Assembly (NCBI GenBank): GCA_029265715.1
Contig: JAJUGZ010000006.1
Span: 1-64,000 of the forward strand
Origin: Bacteroidota bacterium
Lineage (GTDB): Bacteria > Bacteroidota > Bacteroidia > Bacteroidales > Prolixibacteraceae
DNA: 64,000 nucleotides
Direction of reading: 5' to 3'
The notes under the pieces: generated by a model
What the model was told of the DNA's origin: nothing
The model's database searches: none
The model's input: only the letters and a program-made list of their open reading frames with translations
Translations under genes and position numbers: made by a program
Part shown: positions 1 to 64,000 of the stretch, piece by piece
Layout: every line of letters begins with the position of its first letter
Numbering within the stretch: the stretch's first letter is position 1

Positions 1-215
1 ATAGCCCTTGAGAGTCATACTTGAAATGAATCTGGTAAATTCTCTTAAGATACTGATTCTCAGGGGTTTTACCAAACAAAAATCAAGTTATTTTGTTGAT
101 TATCAATTATTTAACACAACTCTTAACGGAGTGTTGTAATATCTGATTGTTCTATATGTTGAGAAAATGTGTTAGGGGTGGTTTTCTCATAGCATGGGTG
201 TAAAAAGAGTAGGGA

Positions 216-1190
216 TCAATTATGCATTCCTGCTCTTTTTTGTGCCATCAAAGGCAGGGAAAAAAAGAAACAACTGCCTTTCCCATATTCTGAATGCAAC
301 TGCAATGTGCCTCCCAGTAAATCAACAAGCCCTTTGCTGATTGGCAACCCCAGCCCAAAGCCTTTTACGTTGTTGCTGTATGGATGATTAGGCTGGTAAA
401 AACGCTCGAATATGGCTTTTGTGTTTTCTCTTTTTATTCCCATTCCGGAATCTTCCACAAAAAAATCAATGCTGCTTTCGTTCTTTTTATAACCATATTT
501 GATGAATCCGGATCGGGTATAATGGATGGCATTGTTGATCAGGTTGGCCAAAACCTGTTTCAGACGGTCCGGGTCTGATACGATTTTGAATTGGGGCGAA
601 CCGCTCCCTTTTTCGAGGATAAACCGAACCTGGCTTTGATGGGCGATAAAATAAACGTGGTTAAAATGTTCGTATAACGAATCGAGCAGGGCGTGTAAGT
701 CGAATTCGACCAGATGAATAGATAATTGATTTTCCTGGATTTTGGAGATATCAATAATGTCGTTTATCAGGACCATCAAATCGTTACCGTTTTGATGTAT
801 CTGTTGAATAAATTCTGATTTTTCGGAGGGAGAATAATAATCATCTTCAAGCAAACTGCTAAAACCTAATATTCCATTCAATGGGGTCCTGATTTCATGC
901 GACATGTTCGATAAAAAGGCTGTTTTCAACCGGTCTGACTCTTCGGCTTTTTGTTTGGCTTGTTTCAGCTCAATTTCGATTTTGTTTTTTCGCAGAATCT
1001 CATCCCGGATCAGGATGTATATCAATGCAGCCGTAGCAAAGACAAAAAACCAACCTTTATAGGTTTGAAGATGAATGACTGTTTGGCGGTCGTCAGAAAA
1101 CAGTTCTGTTAGTTTGTCTGAAAACAAAATCCAGATAAAACCGATTATAAAATAGATTCCTGATATTTTAAGTGCAGCTTTATTCTTCAT
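216..1190 (-). CDS. Membrane sensor histidine kinase (hybrid status not seen)
   Basis: N-terminal TM segments; H-box FLSNMSHEIRTPLNGILGF; N-box NLINNAIHYT; G-boxes VEDSGMGI and GFGLGLPISKGLV. Confidence 0.93.
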   Translation of the reverse strand: MKNKAALKISGIYFIIGFIWILFSDKLTELFSDDRQTVIHLQTYKGWFFVFATAALIYILIRDEILRKNKIEIELKQAKQKAEESDRLKTAFLSNMSHEIRTPLNGILGFSSLLEDDYYSPSEKSEFIQQIHQNGNDLMVLINDIIDISKIQENQLSIHLVEFDLHALLDSLYEHFNHVYFIAHQSQVRFILEKGSGSPQFKIVSDPDRLKQVLANLINNAIHYTRSGFIKYGYKKNESSIDFFVEDSGMGIKRENTKAIFERFYQPNHPYSNNVKGFGLGLPISKGLVDLLGGTLQLHSEYGKGSCFFFSLPLMAQKRAGMHN

Positions 1191-1262
1191 TCCTATAAAT
1201 TTTCAAAGCAGGTTCATGAAATTTTTGTAATAGCTTTTACTTTTTGATCAAGTTAGTTCCGG

Positions 1263-1323
1263 AATGAAATAGCAATCTATAGTTTCAGTTTGTATGAACT
1301 TTAAATCTTGTGGCTATTTCATT
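1263..1323. repeat. Palindromic intergenic repeat, copy A
   Basis: Perfect 11-bp inverted arms AATGAAATAGC (1263-1273) / GCTATTTCATT (1313-1323); resembles copies near 9.5, 17.0, 29.1 and 60.5 kb. Confidence 0.65.
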
Positions 1324-1431
1324 GGGCCTTTTTGCATTTTTAACAAAAATACGCAATCTTGCTAATCACCAGAACCAATTGATGAGCTAATTGTTTAATT
1401 TTAGGAGTTTTCTGATTGATGACTGATTTCA

Positions 1432-2244
1432 ATGAATGAAAGGTTTGTTATAACAGAACGTGGAATAGTAAAATCGAATGATTTTGATGCTTCAGACTTC
1501 GGGCGGGAAAACGTTGTGTACGAAGTTATACGGATAATCGACGGAATACCGCTTTTTTGTGAAGATCATTTTGAACGCCTCCAACGCTCAGCCTGGTTGA
1601 AAGGATACAATTTGCCGCTTTCGTTTGAAAAATTCGAGAAAGAACTCAAAGAGCTTGCCTTGGGAAATAATAAGCAAAACGGAAATGTAAAGTTTGTTTA
1701 CCGGGAAATAAATTGCTTTGTTGAATGGGCTTATTTTTTTATCCCTCATCATTATCCTGCATTAATTGATTATAAATCAGGTGTTATGGTGGGTCTTTTA
1801 GAGGCGGAACGAACCGATCCGAATGCGAAAGTTGTTCAGCCCGATGTTCGGCAAAAAGCTGACGAACGAATACGCGAGCGTAATTTATTCGAAGTTTTGC
1901 TGGTTGATAAATCAGGCGCTGTGACCGAAGGTAGCCGCTCGAATGTGTTTTTCATTAAAAGCGGTTGTTTTTATATGCCGCCTGCCGAAAAAATTCTGGA
2001 AGGAATTACCCGGTCGAAGGTTATTGACTGTATTGCCGAAATGGGAATGCAGTTGGTCGAGACAGATATTTTTGTGTCAGAGCTGGCCTCGTTCGAGGCT
2101 GCATTTCTTACCGGAACATCGCCCAAAGTGCTTCCTATTTCACGTATCGATGAACTTCATTTCCAGCCGGCCAATAAAATTCTGAAACAGTTGATGGAGG
2201 TGTATGATCAAAAAATGACTGTCTACATTCAATCCCACAAATAG
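1432..2244 (+). CDS. Class IV aminotransferase (branched-chain aminotransferase / aminodeoxychorismate lyase-like)
   Basis: Motifs FCEDHFERL, EVLLVDKSGAVTEGSRSNVFFIK, ILEGITRSKVID, EAAFLTGTSPKVLPI typical of fold-type IV PLP enzymes. Confidence 0.88.
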   Translation: MNERFVITERGIVKSNDFDASDFGRENVVYEVIRIIDGIPLFCEDHFERLQRSAWLKGYNLPLSFEKFEKELKELALGNNKQNGNVKFVYREINCFVEWAYFFIPHHYPALIDYKSGVMVGLLEAERTDPNAKVVQPDVRQKADERIRERNLFEVLLVDKSGAVTEGSRSNVFFIKSGCFYMPPAEKILEGITRSKVIDCIAEMGMQLVETDIFVSELASFEAAFLTGTSPKVLPISRIDELHFQPANKILKQLMEVYDQKMTVYIQSHK

Positions 2245-2515
2245 TTTTTTCCCGATGGCGCCGTTTATGCGCGATGGTTGACTGTTTGATGCACTCCCCA
2301 AATTTCAACCGAATTGTTAATGCCTTGTTATTTTGTTGAACAGTAAATGTCGTGATTGTATATTAATTGCCTCATTTTTAGTGTATTGTTTTGTTGCGCG
2401 AGATTCGTATTTGTTAATAATCCTTACTATTTAGAAGCCGATTAAATTTTCTATCTCGTTGTTTTACTTGCGAATCCTTAATACTTTTATCTCCAAACAT
2501 AAATCGCTAAATCCT

Positions 2516-3730
2516 ATGAAATGTTATTCCTGTTTCCTGATCTGTTTTTTCTTTCTTGTTTCGGTGCTGGCAGCACAAAATCCGACCCAATGGAGAGGGG
2601 ATCATTCGGATGGAAAGTATACCGTTGATAAGCTTCTAAATAAGTGGCCTGCCGAAGGCCCGCAAATTCTTTGGCATACCGAAGGGCTGGGGCAAGGTTT
2701 TTCTTCGCCCGCATTCGCCAATTCAAAAATCTATGTTACAGGAATGCTGAATGGCCAGGCCGTCTTATTTGTACTCGATATGAATGGAAAAGAGTTAAAG
2801 CGGTTTTCATATGGAGCCGAGTTTGCCGCCAGTTATCCGGGAACCCGTTCTACTCCGACAATTGTGGACAACCTGGCGTATTTATATACCGGTAACGGAC
2901 AAATTATTTGCCTTGACCTGAATTCAGGAGCCACCAAATGGACGAAAAATGTATTTTCTGATTTCGACGGACAAAATATTACCTGGGGAGTTACCGAATC
3001 GCTGGTTGTTAATGGCGACAAGCTGTATTGTACCCCGGGCGGGAAGAAGAACAATGTAATCGCGCTGAACCGGCTAACCGGAAATCTGATCTGGACCAGT
3101 CCGGGAGTAGGCGAACTGTCAGCTTATTGTACGCCTCAGATTATTAAACTGCCGGCACGGACGCTCGTGGTAACAATGACAGCCAGCCATGTTGTTGGTA
3201 TCGACGATGCGAATGGGAATGTGCTTTGGAGCTGGGAACACCCCAACCAGTGGTCGGTTCACCCGAATACCCCGATTTATAACGATGGGGCTCTGGTGTG
3301 CTTCAGTGGCTACGGGCAGGGGGCCGAAAAGCTTATCCTTAGTGCCGATGGAAGTTCAATTACAAAAGCTTGGGCTGTTAAAAGTTTCGACAGCCGGATG
3401 GGCGGTGCCGTTTTGGTGAATGGATGTTTATATGGCTCGGGCGATGCCGATCGTAGCTGGCAGTGTATTGACTGGAAAACCGGAGAACAAAAATACTCGT
3501 CAACTGCTGTAGGGAAAGGAGTCGTCATTGCCGCAAACAACAAGCTGATTGGCTATTCTGAACGGGGCGAGTTGTTCCTGGCCGATGCAACGCCTATCGG
3601 ATTAACAATCGCCAGTAAAACCAAAGTTGAACTTGGGTCAGAACAGCACTGGGCTCATCCGGTAATTTTCAACAACGTATTGTATGTGCGGCACGGAAAT
3701 ACGTTGATTGCATATAAAATCTCAGAATAA
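2516..3730 (+). CDS. PQQ-like (BamB-like) beta-propeller, secreted
   Basis: Start trimmed to ATG at 2516 with signal peptide MKCYSCFLICFFFLVSVLAAQ; WRGDHSDGKY and repeated blade motifs (LNSGATKWTKNV, LTGNLIWTSPGV, ANGNVLWSWEH). Confidence 0.85.
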   Translation: MKCYSCFLICFFFLVSVLAAQNPTQWRGDHSDGKYTVDKLLNKWPAEGPQILWHTEGLGQGFSSPAFANSKIYVTGMLNGQAVLFVLDMNGKELKRFSYGAEFAASYPGTRSTPTIVDNLAYLYTGNGQIICLDLNSGATKWTKNVFSDFDGQNITWGVTESLVVNGDKLYCTPGGKKNNVIALNRLTGNLIWTSPGVGELSAYCTPQIIKLPARTLVVTMTASHVVGIDDANGNVLWSWEHPNQWSVHPNTPIYNDGALVCFSGYGQGAEKLILSADGSSITKAWAVKSFDSRMGGAVLVNGCLYGSGDADRSWQCIDWKTGEQKYSSTAVGKGVVIAANNKLIGYSERGELFLADATPIGLTIASKTKVELGSEQHWAHPVIFNNVLYVRHGNTLIAYKISE

Positions 3731-3769
3731 TAAAACAACCAGGCAAATAACAATCATAAAGTTCGCCAA

Positions 3770-5011
3770 ATGAAGAAAACAATTAACCTTGCATTGTTAC
3801 TCCTTATTGTTTTGTCCATTTATTCTCAGCCTGTTGCTCATTGGCGAGGGCCGAATGGCGATGGAAAATTTCCGGAAACAGGTTTGTTGAAACAATGGCC
3901 AGCAAATGGACCTGAGCTCCTTTTCTCGGTCGAAGGTATTGGAAAAGGTTATTCCTCTGTCGTTGCCACCGACAAATATATGTATGTAACCGGGATGATT
4001 GACACGCTGGATTATCTCACGTGCATTACTCCTGAAGGTCAGATAAAATGGCAGGTTCCTTATGGGCGGTCATGGGCGCAATCTTTCCCCGACACCAGAG
4101 GTTCAGCCACCGTGCAGGACGACCGTGTTTATGTTATCAGCGGGACAGGCCAGCTGGTTTGTTTGAATGCGGAGACAGGCGTTATCAATTGGAGCGTGAA
4201 TGTCGATAAAGATTATGAATCGGAATGGCACATCTGGGGCGTTTCCGAGTCTCCGTTAATTGTTGATGACAAAGTAATTTGTTCGCCCGGAGGTAAAAAA
4301 ACATCGATTGTCGCATTTGATAAGATGACCGGAAAGTTAATCTGGAAGAGTGAGAGTGTTGGCGGGCCTCGTTGTTATCTTTCACCCATTTTGTACGAGT
4401 ACGGGAACATTCGATATATTTTGGCTGCAACAGGTACAAATTTAATTGCACTCGTCCCTGAAACCGGGAAAGTCGCTTGGACATATCGCTACCACGATCC
4501 GCAGAAATGGGACCAGCCAGGCCTGATCTGGGCAAACACACCTGTTTATAAAGGACGGGATATCTTTATTACCATGGGTTACGATTACTATTCGGTTATG
4601 CTTGAAATGAACCCGGAAGGAACCGCTGTAACTGAAAAATACCGCGAAATGGATCTCGATAACCACCACCATGGGGTGATCCAGTTAGGCGATTACGTGT
4701 ATGGGTCGAACTGGATCAATAACAACAAAGGCGAATGGGTTTGCATGGATTGGAATACGGGGGAAATCAAGTATAAAACAACCTGGTTTACAAAGGGATC
4801 GATGGTTTTTGCTGATGGCCTTTTGTATGTATATGAAGAAAAATCAGGAAATGTTGGTCTGGTAAAACCCAATTCGGACGGATTTGATGTTGTTAGTTCA
4901 TTTAAGGTCGATAAGGGAGAAGGGCCACATTGGTCGCATCCGTTTATTGCAAATGGAAAACTCTATTTGCGCCATGGGAATGTGATGATGGTTTATCAGA
5001 TCAAAGCCTGA
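3770..5011 (+). CDS. PQQ-like (BamB-like) beta-propeller, secreted, tandem paralog
   Basis: Signal peptide; WRGPNGDGKFPETGLLKQWPANGPELLF; blade motifs ETGVINWSV, MTGKLIWKSESVGG; C-term KLYLRHGNVMMVYQIKA. Confidence 0.87.
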   Translation: MKKTINLALLLLIVLSIYSQPVAHWRGPNGDGKFPETGLLKQWPANGPELLFSVEGIGKGYSSVVATDKYMYVTGMIDTLDYLTCITPEGQIKWQVPYGRSWAQSFPDTRGSATVQDDRVYVISGTGQLVCLNAETGVINWSVNVDKDYESEWHIWGVSESPLIVDDKVICSPGGKKTSIVAFDKMTGKLIWKSESVGGPRCYLSPILYEYGNIRYILAATGTNLIALVPETGKVAWTYRYHDPQKWDQPGLIWANTPVYKGRDIFITMGYDYYSVMLEMNPEGTAVTEKYREMDLDNHHHGVIQLGDYVYGSNWINNNKGEWVCMDWNTGEIKYKTTWFTKGSMVFADGLLYVYEEKSGNVGLVKPNSDGFDVVSSFKVDKGEGPHWSHPFIANGKLYLRHGNVMMVYQIKA

Positions 5012-6252
5012 TGAATCGATTAGTATATATATTATTTATTGCACTATTCCCATTTGGGCTGACAGCTCAGGATGTTGTCGAATGGCGCGGACCTGGCCGA
5101 AGCGGAGTGTATGCCGACCAGCATTTACTCGAAGCTTGGCCCGATAGCGGACCGGAATGCTTACTGGAGATTACCGGCATCGGAGCAGGCTATTCGTCGG
5201 CGGTGGTGTACAACAACCTGATTTATGTGACCGGGAAAAAAGACACACTGGATGTGGTCTCTGCTTATTCGTTTGACGGGGAAAAGAAATGGAAAACTAA
5301 TTACGGGCGGGCCTGGGCAAAAACTTATCCCGAAACCCGGAGCACGCCGACCATCGAAAATAACCGCATTTTTCTGGCCAGCGGAATGGGAGAGGTCTCG
5401 TGTGTCGATGCGATATCCGGAGAGTTAATATGGAGCGTTGATGCTCATGATAAATACAACGGTGAATTTCTGAACTGGGGAATTGCTGAGTCGGTAGCAA
5501 TTACCGACAAGGCGGTTTTATATGTTACCGGAGGAGAAGAAACTTCGGTTGTGGCATTGGATAAACAAACCGGTCGGCTTATCTGGAAAACAAAAAGCGT
5601 GGGCGGTCCCCGGGCTTATGCTTCAACTCTGGTGTTCGAGCATAACGGGTTGAAAATGGCCTTGGCGCAAACAGCCAACGATTTGATCGCGATTGATGTG
5701 ACGAACGGTGATATTATCTGGGTGTATAATTTGTCGCAGTACCACACCGGGCGGACCGGACGCGGGGCCAACACCAATACACCGCTTTATTGCAAGGGCG
5801 AGATTTTTGTTACCAGCGGGTACGATCATCCGGGACTTATGCTGAAACTTTCAGATGACGGGCGATCGGTATCGCTAAAATGGAAAAATGACCTGTTTGA
5901 TAATCACATTGGCGGTGTGGTTGCGGTTAACGGGAAAATTTATGGATCGAACTGGACTGGCAATGCTGGCGGGAACTGGATGTGTGTTGACTGGGACACC
6001 GGGGAAACCAATTATGAGGCTCATTGGATGAATAAGGGGTCGATTATTGCGGCAGACAATAGGCTTTACTGTTATGAGGAAAAAAATGGTAATCTGGCTC
6101 TGGTAAAGCCTAATCCTGAAAAGTTTGATATCGTTAGCACATTTAAGGTTGAAAAAGGTGAGGGGCCTCACTGGGCCCATCCGTCGATATTTGATGGAAA
6201 GCTGTACATCAGGCACGGAGAGAATTTGATGGTATATAAAATTTCAGAATAG
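5011..6252 (+). CDS. PQQ-like (BamB-like) beta-propeller, secreted, tandem paralog
   Basis: ATG at 5011 overlaps the previous stop (TGATG); signal peptide MNRLVYILFIALFPFGLTAQ; EWRGPGRSGVYADQHLLEAWPDSGPECLL; very similar to the preceding gene. Confidence 0.87.
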   Translation: MNRLVYILFIALFPFGLTAQDVVEWRGPGRSGVYADQHLLEAWPDSGPECLLEITGIGAGYSSAVVYNNLIYVTGKKDTLDVVSAYSFDGEKKWKTNYGRAWAKTYPETRSTPTIENNRIFLASGMGEVSCVDAISGELIWSVDAHDKYNGEFLNWGIAESVAITDKAVLYVTGGEETSVVALDKQTGRLIWKTKSVGGPRAYASTLVFEHNGLKMALAQTANDLIAIDVTNGDIIWVYNLSQYHTGRTGRGANTNTPLYCKGEIFVTSGYDHPGLMLKLSDDGRSVSLKWKNDLFDNHIGGVVAVNGKIYGSNWTGNAGGNWMCVDWDTGETNYEAHWMNKGSIIAADNRLYCYEEKNGNLALVKPNPEKFDIVSTFKVEKGEGPHWAHPSIFDGKLYIRHGENLMVYKISE

Positions 6253-6254
6253 AC

Positions 6255-7679
6255 TTGAAAAAGATTACGACAATAGGAACTTGGATGACGGTTGGATTCG
6301 GCGCTGCTGTTTTGTTATGGTGGTTGTTTAAAGACCCCACGGCTAAATTCACCGAGAGTGAGCCAGGCGCCGACGAACGTGATGGAGGGATGTCGTCGCT
6401 GGTCGATGAGATCGTCAAAATTGGTGAAAAATTCCAGCTTTTTGGAACTTCAGAAACATCTTTTAAAGACACCTGGACGCGTTTTCGTGGAGCCGATTAT
6501 GACAATGTTGTAAAGAATTCGGTCCCGTTAAAAGACAGCTGGACCGGCGACGAGCCCAAAATCCTATGGTCGGTTCCGCTGGGCGAAGGACATGCCGGAC
6601 CTGCTGTTTATCAGGGGAAAGTATATGTCATGGATTATGACGAAGAGGCCCGGGAAGACGCTCTTCGCTGCTTTTCGCTGGAAGACGGAAAAGAACTTTG
6701 GCGACGTTCGTATGGCTTGAGCATCAAACGAAACCATGGCATGTCGCGTACTGTTCCGGCTGTTACTGCCGACTATGTATTGACCATCGGCCCGCGTTGC
6801 CAGGTTATGTGCGTGAAACGCGAAACAGGCGATTTTTTGTGGGGGATCGACCTGGTGAAAGAGTACCAGACCGAAGTTCCGCTCTGGTTTACCGGACAAT
6901 GCCCGATGATTGACAATAACAAAGCCATCCTGGCGCCGGGTGGCTCGGCCCTGATGATTGCTGTCGATTGTGCTACCGGCAAGGTTTTGTGGGAAACACC
7001 CAATCCGGATAAGCTGAAAATGTCGCACTCATCCATTATGCCGTGGACACTGAATGGCAAAAGAATGTATGTCTACAGTGCTAACGGCGGTGTCGTTGGG
7101 GTTTCGGCCGAAGGATCCGACGAAGGGAAAATTCTATGGTCGTCAACTGCCTGGAACCATGCAGTCGTTGCGCCGTCAGCTGTTTGCTTTCCCGATGGGA
7201 AGCTTTTCCTGACGGCCGGATATGGGGCCGGAAGTATGATGTTGAAAGTGACGCCTTCGGGAGGAAGCTATTCGGTTGAAGTACTGAAGGAATACAGCCC
7301 CAAAGATGGTTTGGCCTGCGAACAGCAAACCCCGGTCGTCTGGAACGGGATGATGTACGGAATAGAACCTAAAGATGCCGGAGCATTGCGGAACCAGCTG
7401 GTTTGCGTCAATCCGGATGATGTGACTAAAGTAATCTGGTCTTCCGGAAAAACATCGAGGTTTGGTCTCGGTCCATATTTAATTGCCGATAATAAAATGT
7501 TCATACTGAACGACGATGGCACGCTGACTATAGTCAGGCCTGACCCCGAAAAATACATCCAACTGGCTCAGAAGAAACTTTTCGACGGGCAGGATGCCTG
7601 GGCCCCGATGGCCATTGCCGACGGCCGGTTGTTGCTCCGAGATTCAAAAACAATGTATTGTGTCGATGTAAAGCGCTGA
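6255..7679 (+). CDS. Membrane-anchored PQQ-like beta-propeller
   Basis: TTG start 3 nt after previous stop; N-terminal TM TTIGTWMTVGFGAAVLLWWLF; propeller motifs WTRFRGADYDN, EDGKELWRRSYG, ATGKVLWETPN. Confidence 0.82.
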   Translation: MKKITTIGTWMTVGFGAAVLLWWLFKDPTAKFTESEPGADERDGGMSSLVDEIVKIGEKFQLFGTSETSFKDTWTRFRGADYDNVVKNSVPLKDSWTGDEPKILWSVPLGEGHAGPAVYQGKVYVMDYDEEAREDALRCFSLEDGKELWRRSYGLSIKRNHGMSRTVPAVTADYVLTIGPRCQVMCVKRETGDFLWGIDLVKEYQTEVPLWFTGQCPMIDNNKAILAPGGSALMIAVDCATGKVLWETPNPDKLKMSHSSIMPWTLNGKRMYVYSANGGVVGVSAEGSDEGKILWSSTAWNHAVVAPSAVCFPDGKLFLTAGYGAGSMMLKVTPSGGSYSVEVLKEYSPKDGLACEQQTPVVWNGMMYGIEPKDAGALRNQLVCVNPDDVTKVIWSSGKTSRFGLGPYLIADNKMFILNDDGTLTIVRPDPEKYIQLAQKKLFDGQDAWAPMAIADGRLLLRDSKTMYCVDVKR

Positions 7680-7681
7680 TT

Positions 7682-8647
7682 ATGAACCGGAAGCTGGTTA
7701 ATGTTTTTTTGGTTTTGCTGGCGGTGGCCATTATTGCCATTATCCTGTTTGATTTTCTCAGGAATAAGGCCGGTGACCGGTCTGAAAACCGTTTTGAATA
7801 TAACATCGACGAGCTTCGGCATGTCGATTCTACTTTAATTATTTACCGGCAAGTTGGCCAGTTCCCGGTGAATGCCGAAAAGCTGTCAGGGATAGCGGTT
7901 TCCGGAGATGAGATTGTGGTAATTGCCGATCATCTGGTTCTGAAATACGATAAAACGGGGAGCGAAAAATTTCGAGGGCAAATTAATTTTGATCCGACAG
8001 CACTGGCTCCTGATTCGAATGGAGAATTGTGGGTTGCTTCCCGCGATCAGGTATTTTTGTTCGATGCGCAGGGTAATTTATTAAAACGGTCAAATTCGTT
8101 TGGCGACCATGCTGTTATCACATCGCTGGCTGTATCCGGTGAACGTATATATGTTGCCGATGCAGGTAACCGCATTGTTTATCAGTGTGATAAGCAGGGA
8201 AATATAGTTGCGCGGATCGGAGAGAAGAACCCGGGGAAAGGTGTCTCCGGGTTTGTAATTCCAAGCCCATATTTCGATATCGCGATCGACGACAGCGGCT
8301 TTTTGTGGGCGGCCAACACCGGACGGCATACGTTCGATAATTTCAATGCCGATGGTTCGCTAAGAACTTCATGGGGCAAAACATCTATAAAAATTGACGG
8401 GTTTTCAGGCTGTTGTAATCCGGCCCATTTTTGTATTCTTTCGGATAACTCGTTTGTAACCAGTGAAAAAGGATTGATCCGCATCAAGTTGTACGATCAG
8501 CATGGGCAGTTTAAAGGAGTTGTGGCCCCGCCCGATCAGTTTGGGAAACAAGACACGGAGGCTCCGGACGTAGCCGTAGACTCAGACGAGCGAATTTGGG
8601 CGCTTGATTTTGTGAAAAAGCAAGTCCGGATTTTTGAAAAGAAATGA
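7682..8647 (+). CDS. NHL-repeat beta-propeller, membrane-anchored/exported
   Basis: Start trimmed to ATG 7682 (MNRKLVNVFLVLLAVAIIAIILFDF TM); NHL-type repeats (ERIYVADAGNRIVYQCDKQGNIVARIG; GFLWAANTGRHTFDNFNADGSLRTSWG); GFSGCCNPAHFC motif. Confidence 0.82.
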   Translation: MNRKLVNVFLVLLAVAIIAIILFDFLRNKAGDRSENRFEYNIDELRHVDSTLIIYRQVGQFPVNAEKLSGIAVSGDEIVVIADHLVLKYDKTGSEKFRGQINFDPTALAPDSNGELWVASRDQVFLFDAQGNLLKRSNSFGDHAVITSLAVSGERIYVADAGNRIVYQCDKQGNIVARIGEKNPGKGVSGFVIPSPYFDIAIDDSGFLWAANTGRHTFDNFNADGSLRTSWGKTSIKIDGFSGCCNPAHFCILSDNSFVTSEKGLIRIKLYDQHGQFKGVVAPPDQFGKQDTEAPDVAVDSDERIWALDFVKKQVRIFEKK

Positions 8648-8648
8648 G

Positions 8649-8852
8649 ATGAAAACGAACAGACGAGATTTTTTCCGATTGGCTGGACAGTTGGCCATGT
8701 TGTCCGGATTGGCAGGCGGGTCGGCCTATCTGCTTTCTCGCGGACAAGTCGTAGCTTCAGGATGTGAAGCCGGCAGCATGTGCCGTGATTGCAAAAAGCT
8801 TTCGAAATGCAACCTGGATCAGGCTACAAAATACAGAAACAATGAGCGATAA
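8649..8852 (+). CDS. Tiny Tat-signal Cys-rich protein (67 aa)
   Basis: Tat motif NRRDFFR followed by a hydrophobic stretch; short mature region CEAGSMCRDCKKLSKC (C-x5-C-x2-C-x5-C); overlaps next gene start by 11 nt. Confidence 0.72.
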   Translation: MKTNRRDFFRLAGQLAMLSGLAGGSAYLLSRGQVVASGCEAGSMCRDCKKLSKCNLDQATKYRNNER

Positions 8853-9462
8853 GACTGAACGTAAAGGAATGGAACGTCGCCGGTTTATCAAACGGGGTAT
8901 GCAGGCTACATTGGCTGTATCGCTGGGCGGTGTTGCTGTAGCATCATTCATGAAATCGTATGCCGGAGAAATGGTTTGGCAAATCGATCCGTTTAAATGC
9001 GTCCAATGTGGGCGCTGTGCCGACGAGTGCGTGATGATGCCGTCGGCTGTGAAATGTGTGCATGCGTATGCCCTCTGCGGATACTGCGATTTATGTGGCG
9101 GCTACCTGAAACCCAATGCTAACGAACGCAGTACGGCTGCCGAGAACCAGCTTTGCCCAACCGCCGCAATTAAGCGGAAATTCATCGAGGATCCGTATTT
9201 CGAATATGAAATCGATGAAGAGCTGTGTATTGGATGTGCCAAGTGCGTAGCCGGATGCACTTCCTTTGGAAATGGTTCGCTGCACCTGCAGATTCGGCAC
9301 GACCGCTGCAAAAACTGTAACGAGTGTGCCATTGCCCGGGTTTGTCCGGCTGACGCGATTACGCGTGTTCCGGCCAATCAGCCATACTTGATAAAGGGCG
9401 ATTTTACCGCTGCCGGAGATAAAGCCAAAAAAGATACAAGCCGAATGTCTGACAACAACTGA
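8842..9462 (+). CDS. Tat-exported multi-cluster 4Fe-4S ferredoxin (NapG/HybA-like)
   Basis: Start trimmed to ATG 8842; Tat motif RRRFIKRG; motifs CVQCGRCADEC, CGYCDLC, CIGCAKCVAGC, CKNCNECAIARVCP. Confidence 0.88.
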   Translation: MSDKTERKGMERRRFIKRGMQATLAVSLGGVAVASFMKSYAGEMVWQIDPFKCVQCGRCADECVMMPSAVKCVHAYALCGYCDLCGGYLKPNANERSTAAENQLCPTAAIKRKFIEDPYFEYEIDEELCIGCAKCVAGCTSFGNGSLHLQIRHDRCKNCNECAIARVCPADAITRVPANQPYLIKGDFTAAGDKAKKDTSRMSDNN

Positions 9463-9524
9463 CAGGCATTAGATAAAAGACTCAGGTATTTGAAGTTGCT
9501 GTTTTAAATGACCTTGTATTTGTA

Positions 9525-9584
9525 GGAAATAGCCATAAGAGCTATCGCTCATACCAACCGAAAATGTACAAATGGCTATTCCAT
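9525..9584. repeat. Palindromic intergenic repeat, copy B
   Basis: GGAAATAGCCAT ... ACCAACCGAAAATGTACAAATGGCTATTCCAT; reverse complement matches the core of copy C (CCATTTGTACATTTTCGGTTGGT). Confidence 0.7.
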
Positions 9585-9627
9585 GAGTACGTGCCAAAGT
9601 TCAATAGGGAAAAGACAATTTATACGA

Positions 9628-10893
9628 ATGAAAAACAAATTTTTAAAATATAGTTTACTGATTGCCGGGTGGTTTGGATCGATTCATGGTCTTTTTGCAC
9701 AGGCACAGCAGCGCTTCCCGAAGCCGGAATTTGAATCGGGCTATTCACAACCACAAACAACAACACCTTTCCCGAGAGCTTTGTGGCTCGAGTACTTCGA
9801 TGTGTTTGTATTACTGGCTGTTTTGTCGCTGGTTAGCTGGTTTGCACTGAAAAAACGGTCAAGAAAAGGCGTATTCTGGTCTTCTGTTTTTTCTGTGCTT
9901 TATTTTGGGTTCTATCGTGAAGGCTGTATTTGTTCGGTGGGCTCCATTCAAAATGTAACACTGGCCTTGTTCGACCCCACTTATGCCATCCCGTTATCGG
10001 CCTTGTTGTTTTTCCTGATACCGCTGGTTTTTACATTGTTCTTTGGGCGCACATTTTGTGCCGGAGCGTGCCCGCTTGGCGCCATTCAGGATTTAGTAGC
10101 TTTACGCCCGATTGAATTGTCGCGCTGGGTTCAAAAAGTTTTCGGATTGGTTCCTTATTTATACCTCGGACTGGCTGTCTTGTATTCGGCTACAAAATCA
10201 GATTTTATTATTTGTCGGTACGACCCATTTGTTGGTTTTTTCCGGCTCGATGCGCAGTTTATCATGTTGGTGCTGGGCGTACTGTTTTTAGCAGCCGGAA
10301 TATTTGTTGCAAGGCCATACTGCCGCTTTTTTTGTCCCTATGGGGTGCTGTTGGGATGGATGTCGCGTTTTTCAGCGAAGCATCTGACTATTACGCCGAA
10401 GGAGTGTGTTCAATGTAAATTATGTGCCCATTCGTGCCCGTTTGGGGCGATTGATGAGCCTGTTGCAGAACCGGCCCATCGGCGCAAAAGCGTGAAACAC
10501 CTGATGCTTGTGGTCGCTTTACTTCCGGTATGGGCCATACTTGGCGGCTGGGCCGGATCGATGGTCCACGTTCCGCTTTCCCGGTTGAACCCGACCGTTT
10601 CGCTGGCCGAGTTAATTGTTAAACATCCGGAGGTAAAAGAAGACCAAAATAATATTGATGTCCGTACTTTTATGAGTTCCGGAAAAACGACCGATCAGTT
10701 GGTTGCAGAAGCTTCGGAAATTCAGAGAAGATTTTACCGGGGGAGTTGGCTGGTGGGTGGTTTTCTTGGCTTAGCTATTGGTTTTAGCCTGACTAATCTG
10801 TCAATATTCCGGAAACGCGACGATTTTGAGCCCAATAAAGCCAATTGTTTAAGTTGTGCCCGGTGTCTGGATTTCTGTCCGGTAAAAAAATGA
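9628..10893 (+). CDS. NapH/NosR-like membrane 4Fe-4S protein
   Basis: Several TM helices; GCICSVGSIQN, FCAGACPLGAIQDLV, YCRFFCPYGVLLG, CVQCKLCAHSCPFGAID, CLSCARCLDFCP. Start trimmed to ATG 9628. Confidence 0.88.
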   Translation: MKNKFLKYSLLIAGWFGSIHGLFAQAQQRFPKPEFESGYSQPQTTTPFPRALWLEYFDVFVLLAVLSLVSWFALKKRSRKGVFWSSVFSVLYFGFYREGCICSVGSIQNVTLALFDPTYAIPLSALLFFLIPLVFTLFFGRTFCAGACPLGAIQDLVALRPIELSRWVQKVFGLVPYLYLGLAVLYSATKSDFIICRYDPFVGFFRLDAQFIMLVLGVLFLAAGIFVARPYCRFFCPYGVLLGWMSRFSAKHLTITPKECVQCKLCAHSCPFGAIDEPVAEPAHRRKSVKHLMLVVALLPVWAILGGWAGSMVHVPLSRLNPTVSLAELIVKHPEVKEDQNNIDVRTFMSSGKTTDQLVAEASEIQRRFYRGSWLVGGFLGLAIGFSLTNLSIFRKRDDFEPNKANCLSCARCLDFCPVKK

Positions 10894-10954
10894 ATAACAG
10901 CGATTAAATAACACAAACCTGATACTTGTTTTTGATATCTGATATGTTCGACTT

Positions 10955-12790
10955 ATGAATGACAAAATAAAACTTGCCAGGCGCATAGCTTGGGCCGCAG
11001 GGGCGTTTTCCCTGATTGTTGCCGTTTTGCTGATTGCTAACTTTTTGCAAACAAAGCTCAATGATCCCATTGATAACAAAACGATTCCAGAACTGGTTAA
11101 ACGACTGAGTGAAAATCCGTCGGATGAAGCATTGAAACAAGAAATTCGTGCTTTCGACCTGATGGCCCGGAAAGCCTATTTTACCAGTCAATGGCAAATC
11201 AGGACCGGAGGGTATTTGCTTTTACTCGGTGTGATAATAACCTTATTGGCTGTTCGTTACGAACGCTCTGCTAAATCGAAACTTGATGCGGTTGATATTC
11301 TGAAAGATGAGTCGGCCTTAGATAAAGTTTTGGCGCAAAAATGGATTGCAGCCTTGGGCGTTTTCATCTTTTTGGCAGCCATTGTTTCGGGTATCTTATC
11401 CTATAATGCTATAGACAGGTACCTGGTAGTTGAGAATGCCCCAGCTGTTTCAGAAGCAGGAACTACTGCATCTTCTGGCGAAAATGCTTTGGACAATATG
11501 GATCAACCCTCCTCTGGTCAATTGGCTGCCGGCGACACCGTAACGGCGAATGTAGTTACTGAGACTCCGAGCAGTTCTTCGTTGGCGGAAGCTGTTGCTG
11601 AAAATGCGGCCACAAAAACCTTTGCAACGATGGCAGAAATGAAAGCGAACTACCCCTTTTTCCGCGGGCCTGAGGGCATTGGCATTGCTTATCAGAAAAA
11701 CATACCGACCGACTGGAATGGGACTTCCGGTGAAAATATTTTATGGAAAGTTAAAGTTCCCAAACCGGGATACAGTTCTCCCATTATCTGGGGCAACAAA
11801 CTGTTTGTAACCGGGGCCGATGCTTCAGCGCGAGTGGTGTACTGTTACGACAAAAACACGGGCAAACTGATATGGGAAGCCAGTGCCGACCAGATTGAAG
11901 GTTCTCCTCCCTCGAAAATGCCAAAAGTAACAGCGGATACCGGCTTGGCTGCGCCCACCATGGCCACCGATGGCTATTCTGTATTTGCCATTTTTGCAAC
12001 CGGCGATGTGCTTGCCCTCGATATGAACGGCAAACGCACCTGGGCAAAAAATCTGGGCGTGCCGGATAACCATTATGGGCACGCCTCTTCACTCGTTGTT
12101 TATAAAGATAAGCTCCTGATTCAATACGACACCAACAAAGGCGGTAAAGTCATGGCTTTGTCAACCGCTTCCGGGGATAAAATTTGGGAAACCGTGCGGG
12201 GCTCGAAAATTTCGTGGGCATCGCCGGCGCTTGTGAATACAGGAACCAGGACCGAGCTCGTTTTGGCCACCAATCCAACAGTTGCGTCATACGATCCGGA
12301 GACTGGGAAAGAACTTTGGAGCATGAATTGCCTGAGCGGAGAAGTGGGGCCTTCGGTTGCTTATAGCAACGGAATGTTTTACGCAGCCAACGAATATGCC
12401 AAACTGGCGGCTATCAAGCCCGGAAGCGCTCCGTCGATTGTCTGGTCTGAAGATGAATATCTGCCTGAAGTAGCCAGTCCGCTGGCAGTAAACAGTCTGG
12501 TGTTCGTGGCAACTACGTATGGCGTGTTGGCCTGCTATGATGCACAAACCGGTGAAAAATACTGGGAACAGGAGTGGGGCGATCCGTTTTATGCATCGCC
12601 GGTTTATGCCGATGGCAACGTGTACCTGGCTGATCAGAGTGGAAAAATGCACATTGTAAAAGCATCGAAAACGTTCGAGTTGGTGGCCGAACCAACGATT
12701 GGCGAAAAGGTTGTTTGTTCGCCGGCATTTGGCGACGGACGCTTGTATTTGCGCGGAACAAATCAGTTGTATTGCATAGGAACCAAATAA
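10955..12790 (+). CDS. Membrane-anchored PQQ-like beta-propeller with N-terminal two/three-TM domain
   Basis: N-term TM helices (AWAAGAFSLIVAVLLIANFL, GGYLLLLGVIITLLAV, WIAALGVFIFLAAIVSGIL), low-complexity linker, propeller motifs NTGKLIWEASADQ, ASGDKIWETV, ETGKELWSMN, QTGEKYWEQEW. Confidence 0.86.
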   Translation: MNDKIKLARRIAWAAGAFSLIVAVLLIANFLQTKLNDPIDNKTIPELVKRLSENPSDEALKQEIRAFDLMARKAYFTSQWQIRTGGYLLLLGVIITLLAVRYERSAKSKLDAVDILKDESALDKVLAQKWIAALGVFIFLAAIVSGILSYNAIDRYLVVENAPAVSEAGTTASSGENALDNMDQPSSGQLAAGDTVTANVVTETPSSSSLAEAVAENAATKTFATMAEMKANYPFFRGPEGIGIAYQKNIPTDWNGTSGENILWKVKVPKPGYSSPIIWGNKLFVTGADASARVVYCYDKNTGKLIWEASADQIEGSPPSKMPKVTADTGLAAPTMATDGYSVFAIFATGDVLALDMNGKRTWAKNLGVPDNHYGHASSLVVYKDKLLIQYDTNKGGKVMALSTASGDKIWETVRGSKISWASPALVNTGTRTELVLATNPTVASYDPETGKELWSMNCLSGEVGPSVAYSNGMFYAANEYAKLAAIKPGSAPSIVWSEDEYLPEVASPLAVNSLVFVATTYGVLACYDAQTGEKYWEQEWGDPFYASPVYADGNVYLADQSGKMHIVKASKTFELVAEPTIGEKVVCSPAFGDGRLYLRGTNQLYCIGTK

Positions 12791-12801
12791 CGGGAGAGAA
12801 A

Positions 12802-15162
12802 ATGGCTATTGATGCAAAGGTTATTGAGGAGGCAGTTGACCGGATTGTCGCTGAAAAAGGCACTGAAGAACGGGCAGTTATTCCGATTCTTCAGGCAATT
12901 CAGCATGAATTTAATTTTTTGCCCGAAGCAGCTTTGCTGCGGGTATGCCAGTATACAAAAATTACCCCTGAGCAAATTGTGGGGGTGGCAACATTCTACT
13001 CACAGTTCCGGTTACATCCGGTTGGCGAACACATGATTAAAGTTTGTGTCGGGACAGCCTGCCACGTTAAAGGAGCTGTGCAGGTTTACGATGCATTCCG
13101 GCGTCACTTCAATCTGAACGGAGATCAGGATACCGATGCATCCGGTAAATATACAATCGAGAAAGTATCCTGTTTGGGATGCTGCACGCTGGCCCCGGTT
13201 GTTCAGATAAATGGAATTACTTACGGTCATGTGGCCTCCGATAAGGTCGGTCAGGTAATCGATGATTACGAACGCCAATTGGTTTTCTCCGGCGATAAAA
13301 AAAGTAAATTTCGTAATGCCGATGGAACAGAGATCCAGGGCGAAATCCGTATCGGACTGGGGTCGTGTTGCGTGGCCAGCGGATCGGAAGATGTAAAAAA
13401 AGCCATCGAAGAATCGGTCGTTGATACCGGTATCCGGGTTAGTTTGAAAAATGTGGGCTGCGTGGGAATGTGCCATCAAGTTCCATTGGTCGAAGTGATC
13501 CCTCAAAATGAAAAACCAACACTCTACGCACATGTTAAACCCGAAGAGGTTCAGCACATTATCGAGACGCACTTTAAACCGGCCGGAACATTCGACCGGC
13601 TCCGAAATAAAGTGTTCCGGTTCTTCGAAAATATGCAGACCGACACTGTTTGGGATGGTGTAAAACGCTATGAAATTGATCACCGGGAAAAACAGGTAGC
13701 TGATTTTCTCGACCGTCAGGTCCCGATAGCCACCGAATATCGCGGGATTATTAATCCGCTCGACATTGAAGAATATAAAGCCAATGAAGGTTTTGCTGCG
13801 CTCCGGAAATGTTTGTTTGAGCTAACGCCGGAACAAATCATTGAAACGATTAAAGCCAGCGGCTTGCGGGGCCGGGGTGGAGCCGGTTTTTCAACCGGGC
13901 AGAAATGGCAATTTGTCCGGAATAATGAGTCAGATATAAAGTACCTGATTTGTAATGGCGACGAAGGCGACCCGGGTGCTTTTATGGACCGCATGTTACT
14001 CGAATCGTATCCTTACCGCGTTATGGAAGGAATGGTCATTGCCGCCAAAGCTGTCGGGGCAACACATGGCTTCTTTTACATTCGCGCTGAATATCCATTG
14101 GCTGTTCGGCGTATTCGTCAGGCCCTGATTTATGCCCGGGAACGGAATCTGCTGGGAGAGAATATCATGGGCTCCGGATTTTCGTTTGATCTGGAAATTT
14201 ATGAAGGCGCTGGTGCTTTTGTTTGTGGCGAAGAAACGGCCTTGATGGCTTCGATTGAAGGGAACCGCGGCTTTCCTCGCATCCGTCCGCCTTTCCCTGC
14301 CGAGAGCGGTTTGTGGGGAAAACCTACGCTGATTAACAATACCGAAACATTTGCACAAGTTTCCTACATCATCCGGCATGGGGCAGAAGCCTTTAACTCG
14401 ATCGGGACATCTACCAGCAAGGGGACCAAAGTGTTTGCACTGGCCGGAAAGATTAACCGGGGCGGCTTGATTGAAGTGCCGATGGGTATCACGCTCCGAC
14501 AGATTGTGGAAGAAATTGGCGGAGGAGTCCAGAACGGTAAAAAATTTAAAGCCGTGCAGATTGGGGGCCCGTCCGGAGGCTGTATTCCTGCTGCATTATA
14601 TGATACTCCTATTGATTACGAATCCCTTATAAACGCTGGGGCCATGATGGGGTCTGGCGGGTTGGTGGTACTCGACGAAACCGATTGCATGGTCGATATG
14701 GCCCGTTACTTTCTGTCGTTTACCCAGCATGAATCGTGCGGAAAATGCACGTTTTGCAGGGTTGGAACCAAACGCATGCTTGATATCTTAGATAAAATTA
14801 CTTCAGGAAAAGGAACAGAAAAAGATTTGAAAGAACTGGAATATCTGGCTCATTGGACCGAAAAAGGTAGTTTGTGTAACCTCGGGAAGACAGCCCCCAA
14901 TCCGGTTTTATCAACATTGCGCTATTTTCGCGACGAGTACGAAGCTCACATTCAGGGTCGTTGTCCTTCGGGGAAATGCCAGCAATTAATAACCTACCGG
15001 ATTAATGACAAGTGCATTGGATGTACGAAATGTGCCCAGAAATGTCCCACGGATGCTATTCGCTACAAACCACACCAGCTGCATGTTATCGAACCGGACA
15101 AATGTATCAAATGCGACGCATGCCGTCAGGCCTGTCCGGTTGATGCCGTTGAGATAGTTTGA
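12802..15162 (+). CDS. NuoE-NuoF fusion diaphorase (HydB/HndC-like) with C-terminal 2[4Fe-4S] ferredoxin
   Basis: Start trimmed to ATG 12802. NuoE 2Fe-2S CVGTACHVKG...VSCLGCC; second 2Fe-2S-like domain GSCCVASG...GCVGMC; NuoF GLRGRGGAGFSTGQKW, GAGAFVCGEETAL, SCGKCTFCRVGTKRML; C-term CIGCTKCAQKCP, CIKCDACRQACP. Confidence 0.95.
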   Translation: MAIDAKVIEEAVDRIVAEKGTEERAVIPILQAIQHEFNFLPEAALLRVCQYTKITPEQIVGVATFYSQFRLHPVGEHMIKVCVGTACHVKGAVQVYDAFRRHFNLNGDQDTDASGKYTIEKVSCLGCCTLAPVVQINGITYGHVASDKVGQVIDDYERQLVFSGDKKSKFRNADGTEIQGEIRIGLGSCCVASGSEDVKKAIEESVVDTGIRVSLKNVGCVGMCHQVPLVEVIPQNEKPTLYAHVKPEEVQHIIETHFKPAGTFDRLRNKVFRFFENMQTDTVWDGVKRYEIDHREKQVADFLDRQVPIATEYRGIINPLDIEEYKANEGFAALRKCLFELTPEQIIETIKASGLRGRGGAGFSTGQKWQFVRNNESDIKYLICNGDEGDPGAFMDRMLLESYPYRVMEGMVIAAKAVGATHGFFYIRAEYPLAVRRIRQALIYARERNLLGENIMGSGFSFDLEIYEGAGAFVCGEETALMASIEGNRGFPRIRPPFPAESGLWGKPTLINNTETFAQVSYIIRHGAEAFNSIGTSTSKGTKVFALAGKINRGGLIEVPMGITLRQIVEEIGGGVQNGKKFKAVQIGGPSGGCIPAALYDTPIDYESLINAGAMMGSGGLVVLDETDCMVDMARYFLSFTQHESCGKCTFCRVGTKRMLDILDKITSGKGTEKDLKELEYLAHWTEKGSLCNLGKTAPNPVLSTLRYFRDEYEAHIQGRCPSGKCQQLITYRINDKCIGCTKCAQKCPTDAIRYKPHQLHVIEPDKCIKCDACRQACPVDAVEIV

Positions 15163-15306
15163 TCGCCTTCGAGTTTTAGGTTTAATGAAACAGACATGAA
15201 CGAATCGTTTAAGAATGATAACATTGACCAGATACAGATATGAATGGTTATAAAGAACTGGACATAAATAGAATTGCTTGTCGGTTGGCGATAACTGGCA
15301 AACACT

Positions 15307-15334
15307 CCGTAACTCGTAACCGGTAACCCGTAAC
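15307..15334. repeat. 4 x 7-bp tandem repeat upstream of a start codon
   Basis: CCGTAAC TCGTAAC CGGTAAC CCGTAAC ending 9 nt before ATG 15344. Confidence 0.85.
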
Positions 15335-15343
15335 AATTTAAAA

Positions 15344-16906
15344 ATGATTACACTGACCATAGATAACCGCACCATTGATGTTCAACCGGGAACAATGGTT
15401 TGGGAAGCGGCCCGCCAACTTGGCATTGAAATACCAACGCTTTGTTATCTGGATGGAGCCGACCATTTTACTTCGTGCATGGTTTGCTTAGTCAAAGACA
15501 ACCGAAACGGGAAATTACTTCCGTCGTGCTCAACCCCGGCCATGCAGGGAATGAATCTGACAACCAACGATGCCGAAGTTCATGAGTCGCGAAGAGCCTC
15601 ACTTGAACTTTTGTTGAGCGAACATGTTGGCGATTGTGAAGCGCCCTGCCAATTGGTCTGTCCGGCACACATGAATATTCCCCTTATGAACCGGTTAATA
15701 GCCAAAGGTGATTTTGCCCGGGCGCTGGAAGTTGTAAAACGAGACATTGCTTTGCCTTCCATACTCGGGAGAATCTGTCCGGCCCCCTGTGAGGCGGGTT
15801 GCCGTCGCAAGCCGATTGACGAGGCTGTTTCAATTTGTCTCCTGAAACGGATAACCGGAGATGAAGATCGCGCTCAGAACAAAAGATACATGCCGAAGCT
15901 CAAATCGTTGTCGGGCAAACGGGTAGCAATTATTGGTGCCGGACCGGCTGGTTTGTCAGCTGCTTACTATTTGCAGCAAAACGGTCATCAAGCGGTTATC
16001 TTTGACCAGAATGAAAGGGCAGGGGGAGATCTGATGAAAATTGATGCCGACCTATTGTCCCCGGATGTTATTGATCAGGAAGTGGCGGCTATTACAGCAA
16101 CCGGCGTTCAGATTCATTTGAACGAGACTATTGATAATCATCGTTTTGAACAGTTTAGATGCGAATATGACGCGGTTGTTGTTGCCATTGGAACAATTAC
16201 TGAAGGGAACCCGATTTTCGGGTTAAAAACAAACAAGCAGGGACTTGTTGTTGATAAATCGACTTATCTTACGTCAGAACCCCATGTATTTGCTATTGGA
16301 AACGCGTTGCGCGCTTCGAAGCTGGCTGTCCGTTCGGTTGGGCAGGGCAAAGAAGTTGCAGAAATTATTGATTCCAGCTTCCATACCGGGGAGGTCGTTC
16401 CACGCCCGGAGCGGTTCAATTCAAAGTTTGGCAAACTGACAGAGCCTGAGATTCAGGAGTATTTGAAAGAATCGGTTTCTGCCCAGAGGATAAAAGCCGG
16501 GACTGAAGGTTTTACGCGAGAGCAGGCGATGGCCGAGGCCGCACGTTGTCTGCATTGTGATTGCCGGGCCCCCGAATCGTGCAAACTTCGTTTGTTATCC
16601 GATCAATATGGAGCCGATCAGCGTCGTTTTCAGTACGATGAACGTAAACCTGCCCGGAAAACAATAAGTCCGGATGGCTTGGTGTACGAAAGCGGAAAGT
16701 GTATAAAATGTGGAATTTGTGTGCGTTTGGCCCGCCAGCATCAGGAAGAATTTGGGTTCACGTTTATTGGCCGTGGATTTGATGTGCAGATTGGTGTACC
16801 GTTTAATGAAACACTACAGGCTGCGTTTCGAAAAACAGCTCGTCTGGTTGCAAAAAATTGTCCAACCGGAGCTTTGGCAATGAGCGAGTTGGAAGAAAAA
16901 ATCTAA
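15344..16906 (+). CDS. NuoG-like 2Fe-2S / GltD-like FAD oxidoreductase hybrid
   Basis: N-term 2Fe-2S IPTLCYLDGADHFTSCMVC...LLPSCSTP; GltD-like CPAHMNIP...GRICPAPCEAGCRR; FAD motif VAIIGAGPAGLSAAYYLQ; C-term CIKCGIC...NCPTGAL. Confidence 0.9.
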   Translation: MITLTIDNRTIDVQPGTMVWEAARQLGIEIPTLCYLDGADHFTSCMVCLVKDNRNGKLLPSCSTPAMQGMNLTTNDAEVHESRRASLELLLSEHVGDCEAPCQLVCPAHMNIPLMNRLIAKGDFARALEVVKRDIALPSILGRICPAPCEAGCRRKPIDEAVSICLLKRITGDEDRAQNKRYMPKLKSLSGKRVAIIGAGPAGLSAAYYLQQNGHQAVIFDQNERAGGDLMKIDADLLSPDVIDQEVAAITATGVQIHLNETIDNHRFEQFRCEYDAVVVAIGTITEGNPIFGLKTNKQGLVVDKSTYLTSEPHVFAIGNALRASKLAVRSVGQGKEVAEIIDSSFHTGEVVPRPERFNSKFGKLTEPEIQEYLKESVSAQRIKAGTEGFTREQAMAEAARCLHCDCRAPESCKLRLLSDQYGADQRRFQYDERKPARKTISPDGLVYESGKCIKCGICVRLARQHQEEFGFTFIGRGFDVQIGVPFNETLQAAFRKTARLVAKNCPTGALAMSELEEKI

Positions 16907-16961
16907 AAACGAGGCTATCTCAAAAGAGTTCCGCTTCATCTGTAAATAATTTTTAAGTTGT

Positions 16962-17036
16962 CAGATGAAATAACCATTTGTACATTTTCGGTTGGTGTAC
17001 CCTTTGGCGCACATGGCTATTTCATCTGCATTTTTG
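16962..17036. repeat. Palindromic intergenic repeat, copy C
   Basis: CAGATGAAATAACCAT ... ATGGCTATTTCATCTG, arms match 15/16; inner CCATTTGTACATTTTCGGTTGGTGT. Confidence 0.75.
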
Positions 17037-17040
17037 GTGG

Positions 17041-17374
17041 CTATTTCTTCGCCATCCGCTCATAATGACAACACCCGGGCAAAGCATCATAGGTCTTTGT
17101 ATCAGCTTTGTGTAATGGCGTGTCGTGACCAGCTTTGGCAATTGCTGCTTCGATTTTATCCAGCGAAGTTTTGGCCGTATCAAAATCCACCGTCATTACT
17201 TTGCTCTTTTGGTCCCAGTCGGCCTTCGAAACTCCGTCGACTGCCAGGGCTGCTTTTCCGATGCGTTCTGCAATTGCCGGCAACGTTAAACTTTTCCGAT
17301 TTGTTTTCGGCATACAAATTCTGAACGCCCGGCAGCAAAACAGCTGCAAACAGGGCAACTACAAACTTTTTCAT
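17041..17374 (-). pseudogene. Secreted HMA-domain protein, frameshifted at the metal-binding CxxC motif
   Basis: Frame 1 MKKFVVALFAAVLLPGVQNLYAENKSEKFNVAGNC, then frame 2 ERIGKAALAVDGVSKADWDQKSKVMTVDFDTAKTSLDKIEAAIAKAGHDTPLHKADTKTYDALPGCCHYERMAKK; paralogous to CusB C-terminus. Confidence 0.75.
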
Positions 17375-17460
17375 TGTTCTCTTTTTTAACGTGTTAAACT
17401 AATTCATCGTGCTACTCATCGGATGATTCAAAGTCATTCGATATCCGATGACTCTTAACT

Positions 17461-19026
17461 CTATTTTTGCTTTTTTCGGTATAAACAGCACGCCGGAAGC
17501 TGGTTGTAAGCGTTGTCCGGTGCTTTGTATTTTTCGGTATCGTGACCTGCTGCGGCAACGGTTTTCTGAATATTATCCAGATTGGTTTTTGTGGGATCGA
17601 ACTGTACGTGCAGCATTTGCCGGTCGGCATCCCAATCTGCCGAAGTAACCCCGGAAACTGATTTTACGGCTGTTTCAATCCGCTCTTTGCACATATCGCA
17701 GTTTCCTGAAACATGCACCATCTGGAGGGCCTGATCAGTACCACTCATCCGATGACTTGAAGTCACCGGCTGGTTTATCATGCTTGGTTTTCCGGCCAAC
17801 TGGGCGGCAGCATCAACGGCAAAAGCGCCATTGGTCACAATTTCTTCGCCTTCCTGAAGCCCGTTCAGCACCACGTAAGCGTTGCTCAGCGCAGGGCCCA
17901 GTTCAATCTCGCGCATCCGGAATTCAGGTTCATCGGTTCCCGAAACTTTCACGTAAACGACCGAGCGGGGACCTGTCCACAAAACTGCCGATTGCGGGAT
18001 GACCAATTCCTCACGATATTCGGGCAACGCCGATGCAATTGTTCCGCGTACAAACATTTCAGGTTTAAGCCTGCCTCTTGGATTATCTGCTTCTACGCGC
18101 ACTTTTGCAACCCGTGTCGCCGGGTCAATAACCGGGTCAATAAAAGTTACTTTCCCTGAGAAAGCCTGTCCGGGAATCGATTCAACCGAAAAGGAAGCAG
18201 CATCGCCTTCTTTGATCCACGGAAGGTCGCTTTCGTAGGCATCCAGCAAAACCCACACGCGCGATAAATCGGCAACCTCAAACAAGGCAGCTCCCTGTTG
18301 CACGTAATCTCCCTGGTTGACCCGCTTGTTCAGAACCACCCCCGAAACATTTGCCCTGACATCGAATACCGGTTGCAGTTTCCCGCTTTTCTCAATGCCT
18401 GAAATCTGTTCGTCAGTCAGCTTCCATTGATGCAGTTTCTCGCGGGCTGCTTCGACTAAGTCCGGCTGGGGCGGGTTCAACAGCCTGGCCTGCAACAATT
18501 CTTCCTGAGCCGTAACCAAAGACGGTGAATAAATGCGGGCAATTACCCGGCCTTTTGCAACCAGCTCTCCGGTGAAGCTAACCAGCAGTTCTTCGATTCG
18601 TCCGGCGATATGGGCCGCCTGTGTTTTGAGTCGACGTTCGTCAACCTGAACTTTACCAGTCAGGCTGATTGATTTTTCGATATTTTGCCGGCCAACAAGG
18701 CTGGTCTGCACTTCGGCCAGCCTCATGCCATCTTCGGTCATATGAACGGCATCCGGGTTTGGTCCGGCTGTTACCGGTTGAAGCGGAATCAGATCCATCC
18801 CGCAAATGGGACACTGTCCCGGTTTGTCCATCCTGATTTGCGGGTGCATCGAGCAGGTCCAAATCTGATGTTCCGATTCGTCGTGTTGATGTTCCTGAAT
18901 GATCAATCCTTCCGGATTTTTGCTGTTTCCGGCGTTGTGAAAGAGGAACCATCCCAAAACCAATCCGCCTGCAATGAGTAACCCGGATTTGATCCACGTC
19001 TTTTGAAAACTATTTTTGTGTTTCAT
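17461..19026 (-). CDS. cusB: CusB-type RND efflux periplasmic adaptor with N-terminal heavy-metal-binding and C-terminal HMA domain
   Basis: WTCSMHPQIRMDKPGQCPICGMDLIP; membrane-fusion-protein core; C-terminal VHVSGNCDMCKERIETAVKSVSGV...LPACCLYRKKQK. Confidence 0.93.
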   Translation of the reverse strand: MKHKNSFQKTWIKSGLLIAGGLVLGWFLFHNAGNSKNPEGLIIQEHQHDESEHQIWTCSMHPQIRMDKPGQCPICGMDLIPLQPVTAGPNPDAVHMTEDGMRLAEVQTSLVGRQNIEKSISLTGKVQVDERRLKTQAAHIAGRIEELLVSFTGELVAKGRVIARIYSPSLVTAQEELLQARLLNPPQPDLVEAAREKLHQWKLTDEQISGIEKSGKLQPVFDVRANVSGVVLNKRVNQGDYVQQGAALFEVADLSRVWVLLDAYESDLPWIKEGDAASFSVESIPGQAFSGKVTFIDPVIDPATRVAKVRVEADNPRGRLKPEMFVRGTIASALPEYREELVIPQSAVLWTGPRSVVYVKVSGTDEPEFRMREIELGPALSNAYVVLNGLQEGEEIVTNGAFAVDAAAQLAGKPSMINQPVTSSHRMSGTDQALQMVHVSGNCDMCKERIETAVKSVSGVTSADWDADRQMLHVQFDPTKTNLDNIQKTVAAAGHDTEKYKAPDNAYNQLPACCLYRKKQK

Positions 19027-19053
19027 TTTTCTGATTTTATCTGTTGTAAAAAA

Positions 19054-20511
19054 TTAATCCATCCGGTTTTTCACCCCGGCCAGATATTGCAACTGGGCTT
19101 CGGCCACATTCAGGTCGGTCAGCGCCTGCAGTTTGTTCAGCCTGTACCCGAGCAGTTGTTCCTGCATGCGCAGAACTTCATCCATCGTGGTCTCTGACGC
19201 TGAAAAAGCGGTTGTCAGTAACCTTACACTGATTTGGGCCAACGCTGCCTGTTTTTGGTACAATTCTAACCGGCGGTTGGCATCATGGTATTGTTCAACC
19301 GTTTCCTGAAAAGCAACCTGCAATTCATTCCGTGTGTTTTGAAAAGCTTTTTCCGACGCTTCAATCCTGAATTCGGCTTCACGTTCCATCGTTTTGTATT
19401 TCCTGCTGAAAACCGGAATTGTGAACGAAACCATCGGCATTGCCATATCCTTGCCGTTCATCATCGATGTATTTCCGGCGCGTTTTTCAATCAGCATATA
19501 ATTGGCCCCGATGCCCAGCATCGGTTTGCCCATTTTCGAAGCCATCGCTTGCTGGGCCTGTCCGGCTGCTTTTTCGGCCAGGGTCATTTGCAGCATCGGG
19601 TTATTTTGCAGGCTGTCGCTGAGGATTTTGAGATCGGTTAACGGCCCGCCTGCGATCAGGCTGTCAGGGACAAAAACCGGGGATTCCGGCGAACGGTTCA
19701 GCAACCTGTTGAAACGGGTCGTTTCGGTGATCAGCTGATCTTTTTTAGCGGCCACACGGTTTTCCAGTTCGGCGATTTCCATCTGGACCCGCAGCACATC
19801 GACCATTCCGGAGCCCGGTTGCTTCATCGGGGAATTTCCGGCATTCATGGCCATCCTTCCGGAAAGAGGTGTAGAACTGCCATTCATTCCACCCATACCG
19901 CCTCCATTCGTGGACGAGGGTTCTGTTGGTGCGGCAGGCTGCGACATATTTGCCCCGGATGAATTAATTGCCTGCACGTTGGTGTAAGCCGATAATGCCA
20001 GTTTTTCCAAGGTCCGGAGCAATTCCATATTTTCATTCAGAATATCAATTTCCTTTTTCTTCTGATATATCCGGTACCACGAAGTTTTTACCTGTTTATA
20101 GGCCATATTTCGGGCGTCGCGGGCTTCTTCAAATTTCATGACAGCCATTTGAGAAGCCTCGTCTTTGGCGGCTTTCAGGGTTCCGAACCATGGAAACATC
20201 TGCATCAGGCGAATGCTGCTTACCTGGTTTCCTCCCGTCAGTTCCATTGGTTTCAGGTAAAAGCCAAGTTCGGCAGAAGGGTCGGGCAGGGCGCCTGCCT
20301 GCGGAACCTTTTCGAGGGCTTCCGAATATTCCAGGTATTTAGCCTGTAGCCCCGGATTGTGTTTGTCGGCCAACTCCAGATAAATGGAAAGCGAATCCTG
20401 TGCTTTCACTGAAAAAGATGCGATCAGCAACAGTAGGGAAAAGACAATTCGACAGAAAGGCAATTCACCTTGAGCTTTGATGCTTGATACGTTATACCTG
20501 GCACTATTCAT
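19054..20511 (-). CDS. TolC-family outer membrane efflux protein (CusC-like)
   Basis: Position between cusB and cusA; alpha-helical OEP motifs, Met-rich segment GGGMGGMNGSS. Confidence 0.9.
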   Translation of the reverse strand: MNSARYNVSSIKAQGELPFCRIVFSLLLLIASFSVKAQDSLSIYLELADKHNPGLQAKYLEYSEALEKVPQAGALPDPSAELGFYLKPMELTGGNQVSSIRLMQMFPWFGTLKAAKDEASQMAVMKFEEARDARNMAYKQVKTSWYRIYQKKKEIDILNENMELLRTLEKLALSAYTNVQAINSSGANMSQPAAPTEPSSTNGGGMGGMNGSSTPLSGRMAMNAGNSPMKQPGSGMVDVLRVQMEIAELENRVAAKKDQLITETTRFNRLLNRSPESPVFVPDSLIAGGPLTDLKILSDSLQNNPMLQMTLAEKAAGQAQQAMASKMGKPMLGIGANYMLIEKRAGNTSMMNGKDMAMPMVSFTIPVFSRKYKTMEREAEFRIEASEKAFQNTRNELQVAFQETVEQYHDANRRLELYQKQAALAQISVRLLTTAFSASETTMDEVLRMQEQLLGYRLNKLQALTDLNVAEAQLQYLAGVKNRMD

Positions 20512-23500
20512 GATTGTCCTCCTTTCCGTTACCTGTTGTTATTAAAGCCAGTCGTTTTTCTTTTCTCCGGACAGTCCCTTCGCGCCAAATGCTTTGAAGC
20601 ACCGGCACCACAAACATGGTCATGATCTGGATGATCATTCCTCCAAATGTCGGGATGGCCATGGGCACCATGATATCGGCGCCTTTTCCTGTTGAAGTGA
20701 GTACCGGCAACAATGCAATAATGGCGACTGCAGCCGTCATCATGGCCGGGCGTACGCGCTTTTCCCCGGCTTCAATTACCGCTTCGCGCACTTCGCGGAT
20801 GGTTGCCGGTTTGCGTTCTTCAAAAACCTGGTGGATGTAGGTTCCCATAATCACTCCATCGTCGGTGGCAATGCCGAACAAGGCAATAAACCCGACCCAG
20901 ACAGCGACGCTCAAATTGATGGTGTGCATCTGGAACAGGTCGCGCATGTTCATTCCGGCCAGCGAAAAATTCAGGAACCAGCCTTGCCCGTAAAGCCAAA
21001 GCATGATAAAACCCCCGGCAAACGCCACAAATACGCCGGAAAAATGGATTGAAGATGCCGTGATTGTTTTGAACTGAAAATAGAGCAGTAAAAACACCAA
21101 GATCAGGCTGATTGGTATTACGATGGCCAGCCGCCGGGTTGCCCGGACCTGCTGTTCGTAGTTTCCGGCGAACTTGTAACTGACACCGGCCGAAAGTTTA
21201 ATTTCTCCGGAGGCTAATTTCTCCTGAATGAATTTCTGTGCATTTTCTACCACATCCACTTCGGCCAGATCGGGGAGTTTGTCAAAAATGACATACCCGG
21301 TCAGGAACGTATTCTCGCTCCGGATCATTTGCGGGCCGCGGGTGTAGGAAATATCGGCCAGTTCGCCCAGCGGAACCTGTGTGCCGTTCATGGCCGGAAC
21401 CAGAATTTTCTTCAATTCTTCGGGGGTAGTCCGCAACTCGCGCGGATAACGTACCCGGACCGGGAATCGCCCGCGGCCTTCGACCGTTGTGGTCAGCGTC
21501 ATGCCGCCTATCGCTGCCTGAAGCACTTCCTGCACATCGTTGACCGACATGCCATAGCGGGCAATGGCCGGGCGGTCTAGTTTGATTTCGATATATGGCG
21601 CCCCCACAGCGCGGTCGTAAAAGACCGACGAAGGCACCACGCCCGGAGCCTCTTTCAGCAAACGCTCGAAATCGAGTCCGGCCTTTTCGATTGTTTCCAG
21701 ATCGGGGCCATATACTTTCAGACCCATGGGCGCCCGCATTCCGGTCGAAAGCATGATCAGACGGGTTTGGATAGGCTGCAATTTGGGAGCCGAAGTCAGG
21801 CCAGGCAAATTGGTCGCTTTCACAATCTCGTTCCAGATGTCGCCGGGAGATTTGATTTCTTTGCGCCACTGACGGAAATATTCGCCGTTTTTGTCCGGAA
21901 CCAGCAGCTTCGGGTCAATCTTCCGGAACCCGTCCCGTTCCGGGTTATAGGTCGTGCCGTCGGTCAGGACAAAACTATCATCCTTATCCACCTTAAACTG
22001 CATTCGGTGGCCATTTTCATCCAGGATATATTCAGGTTTGTAGTTAATCGTATTCTCAAACATTTGCACCGGCGCCGGATCAAGCGCAGAGTTTACACGG
22101 CCCCATTTCCCGACAGCCACATCCACCTCCGGAATAGCCATTAACCGTTTGTCTAAATCCTTCACGTAGTTCACGTTCTGCTCAATGCCGGCATGGGGCA
22201 TACTGGTCGGCATCAGCAGGAACGAACCTTCATTCAGGGCCGGCATAAATTCTTTTCCTACCCCGGGAAATGTCTTTGTGGCACTTTGCCAGAAAGTTGT
22301 CTGCCGGATGTTTTGGCCAACGGCGCCGATACCTTTTGCCACAAAACCGAACAGTTTATCGAAGCCAAGCCAGATATTGATTCCGAACAATACCGTGAAA
22401 ACCGGGATCAGCAAAAACTGCCATTTGTGCCGCAGGCACCAGCGCAAAACCTGTTCGTAGAAATGGATCATCGTCAGGAGCAACCCTAACACAAAAGCCA
22501 CAATACCGGTCACAAACAGGAAGTTTACCATAAGACTATTGTGTGCGCCCAAAGGCAGCCATTCCTTTGTCAGGAAGAAAATTGCAAACAACAGCGTTAT
22601 CCCGATGTTGATCATGTTGGGAATATTTTTCCGGGGCCCGGGCCAACGTGAGGCCAGTAAATTATTAATTCCGACAGCTGTCAAAGCCAGCGCCGGCCAG
22701 GTTTTCCATAAAATTACAGCAGCCAAACCTGCAACAATCAATCCTGAGTTCCAAACGCGGCTGATCCGTTTCTTGTCAAAACGGATTGAGAAAATGAGGT
22801 TGGCCAGCGTGGGCAATACAACAACTCCAAGCAGGAATGATGCTAACAGCGCGAAAGTTTTGGTGAAAGCCAACGGCCTGAACAGTTTTCCTTCGGAAGC
22901 CTGCATGGCAAATACCGGCAAAAAACTAACGATAGTTGTCAGCAAGGCAGTTGTAATGGCTGACGAAACCTCGGTCGTCGCATCAAAAATGACGGTTTTT
23001 AAATGCGCGCCTTTGGCATTTTTGTTCTCAGGCATTTCAAGATGCCTGATGATGTTTTCAACGAAGACAATCCCGACATCCACCATGACACCAATAGCAA
23101 TGGCAATACCGGAAAGAGCCACAATGTTGGCATCAACGCCAAACAGGCTCATGGCAATAAAAGTCATGAGTACGGTGACAGGCAAGAGGCTTGAAATCAG
23201 GATGGAAGCTCGCAGGTTGAAGACCAGCACAATGATCACGATGATGCTGATCAGGATTTCGTGCGAAAGAGCCGATTCCAGCGTGCCAATTGTTTCCTGA
23301 ATCAAGCCGGCCCGGTCGTAAAACGGTACAATAGTTACCTTCGAGACAGTTCCGTCGGGCAACACTTTCGACGGCAGCCCCGGGGCTATTTCGCTGATTT
23401 TGTTTTTGACATTTTGGATGACTTCCATCGGATTGGAACCGTAACGGGCAACCACGACTGCCCCTGCTGCTTCGGCGCCACTTTTGTCGAGCCCGCCACG

Positions 23501-24370
23501 GCGTGTGGCCGGTCCGAACGAAACGCGGGCGACATCTCCAACACGAACCGGGACATTGTTGCGAACGGCAACAACTGCCTGTTTCAGATCATCCGGGTTT
23601 TTTAAATATCCCAGGCCGCGTACCACGTATTCTACTTTGTTCAGTTCGATGGTTTCGGCGCCGATGTCAAGGTTGCTTTTTTTCACGGCCTGCATTACAT
23701 CCATTACGGTTACCCCCGAAGCTTTCAGTGCATCCGGATTGATATCGACCTGGTATTCTTTGACAAAACCGCCAATAGAAGCTACTTCGGACACGCCTTC
23801 GGCTGTTGCCAGCGAATACCGGACGTAATAATCCTGAATGGTTCGTAGCTCCTGCGGGTCCCAGCCTCCGGCGGGCTTTCCGGTTTTCGGGTCGCGGCCT
23901 TCCAGGGTGTACCAGAAAATCTGCCCAAGAGCTGTCGCATCAGGGCCCAGCGATGGCTGAACTCCCGCAGGCAATGTACCAGCCGGAAGCGAATTAAGCT
24001 TTTCGAGGATTCGAGACCGGCTCCAGTAAAATTCAACATTATCCTGAAAAATGATGTAAATGAACGACATACCAAGCATGGATGTGCTCCGGATGGTTTT
24101 TACGCCCGGAATGCCCAGTAAGGCCGATGTCAGCGGATAGGTGACCTGGTCTTCGATGTCGCGCGGCGACCGCCCCATCCATTCGGTGGCAACGATTTGT
24201 TGGTTATCGCCAATGTCGGGAATGGCATCCACCGGAACCGGGTCTCGGGGAAAAATACCCGTGTCCCGGTTAAATGGGGCTGTGATAATTCCCCAGGCCA
24301 CAAAGGCAACCAACGTAAGAATTGTTACCAGCCGGTTATCTAAAAAGAATCCGATTATTTTTGATAACAT
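20504..24370 (-). CDS. cusA: Heavy-metal efflux RND permease (CusA/CzcA family), long variant
   Basis: VDAIPDIGDNQQIVATEWMGRSPRDIEDQVTYPL; RSTSMLGMSFIYIIF; IGVMVDVGIVFVENIIRHLE; GFIALFGIATDDGVIMGTYI; 1288 aa. Confidence 0.95.
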   Translation of the reverse strand: MLSKIIGFFLDNRLVTILTLVAFVAWGIITAPFNRDTGIFPRDPVPVDAIPDIGDNQQIVATEWMGRSPRDIEDQVTYPLTSALLGIPGVKTIRSTSMLGMSFIYIIFQDNVEFYWSRSRILEKLNSLPAGTLPAGVQPSLGPDATALGQIFWYTLEGRDPKTGKPAGGWDPQELRTIQDYYVRYSLATAEGVSEVASIGGFVKEYQVDINPDALKASGVTVMDVMQAVKKSNLDIGAETIELNKVEYVVRGLGYLKNPDDLKQAVVAVRNNVPVRVGDVARVSFGPATRRGGLDKSGAEAAGAVVVARYGSNPMEVIQNVKNKISEIAPGLPSKVLPDGTVSKVTIVPFYDRAGLIQETIGTLESALSHEILISIIVIIVLVFNLRASILISSLLPVTVLMTFIAMSLFGVDANIVALSGIAIAIGVMVDVGIVFVENIIRHLEMPENKNAKGAHLKTVIFDATTEVSSAITTALLTTIVSFLPVFAMQASEGKLFRPLAFTKTFALLASFLLGVVVLPTLANLIFSIRFDKKRISRVWNSGLIVAGLAAVILWKTWPALALTAVGINNLLASRWPGPRKNIPNMINIGITLLFAIFFLTKEWLPLGAHNSLMVNFLFVTGIVAFVLGLLLTMIHFYEQVLRWCLRHKWQFLLIPVFTVLFGINIWLGFDKLFGFVAKGIGAVGQNIRQTTFWQSATKTFPGVGKEFMPALNEGSFLLMPTSMPHAGIEQNVNYVKDLDKRLMAIPEVDVAVGKWGRVNSALDPAPVQMFENTINYKPEYILDENGHRMQFKVDKDDSFVLTDGTTYNPERDGFRKIDPKLLVPDKNGEYFRQWRKEIKSPGDIWNEIVKATNLPGLTSAPKLQPIQTRLIMLSTGMRAPMGLKVYGPDLETIEKAGLDFERLLKEAPGVVPSSVFYDRAVGAPYIEIKLDRPAIARYGMSVNDVQEVLQAAIGGMTLTTTVEGRGRFPVRVRYPRELRTTPEELKKILVPAMNGTQVPLGELADISYTRGPQMIRSENTFLTGYVIFDKLPDLAEVDVVENAQKFIQEKLASGEIKLSAGVSYKFAGNYEQQVRATRRLAIVIPISLILVFLLLYFQFKTITASSIHFSGVFVAFAGGFIMLWLYGQGWFLNFSLAGMNMRDLFQMHTINLSVAVWVGFIALFGIATDDGVIMGTYIHQVFEERKPATIREVREAVIEAGEKRVRPAMMTAAVAIIALLPVLTSTGKGADIMVPMAIPTFGGMIIQIMTMFVVPVLQSIWREGTVRRKEKRLALITTGNGKEDNHE

Positions 24371-24489
24371 ACCTTATTGATTATATGATTGAACCTGTTA
24401 GAAATGTTTGTATTTCGCTCAGGGCCCGAAGTTCCGGCGATTAAACAGTTCATCGTCAGGATGTATTCAGCAATACACCCTGATATCAA

Positions 24490-24885
24490 TCATAAAAGGT
24501 AGCTTTGACGCTCAGCCAGGCTGACTGAAAGAGCTTGCGGTGGCGGAGAATAAATATCCGGAAAGAGATTGGTATTTAAAGATTTAGGTTTCGGGATCAA
24601 AAAAACTGACGCCGGAAAATCCGGGATTTCGGTTCGAAAGACCGGCAAATGGTCGAGTATCACAGACGGGGTCACGTTTTCGTGGAGCTGAAACGTTTGG
24701 GTTTCATTCCGGCAGCAGCCATCCGTTTCGCAGGTACCCCCTTGGGAAGAACAACTGTGATGCGCTGCTACATTAAACGAAACTTCGACCAGATCTCCGC
24801 CACAGTAATGCCTCGATACCGAAAACCCCATGGACGATATCAGCAAAACCAGCGATACAATACTATGAAGAATGATTCTGATCAT
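24490..24885 (-). CDS. Small secreted Cys-rich protein (HYC_CC_PP-like), part of metal-efflux locus
   Basis: N-terminal signal; SRHYCGGDL...CCRNETQTFQL; Pro-rich C-terminal YSPPPQA. Confidence 0.7.
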   Translation of the reverse strand: MIRIILHSIVSLVLLISSMGFSVSRHYCGGDLVEVSFNVAAHHSCSSQGGTCETDGCCRNETQTFQLHENVTPSVILDHLPVFRTEIPDFPASVFLIPKPKSLNTNLFPDIYSPPPQALSVSLAERQSYLL

Positions 24886-24979
24886 CTATCTGTTTAAGTA
24901 CAATTGCCTGTACAAATAAACGAATTGTAGCCGGGGAAAGTTTTATGCAATTTTGGGGAAAGTGTACATTTTTTTTGAC

Positions 24980-25579
24980 TCAGTTCTTGGGTGAAGGCTT
25001 GTGTGATGGATTAACCTGATCGATCGGGAGCCGTTCCTGATGTTCCAGGTTACGGAATTGAGAGGGAGAGTAGCCTGTTATCCGTTTAAACTGCGCAGAT
25101 AAATGTTGACTGCTGCTGTATCCCAGTTTATAGGCCATTTCGTTTATACTTAGCTCATCGTATATTAGCCACTCTTTGATTTTCTCAACCTTCTGGAGAA
25201 TGATGTATTTTTCGATTGTTATTCCTTCGTGCATTGAAAACATGGAGCTGAGGTAGGAATATTCATAGCCGGTAAATTTGGCAAGGTATGCCGAAATAGT
25301 TTGTCCTGGTGGTATTTTCTTATGATGGTGAATAATCGAGATTAATTCTGTTTTTATTACTTCAACAAGCCTGCTTTTACGGTCGAAAATAACCTCAAAC
25401 CCATGCTCATACAAATTCTGTCGAAGGATTTCCATCTGGGGCATTGCAATGCTTTCTGATAAATTTAGTTCGCCTAACCCGACTGAAGTAACAGGTAACC
25501 CAAGCTTTTCAGCTTCAGATTTCACTGTTTCCACGCACCGTGGGCAAACCATATTCTTTATCGAAATTTTAAATAGCAT
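24980..25579 (-). CDS. AraC-family regulator with N-terminal HMA-like CPRC domain
   Basis: MLFKISIKNMVCPRCVETVKSEAEKLG N-term; AraC HTH NEMAYKLGYSSSQHLSAQFKRITGYSPSQFR; upstream ORF extension (to 25765) overlaps tmRNA, so trimmed to 25579. Confidence 0.85.
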   Translation of the reverse strand: MLFKISIKNMVCPRCVETVKSEAEKLGLPVTSVGLGELNLSESIAMPQMEILRQNLYEHGFEVIFDRKSRLVEVIKTELISIIHHHKKIPPGQTISAYLAKFTGYEYSYLSSMFSMHEGITIEKYIILQKVEKIKEWLIYDELSINEMAYKLGYSSSQHLSAQFKRITGYSPSQFRNLEHQERLPIDQVNPSHKPSPKN

Positions 25580-25656
25580 TTCCCCCTTCTGAAAGCACTT
25601 AAAATTACTGATTGGATAATGTTTGCCCAAATATAAAGTAACTAAATTCAATAAAT

Positions 25657-25688
25657 TTTGCAGCAATATGCTAAAAAATGTAATTTTG
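25657..25688 (+). promoter_or_regulatory. Bacteroidetes-type promoter for tmRNA
   Basis: TTTG (25657-25660) - 20 nt - TAATTTTG (25681-25688), matching TTTG-N19-21-TAnnTTTG, 14 nt before tmRNA 5' end. Confidence 0.75.
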
Positions 25689-25702
25689 TAATCCCTTTTA
25701 CC

Positions 25703-26097
25703 GGGGCTGACTGGTTTTGACAGCGGGTAGAAGAGGTATGTAAGCATGTCGGGCCTTGATCGCACAGCCCGTTAATCTCGGCGTTCAAACAATAACTGGC
25801 GAAACAAATTACGCTCTTGCCGCTTAATCGAAGATTAGTAGATAAGCTATTCCGGCATCAGATGCTGGAACGAGACGTCACTCCGAAGGTCCGGCCTTCT
25901 TCCATTCGGGTTTAGTGGCGCAGCAATTGAAGGATAGCTTGCGGTTTGCTTCGGGCCAATAGCGAAACAACAGAAGCTAAGGTACCGGTCGGTGGCCCTG
26001 ATCCAGCCGGTACACGAAAACCAAGTCTGGGGATAAGCATGTAGAAAGCGTATTGCTTCCTCGTTTGGACGCGGGTTCGACTCCCGCCAGCTCCACA
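25703..26097 (+). ncRNA. ssrA: tmRNA (transfer-messenger RNA)
   Basis: 5' GGGGCTGACTGGTTTTGACAGCGGG; tag ORF ending GGCGAAACAAATTACGCTCTTGCCGCTTAA (GETNYALAA*); 3' T-arm/acceptor GGACGCGGGTTCGACTCCCGCCAGCTCCA. Confidence 0.96.
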
Positions 26098-26145
26098 AAT
26101 CAAAAGAGACGAACTGTGCAAAAACAGTCGTCTCTTTTGATTTGT
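26095..26145. terminator. Strong, probably bidirectional, terminator after tmRNA
   Basis: Perfect 17-bp inverted repeat ACAAATCAAAAGAGACG / CGTCTCTTTTGATTTGT between ssrA (+) and a convergent lipoprotein gene (-). Confidence 0.85.
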
Positions 26146-26155
26146 AGAAATTCAG

Positions 26156-27310
26156 CTAATTGTATCGTTGAAAGTAATTGTACAAAATTGGGCTAAGCTG
26201 ATCGAATATTGGCTTGGTGAACAGTACAAACATATCTTGTGGGGCAGGCGGGGCAACAGCCTGGTTATTCAGTATCCTGACATGCCAGTTTTCAAGCACT
26301 TCCTTGTCTCCGACAAATATGCCATATTGGTTCTTCCATACATACTCGCCGGGTATCCGTTGGTTTAAAAGCAGCTTATCAGACTGAAAATCGGTGATTC
26401 TTATTTCAATGACTCCGCCAGAAGCAACCTGGTCTGTGGCAATTTTAATTGTACCGCGCTTTTCAATAGTCCGGGTGCGGGTTGCAACCGAGTCTTTCCC
26501 GATTTTTACCTGATATTTTTCTTCAACTTGCTTGCTCAGCTTTTGTTCCTCTTCAAAGTGAACGGGGCGATCGATATAAAAATCAAAAAAACTAAGCTGT
26601 AAAATCATATCCGGATATTTCAATCCGCTTTGTTCGGCTTCGTCCGGAGTATAGAAATTCACAAAACTTTCATTCGGAAAGCGTTGGTTTAACATGGCAA
26701 ACACGTTGTCATAAAAGAACCCGGCCGAATATTCGTACTTTTTTGCGCCAACAGGGATTGGTTCAACAATGACTTTTATTGTGGCCAGGTCTTTAGCTTG
26801 TTGTATTTTTTCATTCACATCGCGAAACCCGGGTATATAATTATTGGCACGAACAAATTGATTATATGCATTTCGGGCTGCTTCCCGTGTATTCTGGCTT
26901 AATGCTTCCATCCCGGCGTTATAGCGTTCTTCTGCAGCCCGGGTGGTTACATTGGTAAGTTCGCTGGTATAGGTTTTCGGATTGGCAATTAATTTTCTGG
27001 CAGCAGGAACCCTGCGAACTTCATCCGACAACCGATTAACCGTCAGCATAATATCCAGAGTATGCCCCCATTTAAACCGATCGTTTCCGGAGAGTGTTTG
27101 GTCAATTTCTTCCTGATAGTATTGAATGGCCATTGGATAGCCTTCTTTTACAACCTGAATGGCTTTCCGGTTATCCGGATCGGAAGATAACCGATTGACG
27201 GCCTTAAGGATCGCTTCGTTGTAATTGCCTTTTTGTAAGGCTTTTTCTCCTGACGAACATGCGGCCAGAAAAAGAGCGATCAGGATGAATGGGTAGATCA
27301 GATGCTTCAT
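26156..27310 (-). CDS. Lipoprotein, hypothetical (TPR-like N-terminal region)
   Basis: Start trimmed to ATG at 27310: MKHLIYPFILIALFLAACSSGEKALQKGNYNEAI (lipobox LAAC). Confidence 0.85.
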   Translation of the reverse strand: MKHLIYPFILIALFLAACSSGEKALQKGNYNEAILKAVNRLSSDPDNRKAIQVVKEGYPMAIQYYQEEIDQTLSGNDRFKWGHTLDIMLTVNRLSDEVRRVPAARKLIANPKTYTSELTNVTTRAAEERYNAGMEALSQNTREAARNAYNQFVRANNYIPGFRDVNEKIQQAKDLATIKVIVEPIPVGAKKYEYSAGFFYDNVFAMLNQRFPNESFVNFYTPDEAEQSGLKYPDMILQLSFFDFYIDRPVHFEEEQKLSKQVEEKYQVKIGKDSVATRTRTIEKRGTIKIATDQVASGGVIEIRITDFQSDKLLLNQRIPGEYVWKNQYGIFVGDKEVLENWHVRILNNQAVAPPAPQDMFVLFTKPIFDQLSPILYNYFQRYN

Positions 27311-27341
27311 GTGTAAGGGATTGTAATGCGATAAATTTAGT

Positions 27342-28151
27342 TCAAAAAATGTAAGTAACCTGAAGTCCCAGAAACGGTCCGTTTTGCCACGGAACAAGCA
27401 CTGTGCCATTTTTATTGCTTTCTTTTCGGGGGCAAACATAATTTCCGATAACTGTGCCAAGCACAGCACCTCCAACAACATCGCTGAGCCAGTGCCGATT
27501 GTCGTACATGCGCGAGATTCCGGCCAGTGATGCAACCGAGTATGAGACGACCGGTGCCCATCGGGTATCCCGATATTGATTGGCAATGACAGAAGCCACT
27601 GCGAAAATAGCAGTGGTGTGTCCCGATGGGAAGCTACTTCCTTCGAATGGGCCTTGCCAGTCGGTTGGCGAAACATTCGGATTGGCATCGGGACGGAGCC
27701 GTCCAAAAGCCATTTTGGGAATTCTCGCAAATAAACTGGCCAGCACAAAGCTTTCGGTTGCAAGAAGCCCGGTGCTGAAACTTTTTGATTTATTGCATAT
27801 TAATCCATGTCCCAAAAACCCGAGAACGATTGCGCCCGAATAGGCTGCCCCGAATGGTTCCAATCCGTATGTTGATACGTTGTCGGCCCAGTGGTATTGA
27901 TGATGTTGCCAAAACTTCTGAACCGGGGCATCTACCGTAATTAAAGAAGCTGTTCCGGCTACGAAAATGCCAAACCGGGTCCAATCGCGGTTATCCCAGT
28001 GGGCCGGAGATGTAATCATTCCTTTTGTATCAACCCAATATTTTTTCAGGTAATATTTGTTGAACCGAACCGAATCAATCTGAGCATGGACCTGAAAACT
28101 TAATCCCCACAGTGCAACTGTAAGTAAAAGAACTGTGGTATTTCGGTTCAT
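27342..28151 (-). CDS. PAP2-superfamily phosphatase
   Basis: KMAFGRLRP, SSFPSGHTT, GISRMYDNRHWLSDVVGGAVLG phosphatase motifs; signal peptide. Confidence 0.92.
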   Translation of the reverse strand: MNRNTTVLLLTVALWGLSFQVHAQIDSVRFNKYYLKKYWVDTKGMITSPAHWDNRDWTRFGIFVAGTASLITVDAPVQKFWQHHQYHWADNVSTYGLEPFGAAYSGAIVLGFLGHGLICNKSKSFSTGLLATESFVLASLFARIPKMAFGRLRPDANPNVSPTDWQGPFEGSSFPSGHTTAIFAVASVIANQYRDTRWAPVVSYSVASLAGISRMYDNRHWLSDVVGGAVLGTVIGNYVCPRKESNKNGTVLVPWQNGPFLGLQVTYIF

Positions 28152-28161
28152 TCAAAACAGT

Positions 28162-28971
28162 TTATGACGATGAGTTTTCGGATTGTCTTTCAAGTCGTTT
28201 GGCTTCATCCCAGATTTCATCCATTTCGGCCAGCGTCATTTGTTTCATGTCGCGGCCTTTCTGCAAGGTTTGGCTTTCCAGGTAATTAAACCTCCGGATA
28301 AATTTCAGGTTCGTCCGTTCCAGCGCTGTTTCCGGATCGACACCATACAACCGGGCGGCATTGACCATCGCGAAAAACAAATCGCCAAATTCGGCTTCAA
28401 TTTTATCCGGATCAACCAGGTCAATTTCGGCGCTTAATTCGGTAATTTCTTCACGGACTTTGTCCCAAACCTGTTCGCGGTGTTCCCAGTCGAAGCCCAC
28501 TCCGCTTGCTTTCTCCTGAATCCGGTTTGCCTTGACCAATGCAGGCATTGCTGCCGGAACTCCTTCGAGAACCCGTTTATTTCCGCCTTTTTCTTTTAGT
28601 TTTAGCGATTCCCAGTTTTGTTCCACTTCGCGGGCATTGGCAACATCCACCTCTCCAAACACATGGGGGTGCCGGTAGATCAGTTTTTCGTTGATTGATT
28701 TCAGGACATCGCCCATATCAAACGCCTCTTTCTCTGAACCAATTTTTGCATAAAAAGAGATGTGAAGCATCAAGTCGCCCAATTCTTTTTTGATGTTGGC
28801 CAAATCGCTGTTTAAAATCGCATCCGCCAGTTCGTAGGTTTCTTCAATGGTGAGTTTTCGGAGTGATTCCAAGGTTTGTTCCCGGTCCCAGGGGCACTTT
28901 TCGCGCAGTTCATCCATGATGTCGAGTAGCCGTGAAAACTCGGCCAAGGCAATATCTTTTCGGGTATTCAT
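28162..28971 (-). CDS. mazG: Nucleoside triphosphate pyrophosphohydrolase MazG
   Basis: LREKCPWDREQTLESLRKLTIEETYELADAI; KKELGDLMLHISFYAKIG; IEAEFGDLFFAMVNAAR. Confidence 0.96.
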   Translation of the reverse strand: MNTRKDIALAEFSRLLDIMDELREKCPWDREQTLESLRKLTIEETYELADAILNSDLANIKKELGDLMLHISFYAKIGSEKEAFDMGDVLKSINEKLIYRHPHVFGEVDVANAREVEQNWESLKLKEKGGNKRVLEGVPAAMPALVKANRIQEKASGVGFDWEHREQVWDKVREEITELSAEIDLVDPDKIEAEFGDLFFAMVNAARLYGVDPETALERTNLKFIRRFNYLESQTLQKGRDMKQMTLAEMDEIWDEAKRLERQSENSSS

Positions 28972-29047
28972 TTGTATAACTCGCTAATGTTGTTTCGCTC
29001 AATTTTCATAAATACGACAGTATTTCAAATTACATCTCAACGATAAT

Positions 29048-29113
29048 GGAATAACCATTTGTACATTTCCCGAGATTTGTATGAGTGTTAGATCGTATGG
29101 CTATTTTACTTAT
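29048..29113. repeat. Palindromic intergenic repeat, copy D
   Basis: GGAATAACCATTTGTACATTT ... GTATGGCTATTTTAC; core shared with copies B and C. Confidence 0.65.
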
Positions 29114-29187
29114 CGGTTACTATAATTGAAGGTCAAATTTACGACTTTATCCGGCATTGAAAATGAATATTCTCCGGAAGTTCGTTT

Positions 29188-31248
29188 TCAGACAGTCGGG
29201 GTGCCAACTTTTTGGGGCTTATGCCTGGTTGAGAGAGGAACCGTGAAAAAGAAGCGGCTCCCTTGTCCGGGCTCACTTTCAACACGGATTTTGCCTCCAT
29301 GTTTTTCGATAAATTCCTGGCACAAAATAAGGCCAAGTCCTGAACCGTCTTCGTTGGAGGTTCCCCGTCGCTTAACTTTTGAATCGATCCGGAACATATT
29401 TTTCTGGTCTTCGCTTGAAATGCCGGTGCCGTTATCTGCAACGCAAATCTCGGCCATCGGGCCGGCAGAGCTTGCCGATATATTTACCCAACCTCCTTCA
29501 TGGGTAAATTTTATTGCGTTATTGATCAAATTCCGAAAAACTGTTTCCATCATGAGCGGGTCGGCAAACACAATCAACGATTCGTCAATTTGACAGGAAA
29601 GGCTGATTTGCTTTTGTTCAGCAACCGGGCTTAAAACGCTGATGGCGTTTTCGTAAATTCGTTCGAGGCGAACTGGCTGTGGATTATAAGTTAACCGTCC
29701 GGTTTGCGACCGGGCCCAGTCCAACAGGTTTTGTAGAAGCCTGAGAATGTTGTTTGCCGATAGATAAATATCGCCAGCATACTTGCGGCGTTCTTCTTCG
29801 GTAAACTCATCGTACTCGTTGTGTAGCAGGTACGAATATCCCATAACTGTGTGAAACGGGTTTTTCAGGTCGTGGGCAATGATGGAGAAAAATTTGTTTT
29901 TAGCTGCATTTAGTTTTTGCAATTCGCGTTCGCTTTTTTCAATCTTACGGTTTTGGGCCATAAGCAGTCGGTTGGACTTCTGACGGTCGAAGTACCTGAC
30001 TGAGATATAAAAAACAAGCACCAATAGCAGCATAATGACAACAAATCCCAGTTGTCTGATCAGCTTATTCTTTCTTATCTCAACTTCTGCTAATTCCTTT
30101 TCTGATTGCAATTGCTGAATTTCGGCTTCTTTTCTGGCAGTTTCGTATTGTTTTTCCAGGCTGGTAATCTGCTTCATTTTTTCCTGGTTCAGCAAACTAT
30201 CCGAAGCCATCGAGAACAGCTTATAATATTTCAACGCTTCCTGAAAGTTGCCTTTTTTCTCATAAACCTCGGATAAGGCTTCGTAATTGATTTTTAAGAT
30301 TTCAAATCCCAGATTGAATCGTTTGGTAAGCTCAAGACTTTGGGTCAGGTGTTCAATAGCTTCCGGGTACTTTCCCATTTTACTGTAAATGGAGCCGATG
30401 CTTTGTTCTACATAGGCAATGTTCCGGTTGTCATTTAGTTCGTTAAAAACTAAGGCTGCCTGTTGCTGGTAATCAAGCGCCTTATCCAGGCTGTCGTTCA
30501 TCAGGAAAAACACAACGGCAATATTGCTTAATGCAATTGACTCGCGTACCCTGTTCCCTTGTTTTTGAAACAGGTTCAGCGATTTTCGGAAATAGTATTT
30601 GGCAGAGTCCAACTTTCCGGAGTATTGATAAGCTGATGCTATATTGTTGAAATTAACAGCGATGCTGGCTGTGTCGTGAATTTGTTTGTTGATTTTATAT
30701 GACTTGTAATAATAGTTAATGGCTTCCTGGTGGTTTTCCATCAGTCGGTGCACCATTGCAATGTTGGTATAAAAATCAGCTTTCGATTCCAGCGTTTTCT
30801 CAGAACGGCACAATTCCAGCCCTTTAAAATAGTACATCAGGGCTTCCTGGTTTTGGTTCAGATAATAATCGACCAGCCCCAGCGAGTTGTAAGTTTCAAT
30901 CAGATAAGCAGTGTCGCAGGTCCCGATAAAAAAAGGTTCTGCCAGTTTGTAGTATTTTTTACCTTCCTGAAAAGACGAAGCGTAATAATTCGCATCGCCC
31001 ATGGTAAAATAGGCAAGCCCGATTTCACGGGCTTGATTATGCTTTTGAGCCCACGAAAGTGCTTTTTTCGCATAAAAAATAGTTTTAGCCGAATCAGAAG
31101 TCCTGTATCGCTTCGCTAATTGATTATACACGATCGCCTTTTGGTCGTCAGGACTGTTTTTTGCGACGTTCAGTAAACTATCAGCCGATTGTCCGAACGA
31201 ACCGTTGGCGATGAATAGCATCAAGATTAACCCTACTATTATTTTCAT
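29188..31248 (-). CDS. TPR-containing sensor histidine kinase
   Basis: Signal peptide, multiple TPRs, TM LGFVVIMLLLVLVFYISV, H-box FFSIIAHDLKNPFHTVMGYS, G-box GSGLGLILCQEFIEKHGG. Confidence 0.94.
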   Translation of the reverse strand: MKIIVGLILMLFIANGSFGQSADSLLNVAKNSPDDQKAIVYNQLAKRYRTSDSAKTIFYAKKALSWAQKHNQAREIGLAYFTMGDANYYASSFQEGKKYYKLAEPFFIGTCDTAYLIETYNSLGLVDYYLNQNQEALMYYFKGLELCRSEKTLESKADFYTNIAMVHRLMENHQEAINYYYKSYKINKQIHDTASIAVNFNNIASAYQYSGKLDSAKYYFRKSLNLFQKQGNRVRESIALSNIAVVFFLMNDSLDKALDYQQQAALVFNELNDNRNIAYVEQSIGSIYSKMGKYPEAIEHLTQSLELTKRFNLGFEILKINYEALSEVYEKKGNFQEALKYYKLFSMASDSLLNQEKMKQITSLEKQYETARKEAEIQQLQSEKELAEVEIRKNKLIRQLGFVVIMLLLVLVFYISVRYFDRQKSNRLLMAQNRKIEKSERELQKLNAAKNKFFSIIAHDLKNPFHTVMGYSYLLHNEYDEFTEEERRKYAGDIYLSANNILRLLQNLLDWARSQTGRLTYNPQPVRLERIYENAISVLSPVAEQKQISLSCQIDESLIVFADPLMMETVFRNLINNAIKFTHEGGWVNISASSAGPMAEICVADNGTGISSEDQKNMFRIDSKVKRRGTSNEDGSGLGLILCQEFIEKHGGKIRVESEPGQGSRFFFTVPLSTRHKPQKVGTPTV

Positions 31249-31415
31249 GATATGTTACAAGCTCGAAACAAAGATGCTAAATAATTCCTGAGTTAAGATC
31301 TGTTCCTGATGTAAAATAGACTTTGCTTACGATAATATTTTTTGTTCAAGGTATGGCTGCCTGTGTGTTATTCGCACCGACCAGCTATCGTGTTGTTAAA
31401 AAATGTACATTTGCG

Positions 31416-31822
31416 CAGCAAACCGCTTTATCGCTGCATTCCGGTTTTTAGGGCCGGCTGCAGAGGAAAGTCCGGGCAACACAGGGCACCATGCTTCCTA
31501 ACGGGAAGGCAGGCGAAAGCTTGCAGTGAGGTAACAGAAAATAACCACCCGGTTACGCGTGCCGTAACCGGGAACGGGTGAAAAGGCGGGGTAAAAGCCC
31601 ACCGGTGGTTGTGGCAACACAGCCAGCCGTACCGCTCATGGGTTGTAAGGCCAAATATATCACGATTTTCCGGTACGCCGGGAACCAGGGCTGCCCGCGC
31701 TGGTCTCGTCAGAGTTGTCGTGAGGGGTGGGCTGCATGATCGCGCCGGTAACGGCGCGGCCAGATAAATGATAAAGGTTTCGGCTTGTCCGAAATACAGA
31801 ACCCGGCTTACAGGTTTGCGTT
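31416..31822 (+). ncRNA. rnpB: RNase P RNA
   Basis: GCAGAGGAAAGTCCGGGC (P4/J region), GCGGGGTAAAAGCCCACCGG, 3' ACAGAACCCGGCTTACAGG; terminal helix GCAAACC/GGTTTGC. Boundaries approximate. Confidence 0.93.
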
Positions 31823-31829
31823 TTTCAAA

Positions 31830-31876
31830 AAGAGGCCTCCCGAATTCTATAAAATTTGGAAGGCCTTTTAGTTTTT
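31830..31876 (+). terminator. Intrinsic terminator after rnpB
   Basis: AGGCCTCCC...GGAAGGCCTTTTAGTTTTTT hairpin plus T-tract. Confidence 0.7.
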
Positions 31877-32042
31877 TGAGACAGAAGTGATTATGGTTGT
31901 CGATTGAAAAACCAAACCTGATTTTGGGCCGGAAAGGGAATAAGACAAAACGTATTTTTTATTTTTGTTCGTTGGGAAAACGAACAACTGAATGGGGTGA
32001 ACTTACAGGTTATTTTTCAGTCTGAAGTTTTGAATGACAATT

Positions 32043-32705
32043 ATGAAACAAATTTCGATAGAGCCAGTGATTAAAGAACTGGTCCCGGGTCTTTGCCTGT
32101 ATTGTATTTCATCTGATGTTAAATGGTCGGATGATAATCCGGAGTTATGGGCCGAAATAGACCGCCAGCTTACTGTATTGGCCGAAAAACTAAACATCGA
32201 AGATATCAGTAAAATTCCAACGATTTCGGCATCACGTAAGGCTTACAAAGCCTGTGGAAAAGACCCGGCCCGGTATCGTTTGTCGGCCGAAGCCCTTTTG
32301 CGTCGGGTTGCAAACGGGAAGGGACTTTACCGTATCAGCAATGTGGTCGACCAACTAAATTTGGTTTCAGTAACAAGCGGCTTTTCAATTGGCGGTTACG
32401 ACGAAGAGCAAATAGTTGGCAATATCCATCTGGGCATTGGCGCAAAAGATGAACCTTATCAGGGTATTGGCCGTGGCGAGCTGAATATAGCCGGGCTACC
32501 TGTTTTCCGCGACGACCTGGGGGCCTTTGGAACCCCCACCAGCGACTCGGAGCGAACTTCGGTTTCGGAGAAAACCCATCGCTTCTTAATGATTATCATC
32601 GATTTTGGAGGGCAGGGAGAATTGGAAAATGCAGGGGCAATGGCTGTTGGGTTGCTCAAAAAATATTGTCATGCTCAACATATTAACGTACAAATTATAA
32701 AATAA
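32043..32705 (+). CDS. Stand-alone B3/B4 (PheRS beta-like) tRNA-binding-domain protein
   Basis: SASRKAYKACGKDPARYRLSAEALLRRV, LYRISNVVDQLNLVSVTSGFSIGGYD, FGTPTSDSERTSV typical of B3_4 domain proteins. Confidence 0.85.
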   Translation: MKQISIEPVIKELVPGLCLYCISSDVKWSDDNPELWAEIDRQLTVLAEKLNIEDISKIPTISASRKAYKACGKDPARYRLSAEALLRRVANGKGLYRISNVVDQLNLVSVTSGFSIGGYDEEQIVGNIHLGIGAKDEPYQGIGRGELNIAGLPVFRDDLGAFGTPTSDSERTSVSEKTHRFLMIIIDFGGQGELENAGAMAVGLLKKYCHAQHINVQIIK

Positions 32706-32708
32706 AAC

Positions 32709-33263
32709 ATGTGGCAATCGTTTTGTAAATTTCTGATGAGACTATGGGGCTGGAAAGCAGTGAATGGTGTTATGCCCCATAAAAAAGCCATCATTATTGG
32801 CGTTCCGCATACAAGTGCCTGGGACTTTGTGATTTCGTACCTGTATTATACTTCGGTTGGAGGTGTGGCCAACATTGTGATTAAGAAAGAGTTTTTCTTT
32901 TGGCCGGTCGGGTTTTTCCTGAGAAAAATGGGCGCTATTCCGATCGACCGCTCGAAAGGGGCATCCGTGGTAAAACAGATTATCCACGAGATGAACAGCC
33001 GGGAAATAATGCATCTGGCTATTACTCCGGAAGGTACCCGTGAAAAAAACAAAAAATGGAAGGCTGGTTTTCATACCATTGCCAAAGCGACCGGTGCAAC
33101 GGTATACCTCGGTTTTTTTGATTTCGGGCGTAAAGAAATTGGCTGGCTCGAAACCCTGGAACTCTCCGATGATGCCGAAGCCGACATTCGCCGGATGAAA
33201 GCTTACTATCGCGAACGCGGGGTGGTCGGAAAATATCCCGATAAATTTACCGCTGAAGATTAA
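32709..33263 (+). CDS. 1-acyl-glycerol-3-phosphate acyltransferase-like protein
   Basis: GVPHTSAWDFVIS (HxxxxD) and ITPEGTREKNKKWKAGFHTIA. Confidence 0.87.
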   Translation: MWQSFCKFLMRLWGWKAVNGVMPHKKAIIIGVPHTSAWDFVISYLYYTSVGGVANIVIKKEFFFWPVGFFLRKMGAIPIDRSKGASVVKQIIHEMNSREIMHLAITPEGTREKNKKWKAGFHTIAKATGATVYLGFFDFGRKEIGWLETLELSDDAEADIRRMKAYYRERGVVGKYPDKFTAED

Positions 33264-33347
33264 TCGCCATCTGGATTGATTATTATTTCTGCTCAATATG
33301 TAGTTTTGACAACAATTACACGAAATACAATAACGACAACCATATAA

Positions 33348-34139
33348 ATGACTTTTCCATCAGATCTCCATATCGCCCTTTTGCAATTTGATCCGGTTTG
33401 GGAAGAGCCAGATCAAAATCGGGACCGAATTGAGCATCTGCTGATAGGAATACGGCAGGAAACCCGGTTACTTATTTTGCCTGAAATGTTCTCAACCGGC
33501 TTTTCGATGGCTCCTGAGAACGTTGCCGAATCGATGGATGGCCCGACTCTTAAATGGATGAAAAAAATAGCCGGGAGGCTGAATGCAGCGATTTGTGGCA
33601 GTCTGATTATAAGAGAAAATAACTTATTCTATAATCGGTTTGTATTTGTTCATCCTTCGGGCGAAATTCGGCACTACGACAAACGACATTTATTTACCAT
33701 GGGAGAAGAACCGGCTCATTATGAGGCTGGTAATAAACGAATTGTTGTCGAATTTGAAGGCTGGCGTATTTGTCCGTTGATTTGTTATGATTTACGATTC
33801 CCGGTTTGGAGCCGCAATAAAAATAATTACGACGTGCTGATTTATTCAGCAAACTGGCCCTCTTCGCGGCAGGATGTCTGGAGCACGTTGTTAAAAGCAC
33901 GAGCAATCGAGAACCAGTGCTATGTAGCGGGGGTCAACCGGGCAGGGACAGATCTGCTGCAAATATATTATTCAGGAGGTTCACAGGTTGTAACCCCCAA
34001 AGGAACATACCTGGCACAATCTGTTTCCGATTGTGAGGAATTGTTATTTGCCTCCTTGTCTTATCATGAATTGTTCGATTTCAGGAAAAAATTCCCGGTT
34101 TTAGACGATGCCGACGATTTTATTCCCCCTTACTTGTAA
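33348..34139 (+). CDS. Nitrilase-family amidohydrolase (omega-amidase-like)
   Basis: LLILPEMFSTGFSM, YDKRHLF, ICPLICYDLRFPVWSRN (Glu-Lys-Cys triad context), WPSSRQDVWSTLLKARAIENQCYVAGVNR. Confidence 0.92.
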   Translation: MTFPSDLHIALLQFDPVWEEPDQNRDRIEHLLIGIRQETRLLILPEMFSTGFSMAPENVAESMDGPTLKWMKKIAGRLNAAICGSLIIRENNLFYNRFVFVHPSGEIRHYDKRHLFTMGEEPAHYEAGNKRIVVEFEGWRICPLICYDLRFPVWSRNKNNYDVLIYSANWPSSRQDVWSTLLKARAIENQCYVAGVNRAGTDLLQIYYSGGSQVVTPKGTYLAQSVSDCEELLFASLSYHELFDFRKKFPVLDDADDFIPPYL

Positions 34140-34285
34140 TGAATTAACCTGTTTCTTTCTTCAAACAACGCTGAACATTTCTCCATATTTCCCGGCGATT
34201 TGTCCATATCCAATCTGTTCGGATTTGTGAACTTGCAACATATTTCTATTTGTGGAAATACTGTTTAATCACAACTTAAAATCTT

Positions 34286-35464
34286 ATGAAACGAAAAATT
34301 TGGATACTTCTGTTGGTATTTACCGTATGGGGAGCCTCGGCTCAGAAATTCGAAAATTTGGCAAAAACTCCGCCCATGGGCTGGAACAGCTGGAATAAAT
34401 TTGGCTGCAACGTGAGCGAAAAGCTGATTATGCAGATGGCTGATGAAATGGTGTCCAGTGGTATGCAGGATGCCGGTTACGAATACATTGTAATCGACGA
34501 TTGCTGGCAGGTTGATCGGGACGAAAATGGCGAAATTGTTGTCGACAAAGAACGGTTCCCACACGGAATCAAATACCTGGCTGATTACATTCATTCAAAA
34601 GGTTTGAAATTCGGTATTTATTCATGTGCCGGAAGCAAAACCTGTGCCGGACGTCCGGGCGGAAGGGGCCATGAATATCAGGATGCCCGGACTTATGCGC
34701 GTTGGGGTGTCGATTATCTGAAATACGACTGGTGCTATACCACAACTCAGGATGCCAGGGCTTCTTATTCAACCATGCGCGACGCATTGTATGCGGCCGG
34801 GCGCCCGATTGTTTTCAGCTTATGCGAATGGGGAACGGCCAAACCTTGGGAGTGGGCCAAAGAAGTTGGGCATTTGTGGCGTACAACCGGCGATATTGTT
34901 GACCGCTGGGATGCCATGATCGATATCTTCGAGAAACAAAAGGACCTTGCCAGGTATGCCGGCCCGGGCTACTGGAATGACCCTGATATGTTGGAAGTTG
35001 GGAACGGCGGGATGACAACCGAAGAGTATCGTACCCATTTTTCGCTGTGGTGCATGCTCGCTGCTCCGCTGATGGCTGGCAACGACCTGGGGAATATGTC
35101 TCCTGAAACGAAAGAAATTTTAACCAACAGCGAAGTAATTGCACTCGATCAGGATACCCTGGGAAAACAAGGCTATTGCTATCGAGATAACGGCGATTAT
35201 GAGATCTGGATTAAAAAGCTTGTAAAAAATGAAAAAGCAGCTTGTTTGCTCAACCGCAGCGACGAAGAAAAAACAGTCCAAGTCGACTTTAATGTATTGC
35301 TGAAAGCCAATGATAATTACTGGTCGACCGACCCCTATGAACTGAAAGATTATACCATCAGGGACTTGTGGGAACATAAAGATTTAAAGCCTGAAAAGAA
35401 CGTAGTATTCATTAAATTGCCACCTCATTCGGTTAAATTGTTCCGGTTTATCAAAAAATCGTAA
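34286..35464 (+). CDS. Alpha-galactosidase, GH27 family
   Basis: Signal peptide; PPMGWNSWNKFGC; EYIVIDDCWQ; GVDYLKYDWCY; GPGYWNDPDMLEVGNGGMT. Confidence 0.94.
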   Translation: MKRKIWILLLVFTVWGASAQKFENLAKTPPMGWNSWNKFGCNVSEKLIMQMADEMVSSGMQDAGYEYIVIDDCWQVDRDENGEIVVDKERFPHGIKYLADYIHSKGLKFGIYSCAGSKTCAGRPGGRGHEYQDARTYARWGVDYLKYDWCYTTTQDARASYSTMRDALYAAGRPIVFSLCEWGTAKPWEWAKEVGHLWRTTGDIVDRWDAMIDIFEKQKDLARYAGPGYWNDPDMLEVGNGGMTTEEYRTHFSLWCMLAAPLMAGNDLGNMSPETKEILTNSEVIALDQDTLGKQGYCYRDNGDYEIWIKKLVKNEKAACLLNRSDEEKTVQVDFNVLLKANDNYWSTDPYELKDYTIRDLWEHKDLKPEKNVVFIKLPPHSVKLFRFIKKS

Positions 35465-35494
35465 TTTTTAAACTTGCAATCAACGAATAAAAAA

Positions 35495-37441
35495 ATGATG
35501 AAGAAAAGCTTATTGTCTATTTTTCTGGCTTTTAGTCTTGGCGCATTTGCCAAAGATTATCCAATCAGTTCTCCGGATGGAAGAATTCAGGTAACAGTAT
35601 CGGTTGGAAACGAGATTAAATGGTCATCAACCATCTCGGGGCAACCTGTTTTTGCCGGCAACCAGATCAGCCTTGATTTGGGGACCGAAGTGCTGGGCAA
35701 CCAGCCCAAGGTTATTACGGCCAAAACAACCCACGTTTCACAAAAAGTAACGACGGTAGTCCCGGTTAAGTCAAGAATGATTGACGATACCTATACCCAG
35801 CTTAACCTTAAATTCAAACAAGACTATTCGGTTACGTTCAGAGTGTTTAACAACGGGGTTGCTTATCGTTTCGAAACAACTAAAAAAGGAAAGGTTACTG
35901 TTAAAAACGAGCAGGTTGACCTGAATTTTGCCGGCGACTTCTCGGTACTTTTCCCCGAAGAAGAAACGCTATATTCTCATTACGAGAGAACCTACCTGGA
36001 TGAAAAAATTTCATCGTTGGATGCCGGTCGTTTTTGCTCATTGCCCACACTGGTAAAAGCCGACAAGAACGTAAAAATTGGTATCACCGAGGCCGATTTG
36101 TTTGATTATCCCTGCCTGTTTCTTGAAGCTACAGGAAAAGCAACATTTAAAAGTAAATACAGTCCGGTCATCCTGAAATCGGAACCAAGAGGTGACCGCG
36201 ATATTCATGTAACTCAAGAGGCTGATTATATCGCCGTTACCGATGGAACCCGTACCTATCCGTGGCGCGTTTTTATGATGAGCGAAAACGATGCGCAACT
36301 TGTTGAAAACCAGATGGTCTTCTTGTTGTCGCGCGAAAGTAAGATTGAAGACACATCGTGGATCAAGCCTGGCTTGGTTGCCTGGGATTGGTGGAATGCC
36401 AACAATATTTATGGCGTTGATTTTAAATCAGGGATTAACACCCAGACTTATAAATATTATATCGATTTTGCATCGAAGTACGGAATCCCATACATCATTC
36501 TGGATGAAGGTTGGTCAAAAAGTACGACAAACGTAATGGAGCCCAACCCCGACATCAACATGGAAGAATTGGTTGCGTATGGAAAATCAAAAAATGTCGA
36601 TCTTATTCTGTGGTCACTCTGGGGGCCGATTGATAAAGACATGGATAAAATTTTAGACCAGTTTGTAAAGTGGGGGGTCAAAGGGTTAAAAGTTGATTTT
36701 ATGGCCCAGGCTAACCAATACATGGTTAATTTTTACGAGCGGACAGCCAAAGCTTGTGCCGACCGCCATTTACTGGTTGACTACCATGGGGCTTTTAAAC
36801 CAGCCGGGTTACGACGGGCCTATCCAAATGTCATTAATTACGAAGGTGTTAAAGGTCTGGAAAACTGCAAATGGAGCGCGCTGATTACTCCGGAACACGA
36901 CGTGACACTTTGTTTTACCCGGATGTTGGCCGGCCCGATGGATTATACTCCGGGCGCGATGCACAATGCTAATAAAATAGACTATTCGTCAAGTTTCCTG
37001 AATCCGATGAGCATGGGGACCCGTTGTCACCAGATGGCTTTGTACGTGGTATTTGATGCACCGCTTCAAATGCTGGCCGATAACCCGTCAAATTACTATC
37101 GCGAGCCAGAATGTACCGAATTCATTAGTAAGATGAAAACGACCTGGGACGAAACAAAAGTTATTGACGCCAAAGTTGCTGATTACATCGTGACCGCACG
37201 CCGTAGCAACCAGGATTGGTACATTGGGGCAATAACCGATTTCGACGCCCGTTCAATCGACATCGATCTGTCATTTTTGGGCGAAGGTGAATATGAAATG
37301 GAAATTATGCAGGACGGGATAAATGCCGACAAAGCAGCAGTTGATTACAAAAAGATTGTAAAAAAGGTTAATAGATTGACCAAAATCACAATTCCGATGG
37401 CTGCCGGCGGCGGATGGGCTGCAATCTGTAAAAAAATTTAA
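35495..37441 (+). CDS. Glycoside hydrolase family 97 (alpha-glucosidase/alpha-galactosidase)
   Basis: SPDGRIQVTVSVG N-terminal; WDWWNANNIYGVDFKSGINTQTYKYYIDFASKYGIPYIILDEGW; GVKGLKVDFM; LLVDYHGAFKPAGLRRAYPNVINYEGVKGLE. Confidence 0.95.
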   Translation: MMKKSLLSIFLAFSLGAFAKDYPISSPDGRIQVTVSVGNEIKWSSTISGQPVFAGNQISLDLGTEVLGNQPKVITAKTTHVSQKVTTVVPVKSRMIDDTYTQLNLKFKQDYSVTFRVFNNGVAYRFETTKKGKVTVKNEQVDLNFAGDFSVLFPEEETLYSHYERTYLDEKISSLDAGRFCSLPTLVKADKNVKIGITEADLFDYPCLFLEATGKATFKSKYSPVILKSEPRGDRDIHVTQEADYIAVTDGTRTYPWRVFMMSENDAQLVENQMVFLLSRESKIEDTSWIKPGLVAWDWWNANNIYGVDFKSGINTQTYKYYIDFASKYGIPYIILDEGWSKSTTNVMEPNPDINMEELVAYGKSKNVDLILWSLWGPIDKDMDKILDQFVKWGVKGLKVDFMAQANQYMVNFYERTAKACADRHLLVDYHGAFKPAGLRRAYPNVINYEGVKGLENCKWSALITPEHDVTLCFTRMLAGPMDYTPGAMHNANKIDYSSSFLNPMSMGTRCHQMALYVVFDAPLQMLADNPSNYYREPECTEFISKMKTTWDETKVIDAKVADYIVTARRSNQDWYIGAITDFDARSIDIDLSFLGEGEYEMEIMQDGINADKAAVDYKKIVKKVNRLTKITIPMAAGGGWAAICKKI

Positions 37442-37553
37442 AAAAACATCAAGTTGAGTAAGGGGCGTGGTTGGTTGAGCTGTCTTTTTACCGGTTGACA
37501 AAAACAACCAACCCTATACCAAGTAAATCAAGTAGACCGCTAAATCATTTGAA

Positions 37554-37588
37554 GAGTCGTCAGAAACATTTTTCTGGCGACTTTTTTT
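37554..37588 (+). terminator. Intrinsic terminator after GH97 gene
   Basis: AGTCGTCAGAAA CATT TTTCTGGCGACT followed by TTTTTT. Confidence 0.8.
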
Positions 37589-37660
37589 ATGCCTCTCTTT
37601 TTTTCATCCAACTTTTGGTTACATTCAAAACTTTATGAACGGATAAAGTTTGAGAATTTG

Positions 37661-40561
37661 ATGAATTTGCGAAATGTTCTGATCCTTGCAGGTTTTTGTT
37701 GTATTTCATTGTCAGGCAAAGGGCAATATTACAGCACCGGAGAAGACCCTGCATCCATTAAATGGAAACAAATAAATACTGGTCATTTCCAGGTTATTTA
37801 TCCTGAAGAATTTGAGAAACAGGCTGAGCGGTTAACCAGCGTGCTGGAAAAGGTTTATTATTATGGCACAGGAACCTTGGGAATTTCTCCTCGAAAAGCG
37901 TCGGTTGTGTTACATACCCATACCGTAGCATCGAATGGATTGGTGGCTTGGGCCCCTAGGCGAATTGAACTTTTTACAACCCCAAACCAGCAGGTCTATC
38001 CGCAAGAATGGCTTCAGCAATTGGCAATCCACGAATTCAGGCACTGGGCGCAAATGAACAAGATTGAGCAAAGCATGCCCGATTTTTTGAAACTGCTCTT
38101 GGGGCAGCAAGCCACTGCTGCTATCGTTGGCGCCTATTTGCCGCTTTGGTTCCTGGAAGGAGATGCCGTGGTTGCCGAAACCGCATTGAGCCAAACCGGG
38201 CGAGGCCGTCAGCCTTCATTTTTAATGGAGACCCGGGCTCAGGTTGTTCAACAACGAGCTTATTCATACGATAAAGCTTACCTGGGATCGTACAAGGATT
38301 ATGTTCCCAATCACTATCATCTGGGCTATCTGATGGTTGGCAAAACCCGCGAAAAATATGGCGCTGAAGTATGGACAAATGTACTTGACCGTGTAGCTTG
38401 CCGACCTTGGGGCATAACGACCTTTGATCGGGCACTAAAAGAATATACTGGACTGAATAAGAATGATTTATATAAAAACATATTTGCAGAACTAAAAGCC
38501 GAATGGCAGGATGAAATAAAGAATAATCAATATTCGCCCATTGTTTCGCATTCTTCGCCTTCCGGAAAATACACCAGCTATTTGTATCCGGGCTATTTAA
38601 ACGATTCGGTTGTAGTTGCTTATCGGACTTCGATGAACGACATTCCCCGCATTGTGAAAGTTCAGAAAAATAAACCCGACGAAATAATTTACACGCCAGG
38701 GAGTATTTTCGAGGAATCATTCGCCATTCAAAAAAATAAACTTATCTGGTCTGAGAATCAGCCTGATATTCGCTGGAAACATGCTGACAAATCAATTGTT
38801 ATCATCTATGATATTTCAACGCGAAAAAAAAGTGAATATCATTTTAAAAACAAGCTGTTTAGCCCTGTGCTTTCGCCCGACGGGACCCGCTTTGCTGCGG
38901 TTGAAGTGGACCAGGAAAATAATTATTCAATATCGGTCTATTCATTACCCGACGCTCGTTGGGTTTCACGCATTTCATCTCCGGATAATGACTATTTTCT
39001 AACTCCGGACTGGAATAACCGGGGCGACTCGATCTGCTTTGTTGGGTTATCTTCCAATGGTAAATATTTGGCAGTAAATAGGATAGGTGAGATGGCTTTC
39101 GAAAAAATATCGGCACCAACCTTTACGGATATAAAAAATCCAACCTATTCGTCAGGAAAAATATGGTTTGCAGGAAGTTTCAACGGCACTGATAATTTGT
39201 ATGCCATCAGACTTTCTGACAAAAAGATTACGCTCGAAGCAAAAGTCCCGTTTGGTCTTGATTATCCGACAGTATCGCCTGATGGTCAACACGTTTTAAT
39301 CAGCAATTATTCTGCAAACGGGTATGCATTGGGAGAAATTCTAGTCAAAGATCTGTTATCGCAACGTTTTGATTGGGGCTCGAAACCTTTTCCGCTGGCC
39401 GATCACCTTTCAGCTCAGGAAAAAGGGATTCCGGATTTTGACGAAAAAGATTCGTTGAAATATGCCAGTACCCGATATTCAAAATTTGCTCATTCACTGA
39501 ATGTTCATAGTTGGGCGCCAGCTTATATCGATGTCGATACATATGAAATAAAACCCGGCATGTCGGTCTTATCACTGAATAAATTAGGAACTGCAAGCGG
39601 CTCAGTGGGCTATTATTATGACACGGAATCAGAAACAGGGAAAATTGTGTTGAATTATAGTTATTCTGGTTGGTTCCCGGTCATTTCCGGCGATGTAACT
39701 CATGGTAAAAATGCTTCGCAGTATTACCAAATCAGAAATACGATAAATCAGTCAGGACAGGTTATAAAGAGCGATACCACATTGAAGCGCTTTTCCTGGA
39801 ATGAGACAGACTGGAATTTAAATATCCGGCTTCCGCTAAACCTTTCTAAAGGGAAATACTCAAGATTGTTGCAGCCGGAAATCAAGTATAAATTTCATCA
39901 GATTGGGCACGACACATCAACCCCTGATGCCTTCTTCAGGGGTAATTACCAAACAATTAGTTATCGGTTATACTTTAGTAATTTGCTCCGGATGTCGCTG
40001 CAGAACTTGTATCCGAAGTGGGGAACCGTTTTTGAGCTGAGTTATCGCCATTCGCCTTTGGGAAAGATTGATTTTGGAAACATTTATGCCATCCAATCGG
40101 TAATTTATCTCCCTGGATTTTTTGACAATCATGGGTTTAAGATTTATCAGGGCTGGCAGGAACGAAACTCGTCCGGTGGTAATTCATTCTCCAATATTGT
40201 GCGAATGCCTCGTGGTTTTGGGAGTTTATCCAATCATCGCCTTTACACCGCCGGAGCCGATTACAAATTTCCGTTGCTCTACCCGGATCTTTCGGTGGGG
40301 CGATTCCTTTATATCAAACGAATAAAAACGAGCTTGTTTTATGATTACAGTTATGCTCAGATACCGGCATATAATTCTCAAAACGAGCTTGTCTCTTTTG
40401 TTAATCGAAATTACAGATCGGTTGGCCTTGAACTGACTTCAGATATGCATTTACTGCGCTTTTTTGCGCCGTTTGAGTTTGGTATCCGCACGTCGTGGCT
40501 GCCGCAATTCAATTCTCATTCAGTCGATTTTCTGCTGGCAATTGATCTCAATGCGTTCTAA
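37661..40561 (+). CDS. Multi-domain envelope protein: HExxH peptidase-like + TolB/PD40-like propeller + predicted outer-membrane barrel
   Basis: QLAIHEFRHWAQMNK and LWFLEGDAVVAET (gluzincin-like); FSPVLSPDGTRFAAVEV and YPTVSPDGQHVLIS propeller repeats; C-terminal alternating strands ending in Phe. Confidence 0.75.
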   Translation: MNLRNVLILAGFCCISLSGKGQYYSTGEDPASIKWKQINTGHFQVIYPEEFEKQAERLTSVLEKVYYYGTGTLGISPRKASVVLHTHTVASNGLVAWAPRRIELFTTPNQQVYPQEWLQQLAIHEFRHWAQMNKIEQSMPDFLKLLLGQQATAAIVGAYLPLWFLEGDAVVAETALSQTGRGRQPSFLMETRAQVVQQRAYSYDKAYLGSYKDYVPNHYHLGYLMVGKTREKYGAEVWTNVLDRVACRPWGITTFDRALKEYTGLNKNDLYKNIFAELKAEWQDEIKNNQYSPIVSHSSPSGKYTSYLYPGYLNDSVVVAYRTSMNDIPRIVKVQKNKPDEIIYTPGSIFEESFAIQKNKLIWSENQPDIRWKHADKSIVIIYDISTRKKSEYHFKNKLFSPVLSPDGTRFAAVEVDQENNYSISVYSLPDARWVSRISSPDNDYFLTPDWNNRGDSICFVGLSSNGKYLAVNRIGEMAFEKISAPTFTDIKNPTYSSGKIWFAGSFNGTDNLYAIRLSDKKITLEAKVPFGLDYPTVSPDGQHVLISNYSANGYALGEILVKDLLSQRFDWGSKPFPLADHLSAQEKGIPDFDEKDSLKYASTRYSKFAHSLNVHSWAPAYIDVDTYEIKPGMSVLSLNKLGTASGSVGYYYDTESETGKIVLNYSYSGWFPVISGDVTHGKNASQYYQIRNTINQSGQVIKSDTTLKRFSWNETDWNLNIRLPLNLSKGKYSRLLQPEIKYKFHQIGHDTSTPDAFFRGNYQTISYRLYFSNLLRMSLQNLYPKWGTVFELSYRHSPLGKIDFGNIYAIQSVIYLPGFFDNHGFKIYQGWQERNSSGGNSFSNIVRMPRGFGSLSNHRLYTAGADYKFPLLYPDLSVGRFLYIKRIKTSLFYDYSYAQIPAYNSQNELVSFVNRNYRSVGLELTSDMHLLRFFAPFEFGIRTSWLPQFNSHSVDFLLAIDLNAF

Positions 40562-41771
40562 GTTGTTTCAACGTGATCAGGGTAATTTCCGGACGCATAT
40601 CAATCCGCCCAACAAAACCAACAGTTCCCAAGCCCCGGTTGACATACAAAAATTGATTGCCTTTCTGATACAAACCACCCCAATATTTTTGAATTAAATA
40701 CATGATACTGAATTCTATACCTCCTAAAATAATCCCGGATTGGGCTGCATGTGTGTGTCCGGAAAGCGTAAGCGGAATATTGGTTGACGGAACGATTTCT
40801 GCATCCCAGAAGGCCGGGTCATGGCTCAGCAAAATGGTAAATGCTGAAGCCGGGACTCCGTTTATTGCATCACTTAACCGGGCGTACTGAGGAAATGGTG
40901 GATGCCCCCAATTTTCAACTCCTAAAAGATAAAAACAGGTGTCTTTCACATCGACTTTGACCGACTGATTGAGTAGTAATTTAAAACCGGCCTCTCTTAG
41001 TTTAATTTCGGTATTGTGAAGATTTTGTATTTTTTGAAGGCTGTCGGGCCACTGAAAATAATCACCGTAATCATGATTTCCGAGAATTGCAAACTTACCA
41101 TACTTTCCGCTCAGTTGAGATAAAAGCTTCTCATAACCGGTAATTTCACGGCAAAAGTTGTTGACAATATCGCCGGTAAATACAAACAAATCCGGATTAA
41201 TCTCCTGAATTTTCCGTACAGTAGATTCTATTACAGATTTATCACCGGAGTAACTGCCCAGATGGATATCCGATATCTGAGCAATTGTCATTCCGTCCAT
41301 TTGCTCCGGAAGATCCTTTAGTTGAATTGTTACCGGAACAACCCGAATCGTTTTTCTTCCAATGAAAATTCCCGACAATATGATTACAAAAATTCCGAAT
41401 GATAAAAGTAAGCCTCCGGCGATCATTTTATAAGATAAGTTGCTTCTACGGAACATTCGGCACAATAGAGAACCCAGAACAAAAAGAGCGAAAATTGTTA
41501 TCGGGACCATATCTAAAAAGATAAGCGAGATGACAACGTAAAAGTAGGAGTAGTTTTGGGTTGTTCTCAGAATTTCGGGACTTGAAAACGAGAAGACCAA
41601 TACCGAGAGTACACCAACCGAGAATACTCCGAAAATTGCCGTGCTGATTTTTGTAAGCAGTGACTTATCTATTTTTCTCAAGATCATTCGCAGTCCCCAA
41701 TAAGAGACAACATGCATAAATAAGAAAAATGCCACAATGACGAAAAAAGCTGTACCCGGAATTCCTCTCAT
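40548..41771 (-). CDS. Membrane-bound metallophosphoesterase
   Basis: IAQISDIHLGSYSGDKS, LFVFTGDIVNNF, FAILGNHDYGDY, PLTLSGHTHAAQ; N-terminal TMs. Confidence 0.94.
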   Translation of the reverse strand: MRGIPGTAFFVIVAFFLFMHVVSYWGLRMILRKIDKSLLTKISTAIFGVFSVGVLSVLVFSFSSPEILRTTQNYSYFYVVISLIFLDMVPITIFALFVLGSLLCRMFRRSNLSYKMIAGGLLLSFGIFVIILSGIFIGRKTIRVVPVTIQLKDLPEQMDGMTIAQISDIHLGSYSGDKSVIESTVRKIQEINPDLFVFTGDIVNNFCREITGYEKLLSQLSGKYGKFAILGNHDYGDYFQWPDSLQKIQNLHNTEIKLREAGFKLLLNQSVKVDVKDTCFYLLGVENWGHPPFPQYARLSDAINGVPASAFTILLSHDPAFWDAEIVPSTNIPLTLSGHTHAAQSGIILGGIEFSIMYLIQKYWGGLYQKGNQFLYVNRGLGTVGFVGRIDMRPEITLITLKQLRTH

Positions 41772-42588
41772 TTTTTAGTATAACTGATTAATTTGTTCAT
41801 CGAATTTAGCTGATTCTGGATGAAATCACTAAAAAAGCTCGTTTTTTTCCAGAATGACTGCACAACGTGATAATTTTTTTTTGTCAATATGTGTCTGATT
41901 TGTAATTAATTCTATTGTGTTGTGGTAAGTTTTAAGCTTCTGAGAATTTAAAATTTAATTCAGGTCGACAAGTTGGACGAATAAAATAACAGGAAAGCGA
42001 ATAAAAAACGAAAAATGGAGCTATCGACAAAAACGACATTCCGTTCTACTATTTCCGAAGTTAATATTAAACGAAGAGATCCAATTTGTTTTCAGATGAC
42101 TTGCCCTAAAAAAGAGCGAATATCGAAGTTGAAGTAGTATTTTAAAAAAATACAGTGTTAGCACACAAAAATTACAAATGTATACCGCACAATAAAACAC
42201 AAAAGTAAATCACACTTTTTAGATAAGTTAACAAATATAAGAGTACGTCAAGGGTAAAATGCATGAGTATATATTTAAAATATAAGTTTAAAAAGTTTTT
42301 AAAAATGTGTAGTCACATATGTTTCGACAATATTTAAATAATATTTTTATCAAATAAAGTATTTATTACCAGTATTTTATCTGGTTTTATATTCAGTTTA
42401 AGATGAACTGGCGAGATGATGTGAAGGCTGTATCGGCCATTAATAATGTTATTGCTTACTTAATATGCTTAAATCCAGATAATTGAGTAATTTATTTAAT
42501 GCAAATGTCTAATATATAATACTGCTCGTACACAAAAAAATTTCGTCCTCAATATTGCATTGTATTTATTTGTAAATTGAGAGGATGT

Positions 42589-42618
42589 TTTGTTTTACAT
42601 TTTTATTGATTACATTTG
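42589..42618 (+). promoter_or_regulatory. Putative promoter of XRE regulator
   Basis: TTTG (42589-42592) - 18 nt - TACATTTG (42611-42618); spacer slightly short of the consensus. Confidence 0.45.
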
Positions 42619-42640
42619 TGTTTTAAATAAACACGAATGT
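42612..42640. promoter_or_regulatory. Putative operator palindrome
   Basis: ACATTTGTGTTT-TAAAT-AAACACGAATGT, 11/12 arm complementarity, overlapping the -7-like element and ending 3 nt before ATG 42644. Confidence 0.6.
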
Positions 42641-42643
42641 AAA

Positions 42644-43132
42644 ATGAATGATCGCATTAAAGAATTGCTTAACGCTAAACAGATATCACCTTCTGAATTG
42701 GCGGATTCGATCGGAGTTCAGCGTTCGAATGTTTCTCATGTCATTAACGGAAGAAATAAGCCTTCGTTTCAGTTTATCGAAAAACTGTTACATTTTTATC
42801 CTACTCTGAGTGCGAAATGGCTCATATTAGGCGAAGGCCCCATGTTTGAAGAAGATAACCTGGCTAAAGAGTCAAAATCAGAACCAGATCTTTTTACCGA
42901 ATTACCCATTTCCTCCATAGCTAATGAGACAATTACAATTAAAGAAAATCCGGTTAAAGTAACTGAACCGGTAACGGTGGAAGAAAAGGTTGAACAAAAG
43001 TCTGCAGAGCATTTACATACAGGCAAATCGGGATTTGTGAATGCAGAAGAGGATAGTAAAACAAAAAAAATTGAGCGGGTTATCGTTTTTTATTCCGATC
43101 AAACTTTTGATGTTTACAACCCTTCAAAATAA
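42644..43132 (+). CDS. XRE-family helix-turn-helix regulator
   Basis: MNDRIKELLNAKQISPSELADSIGVQRSNVSHVINGRNKPSFQFIEKLL HTH. Confidence 0.9.
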   Translation: MNDRIKELLNAKQISPSELADSIGVQRSNVSHVINGRNKPSFQFIEKLLHFYPTLSAKWLILGEGPMFEEDNLAKESKSEPDLFTELPISSIANETITIKENPVKVTEPVTVEEKVEQKSAEHLHTGKSGFVNAEEDSKTKKIERVIVFYSDQTFDVYNPSK

Positions 43133-43168
43133 GTTTTTCGGTTATCTTTGCCGTCAAACACAAAAGGA

Positions 43169-43942
43169 ATGAATAAGACGGTTCAAGATTTATTGCTGCT
43201 TGAAAACCAGCAATTAAATAATGACAATTTTTTATTAAAACTAAAGTCTCCGGTCCATTTATCCGGGATACTGCCTGGTCAATTTGTCAACGTCGAAATT
43301 AAATCAGCCCGGGAAATATTTTTACGCCGGCCCTTTTCTGTATTGGATGTTGATTACCAAAATCAGACAATTTCCTTATTAGTCAAAATATTAGGGAGGG
43401 GTTCAAAAAAGTTGACTGAAATTACGCCTGGACAGAAAATCAGCGTTGTTTTTCCCTTAGGCAAATCGTTTACATTTCCGGATCCCGGCGACAGAGTGCT
43501 CTTAATTGGCGGTGGAAGTGGTGTGGCTCCCATGTTATTCCTGGCAAAAATGTGTGGTTTGCCTGCTGATAATGTGCATGTTTTACTCGGAGCAAAGACA
43601 ATTAATGATCATATTAATGTTGATGATTATCTGAAGTTTGGTCATTTTTACTATACTACAGAAGATGGTTCGAAGGGAGAAAGAGGATTTGTTATCGATC
43701 ATCCGGTTTTTAAGGAGCAGCTCAGTAAATTTACCCGAATCTATACCTGTGGCCCCAATCCTATGATGAAGGCCATTGCTGCTTCCGCAAAAAAAGCAAA
43801 CATCATCTGCGAAGTTTCGCTTGAAAACATGATGGCCTGCGGGTTTGGTGTTTGCTTATGTTGTGTGGAAGACACCAACGAAGGACACAAATGTGTATGC
43901 ACTGAAGGACCAGTTTTTAATGTAAACGACTTAAAATGGTAG
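43169..43942 (+). CDS. pyrK: Dihydroorotate dehydrogenase electron transfer subunit
   Basis: [66 protein letters not shown]; overlaps pyrD. Confidence 0.95.
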
Positions 43943-44847
43943 ATTTAGGAATAAAAATTCACAATGTTGAATTTAAAAATCCAGTACTGACAGCCTCCGG
44001 AACATGTGGTTTTGGAGAAGAATTATCTGATTTTATAGATTTGTCGCGACTGGGAGGCATTGTTGTAAAAGGGACAACATTAAATCATCGGGAAGGTAAT
44101 CCATATCCCCGCATGGCCGAAACTCCCTCCGGAATGCTAAATGCTGTTGGATTACAAAATAAAGGGGTTAAAAACTTTGTCAACAATATATATCCCCGAA
44201 TAAAAGATATAGATACAAACATCATTGTAAATGTTAATGGTTCAACCATTGACGAGTACATTGCTGTTACCGAACAAATCAATGAACTGGATAAAATTCC
44301 GGCAATTGAATTGAATATCAGTTGTCCAAATGTGAAAGAAGGAGGCATGGCCTTCGGGGTTAGCTGTCCTTCGGCGGAAGCTGTAGTGAAAGCTGTTCGA
44401 AAGGTATATAATAAGACACTGATCGTAAAACTTTCGCCCAATGTTACCAGTATTGCCGAAATCGCGAAAGCAGTTGAAGGACAGGGAGCCGACAGTGTCT
44501 CTTTAATCAATACATTGTTGGGAATGGCAATTGATGCCGAAAAACGCCGTCCTGTTTTATCAACTGTAACCGGTGGCTTGTCTGGCCCGGCTGTCAAACC
44601 AATCGCATTAAGAATGGTTTGGCAGGTTTATAATGCGGTGAAGATTCCAGTCATCGGAATGGGGGGTATTATGAATGCTACCGATGCGATTGAGTTTATT
44701 TTAGCCGGGGCATCTGCCGTACAAATCGGAACGGCCATTTTTAAAGACCCAACTATCCCGGTTCAGGTCATTGATGGCATTAGCTCGTATATGGAAAAGC
44801 ATAAAATTGGCTCAATCAGTGAATTAATTGGTGGTTTACAAATGTAA
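43936..44847 (+). CDS. pyrD: Dihydroorotate dehydrogenase catalytic subunit (class 1B)
   Basis: [42 protein letters not shown]-type motif, [46 protein letters not shown]. Confidence 0.97.
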
Positions 44848-44860
44848 ATAGACCTGAGTG

Positions 44861-46144
44861 ATGAAATGGCTTGCTTGTATCGTACTTACTGCTTTTTTGA
44901 TTGTTTTCCAGGTTACTCCAAGATTTTCGTTGGGCGAGTATGCCAACTCTTTTCGTGAATTGAACATGAAAGGGCTAAATTTTAGGGTCAGCAACGAAAA
45001 CTCAGAATTCAAATATTCCGGTTTTATCAAGAGCCAAGCCGAAAATCTGATCAGACAGTGGAACATGGCAGGAATGTCGATGGCTGTTGTTAAAAATGGG
45101 AAATTAGTTTATGCCCACGGTTTTGGCTTGGGAGACAAAGAAAATGAACAGCCGGTTTCTCCGGGCAATTTATTTCGCATTGCCAGTGTTTCGAAGCTGA
45201 TTACTGCTGTTGGTATTATGAAACTTGTCGAAGATGGCAAACTATCGCTCGAATCAAAGGTCTTCGGGCCAAGCGGCATTCTGAAAGACACACTCTTCTC
45301 CAATGTCCGCGACAAAAGGCTTTATCAGGTAACTGTTCGTCATTTGCTTACCCATTCCGGAGGTTGGTCCCAAGCTTATGGAGATCCTGCGTTTAACTCG
45401 TTAAAAGTTGCTGAACTGGTTGGAGATACACCTCCGGCAACTATTCAAACATATTATAAGTTCATAAGTAGCAGGCGTTTACATTTTACTCCCGGAACCC
45501 GAACTTCGTATTCAAATATGGGGTATATGTTCTTAGGCTCGGTTATCGAAGCTGTTTCCGGGAAAAAGTATGAAGATTACATCCGGAATGAGATATTGAT
45601 CCCTCATGGTATTCTGGATATGTATATTGGACGAAGTAGTCTGGAGGACAGGCGATTAAATGAGGTAAAATATTATGACCAGCCAAACGGGGAGGCCATT
45701 CCTTCGTTTGAAAATCCGGAAGAAATGGCCGCAAAACCGTATGGCGGTAACCCAATCGAGCTGCTTGGACCTGCCGGTGGATGGATCGCATCTTCAATTG
45801 AACTGGCTAAGCTGGTTGTCCTTATCGATGGTTGGAGTAATGTAAAAGATATACTGCCACAACATTTAATCAATCAGATGGTTGACGATACAAAATTCAG
45901 GGGTCCGCTGGGCTGGAAAACCATCACAAAAAATGGAGATTGGATTCGTACCGGGAGTATGGCCGGAACTTCAGCGATGATCAAAAGGCAGGCCGATGGT
46001 ACTTCCTGGGTTATTATTTTTAATGCAAGTAACTGGAAAGGCTCACGGTTCCCAGTCGAAATTGACGCTTTTATGAGAAGAATCGAGAATAAAGTAGATG
46101 CCTGGCCGCGACAAGATTTGTTCTCTTTATATAACCTCAATTGA
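44861..46144 (+). CDS. Serine hydrolase / beta-lactamase-family protein
   Basis: FRIASVSKLITAVGIMKLVE (SxxK), RTSYSNMGYMFLG (YxN), signal peptide-like N-terminus. Confidence 0.9.
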   Translation: MKWLACIVLTAFLIVFQVTPRFSLGEYANSFRELNMKGLNFRVSNENSEFKYSGFIKSQAENLIRQWNMAGMSMAVVKNGKLVYAHGFGLGDKENEQPVSPGNLFRIASVSKLITAVGIMKLVEDGKLSLESKVFGPSGILKDTLFSNVRDKRLYQVTVRHLLTHSGGWSQAYGDPAFNSLKVAELVGDTPPATIQTYYKFISSRRLHFTPGTRTSYSNMGYMFLGSVIEAVSGKKYEDYIRNEILIPHGILDMYIGRSSLEDRRLNEVKYYDQPNGEAIPSFENPEEMAAKPYGGNPIELLGPAGGWIASSIELAKLVVLIDGWSNVKDILPQHLINQMVDDTKFRGPLGWKTITKNGDWIRTGSMAGTSAMIKRQADGTSWVIIFNASNWKGSRFPVEIDAFMRRIENKVDAWPRQDLFSLYNLN

Positions 46145-46168
46145 AAAATATAATCTGTTGATTTGTAG

Positions 46169-46200
46169 CGACCGGACCAAAAATCCGGTCGTTTTTATTT
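46169..46200 (+). terminator. Intrinsic terminator after serine hydrolase
   Basis: CGACCGGA CCAAAAA TCCGGTCG TTTTTATTTT. Confidence 0.85.
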
Positions 46201-46340
46201 TATCCCGCCAGATACGAAAGCTGCATGAAGTATTTACTTCTGAATATATTGTTTTTGCACGAGCCCTGCTTGAACATTTCATTTTATCTCTTGTTAGATA
46301 TGGTGAAATTTTAAGATCTCGAAATGTTAAATAAATAAAA

Positions 46341-47651
46341 ATGTCAGAATTTAAAATACTTATGCCTAAATTAGGCGAAAGCGTCCAGGAGGCTACAATT
46401 ACCAAATGGTTCGTAAAAGAGGGAGATAAAATTGAAGAAGATGGCGCCTTGTTTGAGGTTGCAACGGATAAAGTTGATTCAGAAATACCTTCGCCGGTCG
46501 ATGGGATCATTGCAAAAATTTTTTTCAAGGAAGGCGATGTTGTTCCGGTTGGCGTTACTGTCGCGGTTATCAATCTGGATGGAGAGGAGAGTGATTCGAC
46601 TGAAGCCATAAAACCTGAAAAATCAACAGATACAGGGAAGATAGAAGAACGCAGTCCGGAAAGTTCTGGAAATGAAGAAAACATTAAACCAACCCGTTTT
46701 TATTCTCCGTTAGTTAAATCGATTGCTAAATCTGAAAACATAAGTATTTCAGAACTTGAAACAATCAGTGGGTCGGGGGCCGGAGGTCGTGTACAGAAAG
46801 CTGACGTATTGAAATACATAGAAAATCGGGGCAAAGCAACTATTCCCGTTGCGCCGGCAACCTCGGTTTCTTCAGATGTTTCTGAATCGAAATCCCTTTC
46901 CGTGCCACATGCAGCGCCCAAGGTTTCAGTTTCAATTGGAGCTAACGACCAAATAATCGAAATGGATCGGGTCAGGAAACTTATTGCTGAGCATATGGTT
47001 ATGTCAAAGCAAGTTAGCCCGCATGTAACCTCAGTTGTTGAAGCCGATGTGACCAATCTGGTCTTGTGGCGTAATCGGGTTAAAGATCAGTTTAACGAAA
47101 AATATGGAGAGAAAATAACATTCATGCCCGTATTTACAGAAGCAGTTGCCAAAGCGCTTACCGAATATCCTTTGGTAAATTCATCGGTCGACGAAACCCG
47201 GATTATCATGAAAAAGGATGTAAATATTGGCATTGCCGTGGCCAAACCTGATGGGAACCTGGTTGTTCCGGTTATTCGGAATGCTGAGCAGAAAAACCTG
47301 GTCGGCTTGACCAAATCGCTCAACCAGTTGGCTGAAGGAGCCCGTAAAAACAAATTAACGCCTGAAGATTTTCAGGGAGGAACCTTTACAATTACCAATT
47401 TTGGTTCGTTCCGGAACATTATCGGCACCCCAATTATCAATCAGCCACAAGTTGCCATTCTCGCGACCGGAAGCATTGAAAAGAAACCAGCAGTAATGGA
47501 AACGCCAACCGGCGATGCCATTGTGGTACGACACAAAATGTTTTTATCCCTCTCGTACGACCACCGCATCATTGATGGTGCGTATGGTGGTGCATTTTTG
47601 CGGCGAATAGCTGATATTTTAGAAAGTTTTGATGTTGATCGAGAAATTTAA
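46341..47651 (+). CDS. 2-oxo acid dehydrogenase E2 (dihydrolipoamide acyltransferase)
   Basis: Lipoyl motif FEVATDKVDSEIPSPVDG; E3-binding segment FYSPLVKSIAKSENISISELETISGSGAGGRVQKADVLKYI; catalytic LSYDHRIIDGAYGGAFLRRI. Confidence 0.95.
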   Translation: MSEFKILMPKLGESVQEATITKWFVKEGDKIEEDGALFEVATDKVDSEIPSPVDGIIAKIFFKEGDVVPVGVTVAVINLDGEESDSTEAIKPEKSTDTGKIEERSPESSGNEENIKPTRFYSPLVKSIAKSENISISELETISGSGAGGRVQKADVLKYIENRGKATIPVAPATSVSSDVSESKSLSVPHAAPKVSVSIGANDQIIEMDRVRKLIAEHMVMSKQVSPHVTSVVEADVTNLVLWRNRVKDQFNEKYGEKITFMPVFTEAVAKALTEYPLVNSSVDETRIIMKKDVNIGIAVAKPDGNLVVPVIRNAEQKNLVGLTKSLNQLAEGARKNKLTPEDFQGGTFTITNFGSFRNIIGTPIINQPQVAILATGSIEKKPAVMETPTGDAIVVRHKMFLSLSYDHRIIDGAYGGAFLRRIADILESFDVDREI

Positions 47652-47676
47652 CTGATTGAAAAACAACCATATAAAT

Positions 47677-49719
47677 ATGAATGAATATCCAAAAGTCTAT
47701 TCTGTAAAGACAACCCCCAAAGAAACCCTTACGAAATGGTACCGGTTGATGACGTTGGGGCGTGCCATCGATGACAAAGCCCCGAATTATCTGAAACAAG
47801 CCATTGGCTGGTCTTATCATGCCCCGTATGCCGGACATGATGGAATTCAGCTGGCCATCGGACAAATCTTCGAAAAAAAGGTTGATCATATTTTTCTATA
47901 CTACCGAGATCTTCTGACTGCACTTTCCTGCGGAATGACAGCCGAAGAAATTATTCTGAATGGTATTTCAAAGGCGACTGATCCAACGAGTGGCGGACGC
48001 CATATGTCAAACCATTTTGCCAAACCGGCCTGGAATATCCACAATGTGTCTTCATTAACCGGGAACCACACACTTCATGCAGTAGGAGTAGCACGTGCTA
48101 TTAAATACTACGACAAAAAGGCCGTTGCGATAAGCGTTCAGGGTGAATCGTCGCTATCCGAAGGCTATGTTTATGAAGCTATCAATGGGGCTTCGCGCGA
48201 AAAACTACCAGTCATTTTTGCAGTTCAGGATAATGGCTATGGGATTTCTGTTCCCAAAAAAGATCAGACAGCGAACCGAAAGGTTACCAATAACTTTGTC
48301 GGATTCAAGAATTTGAGAGTCATACATTGCAATGGGAAAGATGTTTTTGATTCAATGAACGCGATGACTGAAGCCAAGCGTCATGCCCTTGCAACCGGAA
48401 TGCCGGTTATCGTACAGGCCAACTGCGTTCGCATTCATTCTCATTCAAATTCAGATAGGCACGAATTATACCGTTCGGAAGCCGAGCGTGAGTATGTTAA
48501 AGAATACGATCCGCTGGAAAAGTTCAAGCGGATGCTTTTACGTTACAACCGGTTCACTGCCGAAGAATTGGCGGTACTCGAGGCAGAATCAGCTGCCGAG
48601 CTTAAAGAAGCCCATAAAAAAGCTTTAAAAGCTCCGGATCCCGATCCGAACACCTATGATCAATTTGTGCTTCCGGAGCCCTATGTGAGCATAAAATACC
48701 CCAATGGTACCCATAACCAAGAGGGAGAAAAGAAGAAGCTCATTACGGCCCTCAATGAAACGCTGAAAGCGGAATTCAGACATAATCCGGATACGTTCAT
48801 ATGGGGACAAGACATGGCCAATAAAGATAAAGGAGGAGTCTTCAACGTTTCGAAAGGAATGCAGCAGGAATTCGGGCCAAAACGGGTTTTTAATGCCCCA
48901 ATCGCTGAAGATTTCATTGTTGGTACGGCAAACGGAATGTCGCGTTTTGATGAAAAAATCCGGATTGTGGTCGAAGGGGCCGAATTTGCAGATTATTTCT
49001 GGCCCGCGATGGAGCAGTATGTTGATTCGAGCCATGACTACTGGCGTTCAAATGGGAAATTTACCCCCAATGTGACCATCCGGCTTGCGTCGGGCGGATA
49101 TATTGGTGGCGGATTATACCATTCGCAGACCATAGAGGGAGCATTGACTACCATTCCGGGAGTTCGGATTGTTTATCCTTCATTTGCCGACGATGCTGCC
49201 GGATTATTGCGTACAGCAATGCGTTCGCGTGGCATGACTATGTTTATGGAACCCAAAGCTCTTTATAATGATCCGAAAGCTGCCACTGTAATTCCTGATG
49301 ATTTTGAGGTACCTTTTGGAAAAGCCAGGATTCGTCGGGAAGGAACAGATCTTTCCATGATCACATACGGAAACACCACACACATGTGTTTGGAAGCTGC
49401 CGAAAAACTGGCATCGGAAGGATATAGCGTCGAAGTCGTGGATATCCGGTCGTTGGTACCGCTTGATAAGGAAACGATACTCAACAGCGTCAAAAAAGTC
49501 GGGAAAGTAATGGTTGTCCATGAAGATAAAGTTCATTCCGGATTTGGGGCTGAAATTGCTTCGATGATTATGGAAGAAGCTTTTGAATATCTGGATTCTC
49601 CGGTAAAAAGGGTTGGTTCAACATTTACACCGGTGGGATTTCATCGTTCATTCGAGCGGATCATTCTACCAAATACAGAGAAAATATACCAGGCAGCCAA
49701 ACAAGTTTTATCGTATTAA
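47677..49719 (+). CDS. 2-oxo acid dehydrogenase E1, fused alpha+beta subunits
   Basis: Alpha: YYRDLLTALSCGMTAEEI, GGRHMSNHF, QGESSLSEGYVYEAINGASREKLPVIFAVQDNGYGIS; beta: GAEFADYFWPAMEQ, VEVVDIRSLVPLDKETILNSVKK. Confidence 0.94.
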   Translation: MNEYPKVYSVKTTPKETLTKWYRLMTLGRAIDDKAPNYLKQAIGWSYHAPYAGHDGIQLAIGQIFEKKVDHIFLYYRDLLTALSCGMTAEEIILNGISKATDPTSGGRHMSNHFAKPAWNIHNVSSLTGNHTLHAVGVARAIKYYDKKAVAISVQGESSLSEGYVYEAINGASREKLPVIFAVQDNGYGISVPKKDQTANRKVTNNFVGFKNLRVIHCNGKDVFDSMNAMTEAKRHALATGMPVIVQANCVRIHSHSNSDRHELYRSEAEREYVKEYDPLEKFKRMLLRYNRFTAEELAVLEAESAAELKEAHKKALKAPDPDPNTYDQFVLPEPYVSIKYPNGTHNQEGEKKKLITALNETLKAEFRHNPDTFIWGQDMANKDKGGVFNVSKGMQQEFGPKRVFNAPIAEDFIVGTANGMSRFDEKIRIVVEGAEFADYFWPAMEQYVDSSHDYWRSNGKFTPNVTIRLASGGYIGGGLYHSQTIEGALTTIPGVRIVYPSFADDAAGLLRTAMRSRGMTMFMEPKALYNDPKAATVIPDDFEVPFGKARIRREGTDLSMITYGNTTHMCLEAAEKLASEGYSVEVVDIRSLVPLDKETILNSVKKVGKVMVVHEDKVHSGFGAEIASMIMEEAFEYLDSPVKRVGSTFTPVGFHRSFERIILPNTEKIYQAAKQVLSY

Positions 49720-49729
49720 AAACATTATC

Positions 49730-50239
49730 ATGAGCAAAATAGGAATATTTTATAGCTTCAGATCAACCAAAACGGCCAAAGCAGCTGAAAAAATAATTGA
49801 AGCCTTTGGAAATGATTATCAGATTGATAAAATCGATGCCGACACCGTTAACGAAGAGCAGTTTTTATCCTACAATAAACTGATCTTAGGTGTTCCAACC
49901 TGGTTCGATGGCGAACTGCCAAACTATTGGGATGAATTTGTGCCGGCATTGGAAGATTTGGACTTAACCGGAAAGAAAGTGGCCGTTTGGGGCATGGGAG
50001 ATCAGGTTGGTTATCCGGAAAACTTTGGAGATGCTGCCGGGATTATGTGTGAATTGCTGTCGTCGAGAGGCGCAATAATTATTGGAGCCACCTCAACTGA
50101 CGGTTATGTTTTTGAATCATCCAAAGCTTTGGTTGGCAATAAATTTTGCGGACTGATTCTTGATCAGGAAAATCAAGCCCGTTTATCTTCTCATAGAATA
50201 GAACAGTGGGTTAATGATTTAAAGAAAAACTTCAAGTAA
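49730..50239 (+). CDS. fldA: Flavodoxin
   Basis: KIGIFYSFRSTKTAKAAEKI, LILGVPTWFDGELPNYWDEF, VAVWGMGDQVGYPENFGDAAG. Confidence 0.95.
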   Translation: MSKIGIFYSFRSTKTAKAAEKIIEAFGNDYQIDKIDADTVNEEQFLSYNKLILGVPTWFDGELPNYWDEFVPALEDLDLTGKKVAVWGMGDQVGYPENFGDAAGIMCELLSSRGAIIIGATSTDGYVFESSKALVGNKFCGLILDQENQARLSSHRIEQWVNDLKKNFK

Positions 50240-50260
50240 GATCACGCAATAAGGTATACA

Positions 50261-50298
50261 AGGCATGACTGATTCGTCAAATTAGTCGTGCCTTTTTT
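50261..50298 (+). terminator. Intrinsic terminator after flavodoxin
   Basis: AGGCATGACT ... AGTCGTGCCT TTTTTAT. Confidence 0.8.
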
Positions 50299-50451
50299 AT
50301 TTCTTAATGTTATGGGAAACTTCTGCTGCTTTAAAACGGTTATCTTTGTAATATAGATTTGGCAACTTGTGTGTTTAAATTTAATTGGCACATACAATTT
50401 AGTTAAGTCATGTAAAATATTTAATGACAGAAGGATATAAACACAACTAAA

Positions 50452-50925
50452 ATGATGAAAAAGAAAAAAGTTATTGCCTTGGTCGCACACGACAACCGTA
50501 AAAAAGATATGATCGAATGGGTTTCGTGGAACTGGAAAGAATTAGCCCCTCACAGTCTGATTTGTACTGGAACTACCGGGAAGCTGGTTGAAGAAAAGGT
50601 TAATGAGATTTGTCAGGAGAATGATATTATTCCGCCCGACGTTTTAAAATTAAAATCTGGCCCTTTGGGTGGCGATCAGCAATTAGGAGCTATGATCTGT
50701 GAAGGAAAGGTTGATGTGCTAATTTTCTTTTGGGACCCAATGCAACCTCAACCGCACGATGTGGATGTTAAAGCGCTTCTGCGGATCTCAACACTTTATA
50801 ATATTCCGACAGCGATCAATCGTTCATCTGCTGATTTTTTGATATCATCAGAACTTTTTCATCAAGAATACGAACCGTTGTTAAAAGACTACAGCGCTTA
50901 TATCAAAAGGGATATTAATATTTGA
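50452..50925 (+). CDS. mgsA: Methylglyoxal synthase
   Basis: ALVAHDNRKKDMIEWV, CTGTTGKLVEE, SGPLGGDQQLGAMICEGKVDVLIFFWDPMQPQPHDVDVKALLRI. Confidence 0.97.
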   Translation: MMKKKKVIALVAHDNRKKDMIEWVSWNWKELAPHSLICTGTTGKLVEEKVNEICQENDIIPPDVLKLKSGPLGGDQQLGAMICEGKVDVLIFFWDPMQPQPHDVDVKALLRISTLYNIPTAINRSSADFLISSELFHQEYEPLLKDYSAYIKRDINI

Positions 50926-51014
50926 TTCTTTTTTACACATTATTAACAAATAGATAAAATCAGGGTCTTGCGTTTGGTTAAGTAGCTTTTTAAATTTGAT
51001 AAAAACAATTAGCC

Positions 51015-51194
51015 ATGGAACAAGACAGATTAAAGAAAATGATTAAAGCAATGTATCTTCTGAGGGAGATTCTGCTAAAAAAGCACGAGAATGATCGGGC
51101 ATTCAAGTTCAAGTCTAAGTCGAAAGTACTTGGAGAAGTTGACGAGATAATTGATATGGGGCTAGAAGAGTTTTATGCTCCGAGGATGAATTGA
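51015..51194 (+). CDS. Small hypothetical protein (59 aa), absent from supplied ORF track
   Basis: ATG 51015 to TGA 51194: MEQDRLKKMIKAMYLLREILLKKHENDRAFKFKSKSKVLGEVDEIIDMGLEEFYAPRMN; followed by a hairpin/T-tract. Confidence 0.6.
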   Translation: MEQDRLKKMIKAMYLLREILLKKHENDRAFKFKSKSKVLGEVDEIIDMGLEEFYAPRMN

Positions 51195-51220
51195 ATCAAA
51201 ACAATAAATTTAGTACAACG

Positions 51221-51265
51221 AAAAAGGTGATTTTCCATGTGGCAAACCACCTTTTTTATTTTTTT
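51221..51265 (+). terminator. Intrinsic terminator after 59-aa ORF
   Basis: AAAAAGGTG ATTTTCCATGTGGCAAAC CACCTTTTTTATTTTTTT. Confidence 0.7.
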
Positions 51266-51624
51266 GCTTTATTTACAAATGCAAATAAGATAAAATTCAG
51301 TATATTAAGCTATTATTGGATCACTATAGTGAAAAGAATGAGCTTTTTTAGAGTTGTTTACAAATGTAATTCACTTAAAAATGGTGGGCCTTGCTATTGA
51401 TTCGTTGTTTGTCATCTTAGCTGAAATTTTTGAAGTCTATTTGTACCAGCTATTTATATAATAACGCCGAATACAAAAAAATAACAGATGATCTGTTAAC
51501 TTGTTTTTCTATGAAGTGGCTGAAACCCGGTCAGTGATGGGAAGTAATTATAAAAAGAGGCCGTCTCAAATGTTTTTTTAAGCTCCTGAGAATTGAATAT
51601 TCGAAAAACTTTTCGGGTAGGCAA

Positions 51625-51664
51625 TAAAAAGAGGGTGTCTCGGACTTTTGAGACACCCTCCTTG
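51625..51664 (-). terminator. Terminator downstream of PFOR
   Basis: GAGGGTGTCTC GGACTTTT GAGACACCCTC, perfect 11-bp stem with A/T flanks. Confidence 0.85.
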
Positions 51665-51693
51665 CAAGACAATATATCAGTTTGGTTTTTGTA

Positions 51694-54600
51694 TTATTCA
51701 GCTTTTGAATAATCCATAGCTGCCATCCGTTTGTATGATGCCAAACGCCATTTGGCATTTTCTTCGGCTGCAACAAACAATTGGTCAGCTGTTTCAGGAA
51801 AAGCCTTTTTCAGAGAGGTATAACGTACTTCGCCGTTTAGGAATTCTTGGAATTTGCTCCAATCCGGCTCGTTTGAATCGAGGACAAACGGGTTTTTGCC
51901 TTCTTCCTCCAACAGCGGGTTGTAGCGGTACAAACTCCAGTAACCACATTCAACCGCGCGTTTTTCTTCTTCCTGAGAGCGTCCCATCGATGCTTTCAAT
52001 CCGTGGTTAATACAGGGAGCATAAGCAATGATCAGCGACGGGCCCGGATAAGCTTCAGCTTCGCGAATTGCTTTCAGGTACTGAGCCTGATTGGCACCCA
52101 TCGCCACTTGGGCAACATAAACATATCCATAAGACATCGCCATGGCGCCAAGGTCTTTTTTGCGGACACGTTTCCCGGCTGCAGCAAATTTAGCCACAGC
52201 ACCAACTGGAGTTGATTTGGAAGCCTGTCCTCCGGTGTTTGAATAAACTTCGGTATCCATCACCAATACGTTTATATCCTGCCCGGAAGCCAGTACATGA
52301 TCGAGACCGCCGTAGCCGATATCGTAAGCCCAGCCATCGCCGCCGAATACCCAGACTGATTTTTTAACTAAGTATTGTTTCAGCGCAACAATGTCTTTTG
52401 CATACTGCGCATCGTTTCCGGCAAGTACTTTAAGCACGTTGGCTGATACTTCTTCTGATTTTTCTCCATCGAATTTGGCGGCGATCCAAGCTTCAAATGC
52501 TGCTTTTTCAGCTTCAGAAACGCCTGCTTCAATCGCAGCTTTCATGATCGATTCGATACGGTCGCGCTGAGCTGCAACACCTTCGGCCATACCAAAGCCG
52601 TATTCAGCGTTATCTTCGAACAGGGAGTTGGCCCATGCAATCCCTTTGCCGCTTTCTTTGTGTTTGCAATAAGGGGTTGATGGAGCTGATCCACCGTAAA
52701 TGGAAGAGCAACCTGTGGCATTGGCAACCATCATCCGTTCGCCGTAAAGCTGAGAAATTAGTTTGATATAAGGTGTTTCACCACAACCAGCACAAGCTCC
52801 GGAGAACTCGAACAGAGGTTGGGCAAACTGAGAATTTTTAACCGATTTGTTCTTTTCAACTACTTTTTCTTTGTAGCTAACGTTCTTGTCCATGTGTTTC
52901 CAGCGGGCAATTTCAGCTTCCTGAGAACCCAATGGTTTCATTTCAAGCGCTTTGGTTTTAGCCGGACAAACATCGGCGCAATTGCCACAACCAGTACAGT
53001 CGAGCACGCTGACCTGGATACGGAACTGAAGTCCAGGGAATTGTTTGGTCGGCGTAGCAACGCGGGTTTGTGTACCTTCGGGCAATTTGGCCATTTCTTC
53101 TTCGTTGATCAGGAACGGGCGAATTGCGGCATGAGGACAAACATAAGCACACTGGTTACACTGGATACAATTATCAGCCTGCCATTCGGGAACATTGATG
53201 GCGATGCCACGTTTTTCGTAAGCAGAAGTACCAGCTTCGAACGTTCCGTCTTCGGCGCCTGTGAATGTGCTAACTGGCAGGTCGTCGCCTTTCTGGGCGT
53301 TGATCACGTCAACGAATTTGCTGATGTATTCCGGGCGATCTTCGTCTGCAGGAGTATCTGTCAGGACGATATTTTTCCATTCAGCAGGAACAGTGACTTT
53401 TACTACGTTCTGGCCGCCGGCGTCGACTGCCGCATTGTTCATGTTGATAATTTTCTCGCCTTTTTTGCCATACGATTTAATGATGGCTTTTTTCATTTCA
53501 GCAACGGCTGTTTCGTAAGGAATTACGTTGGTAATTTTGAAGAAAGCCGACTGCATGATGGTATTGGTACGGTTGCCCAACCCAATTTCTTCACCCAGTT
53601 TTGTCCCGTTGATGATGTAGAAGTTGATTTCGTTTTCTGCCAGATATTTTTTCATGTGATCGGGCAGGCGTTTCTTTGTTTCTTCTTCATCCCAGATTGA
53701 GTTCAGCAGGAACGAACCGCCTTTTTTCAAGCCTTTCAATACGTCGTACATATTGATATAAGCAGGAACGTGACAGGCAACAAAGTCAGGAGTTGTTACC
53801 AGGTAAGTTGAACGAATCGGTTTGTCGCCAAAACGAAGGTGCGACGAAGTGAAACCGCCTGATTTTTTTGAATCGTAAGCAAAATAAGCCTGGCAATATT
53901 TATTGGTAGCTTCACCAATAATTTTGATCGAGTTTTTGTTGGCGCCTACCGTACCGTCTGAACCCAAACCATAGAATTTAGCTTGATAAGTTCCTTCCGG
54001 AGTGATATTGATTTCAGCCTTCATCGGTAATGATTTGAACGTTACATCGTCAACAATACCGATTGTGAACCCGTTTTTAGGCTCGTTCATTTCCAGGTTC
54101 TCGTAAACTGAAAGGATTTGAGCAGGGGTTGTATCTTTTGACCCCAACCCATAGCGTCCGCCAACAATTAGCGGGGCATTTTCTTTTCCGTAAAATACTT
54201 CTTTAACATCCAGGTACAATGGTTCGCCAGTTGCCCCGGGTTCTTTGCTGCGGTCGAGAACAGCGATCCGTTTAACGGTTTTGGGTAATGCGTTCAGGAA
54301 ATATTTAGCAGAGAACGGGCGGAACAGGTGAACGGCCAACAACCCTACTTTTTTGCCCTGTGTCGATAAATAATCAATTGTTTCGCGAATGGTCTCGGTA
54401 ACCGAACCCATTGCGATAATGATGTTTTCTGCATCCGGAGCGCCGTAATAGGTGAATGGATGATATTCTCGTCCGGTGATTTTAGAAATTTTCTGCATGT
54501 ATTCTTCTACGATATCCGGAACGGCTTCGTAGTAAGAATTCGAAGCTTCTTTTGCCTGGAAGAAAATATCCGGGTTCTGGGCCGTACCACGGGTAACCGG

Positions 54601-55242
54601 GTGTTCCGGATTCAGGGCGCGGTCTCGGAAGGCCTGGATCAGGTCCATGTCAACCAGTGGGAGCATGTCTTCTTTGGTCAACATCTCAATCTTCTGGATT
54701 TCGTGTGAGGTACGGAATCCGTCGAAGAACGAAAGGAACGGAACGCGTGACTTTAAAGTAGCCAGGTGAGAAACACCGGCCAAATCCATTTCTTCTTGTA
54801 CCGAGCCGGCTGCCAACATGGCAAAACCAGTCTGGCGGGCAGCGTAAACGTCGCTGTGGTCCCCAAAGATCGAAAGTGCGTGACCAGCCAGAGCCCGGGC
54901 GCTTACGTGGAATACCGTTGGCAATAATTCACCTGCAATTTTATACATGTTGGGGATCATCAGCAACAATCCCTGAGAAGCTGTGTACGTTGAAGTTAGG
55001 GCTCCTGATTGAAGCGCTCCGTGAACAGCGCCAGCGGCTCCGCCCTCACTCTGCATTTCGGCCAAACGGACCGGACGCCCAAACAGGTTGGTTTTCCCGT
55101 TTGCAGCCCACTCATCAACATATTCGGCCATCGTCGAAGAGGGTGTAATCGGGTAGATACAGGCCACTTCGCTAAACATGTAACTCATATGCGCTGCTGC
55201 ATAATTACCGTCACATGTAATAAACTTTTTTTCTTTTGCCAT
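51694..55242 (-). CDS. nifJ: Pyruvate:ferredoxin (flavodoxin) oxidoreductase
   Basis: ITCDGNYAAAHMSYMFSEVACIYPITPSSTMAEYVDEWA; CIQCNQCAYVCPH and CTGCGNCADVCPAK; ACAGCGETPYIKL; GGDGWAYDIGYGGLDHVLASG; 1182 aa. Confidence 0.98.
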   Translation of the reverse strand: MAKEKKFITCDGNYAAAHMSYMFSEVACIYPITPSSTMAEYVDEWAANGKTNLFGRPVRLAEMQSEGGAAGAVHGALQSGALTSTYTASQGLLLMIPNMYKIAGELLPTVFHVSARALAGHALSIFGDHSDVYAARQTGFAMLAAGSVQEEMDLAGVSHLATLKSRVPFLSFFDGFRTSHEIQKIEMLTKEDMLPLVDMDLIQAFRDRALNPEHPVTRGTAQNPDIFFQAKEASNSYYEAVPDIVEEYMQKISKITGREYHPFTYYGAPDAENIIIAMGSVTETIRETIDYLSTQGKKVGLLAVHLFRPFSAKYFLNALPKTVKRIAVLDRSKEPGATGEPLYLDVKEVFYGKENAPLIVGGRYGLGSKDTTPAQILSVYENLEMNEPKNGFTIGIVDDVTFKSLPMKAEINITPEGTYQAKFYGLGSDGTVGANKNSIKIIGEATNKYCQAYFAYDSKKSGGFTSSHLRFGDKPIRSTYLVTTPDFVACHVPAYINMYDVLKGLKKGGSFLLNSIWDEEETKKRLPDHMKKYLAENEINFYIINGTKLGEEIGLGNRTNTIMQSAFFKITNVIPYETAVAEMKKAIIKSYGKKGEKIINMNNAAVDAGGQNVVKVTVPAEWKNIVLTDTPADEDRPEYISKFVDVINAQKGDDLPVSTFTGAEDGTFEAGTSAYEKRGIAINVPEWQADNCIQCNQCAYVCPHAAIRPFLINEEEMAKLPEGTQTRVATPTKQFPGLQFRIQVSVLDCTGCGNCADVCPAKTKALEMKPLGSQEAEIARWKHMDKNVSYKEKVVEKNKSVKNSQFAQPLFEFSGACAGCGETPYIKLISQLYGERMMVANATGCSSIYGGSAPSTPYCKHKESGKGIAWANSLFEDNAEYGFGMAEGVAAQRDRIESIMKAAIEAGVSEAEKAAFEAWIAAKFDGEKSEEVSANVLKVLAGNDAQYAKDIVALKQYLVKKSVWVFGGDGWAYDIGYGGLDHVLASGQDINVLVMDTEVYSNTGGQASKSTPVGAVAKFAAAGKRVRKKDLGAMAMSYGYVYVAQVAMGANQAQYLKAIREAEAYPGPSLIIAYAPCINHGLKASMGRSQEEEKRAVECGYWSLYRYNPLLEEEGKNPFVLDSNEPDWSKFQEFLNGEVRYTSLKKAFPETADQLFVAAEENAKWRLASYKRMAAMDYSKAE

Positions 55243-55306
55243 TTTTTCGTTTTTTAGTTCTATCGTTATTTCTCTTATTTATAATTCGTTTTGTACGTTT
55301 TCCTGA

Positions 55307-56488
55307 CTAATACAAGAACCCAAAGAGCCACAGGGGAATAATGTTCCCTTCTCCAATTTCAATCATATCGGCTCCGGCATAACTTTCCGGATCAACCGGA
55401 ACGGTATATTTCCCTCCAACTGAAAAATGATATTGGTGATCAACAAAAAAATCGGCTTTCTCTGAATTTTTTAGCTGATGTTGGTATCCAACCTGATTGT
55501 AAAAGTATGTCATCCGCAAGTTGCGGTTATTCACGTTGGTAGGGTCTAATGCATAAATCAGGTTGGTATTTTGCAAGAATACTAGTTCGGGTTTTTTTAT
55601 TTGATCCTCATCGCCATTAGAAAAAAGCATGTTGATCAATCGAGCGTTTTTCAGATACCGAAGGTAATTCATAATCGTTGCCCGCGAAGTCTGGACATCT
55701 GCGCTAATTTTACTGACATTCGGTGTAAACGGGACTTGGCTCGAGATGATCTGAAGTAGTTTTCTTAATTTTGGCAAGTACTTCAGTTCTATTTGGTTAA
55801 GATACGTTATGTCAATCTCTAATGCAAGATTGATGTGTTTAAGAAGTGTTTCGCCGTAATACCCTTTATTTCCGAGAAAATACGGATAATAACCAGTTTT
55901 CAGGTATTCGTTGAAATAGGCCAGCGGCTTAATTTCCTGGGTAATTTCCTGGGCTATCGTTACGTGGTTCGTCAAAATATCTTCCAGCGAATACCGCCTG
56001 AAATTCAGGTTTGCCTGGTAGTTTAGATATTCCCTGAACGACAGGCCTTCGAGATGATAGATTTTGGCAATATCTTTCAGGTCGTCATTCCCTTCGATTA
56101 CCCGCAAAACGGGGGAACACGAAAACACAATTTTTAACTCCGGAAAATCGTCATAACACGCACGCAATTCAGACGACCATTCCGGGTATTTGTGGATCTG
56201 GTCTAAAATCAGGACTTTGCCCCCTGTTTTGTAAAACTCGTCGGTAAAAGAATAGATTTTTCGCTTGGTGAAGTAGAAGTTGTTCAGGTTTACATACAAA
56301 CAGGTTTTGTCGTTCGGGTACATTTCCCTGACCAAATCAAGCAGGAAAGTAGTTTTTCCAACCCCCCGGAAGCCTTTAATACCAATAAGCCTATCAGCCC
56401 AGTTTATTTCATTAAAAAGCTCCCTGTGCAACGATTTTCGCAGGTTTTCCTGAAGTGTATTATGTATGTTTACCAAATTATCCACCAT
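55307..56488 (-). CDS. AAA/ATPase with DUF4143-like C-terminal region
   Basis: Walker A GIKGFRGVGKTTFLLDL; Walker B KVLILDQIHKYPEW; LEGLSFREYLNYQ; typical layout of the AAA_14/DUF4143 family. Confidence 0.88.
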   Translation of the reverse strand: MVDNLVNIHNTLQENLRKSLHRELFNEINWADRLIGIKGFRGVGKTTFLLDLVREMYPNDKTCLYVNLNNFYFTKRKIYSFTDEFYKTGGKVLILDQIHKYPEWSSELRACYDDFPELKIVFSCSPVLRVIEGNDDLKDIAKIYHLEGLSFREYLNYQANLNFRRYSLEDILTNHVTIAQEITQEIKPLAYFNEYLKTGYYPYFLGNKGYYGETLLKHINLALEIDITYLNQIELKYLPKLRKLLQIISSQVPFTPNVSKISADVQTSRATIMNYLRYLKNARLINMLFSNGDEDQIKKPELVFLQNTNLIYALDPTNVNNRNLRMTYFYNQVGYQHQLKNSEKADFFVDHQYHFSVGGKYTVPVDPESYAGADMIEIGEGNIIPLWLFGFLY

Positions 56489-56682
56489 TCGGAATTTTAC
56501 CCTACAAATTTAAATGCAAAAACAACACAATTGTAATCTCTGGATAGCAATTTTGGGCTAATGCTGTAATTTAGATTTTGTAAAAATAATCCAGACTTGC
56601 AATCTTTATTTGCTGATTTGTTAAACAGGCTTGCTCTGAGGATTTTGTTATTTTTGCACCTGAAATATTAATCCCGATCATT

Positions 56683-58662
56683 TTGAAAAAGCCCGAAATA
56701 CTCGTTCCGGTTGGTAATTCAGAATCGTTTTATGCCGCATTGAATGGTGGGGCTGATGCTTTATTTTTAGGCCTTCAAAGTTTCAATGCCCGCGGTCGTG
56801 CCAGCAATTTTACTCCGGAGCAGCTTCAATTAATTATTAAACGGACACACGAAAAGGGCGTAAAAGTGTATGTTACACTGAATATTTTAATTAAGAATCA
56901 AGAACTTAAAAAACTTCTGGATACCCTTGCTTTTTTGGATGCCATCCGCGTTGATGCAGTAATCATTCAGGATTGGGGCGTATATTACCTGATCAAAAGG
57001 TATTTCCCGAAACTACGGGTTCATGCCAGCACCCAGATGGGGAACCACAATTCGGTCGGGGTTAACTTTGGAACTCAAAAAGGAATTTCCCGTACGGTGC
57101 TGGCCCGGGAACTTACCATGACTGAACTCGCTGAAATCAGGCACAAAAGCAAAGCCGAACTTGAAGTGTTTGTGCATGGCGCCTTGTGTTATTCTTTTTC
57201 CGGAATGTGCCTGTTTAGCAGTTATTTGGGCGGACAGGGAGCCAATCGCGGATTGTGTAAGCAATCGTGCCGCCGGATTTATCACAATGCAGAAAATGAG
57301 GCATATTTGTTCAGCCTGAAAGATAATCAGCAGTTAAAAAATCTGGCAGAATTGGCTCAATTAGGCATCGATTCCTTGAAAATAGAAGGACGGATGAAAT
57401 CGGCCGACTATGTTAGCCAGGTTTGTCGGGCTTATCGCTTGGCATTGGATCGGCCAGATAAAATGGAAGAAGCAGCCCGAATGCTTGAATTGGATATGGG
57501 ACGCGAAAAAACTTCCTATTTTTTGGGTCGAGAAGTTCACGATGCCATAACAACAGATCCTTCAACCGGGATCCGGATTGGTCAAATTAAGGCAGTCGGA
57601 AAAAATGAAATCCGCTTTAACAGTTTTCTTGAACTAAAAGACGGATATCGGCTTCGTATCAGAAATTTATCTGCAACAGAGCCTGTTTATGTAACGATTG
57701 AAAATGTCCGAAAGGCAGCAGGATGCGAATATTTGTTGAAAACGGGGGCCAAAGGTATTTCGGTCGGCGACGATGTGCTGCTGGTCCGATTAAACCAGCA
57801 GAGTTTTCCTTCGCGCCTGGGAAATGTGCAACAAGTCCAGGCACCCCGGCTCCGCAAGCCTGATTGGGCCTTGGTTCAAAAAGAATTGCAAGTGAAACCT
57901 GATCCGGCAAGTATGTTGCTGGCCCGAATTGATAGTCCCGAGTGGTTCGGAAAAATCCGTTTCGAAGATTTTGATGTGGTTATCTTGTCGTTCTCACGGT
58001 CTGCCTGGCAGGAGATAGATTTTTCGGCATCAGTTTTTCAGGATAATAAAGCCAAAATCAGGATTGAATTTCCAGGATTTATTCCGGAAGGGAAGTTGTT
58101 TTTTTATCAGGAACTGGCTCAAAAAGCAGTTGCAAACGGCCTATCTGATTTTTCGCTTAGCCACCTCTCTCAGCGTCTGATATTGCCGGCAGGGAGCCGG
58201 TTTGGTACCAATGAACGGGTTTATGTTTTGAATGATGCTACCGCCCGGATGTTGGCAGATGAAGGAATTTCGGATTTTACTTACCCGCTTGAAAACGAGC
58301 TGGAAAACCTGCAAGCTATGAGTAACCGGAACGGGATTATCCCGATGTATTTTTATCCGGAGTTGTTTTATTCGAGAATGCCTGTTCCCAAAAAGGTTAC
58401 AACCAGCTGGCTGATTGACGAAAACAATAAAAAATATGCTGTGAAACGAAAAGATGGACTTACAGTTGTAACGCCAGCGATGCCGGTATGTTTGTTTCAG
58501 TATCGTCAACAATTAGAGAAACTGGGTTACCGGAAGTTTTTACTTGATTTTTCCGGCGAACAGATCTCAGTAAATACATTGAAACGCTTGCTAAAAAAAT
58601 TCCGTAACAACGAACAGGTCAACCCGTCAACTGTTTTTAATTTCAGACAGGGACTAAAATAA
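56683..58662 (+). CDS. Peptidase U32 family protein (probable TTG start)
   Basis: EILVPVGNSESFYAALNGGADALFLGLQSFNARGRASNF; VHASTQMGNHNSVG; EVFVHGALCYSFSGMCLFSSYLGGQGANRGLCKQSCR; LKIEGRMKSADYVSQVCRAYR. Confidence 0.95.
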   Translation: MKKPEILVPVGNSESFYAALNGGADALFLGLQSFNARGRASNFTPEQLQLIIKRTHEKGVKVYVTLNILIKNQELKKLLDTLAFLDAIRVDAVIIQDWGVYYLIKRYFPKLRVHASTQMGNHNSVGVNFGTQKGISRTVLARELTMTELAEIRHKSKAELEVFVHGALCYSFSGMCLFSSYLGGQGANRGLCKQSCRRIYHNAENEAYLFSLKDNQQLKNLAELAQLGIDSLKIEGRMKSADYVSQVCRAYRLALDRPDKMEEAARMLELDMGREKTSYFLGREVHDAITTDPSTGIRIGQIKAVGKNEIRFNSFLELKDGYRLRIRNLSATEPVYVTIENVRKAAGCEYLLKTGAKGISVGDDVLLVRLNQQSFPSRLGNVQQVQAPRLRKPDWALVQKELQVKPDPASMLLARIDSPEWFGKIRFEDFDVVILSFSRSAWQEIDFSASVFQDNKAKIRIEFPGFIPEGKLFFYQELAQKAVANGLSDFSLSHLSQRLILPAGSRFGTNERVYVLNDATARMLADEGISDFTYPLENELENLQAMSNRNGIIPMYFYPELFYSRMPVPKKVTTSWLIDENNKKYAVKRKDGLTVVTPAMPVCLFQYRQQLEKLGYRKFLLDFSGEQISVNTLKRLLKKFRNNEQVNPSTVFNFRQGLK

Positions 58663-58684
58663 GTGTTGCTTTTTCAGGAAGATT

Positions 58685-59260
58685 ATGACGTTAAATGAAT
58701 TTTATAATAGTGGTTGGTTTACGTATGCCGTCATTCCGCTTATGATATTTTTTGCCCGGATTTGCGACGTTACAGTCGGAACGATCCGCATTGTCATGGT
58801 GTCGAAAGGGCATAAGATATTTGCTCCGGTTTTAGGTTTTTTTGAGGTGATTATCTGGTTGCTGGCCATGAGCAAGATCGTACAAAACTTAGATAACTGG
58901 GTATGTTACGTGGCTTACGGAGCCGGATTTGCAACCGGCAATTATGTCGGGTTGTGGCTCGAAGAGAAGCTGGCAATGGGGATCATGCAAATTCAAATTA
59001 TTACCAGCAGAGACGCCAGTGAATTGATTAACAACTTGAAAAAACATGGTTTTGGCATAACTTATCTGGAAGCGAATGGAGCCATCGAACAGGTTGCTGT
59101 AATCTATTCGATTGTTAACCGGTCGGAGTTACCACAATTAATTGAGCTGATAAAAGCCTCAAATCCCAATGCGTTTTATTCGATTGGCGAAGTGAAATTT
59201 GTCAATAAAGGGGTGTATTCATCGGTTTCCAAATGGTCGCGTTGGCGGAAAGGAAAATAA
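58685..59260 (+). CDS. DUF2179 / UPF0316-type membrane protein
   Basis: Three TM helices then GFGITYLEANG...VIYSIVNRSELPQLIELIKASNPNAFYSIGEVKFVNKGVY. Confidence 0.88.
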   Translation: MTLNEFYNSGWFTYAVIPLMIFFARICDVTVGTIRIVMVSKGHKIFAPVLGFFEVIIWLLAMSKIVQNLDNWVCYVAYGAGFATGNYVGLWLEEKLAMGIMQIQIITSRDASELINNLKKHGFGITYLEANGAIEQVAVIYSIVNRSELPQLIELIKASNPNAFYSIGEVKFVNKGVYSSVSKWSRWRKGK

Positions 59261-59266
59261 ATGAGT

Positions 59267-60385
59267 TTATGATTTTCCGCCAGTTCCCTTTTTCCCACGT
59301 AATTCTTTGCGGGCTTCATGAATGATGGAGCGCGGTTCTTTATTCGACCTCAGTTCCAAAAGTTCGCATTCCTGGGTTACCCGATTAATCAGGGTATCAA
59401 AGTTTTCTTGTGTGATGATGCGGTTGTGCTCGTCGTGAAATAACTGCCGGTAAGGGAATTTGTGTCCCAGTTTTATTTCCAGTTCATAGAAACTGGTCAA
59501 AGGTTCTCCGGCTTGGGTTAATTCCGGGACATATAGTTCTTCGGCTTTTTCTTCCGGAGTGGACCATCCGGGCACCAGCATGGGTTCGACCGTTGAATAC
59601 AGCTTTGTTTGCCTTACCTTCAGGATTTTACCACTGGGAAGGGCTTTTTCTCGGGTCCACCAAGATCCCTGAACAGCTTCCATCGCGTTGTAAGTTTCTT
59701 CTTCTGTTTTCACAACTTTCAGTTCGTCGAGTTTGGTTTTTATGAGCTGGTCCATTGCTTTTTCGTAAGGCAAATCGCTTTTGAGTGCTTCAATTCCCAA
59801 GGTTACGCCCAGCAAATTGGAGTACCCGTCTTCGACAGAGAAACTGGAATACCGTTCCGGGATCATGGGAATGTACGATACCCGAAACCAAGTGGCAATT
59901 TCGTGCCAAACCGAAAGATCGTAAGCAATCCGTCCGGCCAGACGGAGCAGGTCGTCGTTCGACAAGTTTCCGTTTAGCGAAATATGCAAATGCTTTTCGC
60001 CTCCTTCGCGCCCCAGGTCCAGATTGATACAACCGTTTTCCTGCTGATTCAGTAAAACCGAATAAAGGTAAGCCGTCCAGTCGGCCTGATCGCGCAGATG
60101 GCCGATGTCGATAAATCCGCCACGGCGGGTATAAATGATGCCGTTCCCTTCGCCAGGTTGTCCCAGGTACCTGTGTGCGCCAAGTTCTTCCAGGCTGGTT
60201 ATTTCGGTAATTTTTATAAACGGAATTGCCAACATGCTCAGGTCTGACCCAAACGAACAGCACGTACGGATGATGCGCGGCGGAGGCGACAAAAGTTCGT
60301 GACTGTCGAGGTTAAGTGGTTTTGCTTCTGTCAAAACCGATATCACCAGGCTTGATACGATAAGAAATAAACTCTTTTTCTTCAT
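59267..60385 (-). CDS. Exported hypothetical protein (DUF4056-like)
   Basis: Start trimmed to 60385 (MKKKSLFLIVSSLVISVLTEAK signal); RTCCSFGSDLSMLAIPFIKITEITSLEELGAHRYLG; GIIYTRRGGFIDIGHLRDQADWTAYLYSVL. Confidence 0.65.
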   Translation of the reverse strand: MKKKSLFLIVSSLVISVLTEAKPLNLDSHELLSPPPRIIRTCCSFGSDLSMLAIPFIKITEITSLEELGAHRYLGQPGEGNGIIYTRRGGFIDIGHLRDQADWTAYLYSVLLNQQENGCINLDLGREGGEKHLHISLNGNLSNDDLLRLAGRIAYDLSVWHEIATWFRVSYIPMIPERYSSFSVEDGYSNLLGVTLGIEALKSDLPYEKAMDQLIKTKLDELKVVKTEEETYNAMEAVQGSWWTREKALPSGKILKVRQTKLYSTVEPMLVPGWSTPEEKAEELYVPELTQAGEPLTSFYELEIKLGHKFPYRQLFHDEHNRIITQENFDTLINRVTQECELLELRSNKEPRSIIHEARKELRGKKGTGGKS

Positions 60386-60450
60386 GGCACATTTTTCAGC
60401 AGTGCAAATATATTCAAATTCATAAAATCTGGGGTTCAGGGTCTTTGATA

Positions 60451-60500
60451 GTGAAATAGCCATAAAAGACAGACTTAGGACGAAAAATGACTATTTGTTT
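60451..60500. repeat. Palindromic intergenic repeat, copy E (divergent)
   Basis: GTGAAATAGCCAT ... AAAAATGACTATTTG. Confidence 0.45.
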
Positions 60501-60617
60501 CGCAGATTTCACGGCGTAGATTTTGGTGGATCCGGGTTCGCAAGCTCAAATCCATCTCGGTGAGAAGTTTATTGAAGGTCTGTAATCGAGCAATTAAAAG
60601 AACATCTCTGAAAGTTA

Positions 60618-60653
60618 TACAAAAGCCAGGGTCAAACTGATATGACCCCGGCT
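60618..60653 (-). terminator. Terminator of DUF2807 gene
   Basis: Minus strand GCCGGGGTCA TATCAGTTT TGACCCTGGC TTTTG. Confidence 0.65.
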
Positions 60654-60701
60654 TCAACCAAACCTTATTACTAAACTAAAACTGAACTTTCTTTTTTCGC
60701 A

Positions 60702-61427
60702 TTAGTCGCCCGAGACGATCCCGATCCCGGATATTTCTTTACGGATTTGAGGAGAACCATGATATTTTATTTTGCCTACACCCGAAATAATGGCGTCGAG
60801 GTATTCGGTCGGGAAAACACTTGCTGCCCCAAAACCTTCAATTTTTACTTTTGCCTCCCTGACTTTGAGATCTTCGGCGTCTAAATTTCCGGCTCCTGAA
60901 ACAGAAGCGTTTAGCGAATTGGCAACTCCATCCAGTTCGAAAGTGGTGCCGCCTTCGCCAATGACGGTCAGATTATTAGCTTTCAGGTTCATTTTCACGC
61001 TGGCGCCACCTTCAACGTGCATATAGAAATCGTTCAGGTTAACGTAGCCAACTGTTTCTAGTTTCATGCCGCCTTCGATAACTAATTTCTCCAAATCTTT
61101 GAACGTGATGTGCAATACTATTTTGTCAAAATCGAAATGTTTTTTAGTGATTTTCAGGTTTAGAGAGCCCGGATTGCTATCAACGTCGATGTACTCAAAG
61201 TTATCTTCGTCGGTTGTAATTTTTAAGCCCGACTGGGTTCCTTGCTGAAGGATTACCTTAAAACTTCCTTCCAGGTAGATTCGCTTGAAATCGGCAATGG
61301 TATACGTTTTTGTCATCGTCTCATCGGGTGTTGCCGGCACTTCGGCCACTGGCGAGGCCACCAGTTTCCCCAATAAGATCCCAAGAGCAAACGTTAATCC
61401 GGCGACTCGTAAAAAATGTACTGTCAT
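60702..61427 (-). CDS. DUF2807 (head GIN domain) exported protein
   Basis: YTIADFKRIYLEGSFKVILQQGTQSGLKITTDEDNFEYIDV; repeated beta-helix strands GNLDAEDLKVREAKVKIEGFGAASV. Confidence 0.85.
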   Translation of the reverse strand: MTVHFLRVAGLTFALGILLGKLVASPVAEVPATPDETMTKTYTIADFKRIYLEGSFKVILQQGTQSGLKITTDEDNFEYIDVDSNPGSLNLKITKKHFDFDKIVLHITFKDLEKLVIEGGMKLETVGYVNLNDFYMHVEGGASVKMNLKANNLTVIGEGGTTFELDGVANSLNASVSGAGNLDAEDLKVREAKVKIEGFGAASVFPTEYLDAIISGVGKIKYHGSPQIRKEISGIGIVSGD

Positions 61428-61576
61428 GAAGATCTGCAAATTGAATGGTTTAATTTGATTTCAAAATTACGACAGTGCAGTTTTTTTCAGGCCTTTTTTT
61501 CGATGAATGGCCGAAATTCACAGGTAAAACAAGTGAAACGGGAGCGATTTGAAAATAGGGTCAACTGTTTTTGCTA

Positions 61577-62164
61577 TTACTTGTTTTTTATCAGTTTCCG
61601 GATAAAGAACAGCAAATAGGTTGCCATCAGGTAAAATACCCCGGTGATGAACGCATCGGTAAACGTGATTTGATTGGTTTGTCCGATCTGGGCCACTGCA
61701 CCGATCAATACGATCGTAAGCCACAGCTGGAGCAGAAAAACCCAAAATGTTTTTTTCATCTTCAGAAGCGCAAACAGAAGACCTTCCCAAACCAAACCGG
61801 CCACAACGCTTAAAATTGTCAGCGGCAGGTTCCCTTCGGCAAAACGGATAGCCCCGAAGGCCAGCGGAACAACGCCTGCGATAAATAATACACGAAAGGC
61901 GCTATCGTGAGTCCGTTTACGGCTCTGTTCGTTCTGAATATCCGGGAACAAGGTAAATGTTCGTTTCGAATGGTCCTGAAATTCCGGGGCAATCAGATCT
62001 TGTTCTGAATGAATCAGCCCTCGCTCGATGGCTAATTTTACGGCTAATTCGACAGCCTCCGGACGGTAGTTTTTGCGTTTAATCAAAACTTCGCGCAGTT
62101 GTTCGTCGGTATAATTCCGGTAAATTGTTTCAAGTCGGGTTTCTTTTGTTTCCTGGGTTTCCAT
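61577..62164 (-). CDS. Hypothetical membrane protein
   Basis: Start trimmed to METQETKETRLE (62164); C-terminal TM helices; no family recognised with certainty. Confidence 0.6.
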   Translation of the reverse strand: METQETKETRLETIYRNYTDEQLREVLIKRKNYRPEAVELAVKLAIERGLIHSEQDLIAPEFQDHSKRTFTLFPDIQNEQSRKRTHDSAFRVLFIAGVVPLAFGAIRFAEGNLPLTILSVVAGLVWEGLLFALLKMKKTFWVFLLQLWLTIVLIGAVAQIGQTNQITFTDAFITGVFYLMATYLLFFIRKLIKNK

Positions 62165-62287
62165 GCTTTTGTTGAAAAATAGTTGGCTACAAAAATACGT
62201 CTTTGGATTTGTTAACAAATTGATTCAGGCGATAATCTTCTTTTTGAATAATTTTAAACTTGAAATTTCACACTAAAAAAAACAGAT

Positions 62288-63439
62288 ATGTACAATTTTG
62301 AATTCTATAACCCGGTAAAAATTATTTTCGGGAAAGGCGAAATAGCAAAAGTTGGTTCTCAAATTCCACAGGGCGAAAAAGTGCTGATGACTTATGGTGG
62401 CGGAAGCATTTTTAAGAATGGCGTTTACGATCAGGTAAAAGCGGCTATTGCCGGATTTGATGTAATTGAATTTGGTGGTATTGAACCCAATCCGCATTAC
62501 GAAACCCTGATGAAAGCCGTCGAACTGGTTAAAAAAGAAAACATTACGTATTTGCTGGCTGTTGGCGGAGGTTCGGTGATCGATGGAACCAAATTTATTG
62601 CAGCTGCCGTTTATTTTGACGGGAACGACCCGTGGGATATTTGCGCAAAGAAAGCCCCGGTAACTAAGGCTATGCCCATTGGTGCGGTATTGACTTTGCC
62701 AGCTACCGGTTCTGAAATGAACGGGAATTCGGTCGTTACGCGTGCCGAGTATCAGGAAAAACTATCGTTTGGTTCTCCGTTGGTTATGCCGCAGTTTTCG
62801 GTTCTCGATCCGGAAGTTATTTTTTCGCTTCCTGAAAAACAGGTTGCCAACGGCATTGTCGATGCGTTTGTGCATGTGATTGAGCAGTACCTGACTTTCC
62901 CTGTTAATTCGCCCATTCAGGACCGTTTTGCCGAAAGCATCATGAAAACCTTGGTCGAAGAAGGGCCCAAAGTGCTGGCAAACCGCGCGGATTATGATGC
63001 AGCGGCCAATTTTATGTGGAGCGCTACCATGGCGTTGAATGGTTTGATTGGCGTTGGTGTTCCGCAAGACTGGGCCACGCACATGATTGGCCACGAACTG
63101 ACGGCTTACCACGGCATTGATCACGGTCGCACGCTGGCCATCGTACTTCCAGGCGTGATGCAGGTTCGCCGTCAGGAGAAAAAAGACAAAATTTTGCAAT
63201 TGGGCGCTCAGGTATTTGGAATCACTGACGGCTCTGACGACAAGCGGATTGATGAAACGATTCAGGCAACCGTTGATTTCTTTGAATCAGTCGGGATCCC
63301 GACTCGTTTGCCCGATTATAACGTGCCAGCAGAAACAATTGCTAAAATTGCAGATCGCTTCGAAAAACGCGGATATACGGTGGGAGAGACCAAAATCGGG
63401 CCCGCTGAAATTAAATTGATTCTGGAGAATCGGCTTTAA
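62288..63439 (+). CDS. Iron-containing alcohol dehydrogenase (butanol dehydrogenase / YqhD-like)
   Basis: FYNPVKIIFGKGEIAKVG; LLAVGGGSVIDGTKFIAAA; TLPATGSEMNGNSVVTR; DWATHMIGHELTAYHGIDHGRTLAIVLPG. Confidence 0.96.
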   Translation: MYNFEFYNPVKIIFGKGEIAKVGSQIPQGEKVLMTYGGGSIFKNGVYDQVKAAIAGFDVIEFGGIEPNPHYETLMKAVELVKKENITYLLAVGGGSVIDGTKFIAAAVYFDGNDPWDICAKKAPVTKAMPIGAVLTLPATGSEMNGNSVVTRAEYQEKLSFGSPLVMPQFSVLDPEVIFSLPEKQVANGIVDAFVHVIEQYLTFPVNSPIQDRFAESIMKTLVEEGPKVLANRADYDAAANFMWSATMALNGLIGVGVPQDWATHMIGHELTAYHGIDHGRTLAIVLPGVMQVRRQEKKDKILQLGAQVFGITDGSDDKRIDETIQATVDFFESVGIPTRLPDYNVPAETIAKIADRFEKRGYTVGETKIGPAEIKLILENRL

Positions 63440-63484
63440 TCGAAGGGGTTAACGAGTAAATGGAATTTATTTCAAGATAGAATA

Positions 63485-63525
63485 AAAGTCCCCGGAATCT
63501 AACAGATACTCCGGGGACCTTTTTA
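63485..63525 (+). terminator. Intrinsic terminator after iron-containing ADH
   Basis: GTCCCCGGA ATCTAACAGATAC TCCGGGGAC CTTTTT. Confidence 0.85.
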
Positions 63526-63556
63526 ATGAGATTGGCTATTTCTTTTCCATCCAATT

Positions 63557-63713
63557 CTATTTGCAGCATGCCGGCAGTGCCTCATAGTTTTTTGTGCTGA
63601 TTTTTGACAATGGCATGTAGTAACTCAACGTTGGTTATCGCCGCTTCGATTTCGTCCGACGACGTTTTGGTCGCATTAAAACTTACGCTTGTTTGGGTAT
63701 CTTCATGGCTCAT
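63557..63713 (-). pseudogene. Degenerate HMA-domain remnant (N-truncated, frameshifted)
   Basis: Frame 1 (63713-63582) MSHEDTQTSVSFNATKTSSDEIEAAITNVELLHAIVKNQHKKL*; overlapping frame 2 KISTKNYEALPACCK* ending at 63557; matches VDFDTAKTSLDKIEAAI...TYDALPGCC of the HMA gene at 17.0-17.4 kb. Confidence 0.7.
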
Positions 63714-63797
63714 GTTTATTCGATTTGTACTCCTTTCAAATATTCAATTCGCCAGCGGATAGATTGACTTTTGACACAACCTCTTGATCTATTATGA

Positions 63798-63980
63798 TTA
63801 GCGTCTTGCCGAATGCCTCTTGATTCGTTCCCTGGTTAAACTGGTGGAATGCCCATGGGGATGAAGCTGGTCCCGGTTTACCCAGGCAACAATAAGCAGG
63901 TAAACAATGCCCAGAACAATCAGGAAAAAGCCTGTAAAAATAAATTCCGTTTTATGATGAAAGGCCATAAAAATACCCAC
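63798..63980 (-). CDS. Small membrane protein, hypothetical (near window edge)
   Basis: One or two TM segments FIFTGFFLIVLGIVYLLIVAWV; ORF of 60 aa; upstream context truncated by window end. Confidence 0.45.
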   Translation of the reverse strand: MGIFMAFHHKTEFIFTGFFLIVLGIVYLLIVAWVNRDQLHPHGHSTSLTRERIKRHSARR

Positions 63981-64000
63981 AATCAGAATACCTGCTATTA

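Follow-up and report, generated by a model that had tools for sequence, protein, structure and literature searches.

The intact ORF at 15344-16906 (+) encodes a 520-aa protein (P0001) that has lost the whole NAD(P)H-binding domain of its relatives and has kept the ligands of its Fe-S clusters. We believe that it is probably the third (A) subunit of a Bfu-type (HydBC/StnAB-like) NADH/ferredoxin enzyme, in which it would act as an Fe-S wire from BfuCB to a NapH-like partner, NADP(H) having been abandoned. The ORF lies in a stretch of 64,000 nucleotides of a Prolixibacteraceae contig, referred to here as the window. By its sequence features the protein is a member of the Bfu family, and it is predicted to act like a Bfu/Stn A subunit. 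No description of the operon or of an NADPH-less BfuA was found in the open-access literature.

Pfam assigned to P0001 the domains Fer2_4 (residues 1-75), Fer4_20 (98-178) and one Pyr_redox/FAD fold (187-335); the match to Fer4_Nqo3 at the C-terminus was weak and below the Pfam cut-off, with invariant cluster ligands in that region. The first-pass annotation had described a GltD-like flavoprotein without its NAD(P)H-binding domain and without a second GGGNxA-type motif, and both absences were borne out. In the Pfam and phmmer results, the first half of the FAD domain (GAGPAGL, residues 193-284) runs straight into the second half (305-348), the junction reads ...YDAVVVAIGTITEGNPIFGLKTN|KQGLVVDKSTYLTSEPHVFAIGN... 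as quoted in that annotation, and P0001 has no second GxGxxA/G motif. Of the relatives with solved structures, the best are StnC of Sporomusa ovata (8oh5_C), the A chain of Caldicellulosiruptor Nfn-ABC (9bov_A) and NfnA of T. sibiricus (9n5u_A). The alignment to StnC and NfnA is collinear up to subject residue 287-290 and picks up again at 421-425, and the block absent from P0001, about 130-140 residues, is the NADPH Rossmann domain, which would lie precisely between the two halves of the FAD domain. At this place, five full-length StnC homologues of the same bacterial order have 187 residues and P0001 has 26. The AlphaFold2 model (mean pLDDT 79) contains a single Rossmann domain and no second dinucleotide-binding domain. 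Its top folds in Foldseek were StnC, Nfn-ABC and NfnABC, with GltD and NfnL far behind, and the alignments to these top folds span about 680-710 columns for 520 residues. The GltD-like NADP(H)-binding domain is absent in all 64 deletion-form homologues.

Table 1. Features of the BfuA gene and its operon in the window
Feature	Position	Strand	Evidence or remark
Three secreted PQQ-like beta-propeller genes (2459-3730, 3770-5011, about 5014-6252)	2459..6252	+	Pfam scan covered the first of the three
Membrane-anchored PQQ-like beta-propeller (pqqD)	6255..7679	+	cluster 9, 37 loci
NHL-repeat protein, one N-terminal TM helix	7682..8647	+	
Tat-exported polyferredoxin, 17 conserved Cys (about four [4Fe-4S])	8842..9462	+	Tat motif 38/40
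NapH-like membrane Fe-S protein: CxC, two CxxxCP, one single Cys, 2 [4Fe-4S] motifs, at least 6 TM	9628..10893	+	
Membrane protein: 3 N-terminal hydrophobic helices and PQQ-like beta-propeller	10955..12790	+	present in 48 loci
Fused BfuC-BfuB (NuoE + HydB-like) core	12802..15162	+	Pfam and sequence matches
BfuA/StnC-type Fe-S subunit without NAD(P)H domain (P0001, 520 aa)	15344..16906	+	
NuoG-like [2Fe-2S] domain, residues 1-92; C34, C45, C48, C62	15344..15619	+	Fer2_4 3.9e-16; ligands 64/64
His-ligated cluster and GltD-type N-terminal Fe-S domain, residues 93-178; H94, C98, C102, C106, C145, C149, C153	15620..15877	+	Fer4_20 6.4e-18; ligands 64/64
Clade signature C165-x2-K168	15836..15847	+	C165 64/64 in deletion forms
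FAD domain half 1, residues 190-284, GAGPAGL	15911..16195	+	Pfam, AlphaFold2 model; fastest-evolving domain
Junction where NAD(P)H Rossmann domain (about 130-140 aa) is missing	16196..16255	+	alignments
FAD domain half 2, residues 305-348; usual GD motif is GN	16256..16387	+	alignments
C-terminal Fe-S region, residues 398-514; C402, C405, C407, C413 and C453, C456, C459, C506	16535..16885	+	

The label GltD-like holds in part. P0001 shares the N-terminal Fer4_20 domain and the FAD-domain fold with GltD and NfnB (NfnL), but those proteins carry a second Rossmann (NADPH) domain, and they match far less well than StnC and NfnA. Membership in GltD was rejected on these two grounds. Because an N-terminal [2Fe-2S] domain and a C-terminal ferredoxin-like domain are present, both of which the first-pass annotation had missed, P0001 is a StnC/BfuA protein and is better named a BfuA/StnC-type subunit than GltD. 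As it has no NADPH domain, the defining feature of a Stn transhydrogenase, it does not count as one. The suggestion that it is no free NADPH oxidoreductase is supported.

The scan of genome contigs gave 55 loci with a deletion-form BfuA, nearly all collinear over residues 1-520. The hosts are Prolixibacteraceae (including isolates of Sunxiuqinia, Mariniphaga, Maribellus and Gaoshiqia), other Bacteroidota MAGs and the phylum KSB1, where 17 of 82 genomes have this form; the junction is common to 64 homologues from these three groups, cultured strains included. In an even sample of the class, the source genome was the sole carrier among 149 genomes. Full-length StnC proteins (1230-1237 aa) are also present in the same order, and one genome (G564; L103, L104) contains the NADPH-less system together with a full-length StnC that has separate NuoE and HydB genes. 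The spread of the form over so many assemblies and isolates rules out a frameshift or assembly artefact. The idea of a decaying or misassembled gene without function is refuted in practice, and we give it almost no weight: the FAD half is eroding and a few copies have in-frame stops or breaks, but the gene is intact in the 64 homologues, all cluster ligands are invariant and pN/pS is 0.04-0.29. The interrupted copies are L025:320-1870, L056:5357-6858 and G525:C536:2049-3581, the last of which is extra to an intact one.

Ligand conservation was followed in an alignment of 64 deletion forms, 3 shorter forms and 5 full-length StnC proteins. All ligands of the [2Fe-2S] domain and of residues 93-178, together with C402, C405, C407 and C413, are invariant throughout, and C453, C456, C459 and C506 are invariant save in end-truncated rows. 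The FAD site has changed. The Asp of the GD motif is present in 5/5 full-length proteins and replaced in 64/64 deletion forms (N in 48, H in 6, S in 6, G in 3, A in 1), and the Arg equivalent to R239, a residue on which StnC depends, is gone, the GIPxYRLP motif being absent in the alignment. The pN/pS ratio was 0.21-0.29 in FAD half 1, 0.04-0.09 in Fer4_20 and 0.06-0.16 in the Fe-S part at the C-terminus, and the FAD half changes at 3-5 times the rate of the Fe-S domain beside it. When overall identity is matched, identity in FAD half 1 is 55% among deletion forms versus 70% among full-length proteins, in which the FAD half is not the weak part. These patterns indicate that the conserved element is the Fe-S wire and not the flavin, and a working FAD is doubtful.

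It could be argued that FAD is still bound and functional, as the redox centre that connects the Fe-S chain with another Fe-S protein (the polyferredoxin or the NapH-like protein) docked at the former site of the NAD(P)H domain. The GxGxxG, the GG, the second-half Gly and the helix of the FAD fold are invariant in 64/64 deletion forms, and the Asn that replaces Asp in 48 of them could still form a hydrogen bond. K168, the equivalent of StnC K170, is kept in 64/64 deletion forms, and C165, three residues before it and new in this clade, is invariant there, D in the full-length proteins and R in two relatives without a FAD domain; this pair by the FAD-proximal cluster is kept only where the FAD domain is present. 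Against a functional flavin stand the loss of the GD Asp in favour of variable residues, the loss of the Arg and the relaxed evolution of the FAD half, and the same operon occurs in one relative without the second FAD strand and in two without the FAD domain. We regard a functional FAD as rather unlikely. Because the glycines and K168/C165 are invariant and pN/pS is far below 1, the fold still does something in the 64 members; by these sequence measures, it is under selection, but relaxed. The first-pass proposal that the FAD exchanges electrons only with Fe-S partners is kept for the partners and questioned for the flavin.

The three shorter forms extend this trend. In G554 and G577, BfuA has 323-328 aa and lacks the entire FAD domain with every Fe-S ligand kept, and in G576 (L105) an intact 483-aa BfuA is without residues 282-324, a stretch to which the VFAIGN strand of its FAD site belongs. 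Since the 520-, 483- and 323-328-aa forms share the same operon, that operon tolerates the successive loss of the NADPH domain, a FAD strand and the FAD domain. The BfuB tree, which carries a long-branch warning, has the FAD-less pair as its first branch (81/90) and L105 within the main clade, so that further losses probably happened at least twice independently. The FAD-less form is adjoined by squalene-hopene-cyclase-like genes and a DUF116-polyprenyl synthetase fusion (L141:16191-20000, L142:53-4286).

The BfuA gene lies directly 3' of the nuoEF gene in most loci reaching that far. The best match of this fused NuoE-HydB protein is NfnB of the T. sibiricus Nfn-Bfu (3.8e-221), and it also matches StnB. 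The BfuB domains PF01512, PF10589 and PF14697/Fer4 are above the cut-off, SLBB is slightly under it (24 bits, cut-off 27), and the NuoE-type [2Fe-2S] domain of BfuC (PF01257, 1.8e-50) is fused N-terminally. The core contains the FMN/NADH site, a C-terminal 2x[4Fe-4S] ferredoxin domain and the B2 His715; H715, C720, C725, C628 and eight C-terminal Cys (B2 and B3/B4 ligands) are conserved, and all BfuB/BfuC Cys and the B2-type His are kept even in the most divergent members. Thus the core carries every bifurcation ligand, and bifurcation or confurcation activity is predicted. That P0001 is a subunit of the NuoEF protein, as first suggested, is very likely, given the adjacency of the genes and the pairing of exactly these two subunit kinds in StnABC and NfnABC.

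The gene order propellers, NHL protein, polyferredoxin, NapH-like protein, membrane propeller, BfuCB, BfuA is kept across Bacteroidota and most KSB1 loci. In the window the BfuA gene is the last of the operon; in most relatives another propeller, a glycosyltransferase and an FtsX-type ABC transporter follow downstream. The NapH-like protein has 15 conserved Cys and matches Fer4_5 (5e-19), and its TIGR02163 NapH score is 51.8 for a cut-off of 213. There was no Rossmann or FAD/NAD family among the neighbours scanned, and the idea that an operon neighbour provides the NAD(P)H domain in trans was rejected. The seven cluster families that were checked for cytochrome c partners all lacked a CxxCH motif. 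A GDSL-type esterase gene (GxDLY and Lipase_GDSL_3) lies between BfuCB and BfuA in nine loci, for example L023:8429-9517 and L054:8822-9940. The operon structure is not absolute, since in five relatives (L008, L010, L011, L015 and L020) BfuA sits behind other genes and apart from BfuCB. The L008, L015 and L020 genomes have BfuCB and the NapH-like gene at other places, which means that their BfuA gene has been relocated. By their motifs, the genes ahead of BfuA in these five loci resemble hemE, hemN and hemY/hemG.

The NapH-like protein accompanies the deletion form closely. Among 61 relatives of the source genome, the deletion-form BfuA was found in 36 and the NapH-like protein in 37; both occur in 35, BfuA only in 1, NapH only in 2 and neither in 23, a count that shared ancestry inflates. 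The BfuA-only exception is a fragmented MAG of 1070 contigs, and the two NapH-only genomes are G554 and G577, which have the same operon with the FAD-less BfuA. Within the stretches examined, no NapH neighbour lies beside the full-length StnC genes of the same order. At E<=1e-30 the NapH-like protein is specific to the NADPH-less BfuA system, because the source genome was the only one of 393 genomes of the phylum to match. A complex of BfuA with the NapH-like protein is suggested by the operon and by this co-occurrence.

An alternative is that the enzyme is soluble and of the NADH:ferredoxin type, with a different soluble carrier as its third substrate, and that the NapH-like protein and polyferredoxin form a separate system within the operon. 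The third substrates of Bfu enzymes are many, 17 BfuB clades had no assigned function (PMC9304861), and the genes are unlinked in some genomes. Yet the co-occurrence is near-perfect, the order is conserved in two phyla, the cluster contains no further conserved redox enzyme, and genomes in which the genes are unlinked, such as that of L052, still have the NapH-like protein. We consider such a soluble enzyme improbable.

Earlier work on StnABC assigns bifurcation to the FMN core of StnAB and not to the FAD, makes StnC the wire for NADPH-derived electrons through C7-C3, and reports one state in which StnC K170 coordinates the FAD-proximal cluster C7 (PMC10482914). Like StnABC (PDB 8oh5) and Caldicellulosiruptor Nfn-ABC (PDB 9bov), the present system combines NuoE, a HydB-like core and a NuoG+GltD-like third subunit, with the same Fe-S ligand pattern along the wire and the K170 equivalent. 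Unlike them, it has no NAD(P)H domain and no FdhF-like C-terminal half (520 vs about 1170 aa), its NuoE and HydB are fused, it has the extra Cys165 and lacks the GD Asp, and its operon is NapH-like. The NfnABC of T. sibiricus (Nfn-Bfu; PDB 9n5u) is closest in the core (PMC9304861), and in NfnA, too, the C-terminal ferredoxin domain has retained a single cluster, but NfnA has an intact NADP(H) domain and NADPH-dependent activity. In the scheme of Schut et al. 2022 (PMC9304861), the A subunit of Bfu enzymes merely feeds in electrons from the third substrate, adapting any such substrate to the core, and membrane-linked members (Mbh-Bfu, Nuo-Bfu) are already predicted. Our system resembles Bfu Types 1-4 in the BfuBC core with B2-type His/Cys ligands and in the A subunit as third-substrate adaptor; it differs from them, as described in the sections of that paper covered here, in the link to NapH and polyferredoxin and in a BfuA without the NADPH domain. 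NapH-like proteins are regarded as modular transmembrane electron carriers, and extracytosolic systems with a Fer4_5-motif membrane protein in this proposed role have been reported (Meheust et al. 2021, PMC8238504). Those systems are flavinylated (FMN-binding domain) and some are quinol-fed, but no FMN-binding domain was found here and the predicted donor is the Bfu complex.

The route that we consider most probable has P0001 as an Fe-S wire. BfuA would descend from a StnC-like NADPH-oxidising subunit that lost its NAD(P)H domain, and the wire, made up of [2Fe-2S], His-ligated [4Fe-4S], two GltD-type clusters and one C-terminal [4Fe-4S], would run from the FMN core of BfuC-BfuB to a third partner that is new to such enzymes. 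For this role the NapH-like membrane protein with its Fe-S clusters, encoded in the same operon, is the likeliest candidate, and from it electrons would go on to the Tat-exported polyferredoxin. Because NADPH has been removed and the NapH-like carrier is constantly alongside, a wire from BfuCB to the membrane is the simplest reading. The FAD fold would be at most a one-electron relay or docking surface that is being lost. Electrons are expected to flow from NADH and reduced ferredoxin (confurcation) to the membrane and periplasm, and this would be downhill if the NapH-linked acceptor had a quinone-like or higher potential. Characterised NapH proteins are thought to draw electrons from quinol, so a direct transfer from BfuA would face competition.

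Taken further, the operon might represent a new type of Bfu complex, in which NADH and reduced ferredoxin are confurcated and their electrons cross the membrane by way of an NADPH-less, possibly flavin-free BfuA wire and the NapH-like protein, directly to the periplasmic polyferredoxin without NADP or quinone, a low-potential exit that can coexist with or replace Rnf. We offer this full scheme tentatively, with less than an even chance of being right. RnfC was undetected in 14/36 carriers versus 5/25 non-carriers, and the source genome (99.94%-complete) is among the carriers without detectable RnfC. A strict replacement of Rnf was rejected, because carriers with Rnf also exist, and the link, which falls mostly within one genus, is only weak. 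If the scheme is right, the Bfu bifurcating enzymes gain a membrane- and periplasm-directed branch, in which a subunit that once oxidised NADPH was pared down step by step to a mere Fe-S wire with the core intact. The stripping series would put to a natural test the claim that bifurcation does not occur at the FAD of StnC, and the widespread operon, with its secreted propellers, Tat polyferredoxin and FtsX-type ABC transporter, would be a candidate low-potential electron route to the periplasm in Bacteroidota and KSB1.

Beyond the operon, the ORF list of the window places putative Cus-type heavy-metal efflux genes (RND pump, membrane-fusion protein and outer-membrane factor) at 17041-24370 (-). 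Among them is a small HMA-like ORF (17041-17358) that looks similar to the C-terminal end of the fusion protein encoded at 17461-19026. A tmRNA gene with the tag GETNYALAA lies at 25703-26096 (+).
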